Shown piece after piece: positions 1 to 21,197 of a stretch of 21,197 bases of DNA. Origin of the DNA: a virus; IMG/VR virus record IMGVR_UViG_3300009011_000472, positions 1-21,197 of that record; one strand, 5' to 3'. The first letter of the stretch is position 1. Every line of letters starts with the position of its first letter. Below the pieces are notes generated by a model that worked only from the letters and a program-made list of their open reading frames with translations, was not told where the DNA came from and did no database searches. The position numbers and the translations under genes were made by a program.

Positions 1-1
1 A

Positions 2-208
2 CTCTGGGTAGCCAACCATTGGCCAGCAGCCGTTGAGTGGCACACGAAGAACAACCCGGACAAAAACCAATCAGAAACGAAAAAGGCCTACGCCGTTAAG
101 CGCAAGCCCTTGATATTCATGGTGCCCGAAGCCGGAATCGAACCGGCACGCCCTTACGAGCGGGGGATTTTAAGTCCAGATTTATTTTATTCAAAATCAA
201 TCACTTAG
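2..208 (+). CDS. Partial 3' end of an upstream gene reading through the tRNA-Leu fragment; possible integrase C-terminus
   Basis: Of the three forward frames only this one is open from the left edge; it runs 68 codons to TAG at 206-208. The first 39 or so residues are rich in Lys, Asn and Trp. The rest is the antisense translation of a tRNA 3' half (the stretch VPEAGIEPARPY). Pseudomonas tyrosine integrases that target tRNA genes often end in just such a tail, because their stop codon lies beyond the attP core. That makes an integrase C-terminus the best guess. No catalytic residue (R-H-R-Y) lies inside the visible part, so the identity is inferred from position only. It would belong to an element to the left of this prophage, not to the prophage itself. 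Confidence 0.35.
   Translation, partial: LWVANHWPAAVEWHTKNNPDKNQSETKKAYAVKRKPLIFMVPEAGIEPARPYERGILSPDLFYSKSIT
120..177 (-). repeat. tRNA-Leu(UAA) 3' half: attachment-site core at the prophage boundary
   Basis: On the minus strand this reads from the anticodon loop CTTAAAA (anticodon TAA) through a long class-II variable arm, a perfect T-arm (GCCGG TTCGATT CCGGC, 131-147) and an acceptor end with encoded CCA at 122-120. Beyond 177 the 5' anticodon strand, D-arm and 5' acceptor strand are missing and AT-rich unrelated sequence follows. It is thus a fragment, not a working tRNA gene. Integrases that use tRNA genes duplicate exactly such a 3' segment as the att core, with the intact tRNA kept at the other end of the element. 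That intact copy should lie beyond the right end of the window. Confidence 0.8.
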
Positions 209-321
209 GATGAAAATCGCTACACAATTCACCGCTAGCACTCTCTTGTGAAACTCTTATCCGTCAACCCTCTGGTGTTGGTTGCGGAGCAAACAATCCG
301 ACTTCTGTTGAGTTTGAGTCA

Positions 322-1482
322 TCATAAAGAGATGCCTGAAAGCACGGTACGCAGCTGTAGAAAAACAAACCAAGCAAACGCCAAGGCACTGCCGGTGAAC
401 AGCATCATCAGCACCAAACGCCGGAGCGGCCGCATGTTGTCTTGCCAAAAGGCAATGATCTCTGCGAACGCCAACGCACTGCGATCATCCTTGAAGAGAT
501 AGACCAAACCTTCAGCTTCTGAGGCCATGTTCACTTGATTGTGATTAGGCAAATTATGCGCAATGCTGACCGGAGATCTGAACCATTCGATTACAAAATC
601 TCCTACCTTCGCTTCGTCTTCCACCTCAACGTCATAGGACGTCAGGTGGCTGAGCATCAATCTACGCATCAGCGGTCTATTGCCCTCGAATGCGTAGCTT
701 GGACCGAATGCCTCCAGTGAGGTGCCGGCGCGGTCTCGCCGCCAGATCCTTGCCCCCGTGATTTGGCTGTACTCGTAGAGTGCTTGCTCGATATGGGCAC
801 ACGCATAGACACCGAAACCGGCAAACGCAGGCACTCCGTAACCACTCATGATGGCCAACACGATTTCGTCCTGAGAAGACTTCATGTCGAGCAGTTCTGT
901 ATCAGGCCACCACTTGCGGACGCTCCACCACCGACGTAATTCATCCTCAACTAAAGCTTGCAACCATCTCCTGCCACCTAGTCCTAGATAACGAGGCTTT
1001 GGGCTCAACGACTGCTTGAGCAAAGTTGGACAGCACAGTTCGAACCAGATCACGGCAACAATGTAAAACAACCCAGCCACCAACAACCAGTTAAAGGGTT
1101 CTGTACCGCTCACCTGCCCTCGTAGTGTTGGTGCTGCCTGGAAGAGCGCGCTAACTAGACCTGCCACCGCAGCAAATTTGAGACCCGTTGACGATTTTAG
1201 GTGCGACCAGAAGGACCAGCTGGTTCGCTGTCTCAGCCTGTGGTAGCGCATATCCTGTCGAGTACTCCTTCGATTCTCCGGCGATGCCTTATACATTTCC
1301 TGGGCGGGTAACTCATTGAAGAACCAGGCGAACGGGTTGCGCTCGACGAACTTCTCTCGACGCATCCGTCGACGGTACTTCCTAGCGTTTTTTTGCACTA
1401 ATTCGAATATGTGCGGAGATCCCTCGTAGCTTATTTTCGTGTCAGTGCCCTGGGCAGGCTCGTCGGGTACCCTAGCGGACAT
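322..1482 (-). CDS. Unknown membrane protein, three predicted helices
   Basis: The protein has 386 residues. I chose the ATG at 1482 because AAGAAGGA lies six bases upstream; an in-frame start 34 codons earlier lacks such a site. A basic N-terminal cytoplasmic part (residues 25-100, with runs of Arg and Lys at 32-43) precedes two hydrophobic helices at about 101-118 and 131-152. A soluble region rich in Trp and charged residues follows (155-350), then a third helix at about 355-378 near the C-terminus. I recognise no family and see no catalytic motif. It is the first gene inside the att site, alone on the minus strand, and so a lysogenic-conversion (moron) candidate. Membrane proteins in this position can be phage-exclusion or abortive-infection effectors, but nothing in the sequence proves that. 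Confidence 0.7.
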   Translation of the reverse strand: MSARVPDEPAQGTDTKISYEGSPHIFELVQKNARKYRRRMRREKFVERNPFAWFFNELPAQEMYKASPENRRSTRQDMRYHRLRQRTSWSFWSHLKSSTGLKFAAVAGLVSALFQAAPTLRGQVSGTEPFNWLLVAGLFYIVAVIWFELCCPTLLKQSLSPKPRYLGLGGRRWLQALVEDELRRWWSVRKWWPDTELLDMKSSQDEIVLAIMSGYGVPAFAGFGVYACAHIEQALYEYSQITGARIWRRDRAGTSLEAFGPSYAFEGNRPLMRRLMLSHLTSYDVEVEDEAKVGDFVIEWFRSPVSIAHNLPNHNQVNMASEAEGLVYLFKDDRSALAFAEIIAFWQDNMRPLRRLVLMMLFTGSALAFAWFVFLQLRTVLSGISL

Positions 1483-2007
1483 AAAAAATCCTTCTTTTCG
1501 GGTCATTTGGCTGAAGATGATGACAGTGTTCATCGAGGTCGTCCAAACGAAGAAGCGATGCGCACTGAGGGGGATAAACACCATCGAAACCTGCTGTCAG
1601 CTTCCCGCGTAACAACCGTGCAGCCTGCTCGATGATGGATTGGTCGCACCAATTACCCTCCCCCAGCAAACAAAGGCTCTAAAGGCCGCTTGAAATCGCT
1701 TGTACCAGTTTCGTACCAATACCCTTCGCGCGCACTCAAATCGTGCCCCCCGCACCAATCTGATGTAGCAAATTTTTAGCAACCGTTTTCGGCTCCAATC
1801 ACAAGCACGGTCGCAGCACCGATACCTATTTTGCTCAACACCTTTATCGGTCTTGGCGTGCAGAGAATCCCGCACAGAACGAATTACAGACGTCATATAT
1901 AGCCACGTAATCGATTCAGAAACCTGAGATCGACGTAAATCTGTGATGAATGATGCCAATAAGACATCACTCTTGATATGCTGCACAAAACCACACAGAG
2001 AATCGAC
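1483..2007. other. Intergenic stretch between divergent cargo genes
   Basis: No convincing gene is seen. This stretch must hold the promoters of the leftward membrane-protein gene and the rightward unknown gene, but no clear -35/-10 pair stands out on either strand. GTACCA occurs twice, at 1702-1707 and 1713-1718. The copies start 11 bp apart, about one helical turn, and could be a small operator. The minus-strand frame at 1597-2034 has no family resemblance and overlaps the next gene, so it was left out. Confidence 0.4.
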
Positions 2008-2700
2008 ATGGCTGTCAATATTACTAAAATTCAATTTATGTCACATCGTGACACTGCCCACCCAATATTTTATTGCCATGCGCATGATGACGGCCATGCG
2101 CCCATGCTAGCAGTAACAACTGATGGGATTTCAATCTTCATCGAAGGTAGAAACTTACTGTTCAAGGTAAAAGCAAACCCCCAGACCAAAAACCGAATTG
2201 ATATATACATGCCCATCACATCAGCCAATCAGCTTGGTCGTGAACTAGTGGCAGCGACTCAAGGATCGTCAGCGAATCAATGGCGTGAATCTACAGCTTC
2301 CCCTGGTCAATTTGCATCAGGGAGAATGTCACTTCCAAATATAATTTGGAGCAAATTCGGCAAGACTATCCAAGCAGTCGCACGCGTTAATTCAGGAACG
2401 CAAATGACTAAACTGGATGCGTATGTGAATATTGATCTAGAAACACCGCATGGGTCTCATATAATGATGAGCGACACAGAAATCCATATTGGGATTTCAT
2501 TAGATAACCCAACTGGCACTCACAACACAGATCTCACGACGCCCGTGCATGTTCCCGAAATTGAATTGCAACGTGGCACTGCGGAAAGTAATCCGGTATC
2601 CAAAGTTGCAGGAGATTTTTCACTGAAATTTACAAAGGAAATAGCTGCCGGTCTAGGACAATTGTTGATTGGAACAGTTGCCGCAACGGCGATTCCTTAG
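2008..2700 (+). CDS. Unknown soluble protein
   Basis: The protein has 230 residues from the ATG at 2008; an alternative ATG at 1978 would add ten. Neither start has a strong ribosome-binding site (AGAGA lies about seven bases before 2008). The composition is of a soluble, beta-rich protein with many Thr, Asn, His and Ile and no clear transmembrane helix, though the last 25 residues (GLGQLLIGTVAATAIP) are mildly hydrophobic. A His-rich patch near residues 25-35 (YCHAHDDGHAP) could bind metal, but this is a guess. It stands alone between the membrane-protein gene and the restriction-modification gene and ends 144 bases before the latter. I do not recognise the family. Confidence 0.6.
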   Translation: MAVNITKIQFMSHRDTAHPIFYCHAHDDGHAPMLAVTTDGISIFIEGRNLLFKVKANPQTKNRIDIYMPITSANQLGRELVAATQGSSANQWRESTASPGQFASGRMSLPNIIWSKFGKTIQAVARVNSGTQMTKLDAYVNIDLETPHGSHIMMSDTEIHIGISLDNPTGTHNTDLTTPVHVPEIELQRGTAESNPVSKVAGDFSLKFTKEIAAGLGQLLIGTVAATAIP

Positions 2701-2740
2701 TTCTCAACAATATCAATCAGCGTAACAGGGCATTCTGCAC

Positions 2741-2762
2741 ATCGACGCTTTCGGGCGTCGAT
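2741..2762. terminator. Strong hairpin between the unknown gene and the R-M gene
   Basis: An 8-bp perfect inverted repeat, ATCGACGC / GCGTCGAT, surrounds the 6-base loop TTTCGG. It lies 40 bases after the stop of the preceding gene and about 80 bases before the restriction-modification start. There is no run of T on either side, so if it ends transcription it is a weak intrinsic terminator. It could instead stabilise the upstream mRNA end or act as an operator for the R-M gene. Confidence 0.4.
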
Positions 2763-2843
2763 CAATATCTTGGAGCCCACGCTATATTTTGGTAGCATCC
2801 GCAGCCTTTATGACCTGCCTCACACCAAAAGGAAAATCCTCCA

Positions 2844-5567
2844 ATGCCGTTGTCATGGAACGAAATCCGGGATCGTGCTACAGCATTTGTTCGCGAATGG
2901 GAGACAGAGTCGTCTGAAGATGCGGAAGCCAAAAGCTTCTGGGATGCATTTTTCAATGTATTCGGTATTCCGCGGCGCCGTATCGCCCAGTTCGAAAAGC
3001 TTGTGCACAAGGCGAGTGGAAAAAACGGGTACATAGACCTCTTCTGGCCTGGCGTCATGCTGGCGGAACATAAGTCGAGAGGGAAAGATCTTTCCAGCGC
3101 CCATGATCAAGCCATTGATTATTTCCCGGGCCTTTCGGATAAAGAACTACCTCGTTACATCGTAGTCTCAGATTTCGCGCGTTTCCGACTGTACGACCTA
3201 GAGGCGGATACAGAATTCGAATTTCGTCTAGAGGAGTTACCACAACACATTACCGTATTTGGATTCATTGCAGGTTACGAAGCGAGGACGTTTCGCGAAC
3301 AAGATCCAGTGAACGTTGATGCTGCTGAACGTCTCGGAAAACTCCATGACAAGTTGTTTAATGTGGGTTATGAGGGACATCAGCTAGAGGTCTATCTCGT
3401 ACGCATTCTATTTTGTCTATTCGCGGACGATACCGGGATATTCATGCCCCGAGATGCGTTTGAGGATTTCATCCTAACGCGCACTAGTGTGGATGGCTCT
3501 GATCTCGCTGCGCGCTTAAATGAATTATTCGAGATCCTAAATACTCCCCCCAATAAACGCCTACGTAACCTAGATGAGCAACTTTCAGCATTTCCCTATA
3601 TAAACGGTAAGCTTTTTGAGGAGCATCTGCGCACCGCAAGCTTCGACCGTGAGATGCGAGATCTGCTCCTATGGTGCTGTGGCCTTGACTGGGGCACGAT
3701 TAGCCCAGCGATCTTCGGCTCGCTGTTTCAAGGCATAATGGATGCTAAAGTACGCCGTAACCTAGGTGCTCACTACACCAGCGAAAAGAACATTCTGAAG
3801 CTCATCTCGCCATTGTTCCTCGATGATCTGAAGGCCGAATATGAAAAGGTAAAGACTCAAACAACAAAGCTTCGGGCATTTCACGATAAGCTTGGCCGAC
3901 TTAACTTTTTCGACCCTGCTTGTGGCTGCGGCAACTTCTTGGTAATTACCTATCGAGAAATACGCTTGTTAGAGCTTGAGGTTATAAAACGACTCTATAA
4001 GCGTGATCAGCAACAGCTTTCGATGGATGCCGTATCGCACTATGTGAAAGTAGATGTCGATCAGTTCCACGGCATTGAAATCGAAGAGTGGCCAGTCCAA
4101 ATCGCTAGAGTGGCAATGTGGTTGATGGACCACCAAATGAACGTTTTAGTTGGGCAAACATTTGGGGATGCTCTTGTACGTATACCGCTGGTAAAATCAG
4201 CAAATATCGTGCACGGAAACGCTCTGCTCTTGGACTGGAATGATGTAATCCAGTCTAAAAACTGCAGCTTCATACTGGGTAATCCGCCGTTCATTGGCGC
4301 AAAAATGCTAAGCGACGATCAGCGCGATGCGATGAGTCTCGTATTAAACGGTATCAAAAATTCAGGTCTTCTTGATTTCGTTGCAGCGTGGTATATCAAA
4401 GCGGCTCAATACGCTACACCAGAAACAATGTGCGCCTTTGTATCTACTAATTCGATTACTCAAGGGGAGCAAGCGGGAGCTCTCTGGCAGGTAATGCTGA
4501 ACATGGGCATCAACATTCATTTCGCTCATCGGACATTTCAATGGCGAAATGAGGCCAAAGGAGTTGCCGCCGTACATTGCGTAATTATTGGCTTCAGCCA
4601 AGCGAAACCCTCGAAGCGAGTACTCTATGACTATCATGATATAAGGGGCGAACCTCAGGCAATTTCGGCTACTAACATCAATCCCTATCTGGTCGATGCA
4701 GCAGACGTGGTATTGCAAAATCGTACCAACCCTCTTTGCGATGTACCGAAGATAGGAATCGGAAACAAGCCCATCGACGGTGGTCATTATTTGTTTACCA
4801 CCGATGAGATGAAGGCGTTTATCAAGAGTGAACCACAGTCGAAAAAATGGTTTCGTCGCTGGATAGGTTCAGAGGAGTTTATCAATGGATTTGAGCGTTG
4901 GTGTCTCTGGCTCGGTGAGTGCACGCCGCAGGAGCTACGTGCTATGCCTATGGCATGCGAACGTATTAAAAAAGTTCGGGAAACTCGATTGGCCAGCAAA
5001 AGTCCGCCGACCCGCAAGCTCGCCGATACTCCTACTCGTTTCCATGTCGAAAACATGCCTAAGGGCACTTACTTAGTAATTCCTGAGGTTTCTTCCGAGC
5101 GCCGGCAGTTCATACCCATTGGGTTCGAGAAACCCGAGACAATGGCAAGTAACTTAGTAAAAATTATGCCCAATGCAGGAATATTTCACTTTGGAATATT
5201 GAACTCAACCATGCACAACGCTTGGATGCGTAACGTATGCGGGCGTCTGAAATCTGACTATCGGTACTCGGTGGGAATTGTATATAACAACTATCCATGG
5301 CCAAGGAACATTACACAACAACAGCATCTATCAATTGAAAATGCAGCCGATAGCATCCTTGTAACGCGCGCCAAATATACGGACTCTTCACTCGCCGACC
5401 TTTATGATCCGCTTACCATGCCGCCAGAGTTAATCAAAGCACACCGAAACTTAGACCGTGCTGTCGACTTAGCTTATGCGAATTCTGGCGGAAAGAAAAT
5501 TTGGAGTTCTGATGCAGAGCGAGTTGCCTTTTTATTTGAACAATATATTGAACTAACAGATCTTTAA
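2844..5567 (+). CDS. Single-chain Type IIL (MmeI-like) restriction-modification enzyme
   Basis: The protein has 907 residues, close to MmeI (about 919). One chain carries nuclease, helical linker, adenine methyltransferase, target recognition and C-terminal domains. The nuclease motif is intact: D65, nine residues, E75-x-K77, the same D-x9-ExK spacing as MmeI. The methyltransferase shows motif X-like GAHYTSEKNI (308-317), motif I DPACGCGNF (357-365) and motif IV NPPF (480-483), the gamma-class N6-adenine order. The stretch from about 620 to 830 is expected to be the recognition domain. Family members methylate one strand of an asymmetric site and cut about 20 bases away, using the same recognition domain for both, so no separate specificity subunit is needed. 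AGGA lies ten bases before the ATG. Next to att and cos in a prophage, it most likely protects the lysogen from other phages. No frameshift is visible. Confidence 0.92.
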   Translation: MPLSWNEIRDRATAFVREWETESSEDAEAKSFWDAFFNVFGIPRRRIAQFEKLVHKASGKNGYIDLFWPGVMLAEHKSRGKDLSSAHDQAIDYFPGLSDKELPRYIVVSDFARFRLYDLEADTEFEFRLEELPQHITVFGFIAGYEARTFREQDPVNVDAAERLGKLHDKLFNVGYEGHQLEVYLVRILFCLFADDTGIFMPRDAFEDFILTRTSVDGSDLAARLNELFEILNTPPNKRLRNLDEQLSAFPYINGKLFEEHLRTASFDREMRDLLLWCCGLDWGTISPAIFGSLFQGIMDAKVRRNLGAHYTSEKNILKLISPLFLDDLKAEYEKVKTQTTKLRAFHDKLGRLNFFDPACGCGNFLVITYREIRLLELEVIKRLYKRDQQQLSMDAVSHYVKVDVDQFHGIEIEEWPVQIARVAMWLMDHQMNVLVGQTFGDALVRIPLVKSANIVHGNALLLDWNDVIQSKNCSFILGNPPFIGAKMLSDDQRDAMSLVLNGIKNSGLLDFVAAWYIKAAQYATPETMCAFVSTNSITQGEQAGALWQVMLNMGINIHFAHRTFQWRNEAKGVAAVHCVIIGFSQAKPSKRVLYDYHDIRGEPQAISATNINPYLVDAADVVLQNRTNPLCDVPKIGIGNKPIDGGHYLFTTDEMKAFIKSEPQSKKWFRRWIGSEEFINGFERWCLWLGECTPQELRAMPMACERIKKVRETRLASKSPPTRKLADTPTRFHVENMPKGTYLVIPEVSSERRQFIPIGFEKPETMASNLVKIMPNAGIFHFGILNSTMHNAWMRNVCGRLKSDYRYSVGIVYNNYPWPRNITQQQHLSIENAADSILVTRAKYTDSSLADLYDPLTMPPELIKAHRNLDRAVDLAYANSGGKKIWSSDAERVAFLFEQYIELTDL

Positions 5568-6240
5568 TGCAAGACAAAGAGAGTAATAGTGAGCGGCGCC
5601 TGCATTTATCTTAGGATACTTTTTAATGCTCGCGCTGCACCGCCTCGTATTTTAGCCCCAATTCGGGCTCGCTATTAGCGTTGATTGCACTTGTTCGTGT
5701 AGCAATTTTACGGCCGACACGAAAAATTTGAAACCAACCGTTCACGCTTTTAGACAATCGAGCCCTCCCGAGGATTATAAGGGGTTCACCGCGATAGTTT
5801 TCACACACGCATTTCCATGCCTTCCACGAATCTATGCGACAAGAGGACGCACGCTGGTGTGTATGGGTTTTATGCGTTTTTCGGGAACGGCATCGGAAAT
5901 GGGTAATTTTGGCAATGCATTGATTAGCTCAGCCTTAAGTCCTTAATTTCGTTGACGATCAAAGGAAACGCGCAAGGTATCTTTTAAGCAATGAAAAGGT
6001 AAGGTAATTACTTTTTAGTGAGGTAACTTTTTCTTTTATCTAGCCCTTACAAACTAGTCACTTGCCATCAAATTACCTTTTTCATTACTCAAAATCACCT
6101 TCTCAAGTAATCCAACAAAACCTATAAATACCGAGCTTTCAGAGATGCCAAGGGGTCTTGAATCTACACATTACTTTTTTCCGGTTGAGTTCCAAAAATG
6201 CGTGTTCACAGAGGTACGTGAACTGGGTCACCCAGGACCA
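5568..6240. other. AT-rich non-coding stretch with inverted GGTAA repeats
   Basis: No credible gene is seen; the short frames at 5623-5808 (-) and 5728-5946 (+) oppose each other and resemble nothing known. The notable content is a cluster between about 5990 and 6110. ATGAAAAGGTAAGGTAATTA (from 5991) is mirrored by AAATTACCTTTTTCATTAC (from 6070), and related GGTAAC and TCACCTT copies lie between and beyond. Such spaced inverted repeats suggest a protein-binding region, for example integrase arm or terminase sites near att and cos, or a promoter region. Confidence 0.4.
5991..6110. repeat. Cluster of imperfect inverted repeats built on GGTAA/TTACC
   Basis: The first arm begins at 5991 (ATGAAAAGGTAAGGTAATT). 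A second direct copy, GAGGTAACTTTTT, begins at about 6020. The inverse arm AATTACCTTTTTCATTAC covers about 6071-6088, and a weaker inverse copy (TCACCTT) lies at about 6096. The core GTAATTAC is itself an 8-base palindrome. The outer arms pair over about 16 bases with one or two mismatches. Function is unknown; the position 280-390 bases left of cos is compatible with a regulatory or packaging role. Confidence 0.5.
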
Positions 6241-6263
6241 CCTTGACGAAAGCACGGCGTTTA

Positions 6264-6302
6264 TTGACCCCTCCGCAGGTATTCGCAGGCTTTTGACCCT
6301 CC
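6264..6302. repeat. Short direct repeats left of cos
   Basis: TTGACCC(C)TCC occurs at 6264-6274 and again at 6293-6302. Between and overlapping them CGCAGG occurs at 6274-6279 and 6284-6289, ten bases apart. They lie about 85-120 bases left of the proposed cos cut, followed by an inverted repeat CACGGC (6311-6316) / GCCGTG (6331-6336). Terminase small subunits of cos phages bind repeats near the cut, so these are candidates for that site; this is inference. Confidence 0.3.
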
Positions 6303-6383
6303 ACGCTCGCCACGGCACCGCCCGGCCTGGGCCGTGCTCAGCTTGGTGCAGAAGTGCGGAAAAATAGACCTATTTAGCCCGCT

Positions 6384-6402
6384 GGCGAGGTGGGGGGACG
6401 AC
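6384..6402 (+). other. cos: cos: cohesive-end (packaging cut) site
   Basis: The sequence GGCGAGGTGGGG matches the first 12 bases of the 19-nt P2 cohesive end (GGCGAGGCGGGGAAAGCAC, from memory) with one difference. Both are followed a few bases later by a GCGCGC run. The orientation relative to the leftward portal gene is the same as in P2, where cos begins the virion map and Q comes next. The patch is GC-rich (hand count 37/60 at 6361-6420) inside AT-rich cargo, as expected for conserved phage backbone. The exact nick positions and the length of the single-stranded end cannot be read directly. The P2-type terminase encoded by P and M should cut here. Confidence 0.7.
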
Positions 6403-6495
6403 GACGCGCGCCGATATGGCCGCCAGTTAGATATGATGTCCATTACGGAACCACACAGACGGAGTGGGGGCTTAGATGAGTACAGGAGGCTAAAT

Positions 6496-6993
6496 ATGCG
6501 AAATGATAAAAAACGAGAGCTTCGAGCTTACATCGCTCATATGAAACGAGACGCTTTAATAGGGCTGTTTCTCGGTTTCATTCCCGCGATTGCCCACTCT
6601 TCTGGAGATAGAGAGTTTAGCGAATTAACAAAAACGCTTCTGACCAGTGCTTGGTTTACGGACTATTACGGATACCTATTTTCCATTTTCATGCTACTAG
6701 CCGCACTCAAAAAAATGGTGCGATTCGGTGAAGAATGGGCGCAACGATGGATGAATAACATTTTCAAATTTACTGCTGAAGTAGGCACAAGTCTTTCAAC
6801 AGCTTTGAGAACGGGATTCGGAGTAATCCTGGGTTTTTTATGCACATGGAGCATTGTTGAGCCCCACACACTAACCAACAGTAATTTCTTGGGCACGTCC
6901 ATTTTAGCTCTAATGACACTAATGTTATCTGCGTTCATATCTTATGTTCAGGCTATGCTCATTTCTGGTTTTCGGTCACCTGATCCTAGTTAG
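6496..6993 (+). CDS. Unknown small membrane protein, four predicted helices
   Basis: The protein has 165 residues. The ATG at 6496 follows AGGAGG by six bases, the best ribosome-binding site in this part of the window. Longer in-frame readings from 6334 would run through cos and are rejected. A basic cytoplasmic start (MRNDKKRELR) is followed by hydrophobic stretches at about 20-34, 55-73, 104-121 and 131-156. The soluble loops are short, and both ends are probably cytoplasmic. I recognise no family. As the first gene right of cos and convergent with the nuclease-like gene, it occupies the place of the cytotoxin gene in phiCTX. A role in superinfection exclusion or as a membrane partner of a defence system is possible but unproven. 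Confidence 0.7.
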   Translation: MRNDKKRELRAYIAHMKRDALIGLFLGFIPAIAHSSGDREFSELTKTLLTSAWFTDYYGYLFSIFMLLAALKKMVRFGEEWAQRWMNNIFKFTAEVGTSLSTALRTGFGVILGFLCTWSIVEPHTLTNSNFLGTSILALMTLMLSAFISYVQAMLISGFRSPDPS

Positions 6994-7170
6994 GCACATC
7001 CAACCCACACACACATCAACATGTTAAATATTAAAAGACAATCCACCACCCTCTAATGCTCTAGGCCGGCTTTACTTACTAAATCTCATCATCTCCACTT
7101 CACCCTCCAAAAACCCGCGAAGACATACCACAACTCAAAACATCACATTATTTACAACCAACAATAAACT

Positions 7171-7201
7171 GAGACGCACCCAAGACAACAGTGTGCGCCT
7201 C
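7171..7201 (-). terminator. Terminator-like hairpin after the PD-(D/E)XK gene
   Basis: On the minus strand GAGGCGCAC (7201-7193) pairs with GTGCGTCTC (7179-7171), nine pairs including one G-U, around a 13-base loop. AGTTTATTG follows. The hairpin starts eight bases past the stop of the leftward gene. The T-run is short, so termination may be modest. Its 3' arm and tail (GCGTCTCAGTTTAT) reappear near 8743-8757, on the other side of the same gene. Confidence 0.5.
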
Positions 7202-7208
7202 ATAAGGC

Positions 7209-8645
7209 CTAGCCAATTAAATCCATAAATTTACTACGAAGCAAACTATAATCCAAAGCACCGATTTCTTTTTCCCTTTCATCCACCAGCGCAAAAACAT
7301 CATTATCGTCCAATGCTATTATATAACCCCTCGAGTCATTCGCCGTATCTTTACATCTAGCTGACAAACGAACTTTATCTTCAACTGTCCTGCAGGTTAG
7401 TATACCTACAGTCCCCCGACTTGGCGAAAACCGTCCAGATAATTGATCCACCTCTGGATTACCGACTTCTTTACCATAATTTTTACATTCCACGAATATC
7501 AAAGATGACGGGTAATGTAGACCTATCCAATAGAAAAACCCGTTTTTAGCTTCATTGGTATAAGTAATATCTATCCGCTTACGTCCATTATGTATATTGT
7601 GCTGTTTTTTCGGATTGGCCAGAGAAGGATAAAAGATAGCTGAAAATATTTTCTCAATGACTTTTTCATAATCGCCCGCGCCTTCATTACCCGGGAGAAT
7701 CGCTTTTAACTCAGACTTAAGCGAATTCCAATCAGGTTTATCCCCCCCTTCAATCTCGGCAATATCTTCATGACTAAGTGGTAGAGGACTCTTATCTCTT
7801 TTAGCCACCCTATAGTCCTCTAATGCATGAGGATGTTTTAGCGTCATATTAACAACAGCCAATTTATCCTTACCATATTTTTCCATCAGAGCTTTTTTAG
7901 TTACTCGCTCACTACCATCCTTTAAAACTTCAACCAGCGGCGTGTGCGCTTTTAACTCCGATCGTTGCATTTCCGGTAACAAAAAATGCCTATAATATTC
8001 GTCAACCCGATATGATAGTTTCTGCCTAACCAAGAGCTTAGGAACAAAAATTATTTTCCCAAATTTCCCTGCTACAGGGAGTGTGACAAAGCTATTCTCC
8101 CACGCGCCCTCGACAGGATTCCAAATTGGACCAGATACAACACCAGAACTCATAGGGATATCATAATATACGCACATATCTTGCGTATATTTAATAAGAG
8201 GCCCACGTAATATATTACTAACCGCATCAGAAATCATATCGGGCCCAACGCCTTCAATCAGAAGACATGTGTCTTCCAAGTCCTCCAAAAGGCCAGTCAA
8301 AGAAGCATTACTTTTAAATAATGCCCCCCACACACTTTCTGCAGACTTCGCTCCAAACGCATGACCTTGGGATTTCCCCCGCGAGTACCCCAGATGAAAC
8401 TCATTACGCTCACTAAGAGACGCCAGCAATGCTTGCGCTACACTATGTTTTCCATTTTTTATGTAGCTCAAAACGGTTTCAAAAAAACTTTGAAGCAAAG
8501 AGGATAGTTCATTTCCCCAAGGAGACTGTAACGACTTTATGGCTGTGGGGTCTAAAAAAATAGGAATATCTGTGTCTAATTTCACATCTACGAAATCCAA
8601 CTGAGACTGATTCCGACCCAACTTGTAAAATTTCGAAATATGCAT
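7209..8645 (-). CDS. PD-(D/E)XK nuclease-like protein, probable restriction/defence effector
   Basis: The protein has 478 residues from the ATG at 8645. The upstream site is weak, but the opening HISKFYKLGRNQSQLDFVDV is typical of related hypothetical proteins I remember. The first 300 residues are an unassigned domain (IFLDPTAI at 30-37; acidic and Lys-rich stretch 240-300). The C-terminal part carries a PD-(D/E)XK core: an early Glu (E331), RID (D359), a long beta hairpin, VECKNY (E386, K388), then QLSGRF (Q401-F406), the helix that often follows the ExK strand. Such folds cut DNA in restriction, repair and anti-phage enzymes. There is no methyltransferase beside it, so it would need to sense infection or modified/foreign DNA through its N-terminal domain. 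The gene is AT-rich, alone, leftward, and bracketed by similar hairpins: a clear cargo insertion between cos and Q. Confidence 0.75.
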   Translation of the reverse strand: MHISKFYKLGRNQSQLDFVDVKLDTDIPIFLDPTAIKSLQSPWGNELSSLLQSFFETVLSYIKNGKHSVAQALLASLSERNEFHLGYSRGKSQGHAFGAKSAESVWGALFKSNASLTGLLEDLEDTCLLIEGVGPDMISDAVSNILRGPLIKYTQDMCVYYDIPMSSGVVSGPIWNPVEGAWENSFVTLPVAGKFGKIIFVPKLLVRQKLSYRVDEYYRHFLLPEMQRSELKAHTPLVEVLKDGSERVTKKALMEKYGKDKLAVVNMTLKHPHALEDYRVAKRDKSPLPLSHEDIAEIEGGDKPDWNSLKSELKAILPGNEGAGDYEKVIEKIFSAIFYPSLANPKKQHNIHNGRKRIDITYTNEAKNGFFYWIGLHYPSSLIFVECKNYGKEVGNPEVDQLSGRFSPSRGTVGILTCRTVEDKVRLSARCKDTANDSRGYIIALDDNDVFALVDEREKEIGALDYSLLRSKFMDLIG

Positions 8646-8752
8646 TATTCAGACCAAAAATAGTCAACTCAATAACCTTCAGAAAAAAACTCTGGAGGCC
8701 TCCATGCCGCAACCCTGCCATTCCTATCAATCTTCTGGGCAGATAAAACTGA

Positions 8753-8791
8753 GACGCCACCGCAAAGATATTACTTTGCCACTATAGCGTC
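8753..8791 (-). terminator. Nested inverted repeat after portal gene Q, terminator-like
   Basis: Outer arms GACGC (8753-8757) and GCGTC (8787-8791) enclose inner arms GCAAAG (8762-8767) and CTTTGC (8774-8779) around the 6-base loop ATATTA. Read leftward, the structure ends in TCAGTTTTATC. It lies about 36 bases past the stop of Q, where a terminator for the Q-P transcript is expected. The four-T tail is short for an efficient intrinsic terminator. It shares its tail sequence with the hairpin at 7171-7201. Confidence 0.5.
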
Positions 8792-8826
8792 CATCAAAAA
8801 ACGAGCGCGGTTCAGCCCAGATAGAA

Positions 8827-9834
8827 TTAAATATTGCACTTGAACCCAACAACTCGCTCTCCAACCCATTCATTGACTTGCTCAAATCGCGCCTGAATCG
8901 GTCCAAGTTCATTCGCGATCCATACCTCGGTGGCTTCCTTGATCGATCCAAACCCACCTGCATTCTGTGGAACAATGCCCATCAACTGTGGCGGAATCCG
9001 CAAGCTGGCCAACACGTCATCGCGCGTCTGATTCTTGATCGAATTGAACTCGTCCTTGGCCGCCACCTCGCTGACGGGAATCAGTTGAATCCCGTCCTTC
9101 TTCCCAGTCGGCGAGTAAACAAATAGGTTCCGAAAATTGCCTGGTCCCTTCGACTCCTTCAGTGCCTTACGCAACGCATCGATGTCGGCCTCGGTCTGCG
9201 CCGCATCTGTCATATACAGGATGAACCCCGCATGGCTCCCGTTCTCGTAGTACTTGCGGCGGAACAAAGTGGCTGACTCATTGAGCAAGGCCGACTGTAA
9301 GGCGCTGATCCACTCCGGCAACCCATAAATCTCTTGGTGCAGATCAGCCTCCCGCAAGTGAAAGATACTGCCTGGCTCAAACGCATGCTCATCCTTCCAA
9401 CCTCTTACTTGGTAGAACTGCCCCTGGGGTCCGACACGCATGTACTTAGCCAGCGGCGGGACAAGTTGCCGCGTATTGCCCAGCACCGAGCGGCGTACTT
9501 CCAGGTACCCATTGCCCAGGCACAGGAAGTCCAGCGCGAACTGCTCAAACGCCACCCTCGACAGCAGCGGATGGGGTATGAAGGTCTTGCTCAACAAGTT
9601 GCGCTTGAACATCAAACCCGAATGCAGATGAACGCTCGCCCCCACCGACCGAGCCAGCCCATCCAGCGACAACGGCGGCTCATACCAACGCCCGTTGAAC
9701 CAGCACTCCAAATAGTCAAACACCTCCCGCCCCCCCAACACCGGCGACGGCTCACCGAAGCTAAAAACCTGCGTACCTGCACCTTTGAGAGCTGTAGTGG
9801 GTAGCAGCGTCTGGTTGCCGAGCTGTTCAGTCAT
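8827..9834 (-). CDS. Q: Portal protein (P2 gpQ family)
   Basis: The protein has 335 residues (P2 gpQ about 344). It forms the dodecameric ring at the capsid vertex through which terminase packs DNA and to which the tail joins. Recognition is by the overall sequence: the N-terminal TQVFSFGEP segment, the FEQFALDFLCLGNGYLEV core near residues 96-113, and the C-terminal RIPPQLMGIVPQNAGGFGS stretch, all characteristic of the Phage_portal family in P2 relatives. The ATG at 9834 shares its A with the TGA of the terminase gene (TGATG), so translation is probably coupled. A TTG one codon earlier is a less likely start. The gene is leftward and GC-rich, in the usual P2 position next to the cos end. 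Confidence 0.93.
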   Translation of the reverse strand: MTEQLGNQTLLPTTALKGAGTQVFSFGEPSPVLGGREVFDYLECWFNGRWYEPPLSLDGLARSVGASVHLHSGLMFKRNLLSKTFIPHPLLSRVAFEQFALDFLCLGNGYLEVRRSVLGNTRQLVPPLAKYMRVGPQGQFYQVRGWKDEHAFEPGSIFHLREADLHQEIYGLPEWISALQSALLNESATLFRRKYYENGSHAGFILYMTDAAQTEADIDALRKALKESKGPGNFRNLFVYSPTGKKDGIQLIPVSEVAAKDEFNSIKNQTRDDVLASLRIPPQLMGIVPQNAGGFGSIKEATEVWIANELGPIQARFEQVNEWVGERVVGFKCNI

Positions 9835-11591
9835 CAATAAATCTCCATCCGCCCGGTATTGGCAACCGTCTGCCCCTCAAGCGGTTCATTGTGCAAGGCA
9901 TGAAAAAGCGCCCACGCCAGATCGGCGTGACCGGTGTTGTCGTTGCGCCCGGCGGTGTAGGTGTACTGACGCCCACCAGCAGTGACCGTTTTACGAATCG
10001 CCATCAGCGACTGCGCCATGTCAGTCCAACCGGCATCGAACTCCAGCCGACCCTTGTGAATCACGTCATAGGCCTTCAGCACCAAGCGGGTTTTCACCTC
10101 GGGCGAATAGCTGAAGGCGGTGACGGCCGGGAAGAACTGGCGCACCAGCTGGGCCACGCCGCTGCCCAGACCGGTGACATCGATCCCGATGTAAGTCACC
10201 CAATACCGGTCGCAGACGCTCTTGATAAAAGCGGCCTGCGCCGCAAAATCCATCCCGCGAAACTGATGCCGCTCAAGCACACGGAATTTGCCGCCCGGCA
10301 CCAACGGCGGAGCAACCACCACCAGCCCCGAACAATCGCCCGTCTCAGCAGGGTCATACCCCACCCACACCTGTCGGTCGCCGAAAGGCCTCATGGCAAA
10401 AGGTTTGTAATCCTCAGCCCACTCGACCCAGCTATCCACCATGCAGGACTGCAATAACGCCAACGGAAAGATGCTCGCCCCATCGTCGACAAAATCGCAC
10501 ATCAGCAGGTTGGCGAACGCCTCTGGGCTGTACTCCCGGCGCAGCTCTTCGATGTCGAAAAGGTCACAGCCACCCTGCTCCGCGTCGAGGATGTTGACAA
10601 TCTGCCGCCACAAGCGGTCCTCGCAGAGCCGCCCCTGCTGGAGCGCGCCGTGGGACACGTCCACCTTCGTGTGCTGAGCCGCCGGCTTGCCCTTGTTGAA
10701 GCGCTCGCCCGTCCAGAAGGTGTAGGCCTCATGGGCCATGCTCGACGGTGTTGAGAAGTAGGTCTTGCGCCACTTCTTGTGCATCGCCATGCCTGAGGCG
10801 ACCTTGTTCAGTTCTTCAAACTTGAACGTCCAGAAGAACTCATCGAAGTAGAAGTTGCCGTGGTAACCCTGGGCGGTACGGGCATTGGTGCCAAGGAAAA
10901 ACAGCTCGGCACCGTTGGGCAACACGATGGGATCGCCAGTCAACTCGACACCAATCACTTCGCGAGCGAAGGCCTGAATGTAACCGCGAAACAGGTAGGC
11001 CTGGTTCTTCGAAGCCGACAAGAATATCTGGTTACGACCAGTCTCCAGCGCATCGATAAAGGCCTCACGGGCGAAGTAATAGGTCGCGCCGATCTGCCGA
11101 CTTTTGAGGATGACGCGGGTGCGCTGGTTGCCGGCCCGGTACCAGTCTTTTTGGTAGTCGAAGCAGCCATCAATGAATGCCTCGCGCAGCAGCTCGATCT
11201 GGTCTTCACTGATGTCGTTCTTCGGGGTTTTCTTCTTCGGGCCTTCGTTGCGCTTGGCCAGATTAGGGTTAAGGTCGGTTTCGGTACCGCCGCCCTGAAA
11301 GCGCTGAATGCGGGCCTGCCGCTCCAACTGCCGATGCAGCAGATCAATCTCTTTGAAGTCGCCGCTGCTCTTGCCGTCCTTGAGGATCAACTGCACCAAG
11401 CGCGCTTCCAGCGCCCCACCGATGCGCTCGACGTTATCCGCCCGGTCCCACTCATCACGGGCCTTCCAGCTGTGCAGCGTCTTCTCCTTTTCGCCCGTCG
11501 CTTCGGCGATCTCACAGACACGCCAGCCCATCCAGTACAGGAACTTGGATTGGCGGCGGGGATCGATGGGCAAGAGCGCGGTCGTAGTCAT
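9834..11591 (-). CDS. P: Large terminase ATPase/nuclease subunit (P2 gpP family)
   Basis: The protein has 585 residues from the ATG at 11591 (P2 gpP about 590). A GTG nine codons upstream is possible, but MTTTALLPIDPRR is the usual opening. An N-terminal helix-turn-helix (about 22-46, ending TLHSWKARDEW) is followed by the ATPase: Walker-A-like SRQIGATYY (164-172) and Walker B FYFDEFFW (247-254). The C-terminal RNase-H-like nuclease follows, with VGYDPAET (D413), YIGIDVTG and the closing HADLAWAL acidic residues. It cuts cos and drives DNA into the head together with gpM and the portal. It is transcribed leftward with Q from the 139-base region shared with gene O. Confidence 0.95.
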   Translation of the reverse strand: MTTTALLPIDPRRQSKFLYWMGWRVCEIAEATGEKEKTLHSWKARDEWDRADNVERIGGALEARLVQLILKDGKSSGDFKEIDLLHRQLERQARIQRFQGGGTETDLNPNLAKRNEGPKKKTPKNDISEDQIELLREAFIDGCFDYQKDWYRAGNQRTRVILKSRQIGATYYFAREAFIDALETGRNQIFLSASKNQAYLFRGYIQAFAREVIGVELTGDPIVLPNGAELFFLGTNARTAQGYHGNFYFDEFFWTFKFEELNKVASGMAMHKKWRKTYFSTPSSMAHEAYTFWTGERFNKGKPAAQHTKVDVSHGALQQGRLCEDRLWRQIVNILDAEQGGCDLFDIEELRREYSPEAFANLLMCDFVDDGASIFPLALLQSCMVDSWVEWAEDYKPFAMRPFGDRQVWVGYDPAETGDCSGLVVVAPPLVPGGKFRVLERHQFRGMDFAAQAAFIKSVCDRYWVTYIGIDVTGLGSGVAQLVRQFFPAVTAFSYSPEVKTRLVLKAYDVIHKGRLEFDAGWTDMAQSLMAIRKTVTAGGRQYTYTAGRNDNTGHADLAWALFHALHNEPLEGQTVANTGRMEIY

Positions 11592-11638
11592 GGCTGCGAT
11601 GCTGCCGCCCAGACCCACGACTCAATAGCACCGCCCCT

Positions 11639-11657
11639 TGTGCCCTCCCCGCCTACA
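11639..11657. promoter_or_regulatory. Candidate late-activator (Ogr-type) site upstream of gene O
   Basis: The 19-base pattern TGTnnCCTCCnnnCCTACA occurs here, between the divergent P and O genes, and again at 19090-19108 upstream of V. Both leaders begin late operons in P2. P2 late promoters carry an Ogr-binding dyad ending in TGT and ACA with 12 bases between; here the spacing is 13. The site is centred 83 bases before the O start, leaving room for a promoter. No good -35 box is seen, as expected for activator-dependent promoters. Confidence 0.35.
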
Positions 11658-11730
11658 GTCCCGCCTCGTTGCCGCCACCTGCGCGCGACCCGACCATGCC
11701 CCTCATTGCAACGCACTGAGCATTCCCGGT

Positions 11731-12561
11731 ATGAAGAAATTTCGCAGCAATTGGTTCCGCGTCGCCGTCGAAGGCGCGACCTCGGACAAACGCACCATCA
11801 AACGCGACTGGCTGGAACAGGCCGCGAAGAACTTCAACCCGTCCACCTACGGCGCCCGCATCTGGCTGGAGCATTTCCGCAGCCTGCTGCCGGACAGCCC
11901 GTTCAAGGCTTACGGCGACGTCCTCGCGGTGAAGACCGAAGAAATCGATATCAATGGCCAAAAGAAACTGGCCCTGTTCGCCCAGGTCGAGCCCACCCTC
12001 GAACTGATCGCCATGAACAAGGCCAAGCAAAAGATCTACACATCAATCGAAATCGACGACAGCTTCGCCGACACCGGGGAGGCCTACATCGTCGGCCTAG
12101 CGGTGACCGACTCGCCTGCCAGCCTCGGAACCGACGTACTCGCGTTCTCAGCGCAGAAGCCCGACGTCAGCCCCTTCAAAGACCGGCACTACTCCGCAAC
12201 CTCGATGTTCACCGAGGCCGTCGAAGCCGAGCTGACATTCGAAGAGTTTGAAGAAAAGCCCAGCCTCGGCGCCCAGCTCTTCAGCAAGGTGCAAACCCTG
12301 CTCAAAGGCAAACAGGCCAAGGATGACAGCGAGTTCGCCCAGATCGGCCAAGCCGTCGAAACCCTCGCCGAACACGTCAAAGACTTGCCCGACCAACTGG
12401 CCGCGGAGAAACAGTTTTCCGCAGAACTGAAAACGCAGCTCGACCGGTTGGCCAAGGACTTCACCGAACTGAAAACCAAGCTCTCGACCACCCAGGACCA
12501 CAACCAAAAGACACGCCCTCCCGTCACTGGCGGCGGAAACCAGGTCATGACCGACTGCTGA
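11731..12561 (+). CDS. O: Capsid scaffold and maturation protease (P2 gpO family)
   Basis: The protein has 276 residues from the ATG at 11731 (P2 gpO 284). The upstream extension to 11638 lacks family resemblance. P2 gpO is a serine protease with Asp19, His48 and Ser107. Here D19 and H48 are at the same positions, and S105 (KIYTSIEI) falls where the serine is expected. The C-terminal part from about 205 to 255 is Leu-, Glu- and Lys-rich and should form the coiled-coil scaffold. In the family it guides gpN assembly inside the prohead, cleaves gpN, gpL and Q N-termini and finally itself. It is the first gene of the rightward head operon and ends 17 bases before N. Confidence 0.95.
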   Translation: MKKFRSNWFRVAVEGATSDKRTIKRDWLEQAAKNFNPSTYGARIWLEHFRSLLPDSPFKAYGDVLAVKTEEIDINGQKKLALFAQVEPTLELIAMNKAKQKIYTSIEIDDSFADTGEAYIVGLAVTDSPASLGTDVLAFSAQKPDVSPFKDRHYSATSMFTEAVEAELTFEEFEEKPSLGAQLFSKVQTLLKGKQAKDDSEFAQIGQAVETLAEHVKDLPDQLAAEKQFSAELKTQLDRLAKDFTELKTKLSTTQDHNQKTRPPVTGGGNQVMTDC

Positions 12562-12578
12562 CACCAAGGACGACTTCC

Positions 12579-13589
12579 ATGCGCAACGACACCCGCAACC
12601 TCTTCAACGCCTACCTCGGCCAATTGACCAAACTGCACGGCGTCCCCGACGTCACCACCAAATTCGCCACCGCCCCCAGCGTCACCCAGACACTGGAAAC
12701 CCGCATGCAGGAATCCAGTCAGTTCCTCAGCGCGATCAACATCTACGGCGTCACCGAACAGATGGGCGAGAAGATCGGCATGGGCATCGGCGGGCCGAAC
12801 GCCGGCACCACTGACACCACCCAGAAAGACCGCGAAACCACCGACATCACCACCCTCGATGATCGCGGCTACTTCTGCTCGCAGACCAACTTCGACACCC
12901 ACCTGCGTTACAGCAAACTGGATGCCTGGGCCAAATTCCCCGACTTCCAGGCACGCATTCGAGACGCGATCCTCAAGCGCCAGGCGCTGGACCGCATCCT
13001 GATCGGCTGGAACGGCACCAGCCGCGCCGTCACCTCAAACCCGGCGACCAACCCACTGCGCCAGGACGTCAACATCGGCTGGCTGCAAAAAATGCGCACC
13101 GAAAACGCCGCGCGGGTGATGAAGGAAATCGCTGAAGGCTCGGGCAAAATCGCCATCGGCGCCGGCAAAGACTTCACTAACCTCGACGCCCTGGTGTTCA
13201 GCATGGTCGAAGAGTTCATCGCGCCCTGGTACCAGGAAGATCCAGACCTGGTGGTGATCTGCGGCCGCCAACTGCTGGCCGACAAATACTTCCCGATCAT
13301 CAACAAGGACAACGCCCCGAGCGAGATCCTCGCCGCCGACATCGTCACCAGCCAGAAACGCCTGGGCAACTTGCCGGCGGTGCGCGTGCCGTACTTCCCG
13401 GCACGTGGGCTGCTGGTGACCAAGCTCGAAAATCTGTCGATCTACTGGCAGGAAGGCAGCCGCCGCCGGACCGTTCTCGACAACGCCAAGCGCGACCGCA
13501 TCGAAAACTACGAATCGGTCAACGACGCCTACGTGATCGAGGATTTGGAATGCGCCGCTCTCGCTGAAAACATCGAAATTGCATCCTGA
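12579..13589 (+). CDS. N: Major capsid protein (P2 gpN family)
   Basis: The protein has 336 residues (P2 gpN 357, before N-terminal processing). It builds the T=7 shell with the HK97-type fold. The N-terminus (RNDTRNLFNAYLGQLTKLHG) is the typical start of the family; TETRM/QESSQFL at 40-52 and the aromatic-rich GYFCSQTNFDTHLRYSKLD near residue 97 are further marks. AAGGA stands about nine bases upstream of the ATG. The gene follows the scaffold gene by 17 bases and precedes the small terminase by 11, a tight GC-rich operon. The first 30 or so residues are probably removed by gpO, as in P2. Confidence 0.96.
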   Translation: MRNDTRNLFNAYLGQLTKLHGVPDVTTKFATAPSVTQTLETRMQESSQFLSAINIYGVTEQMGEKIGMGIGGPNAGTTDTTQKDRETTDITTLDDRGYFCSQTNFDTHLRYSKLDAWAKFPDFQARIRDAILKRQALDRILIGWNGTSRAVTSNPATNPLRQDVNIGWLQKMRTENAARVMKEIAEGSGKIAIGAGKDFTNLDALVFSMVEEFIAPWYQEDPDLVVICGRQLLADKYFPIINKDNAPSEILAADIVTSQKRLGNLPAVRVPYFPARGLLVTKLENLSIYWQEGSRRRTVLDNAKRDRIENYESVNDAYVIEDLECAALAENIEIAS

Positions 13590-13600
13590 GGCAGACGACC

Positions 13601-14299
13601 ATGACCAATCCCTGCCGTCATCACTTCCTGCGGGTCACGGCCGCCATTGAAGCCGCCGCGGTCGAACCCAACCAAACCATGGCCGGCGCGACCGCCTACG
13701 AACATCAGCTCAACCAGCTGCTGCAGGATCGCCTGCGCCTTAAACAGATCCAGTCGAATCAGGGCAAGGCTGAACTCAAACGCCAACTGCTCCCTGATTA
13801 CGTGCCCTACGTGCAAGGCGTGCTGGAAGCCGGGCTCGGTGCTCAGGATGAAGTGCTGACCACCATCATGGTCTGGCGTTTCGATGCCGGCGACTTCAGC
13901 GGTGGCCTCGACATCGCGCAATACGTGCTGAAGCACAAGATGGTCATGCCGGATCGCTTCGCTCGCACGTTGGGCTGCCTGGTTGCCGAAGACATCGCCA
14001 CGGCAGCATTGAGCGCCCAGAAGGTCAGCGAATCGTTCGACTTGACCACGCTGCATCGAGCCGCCGAATTGACCGACACCGAAGACATGCCCGACCAGGC
14101 CCGCGCCAAGCTGTTCCTCGCCATGGGTCGCGCCACTCTGGAAGGCCTCACCGAAGAACTAACCGGCCAACCTGGTCAAGTTCAGGCCGGCATCGACCTG
14201 CTGAAAAAAGCCATCGAACTGCACGACGCCTGCGGTGGCAAAAAAGATTTGGAGCGAGCCGAACGCCTGCTCAACAAACTCGCCGCCACTGGCGGCTAA
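13601..14299 (+). CDS. M: Small terminase subunit, endonuclease-associated (P2 gpM family)
   Basis: The protein has 232 residues (P2 gpM 247). It pairs with gpP to recognise and cut cos. Family marks are the N-terminal NPCRHHFLRV, the Gln/Leu-rich helical stretch at 30-62 and the conserved DEVLTTIMVWRFDAGDF near residues 82-99. GAGG lies about nine bases before the ATG. The late C-terminal part (190-230) is helical and charged. It sits between N and L, as in P2. About 100 bases separate it from L, with no gene in the gap. Confidence 0.94.
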   Translation: MTNPCRHHFLRVTAAIEAAAVEPNQTMAGATAYEHQLNQLLQDRLRLKQIQSNQGKAELKRQLLPDYVPYVQGVLEAGLGAQDEVLTTIMVWRFDAGDFSGGLDIAQYVLKHKMVMPDRFARTLGCLVAEDIATAALSAQKVSESFDLTTLHRAAELTDTEDMPDQARAKLFLAMGRATLEGLTEELTGQPGQVQAGIDLLKKAIELHDACGGKKDLERAERLLNKLAATGG

Positions 14300-14402
14300 C
14301 CGAGCGTCCCCACGCACCCCGCCGGCTCGGGGCGGATCGGCCAGGCCACGAGCCTGAACGTGAAGCCACGACCACCGGCGACCTATTGCAGAGTGCAGCG
14401 CA

Positions 14403-14864
14403 ATGAGCGGATTCATCGCGGGCGGCAAGGCCCCCACCGGCCACATCAACACCGACCCATTCTGGCCGTCGATCAATCTGGACGACGTGCGCGGCACGCT
14501 GAGGATCGATTCCAGCGTCACCGCGATCCGGCTGGAAACCGCGACCATCGCCGCCGCCATTAGCGTCAACCGCGAGCTCGCCGAGTGGCGCCGGACCCAA
14601 CAGGCCGACGGCTACACCACCCTCACCGACGTCCCCACCGATCGGGTCAAAAACGTATCGCAGTTCGTCCACCTGTACCAACGGGCGATCTATGCCGCGA
14701 CCGGTGCAGAAATCTGTGAGCGCTACCGCTCCTACGACAGCACCAACAGCGGCCACCAGAACGCCGACGACCTCACCCCCAGCATCGACGAACTGCGCCG
14801 CGACCAGCGTTGGGCCGTGCGCGACTTCCTCGGCCTCGGCCGCACCACCGTGGAGTTGATCTGA
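14403..14864 (+). CDS. L: Head completion/stabilisation protein (P2 gpL family)
   Basis: The protein has 153 residues (P2 gpL 169). It closes the filled head and prepares it for tail joining. The N-terminal FIAGG and the FWPSINLDDVRGTLRID stretch (20-36) are typical, as is the C-terminal LRRDQRWAVRDFLG. The ATG has only a weak ribosome-binding site, so reinitiation after M across the 103-base gap or a message-internal site may serve it. The stop codon TGA overlaps the ATG of X by one base (TGATG), showing translational coupling. Confidence 0.92.
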   Translation: MSGFIAGGKAPTGHINTDPFWPSINLDDVRGTLRIDSSVTAIRLETATIAAAISVNRELAEWRRTQQADGYTTLTDVPTDRVKNVSQFVHLYQRAIYAATGAEICERYRSYDSTNSGHQNADDLTPSIDELRRDQRWAVRDFLGLGRTTVELI

Positions 14865-15076
14865 TGGTCGTCACCGTTCGCGCCCAGCAAAACGACACCG
14901 TCGATGCCCTCTGCTGGCGACATTACGGCCGCACCGCTGGCGTAACCGAAAACGTACTTGACGCCAACCCCGGGCTGGCCGACCACGGACCGACATTGCC
15001 CCAGGGCCTGGCCGTGCAAATGCCCGAAACACAAACCGCCGCCCCGCAAAGGCAAATGGTGAACCTATGGGACTGA
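14864..15076 (+). CDS. X: Tail protein X, LysM-like (P2 gpX family)
   Basis: The protein has 70 residues (P2 gpX 67). The start was set at 14864 by overlap with the L stop and by family length; a longer in-frame reading from 14810 lies inside L. The repeat-like VTVRAQQNDTVDALCWRHYG followed by a short Pro-rich hinge is the LysM-type module of gpX, which is needed for tail formation and may touch peptidoglycan or the tail hub. The tail end is QRQMVNLWD, a common ending in the family. It is the last gene before the lysis cassette. Confidence 0.92.
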   Translation: MVVTVRAQQNDTVDALCWRHYGRTAGVTENVLDANPGLADHGPTLPQGLAVQMPETQTAAPQRQMVNLWD

Positions 15077-15113
15077 CCCATTGCAACCACGCCTAGACCA
15101 AGGAAGGATACAC

Positions 15114-15428
15114 ATGCCCGAACGCCCCGACACCTGGGCCTGGCTCGCCGCTTGGCTCGAACAACACTGGCCGACCCTATACGCCGGCCTCCTGGCCCTG
15201 ATCATCGCCGCCCTTCGAATCATGTACGGCGGTGGCACTTGGCGCCGTATCGCCATCGAAGCCCCGCTCTGCGGCGCCTTGGCATTGGCCGCCAGCCATG
15301 GCCTTCCGTTACTCGGTGTTTCCGCGTCCACCGCGCCCTTTTTTGGTGGCATCATCGGCCTGCTCGGCGTGGAAGGAACCCGCGCTGCAGCAAGGAAACT
15401 TTTCATTCGCAAGGAAGCCTCACGATGA
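15114..15428 (+). CDS. Holin-like lysis protein
   Basis: The protein has 104 residues from the ATG at 15114, preceded by AAGGAAGGA; a TTG at 15081 is rejected. Hydrophobic segments lie at about 20-37, 48-66 and 72-87, and the C-terminus is short and basic (RKLFIRKEASR), the usual layout of a class-I-like three-helix holin. It sits directly before the lysozyme gene and overlaps its start by four bases (ATGA). Assignment rests on position and topology, since holins share little sequence. It would open the inner membrane to release the muramidase. Confidence 0.85.
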   Translation: MPERPDTWAWLAAWLEQHWPTLYAGLLALIIAALRIMYGGGTWRRIAIEAPLCGALALAASHGLPLLGVSASTAPFFGGIIGLLGVEGTRAAARKLFIRKEASR

Positions 15429-16267
15429 TTTCATTACGTCACGGCGACCGCTCGCAAGCGGTGCGCCACCTGCAAACCACCCTGAACAACAACGGCGCTC
15501 GCCTGATCGTTGACGGGCACTACGGCGACACCACTGAAGCGGCCGTACGTGCCTATCAGCTGAGCATTGGTCTGGTGGCCGATGGCATCGCCGGTCCCAA
15601 AACACAGGCAGCGCTCGCCGGCAATGACTGCCAGCAACTGCTGAAAAACGTCGACCTGGTCAATGCCGCACAACGCCTCGACGTGCCGCTGGCTGCCGTC
15701 TACGCGGTCAACGAAGTCGAGTCGAAGGGCATGGGTTTTCTCGACATCGGCAAGCCAGTGATTCTGTTCGAACGTCACATCATGTACCGCCAGCTTTCGA
15801 AAGTTCGCCACGAAAGCGATAACCCTGCCGACCTTAAACGCCGCGCCGATCAACTCGCCGCCGCTCACCCAACCATCGTCAACCCGAAAGCCGGTGGCTA
15901 CGTCGGCGGTAGCGCTGAACATCAGCGGCTCGGTAGCGCCCGTGTACTTAACGACGTTGCCGCCCTGGAGTCCGCTTCCTGGGGCGCCTTCCAGATCATG
16001 GGGTTTCACTGGAAGCGCCTGGGCTATGTCGGCGCGCAAGACTTCGCCGCAGCCATGAGCACAAACGAATCGCAGCAGTTCGATGCGTTCGTACGCTTCA
16101 TAGAAACCGACCCGGCTTTGTACAAGGCATTGAAGGCACGCAAATGGGCCGAGTTTGCCAAGCTCTATAACGGGCCGGACTATCAGCGAAACCTGTACGA
16201 CATCAAGCTCCAACGCGCCTACGAGCGGCATGAGAACTGCGGTTGTGGTCAGTTGGTGGCCGCATGA
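15425..16267 (+). CDS. Endolysin: peptidoglycan-binding domain plus N-acetylmuramidase
   Basis: The protein has 280 residues from the ATG at 15425. Residues 5-65 form a PG_binding_1 domain (SLRHGDRSQAVRHLQ, then DGHYGDTTEAAVRAYQ and GIAGPKTQAAL). From about 80 to the end lies an N-acetylmuramidase of the DUF3380 type, with candidate catalytic acids in VNEVESKG (E97 and E99), the ILFERHIMY segment and ESASWGAFQIMG at 182-193. There is no signal peptide, so export depends on the holin. It cuts glycan strands at the end of infection. The start overlaps the holin stop by four bases. A longer reading from 15152 in the same frame lies opposite no evidence and is discarded. Confidence 0.93.
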   Translation: MISLRHGDRSQAVRHLQTTLNNNGARLIVDGHYGDTTEAAVRAYQLSIGLVADGIAGPKTQAALAGNDCQQLLKNVDLVNAAQRLDVPLAAVYAVNEVESKGMGFLDIGKPVILFERHIMYRQLSKVRHESDNPADLKRRADQLAAAHPTIVNPKAGGYVGGSAEHQRLGSARVLNDVAALESASWGAFQIMGFHWKRLGYVGAQDFAAAMSTNESQQFDAFVRFIETDPALYKALKARKWAEFAKLYNGPDYQRNLYDIKLQRAYERHENCGCGQLVAA

Positions 16268-16329
16268 TCCGCTACGCCAACGCTTATCTACAAATCAGCT
16301 CCGCAGGCCGCTATGAACAAACCCGATAG
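16264..16329 (+). pseudogene. 21-codon reading frame where a spanin gene is expected; possible remnant
   Basis: ATGA at 16264 overlaps the endolysin stop and opens a 21-codon frame, MIRYANAYLQISSAGRYEQTR, ending at 16329 inside gene R. In most relatives an Rz-like spanin of roughly 150 residues starts here; only 45 bases separate the endolysin stop from the R start. It may be a leader left by a deletion that helps ribosomes reach R, or mere chance. No hydrophobic anchor or coiled coil of an Rz protein remains. Confidence 0.3.
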
Positions 16330-16789
16330 CCTGCGCACTCATCTGCTAGCCACCATTGCCGAACTCAAGCACAACCCTGACCGGTTGTTGATCTTCATCG
16401 ACAATGGAAAGGTTCGCTGCACCGCTGCGGCGAGCCTATCGTTCGAATACAGCTTCGACCTGCAGATCATCCTGACCGACTTCGCCGGCCACCCCGACAG
16501 CGTCATGCTGCCGCTTCTCGGTTGGTTAAGCGTGCATCAGTCTGAGTTGCTTGAGAACCTGAGCAAGTCCGCCGACGGCATCCGGTTCGAGGCGGATATT
16601 CTCGACAACAGCAAAGTGGATATGAGTTTGACGCTGCCACTGACTGAGCGTGTGGTGGTGGGCAAGGACGAAGAAGGCAACATCACCATCCGCCATCCTG
16701 GTGAACCGCAACAAGTCGCCGCATTTCTTGACCCTGACTGGATACCCGTCACCTGTGCCAATGGTACCGAATGGGTGGTGCCTCAATGA
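16313..16789 (+). CDS. R: Tail completion protein R (P2 gpR family)
   Basis: The protein has 158 residues (P2 gpR 155). It is needed to finish the tail so that it can join the head. The opening NKPDSLRTHLL, the LSFEYSFDLQIILTDFAGHPDSVMLPLL-type core around residues 42-70 and FEADILDNSKVD near 93-104 are the family signature. The gene begins 45 bases after the endolysin stop and overlaps the start of S by four bases (ATGA). Codon use is slightly less GC-biased than in the head genes, but no break is seen in the frame. Confidence 0.93.
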   Translation: MNKPDSLRTHLLATIAELKHNPDRLLIFIDNGKVRCTAAASLSFEYSFDLQIILTDFAGHPDSVMLPLLGWLSVHQSELLENLSKSADGIRFEADILDNSKVDMSLTLPLTERVVVGKDEEGNITIRHPGEPQQVAAFLDPDWIPVTCANGTEWVVPQ

Positions 16790-17256
16790 CCAATCAACTG
16801 GAAGCACTAGAAGACTGGGCTGCCGGTTTGCTCGGGCAACTTGAGCCGTTAGCGCGAAATCGGCTCGCCCGCAGTCTTGGCCAAGCACTGCGCCGTAGCC
16901 AGCAGCAACGAATTATGTCCCAGTGCAACCCTGAAGGCAGCAAGTACGTGCCGCGTCAACAGCGCAATCTGCGAGTAAAGCAAGGACGAGTGAAGCGGGA
17001 GGTTCAGATGTTTCAGAAGCTGCGCACTACCAGATTTTTGAGGGTTCGGGGCGACGACAATGCAGCCAGCGTTGGATTCACTGGTCGCATTGCCCGCATT
17101 GCTCGAGTACATCAGTATGGTTTGAAAGATCGAGCGGAGACTATCGCCCCTCCTGTAAGATATAACAAAAGAAAACTAATCGGACTCACTCACACCGACA
17201 TCGTTATAGTACGAGACAAACTACTTACACACCTCAGCAACGAAACAGCAGCTTAG
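16786..17256 (+). CDS. S: Tail completion protein S (P2 gpS family) with an AT-rich 3' end
   Basis: The protein has 156 residues from the ATG at 16786 (P2 gpS about 150); ATGA overlaps the R stop. Family features are TNQLEALEDWAAGLL at the start, the RQQRNLRVKQGRVKR region and GFTGRIARIARVHQYGL near 105-121, which belong to the phage virion morphogenesis family. After codon 120 or so the base composition drops sharply: hand counts of G+C are 36/60 at 17041-17100, 30/60 at 17101-17160 and 22/60 at 17161-17220. The protein still ends as expected (RKLIGLTHTDIVIVRDKLLTHL), so the gene looks functional but its last 35 codons appear to have come with the cargo that follows. Confidence 0.92.
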   Translation: MTNQLEALEDWAAGLLGQLEPLARNRLARSLGQALRRSQQQRIMSQCNPEGSKYVPRQQRNLRVKQGRVKREVQMFQKLRTTRFLRVRGDDNAASVGFTGRIARIARVHQYGLKDRAETIAPPVRYNKRKLIGLTHTDIVIVRDKLLTHLSNETAA

Positions 17257-17309
17257 ATAACACCCAGGCACTACCAACTAAAAAATGCAACTTAGGAAAG
17301 CAAAAAAAA

Positions 17310-18041
17310 ATGGAGCAATTATGGACAAATATAATCACCTCGGGAGCTACCATTGGAGCTCTAATCAGTTCTTTGGTAGCTTTGTTTACGCTGCGAGAAA
17401 TGAGGGCTCAACGTGTACACTCATACAAACCTGAGATTGCGATACCAGAAGTATGCTTTAACTACACCAATGAATTTCCTAACTATATTAGAATATGGAC
17501 TACAGACGATAAAGAACCATTAAAACTAAAAATACATAACATCGGTCGTGGCGTTGCAAAAAACATTAAGTTTGAATGGGAATACGACATCGTAAAAATG
17601 ATAGAAAGATTCTATCTACTCCGTACAAGCGAAGGCCATGAAATAAATCTAGATATATCCGGAGACCGATTGACATACACGGAATCGGGAGTCATAAAAT
17701 CGGGCGGAGGCATCACCAGCGACAATACCAGCTTGGATTTCATGCTAGCGGCGGAGACAAATATCGAAGGTCATCTTCTTGACCTCCCAATGACCTACAT
17801 AACTATCAGCACTTCCATCTACAAATATTCAGACCCTAGAAAAATATTTAATCTTGAAAACTATAACGAAGGACTAGAACCTCTACATCTAAAAATATCA
17901 TATGAAGACATCGGGGGTGCAATTATGACAAAATCGTACGATATCGACATTAAATTTTTCCTAAAAAGCCTCAATCGCTACAACCCTTCAAACAATAAAA
18001 TAAACACACTACGAGGACGAATCTATGTAAACCACAATTAA
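17310..18041 (+). CDS. Unknown membrane-anchored protein with beta-rich soluble domain
   Basis: The protein has 243 residues. GGAAAG stands about ten bases before the ATG. One hydrophobic helix (about 8-27, IITSGATIGALISSLVALF) followed by basic residues (REMRAQR) gives an N-out/C-in anchor, so the rest should be cytoplasmic. Residues 40-225 look like beta sandwiches (LKLKIHNIGRGVAKNIKFEW at 71-90, the kind of strand pattern seen in immunoglobulin-like folds). The G+C content is low (22/60 at 17641-17700). It lies between S and V, where P2 carries the non-essential orf30, and is convergent with the DUF2971 gene. I know no function; a role in protecting the lysogen is a position-based guess. 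Confidence 0.75.
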   Translation: MEQLWTNIITSGATIGALISSLVALFTLREMRAQRVHSYKPEIAIPEVCFNYTNEFPNYIRIWTTDDKEPLKLKIHNIGRGVAKNIKFEWEYDIVKMIERFYLLRTSEGHEINLDISGDRLTYTESGVIKSGGGITSDNTSLDFMLAAETNIEGHLLDLPMTYITISTSIYKYSDPRKIFNLENYNEGLEPLHLKISYEDIGGAIMTKSYDIDIKFFLKSLNRYNPSNNKINTLRGRIYVNHN

Positions 18042-18060
18042 AAAAATGAAGTAGATCACC

Positions 18061-18100
18061 AAAAGAGGTGGCACCACTATCGATGCCACTAGCTTTTTTT
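18061..18100. terminator. Likely bidirectional intrinsic terminator between convergent cargo genes
   Basis: GTGGCA (18068-18073) pairs with TGCCAC (18084-18089). The stem extends imperfectly outward through an A-rich and a T-rich flank, ending in seven T at 18094-18100 on the plus strand. Read leftward, the tail is TCTTTT, so the hairpin can also stop leftward transcripts. It begins about 20 bases after the stop of the rightward anchored-protein gene and lies about 70 bases beyond the stop of the leftward DUF2971 gene. Confidence 0.7.
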
Positions 18101-18167
18101 CATATATCACGATAAGAGGCCCGCCTTAACTTCACTAATCTCGCGGTGATTTCTTCGAAGCCGACAT

Positions 18168-19031
18168 TCAACGATCCCTAGCAGAGCTTACCGCTTCAAT
18201 ATCCAAACTGTAATGAGTCGGATGAATTTTAGCCTGATAGAACTTAACATGTTCAAAACCGTCTACTGAGGACATTTTTTGAATTATCGCTCCTGAAAAA
18301 ATCTCCGGCATTTTGGAGCCAAAAACAATCGACCTAATCGCTTCTTTCGGAACCTCAAACAAATAAATTACATCATCAGAAACTTCAACTGTTTTATTCG
18401 CCCCGCTCAAAGGGAGCAACATCCTCCACTCCGCCTCATAACTCCAGTGGTTGCTTTTGGTAAGAAAAACATCTTCATCAGTTGCTTGAGACAGAGTAAT
18501 GGCTGGCCGCTCCTCACTATAGTGCACCTTGCGTATTTCTCTCAAACTATCCTTAACGCCAATTTTTCGATGAAAAAAACTGGAATCTGAATCAAATTCA
18601 ACTACGAATCCTTTATGCGAGTCTGCATAGTGGGCCCACATCAAAAGATCGTCACACTTTTCCGACAAACAAAATATCCCAATGCTCTCATTCGCACGTC
18701 CAAATAGCATCGATTGCGCATGCGGCGCTACTATCTCCATCAGTTCTTGACCACGCCCCTTACAATCAAGCATAAATGAGCTCATGAATTTTTGAAAATC
18801 CTCCTTTATAACTATCGCCCTAACATCAGAGTCAAGCGCCTCGTACGCATCTGTAAAGTCTTGCGCTGCTGCAATATCCATAGACGCATCGAACTCTTCA
18901 GGCGTTTTAATAGAGTGGATATTTGGCAAAAACTCAAACGGATCATTGAATGCAGCTGGTTGCGAAAATCGAATCAAACGATCTTCAAGAACAGCCATTC
19001 TCGCTGGACCGAAATACTTAAACAATCGCAT
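18168..19031 (-). CDS. DUF2971 family protein
   Basis: The protein has 287 residues from the ATG at 19031, with AAGG about nine bases upstream. Family marks are FNDPFE (28-33), GIFCLSEKCDDLLMWAHYAD (118-137) leading into HKGFVVEFD (139-147), VHYSEERP (169-176) and the motif NHWSYEAEWRML (194-205). DUF2971 proteins are soluble and common in prophages and genomic islands; their reaction has not been settled as far as I know. The conserved His, Tyr, Trp, Glu and Arg residues suggest an enzyme rather than a structural protein. It is leftward, against the surrounding late operon, and so can be expressed in the lysogen. It is convergent with the anchored protein; whether they work together is unknown. 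Confidence 0.8.
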   Translation of the reverse strand: MRLFKYFGPARMAVLEDRLIRFSQPAAFNDPFEFLPNIHSIKTPEEFDASMDIAAAQDFTDAYEALDSDVRAIVIKEDFQKFMSSFMLDCKGRGQELMEIVAPHAQSMLFGRANESIGIFCLSEKCDDLLMWAHYADSHKGFVVEFDSDSSFFHRKIGVKDSLREIRKVHYSEERPAITLSQATDEDVFLTKSNHWSYEAEWRMLLPLSGANKTVEVSDDVIYLFEVPKEAIRSIVFGSKMPEIFSGAIIQKMSSVDGFEHVKFYQAKIHPTHYSLDIEAVSSARDR

Positions 19032-19089
19032 GCTTACAACCTTGCAAAGTTATTGAATGAAACATAATACTATCCTTTAGTACCTCATC

Positions 19090-19108
19090 TGTATCCTCCT
19101 GACCTACA
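19090..19108. promoter_or_regulatory. Candidate late-activator (Ogr-type) site upstream of gene V
   Basis: This is the second copy of TGTnnCCTCCnnnCCTACA, 14 fixed positions shared with 11639-11657. It lies between the leftward DUF2971 gene and the rightward tail operon, where P2 has its V promoter. It is centred 57 bases before the V start, so with the P2 spacing (about 55 before the transcript start) the leader would be almost absent. A -10-like TAAAGT at 19131-19136 would give a somewhat shorter distance. Activity is uncertain. Confidence 0.35.
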
Positions 19109-19155
19109 ACCTACCGACCCTGCATCGCGGTAAAGTTGGTGCCAACATCGGCATC

Positions 19156-19728
19156 ATGAACGACTTAGCCGCCCTCGCCCGCCTGATCGAAAACCTCATC
19201 CGCCTCGGCACCATTGCTGCCGTCCAGATAACCCCCCCGCGTGTGCAGGTCAAAACCGGATCGCTCACCACCGCCTGGCTTCCATGGATCGCCGCTAAAG
19301 CCGGCGCCGACCGCGAGTGGAACCCGCCCACCGAGGGCGAACAAGTCATCCTGTTCAGCCCCTCCGGCCAGCTCGGCAACGGCGCCGTCCTGGCCGGTTT
19401 ATTCAGTGAGCACGTCCCGGCCAACGGCGACCGCGAAGGCCTGCACCGCTGTACCTACCGCGACGGCGCTGTGATCGAGTACGACAGCATCGCGCACCAC
19501 CTGAATGTCGTGCTGGCTGAAGGCGGTACCACCAATTTGGTCAGCCAAGGCGGTATCCACATCGTCGGCCCAATCACCCATGAGGGCGACTACACCCAAA
19601 CCGGCAACCAAACCATCACCGGCAAAATCACCGTCTCGGTGGATGTAGTCGCAGCCAACATCAGCCTGGTCAAACACCCCCACGGCGGTGTCATATCTGG
19701 CGGCGGCATCACAGGCCAGCCGCAATGA
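19156..19728 (+). CDS. V: Baseplate spike protein (P2 gpV family)
   Basis: The protein has 190 residues (P2 gpV 211). A trimer forms the membrane-piercing tip under the tail tube. The N-terminal LIENLIRLGTI helix matches the P2 start (P2 MNTLANI... versus MNDLAAL here), followed by an OB fold (TAWLPWIAAKAG at 39-50, NPPTEGEQVILFSPSG at 56-71, FPDGAVIEYD-type strand at 101-110). The C-terminal beta-helix ends with HPH (174-176) and GGV, the HxH pair that holds iron at the apex in P2-like spikes. No strong ribosome-binding site precedes the ATG. The ATGA at 19725 overlaps W. Confidence 0.94.
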   Translation: MNDLAALARLIENLIRLGTIAAVQITPPRVQVKTGSLTTAWLPWIAAKAGADREWNPPTEGEQVILFSPSGQLGNGAVLAGLFSEHVPANGDREGLHRCTYRDGAVIEYDSIAHHLNVVLAEGGTTNLVSQGGIHIVGPITHEGDYTQTGNQTITGKITVSVDVVAANISLVKHPHGGVISGGGITGQPQ

Positions 19729-20069
19729 ACCGAGAAACCGGCGCTGCCCTCGACCTGGTCGAACACATCACCCAGTCCGTCACCGACATCCTGACCACCC
19801 GCCTCGGAACCCGCGTCATGCGCCGCGAGTACGGCAGCTTGCTACCCGAACTCGTGGACCAGCCGTTCAACGACTTCATCCGTTTACAGGCCTACGCCGC
19901 CACCGTCATGGCGCTTATGCGCTGGGAGCCACGCATCAGCCTCAGTCGCGTGCAACTACTCGGTGCCACGTTGGCAGGCCAATCAACGCTGGATCTTGAG
20001 GGCTGCATCGTCGATACCAACGAGCCGCTGAGCCTCAGTGTCCCCTTGCGCCTAGGGGGCAGCGTTTGA
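19725..20069 (+). CDS. W: Baseplate wedge protein W (P2 gpW, gp25-like)
   Basis: The protein has 114 residues (P2 gpW 115). It belongs to the T4 gp25-like family, which joins the sheath to the baseplate wedge. Visible marks are HITQSVTDILTTRLGTRVMRREYGS (13-37, the conserved region with the EPR-like and REYGS turn), the WEPRISLSRV segment near 67-76 and the short C-terminal strand. The last four bases overlap the next start (TTGA). It is translationally linked to V and J in the tail operon. Confidence 0.94.
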   Translation: MNRETGAALDLVEHITQSVTDILTTRLGTRVMRREYGSLLPELVDQPFNDFIRLQAYAATVMALMRWEPRISLSRVQLLGATLAGQSTLDLEGCIVDTNEPLSLSVPLRLGGSV

Positions 20070-20983
20070 ACACCTTCGTCGCCATCGACCTAAGCCAGCT
20101 CCCGGCACCACAGGTCGTAGAACAGATTGATTACGAGCAGATCCTTGCCGAGCGCAAGGCGTACGCCATCAGCCTCTGGCCGACCGAGGAACAGGCAGAA
20201 ATCGCCGCACGGCTGAACATGGAATCGGAACCACTGACCAAACTGCTCGAGGAAAACGCCTACCGCGAGATGATCTGGCGGCAGCGGGTCAATGAGGCAT
20301 CAGCGGCGAACATGCTCGCCTTGGCCAAGGGCGCCGACCTGGAGAATCTGGCCGCCAACTACAACGTGAAGCGCTTGGTCATTCAGGTCGCCAACCCTTC
20401 GGCCATACCGCCCATTTCCAAGCTGATGGAAAGCGACGACAGCTTGCGCGAACGAGCGCAAATGGCTTGGGAAGGTCTCAGTACGGCGGGCCCGCGCAAC
20501 AGCTACATCTTCCACGCACGATCCGCCGACGGTCGTGTGGCCGACGCCACAGCTGAAAGTCCTAATCCATCAGAAGCGGTCATCACCGTGCAATCGGCAC
20601 TGGGCAATGGCAGCGCCTCGGCGGATCTGCTGGCCGCCGTTAAAGCCTACCTCAGCGACGATGACCGCCGCCCATTAGGCGACCGCCTGAAGGTTCAAGG
20701 GGCGCAAATCATCAATTACGAAATCAGCGCCGAACTCTACCTGCTGACACCGGGGCCGGAGTCGGAGCTGATCCTGAAAGCGGCCAAAGAACGGTTGCTG
20801 AAATTTGTGCATCAACGCCGTCGGCTGGGGCTGGAGATATCCGAATCCATCCTCCACGCCTCGCTGCATGTCGAGGGTGTGCGCAAAGTGGTGCTGGACG
20901 ATTGGGAGGACATTGTCGCCACTCCCTACCAGGCGCCGTACTGCACTGACATCGACCTGTCGCTGGGGCTTGATGATGACTGA
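20066..20983 (+). CDS. J: Baseplate assembly protein J (P2 gpJ family)
   Basis: The protein has 305 residues (P2 gpJ 302). It is the gp6-like wedge protein. The TTG at 20066 is taken as the start because it overlaps the W stop in the pattern TTGA and gives the family N-terminus FVAIDLSQLPAPQV; no ATG fits nearby. Typical segments are EPLTKLLEENAYREMIWRQ (51-70) and NMLALAKGADLENLAA (79-94), followed by the SLRERAQMAWEGLSTAGP region. The gene ends by overlapping the start of I. The rare start codon may lower the yield relative to W. Confidence 0.94.
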   Translation: MNTFVAIDLSQLPAPQVVEQIDYEQILAERKAYAISLWPTEEQAEIAARLNMESEPLTKLLEENAYREMIWRQRVNEASAANMLALAKGADLENLAANYNVKRLVIQVANPSAIPPISKLMESDDSLRERAQMAWEGLSTAGPRNSYIFHARSADGRVADATAESPNPSEAVITVQSALGNGSASADLLAAVKAYLSDDDRRPLGDRLKVQGAQIINYEISAELYLLTPGPESELILKAAKERLLKFVHQRRRLGLEISESILHASLHVEGVRKVVLDDWEDIVATPYQAPYCTDIDLSLGLDDD

Positions 20984-21197
20984 CCTGTCACTGCTTCCGC
21001 GCAACGCCACACCGCTGGAACATCTAGCCGCTAAGGCCCTGGCCCAGATCCAACGCGTCCCCATCCCGCTGCGTCAGCTCTACAACCCAGACCTCTGCCC
21101 CGTGCCCTTACTGCCCTATCTGGCCTGGTCTTTCTCGGTAGACCGCTGGGACAGCCAATGGCCCGAAGCGGCCAAGCGTTCAGCCATTCGCTCCGCG
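20976..21197 (+). CDS. I: Tail protein I (P2 gpI family), 3' end outside the window
   Basis: 74 codons are visible before the window ends. The frame has two adjacent ATGs, 20973 and 20976; the overlap with the J stop allows either. The sequence LLPRNATPLEHLAAKALAQI, then LYNPDLCPVPLLPYLAWSFS and VDRWDSQWPEAAKR, matches the P2 gpI N-terminus closely as I remember it. gpI completes the baseplate wedge and connects to the tail-fibre protein H, which should follow to the right. Confidence 0.94.
   Translation, partial: MTDLSLLPRNATPLEHLAAKALAQIQRVPIPLRQLYNPDLCPVPLLPYLAWSFSVDRWDSQWPEAAKRSAIRSA

Follow-up and report, generated by a model that had tools for sequence, protein, structure and literature searches.

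A DUF2971 gene and a predicted membrane-anchored neighbour between genes S and V of a P2-like phage are most likely unrelated cargo genes

P2-like phages carry acquired genes in three regions, one of which is orf30 (as described in the parts of PMC3091744 and PMC6823313 that were available). The late promoters of P2 contain the sequence TGT-N12-ACA, and separate promoters serve the ONMLKRS and the VWJIHG genes, according to the available part of PMC3931495. Among enzymes of phage defence, CmdTAC is presented in the accessible text of PMC11618068 as a three-component system with an mRNA ADP-ribosyltransferase, and the corresponding part of PMC9503650, a survey of viral ADP-ribose proteins, names KptA as a member of the ADP-ribosyltransferase superfamily and contains the term DUF2971 zero times. 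In the literature searched, the term DUF2971 occurs in one paper, and we found no report of an experimentally tested activity for any DUF2971 protein, no printed link between DUF2971 and ADP-ribosylation, and no mention of PDC-S31 or PF11185.

Here we report an analysis of the space between the tail gene S and the baseplate gene V in a virus record of 21,197 bases, the whole of which is called the window. The window phage is P2-like and close to Pseudomonas phages. The IMG/VR contig 3300025735_000027 is taken as the same population, and not as an independent witness, because it is identical to the window over 7,888 compared bases. Open reading frames and Pfam matches define the interval under study, 17257-19155, as the exact S-V space: gene S, for tail completion (16771..17256, + strand; Phage_tail_S PF05069, E 4.2e-35), ends at 17256, and gene V, for the baseplate (19156..19728, + strand; Phage_base_V PF04717, E 1.9e-12), starts at 19156. 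By analogy with P2, S would close the O...S late operon and V would open the next one. Two genes lie between them. Gene A (17310..18041, + strand) encodes a phrog_7259-like, presumably membrane-anchored protein of 243 aa, and gene B (18168..19031, - strand) a DUF2971 protein of 287 aa that is a candidate PDC-S31. Their GC contents are 38% and 42%, respectively, against 61% in the late genes at 11638-16789. A preliminary description of this DNA had recognized two AT-rich genes facing each other as cargo at the P2 orf30 position, and both statements are borne out: the S-V cargo has the features of P2 orf30 morons, namely location between S and V, AT-richness, and replacement by unrelated genes in relatives.

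A and B converge on a single hairpin between their stops (18068..18089), which folds better than shuffled sequences (z -2.46 on the + strand and -2.08 on the - strand) and is followed by a T-rich stretch on each strand. A simple terminator scan of 16900-19400 gave 3 sites against a chance mean of 2.5, that is, no excess. The earlier idea of one shared terminator agrees with the fold and its flanks and gains nothing from the scan; we regard the hairpin as a probable bidirectional terminator. Gene A is co-directional with S and begins 53 bp downstream of it, and may be read from the late operon ending with S. A scan for sigma70-like promoters gave two sites, both on the - strand inside B, with a chance expectation of 3.9. 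The proposal that both genes are expressed independently of the late genes is not supported by these observations; A and B might be expressed in a lysogen.

The left end of the window looks like a second cargo area. It encodes a Type IIG restriction-modification protein with MmeI domains (2844-5567, + strand; PADLOC REase_MTase_IIG, 1225 bits) and a candidate defence protein PDC-M36A (7209-8645, - strand; phrog_27295, E 6.1e-178), in which Mrr_cat is a weak match below the cut-off. The ORFs at 325-1584 (- strand), 1978-2700 (+ strand) and 6418-6993 (+ strand) have no significant match in Pfam, PADLOC or NCBIfam, and the first two have none in PHROGs either.

Upstream of V there is a dyad, TGTA-N11-TACA (19090..19108, + strand), which is probably an Ogr-type late-activator box. 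Its outer part, TGT-N13-ACA, was found 65-67 bp before V in 75 of 75 loci, comprising the window and the 74 loci holding S and V among the best 80 of 546 identified by a V scan, while single-base shuffles gave 2.6 on average and never more than 6 of 75; the N12 spacing occurs before V in none of these 75 loci. The inner bases of the box vary, and next to its outer part the A is conserved in 69 and the T in 68 of the 75 loci. The box is also present in Dobby, Sirocco, L016, L097, L099 and L033, and there is no N13 box at that place in L126 and L136, which belong to another P2 group. A one-mismatch copy at 11639-11657 was rejected, the window having five matches with at most one mismatch against a shuffle mean of 3.7, which is the chance level. 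The box before V is best described as a probable late promoter with an Ogr-type activator box of the V operon. Since P2 has separate ONMLKRS and VWJIHG late promoters, the S-V space would be, by analogy, the boundary of two late operons, and a V operon with its own probable late promoter would explain why cargo is tolerated there.

The same 74 S-V intervals of close relatives (from the best 80 of 546 loci) were used for a census of cargo, defined as ORFs of at least 60 aa. Cargo is present in 73 of them, and the S-V gap of L313 is only 61 bp. The 98 cargo ORFs, which were called mechanically and of which a few are probably spurious, form 41 families by single-linkage blastp; some intervals are copies, L242/L243 and L262/L265 being identical over the compared stretch and L260/L261 at 99.97%. 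DUF2971 occupies three of the 74 intervals (L237, which is the contig of L005, L252 and L278), and A occupies none. Ten intervals have genes on both strands, and in nine of these (L239, L242, L243, L256, L271, L280, L289, L307 and L309; the exception is L250) a + gene lies by S and a - gene by V (binomial p 0.02, or 8 of 9 with p 0.04 when the copy L243 is removed; L256 and L271 are 89% identical). Convergence seems to be a recurrent trait of the S-V site itself. Within this sample of the best 80 loci, family F3 on the + strand is accompanied by F4 on the - strand in three intervals and by F35 (DUF3800, - strand) in one, stands alone in one, and keeps other company in L250 and L307; F4 (FRG, PDC-S15) is alone on the - strand in three intervals, and F1 (DUF4145) on the + strand is alone in ten and accompanied by F17 on the - strand in two. 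PADLOC models matched four of ten scanned cargo proteins (PD-T7-4, PDC-S15, PDC-S45 and PDC-S31). That S-V receives acquired genes was already known; the two-place convergent layout comes from this census.

Several individual intervals of the census deserve description. Family F7 is found at S-V in L276, L282, L284 and L297 among the best 80 loci, and its scanned member, from L276, matches PD-T7-4 (E 4.1e-82). The S-V interval of L278 has on its - strand an FRG gene (F4), a gene for a 196-aa protein different from A, and a DUF2971 gene that belongs to another subfamily. In phage Dobby, the S-V protein matches neither PADLOC nor PHROG.

B matches PF11185 with 45.4 bits (E 2.1e-11; gathering score 22) and PDC-S31 over residues 3-279 with 155.4 bits (E 5.6e-46). 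Matches to phrog_1762/DUF2971 were found in 70 of the 298 genomes sampled from the genus Pseudomonas, and phage records contributed three DUF2971 records, none of them P2-like. An alignment scan supplied the best 80 of 390 genomic and the best 80 of 268 viral DUF2971 loci, leaving 159 records when the window twin L096 is set aside. S and V are both present in 21 of these 159, several of which are near-copies, and in all 21 the DUF2971 gene lies between S and V on the opposite strand, at most 67 bp from S. A search with phmmer detected no relative of A in the 159 records, and the 21 S-V intervals have no room for it. When a two-sequence profile of A was applied to 199 records (DUF2971 is present in 197, and some contigs are represented twice), it recovered only L176, one of the profile's own two sequences.

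In a quick tree, B falls into a clade of five labelled 99* together with L005, L097, L016 and L006, all of which reside at S-V, the other four without A. In these four relatives the DUF2971 stop is -4, +1, +13 and -14 bp from the S stop, compared with 911 bp for B in the window. On the tree, residence at S-V requires three changes of label, consistent either with repeated arrival or with a single gain and two losses; among the 16 rows with the S-V label, L033 shows V and no S. Because the nearest relatives of B sit at S-V without A and with their stops close to S, we infer from tree and spacing that A, together with the hairpin, probably arrived after B.

The preliminary description of A as a membrane-anchored protein with a putative beta domain is consistent, as to the anchor, with its one hydrophobic segment, which lies at the N terminus (residues 8-26; Kyte-Doolittle 1.96) and is followed by a net charge of +3. 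A has no Pfam match above the cut-off and no PADLOC match; its phrog_7259 profile match (E 7.5e-18) and the hydrophobic stretch assign it to that family. Six relatives were identified outside the window population, in the genomes G036 and G934, in phage LLS (gp31) and on the IMG/VR contigs L210/L317, L316 and L318, and a seventh, in G505, is a weak and partial match. The N-terminal stretch is present in A and all six relatives with values from 1.31 (the weakest, LLS gp31) to 2.79, and the net charge is 0 to -2 on its N-terminal side and +3 to +4 on its C-terminal side. Owing to the positive-inside rule, these flanking charges predict an N-out/C-in topology with the globular part in the cytoplasm. 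A further hydrophobic window, near residue 160, is seen in the L210 and L316 relatives.

Genome samples, which may overlap and were scanned by family or by alignment, yielded relatives of A in 1 of 298 (Pseudomonas genus, G036), 1 of 369 (G505), 1 of 398 (G934), 0 of 244 and 0 of 6 genomes. In tblastn searches, A of the window had no match in phages or plasmids, the G036 and G934 relatives had none in plasmids, and the L210 relative had none in phages; the G036 relative retrieved only LLS from phages, and LLS gp31 retrieved only itself; blastn of LLS gp31 against complete E. coli genomes was negative. The relative lies directly behind an integrase gene in LLS, L316 and L318, which are not independent cases because their integrases are 83-88% identical. 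On the P2-like contig L210 it is, by eye, preceded by baseplate and tail-fibre genes and followed by no other gene. Positions behind integrases and at S-V fit a lysogenic-conversion gene, and such a function may apply to A. In G036, genes that by eye are PAAR-like and effector/immunity-like (L213, 6200-10418) are found beside the relative of A and a DUF2971 gene.

The conjecture that B is an ADP-ribosyltransferase predates any fold search, and the motif logic of these enzymes is general background. Across 122 DUF2971 proteins the residues N29, D30, L130, M131, W132, Y135, G141, Y171, K192, W196, E199, E201, R203 and G238 are invariant, with E199 and E201 (the ExE motif) and also R203 unchanged in 122 of 122. 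A structure model built from these 122 sequences has a mean pLDDT of 96.1 (a first model from only 7 sequences was poor, at 67.6); it contains long helices at 44-116, and E201 starts a strand. VIA-align, applied to the 441 PDB chains ranked highest by Foldseek, placed in its first six rows DarT (7omy, Z 7.2; 7yk3, 7.0), Tpt1 (7yw4, 6.5), DarT1 (8baq, 5.7), 8htf (5.7) and 8htd (5.0), that is, three protein families of one superfamily, with the best row outside it at 4.9, values below 8 that may mean a common arrangement only. We take 8htf and 8htd, a Chromobacterium effector, to be CteC, the mono-ADP-ribosyltransferase of entry 8ux2 in the same table. These results agree with the earlier suggestion that DUF2971 proteins may be enzymes, and are no more than suggestive of an ADP-ribosyltransferase-like fold.

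Foldseek returned nothing at E <= 0.001 for the B model in PDB or BFVD, and a DUF2971 sequence search against PDB chains gave nothing below E 0.15. Profile comparisons of DUF2971 were not significant with DarT (hhalign P 0.25 and 0.19; reversed DarT 0.30) or with Tpt1 (P 0.52 or 0.41); because the unrelated V profile outscores DarT (P 0.02), such profiles say nothing on the enzyme class of B. In a weak profile alignment at low threshold, the first strands and a C-terminal P-x-x-x-I are in register and the two glutamate motifs are out of register. B has only PF11185, and the DarT family PF14487 is absent among the families listed (25 of 55) for the 122 members.

On balance, we lean slightly towards B being an ADP-ribosyltransferase. 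B could be an enzyme of some other kind or a binding protein, with a different fold, and possibly still a defence or exclusion gene, as the Z values all below 8 and the lack of significant Foldseek or profile matches would allow; we consider this possible but less probable, given that the best-aligned chains belong to one superfamily, that nearly the whole model is covered (1-268 on DarT 9-205), that the conserved ExE stands at a strand start in the model, and that the divergent DUF2971 protein of L176/L213 starts with LYHYCSAETFLAICTGKKIRFS, similar by eye to LYHGSATRFLDAISMEGL from a Tpt1 gene and to LVHFTRLKNLDGILEHGI from a DarT gene. The purpose of the two genes is a separate matter: they might serve against satellites or for host fitness and not against phages, inasmuch as the sole sign of a defence role for B is the candidate label PDC-S31, yet other cargo at S-V matches the PD-T7-4, PDC-S15 and PDC-S45 models, and we think such roles unlikely.

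Whether A and B form a pair was judged from their co-occurrence. The preliminary description had favoured a sensor/effector arrangement, and a functional two-gene system would have effector B checked or targeted by membrane-anchored A, the two being kept convergent. Such a system would account for the only relative of A in 298 Pseudomonas-genus genomes: in G036 (L176/L213) it lies tail-to-tail with a DUF2971 gene, 171 bp apart (PF11185 E 3.8e-12), although this DUF2971 protein differs greatly from B (E 6.5e-6 with the B profile). The probability of at least one such neighbour among six relatives by chance is 0.07-1.4%, a crude estimate that counts 95 DUF2971 places, some of them pieces of one gene, and assumes 5,500 genes per genome. 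L278 offers a partial parallel, in which the 196-aa protein adjoining DUF2971 at S-V has, by eye, a hydrophobic N-terminal region. However, the pair is absent from all 21 other S-V records with DUF2971 (best 80 of 390 and best 80 of 268 loci), including the nearest relatives of B, which persist without A, and from all 74 S-V intervals (best 80 of 546), where convergent layouts with exchanged partners recur. It is likewise absent from the five other relatives of A: G934 has no DUF2971 gene within 18 kb, and the DUF2971 profile found nothing on L209, L210, L212, L316, L317 and L318, although two contigs (L210/L317 and L318) stop next to A and a single integrase module is common to three cases. 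A comparison of DUF2971 with the A family by hhalign gave nothing. The proposed link between A and DUF2971 fails at S-V loci and survives in one of six relatives of A, and we judge a two-gene system distinctly improbable. Less probable still, in our view, is that DUF2971 is a hitherto unrecognised and very widespread DarT/Tpt1-type branch of the ADP-ribosyltransferases, composed of stand-alone phage-defence effectors, with phrog_7259 as a facultative regulator or tether, placed beside different DUF2971 subfamilies at least twice. The other option of the preliminary description, two independent morons, fits these counts: A and B are most likely ordinary morons and unrelated passengers, and their separate acquisition in an S-V hotspot is the explanation of the whole that we favour, with moderate confidence.

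Under separate acquisition, one late operon would end with S and the next would start at V with its own activator box, and genes inserted between them need not break late transcription. B would have arrived first, beside V and reading against the late genes, and A with its hairpin would have been inserted later between S and B. B would be an NAD+-using, ADP-ribosyltransferase-like effector with a DarT/Tpt1-type fold and an invariant ExE, and could protect the lysogen against other phages by modifying nucleic acid or protein. A would be anchored in the inner membrane, with its globular part in the cytoplasm, and would act alone. Bacteria use some ADP-ribosylating enzymes against phages, and DUF2971 may add a new branch to these enzymes; this provides a candidate enzyme class, open to test, for a large family of undescribed reaction. 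The S-V sites of this phage's relatives are a place to look for defence genes, and the convergent neighbours there are a warning against reading such genes as one system.

In comparison with known systems, the locus resembles the P2 orf30, or S-V, moron region in its place between S and V and in its unrelated replacements in other phages (as far as covered by the available parts of PMC3091744 and PMC6823313), and differs in the two convergent genes of the window. With the cos-proximal and fun hotspots of P2 it has in common the exchangeable defence cargo of P2-like phages (PMC9122126 and PMC9519451, available parts), whereas these lie at other positions, and 'orf30' has no occurrence in the available text of PMC9122126. 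B matches the PDC-S31 model and, above its cut-off, the DUF2971 (PF11185) model, PDC-S31 being the label of a candidate defence gene only. The predicted fold of B, as aligned by VIA-align, is similar to DarT (PF14487) and Tpt1/KptA (PF01885), and a conserved glutamate that begins a late strand may be a common feature; in contrast, B has no significant profile match to them and has the long helices, and the S-V interval of the window has no DarG-like gene. CmdTAC, in the accessible main text of which (PMC11618068) 'DUF' has no occurrence, consists of three components whereas B stands alone; the class of enzyme, and perhaps the abortive logic, would be common to both.
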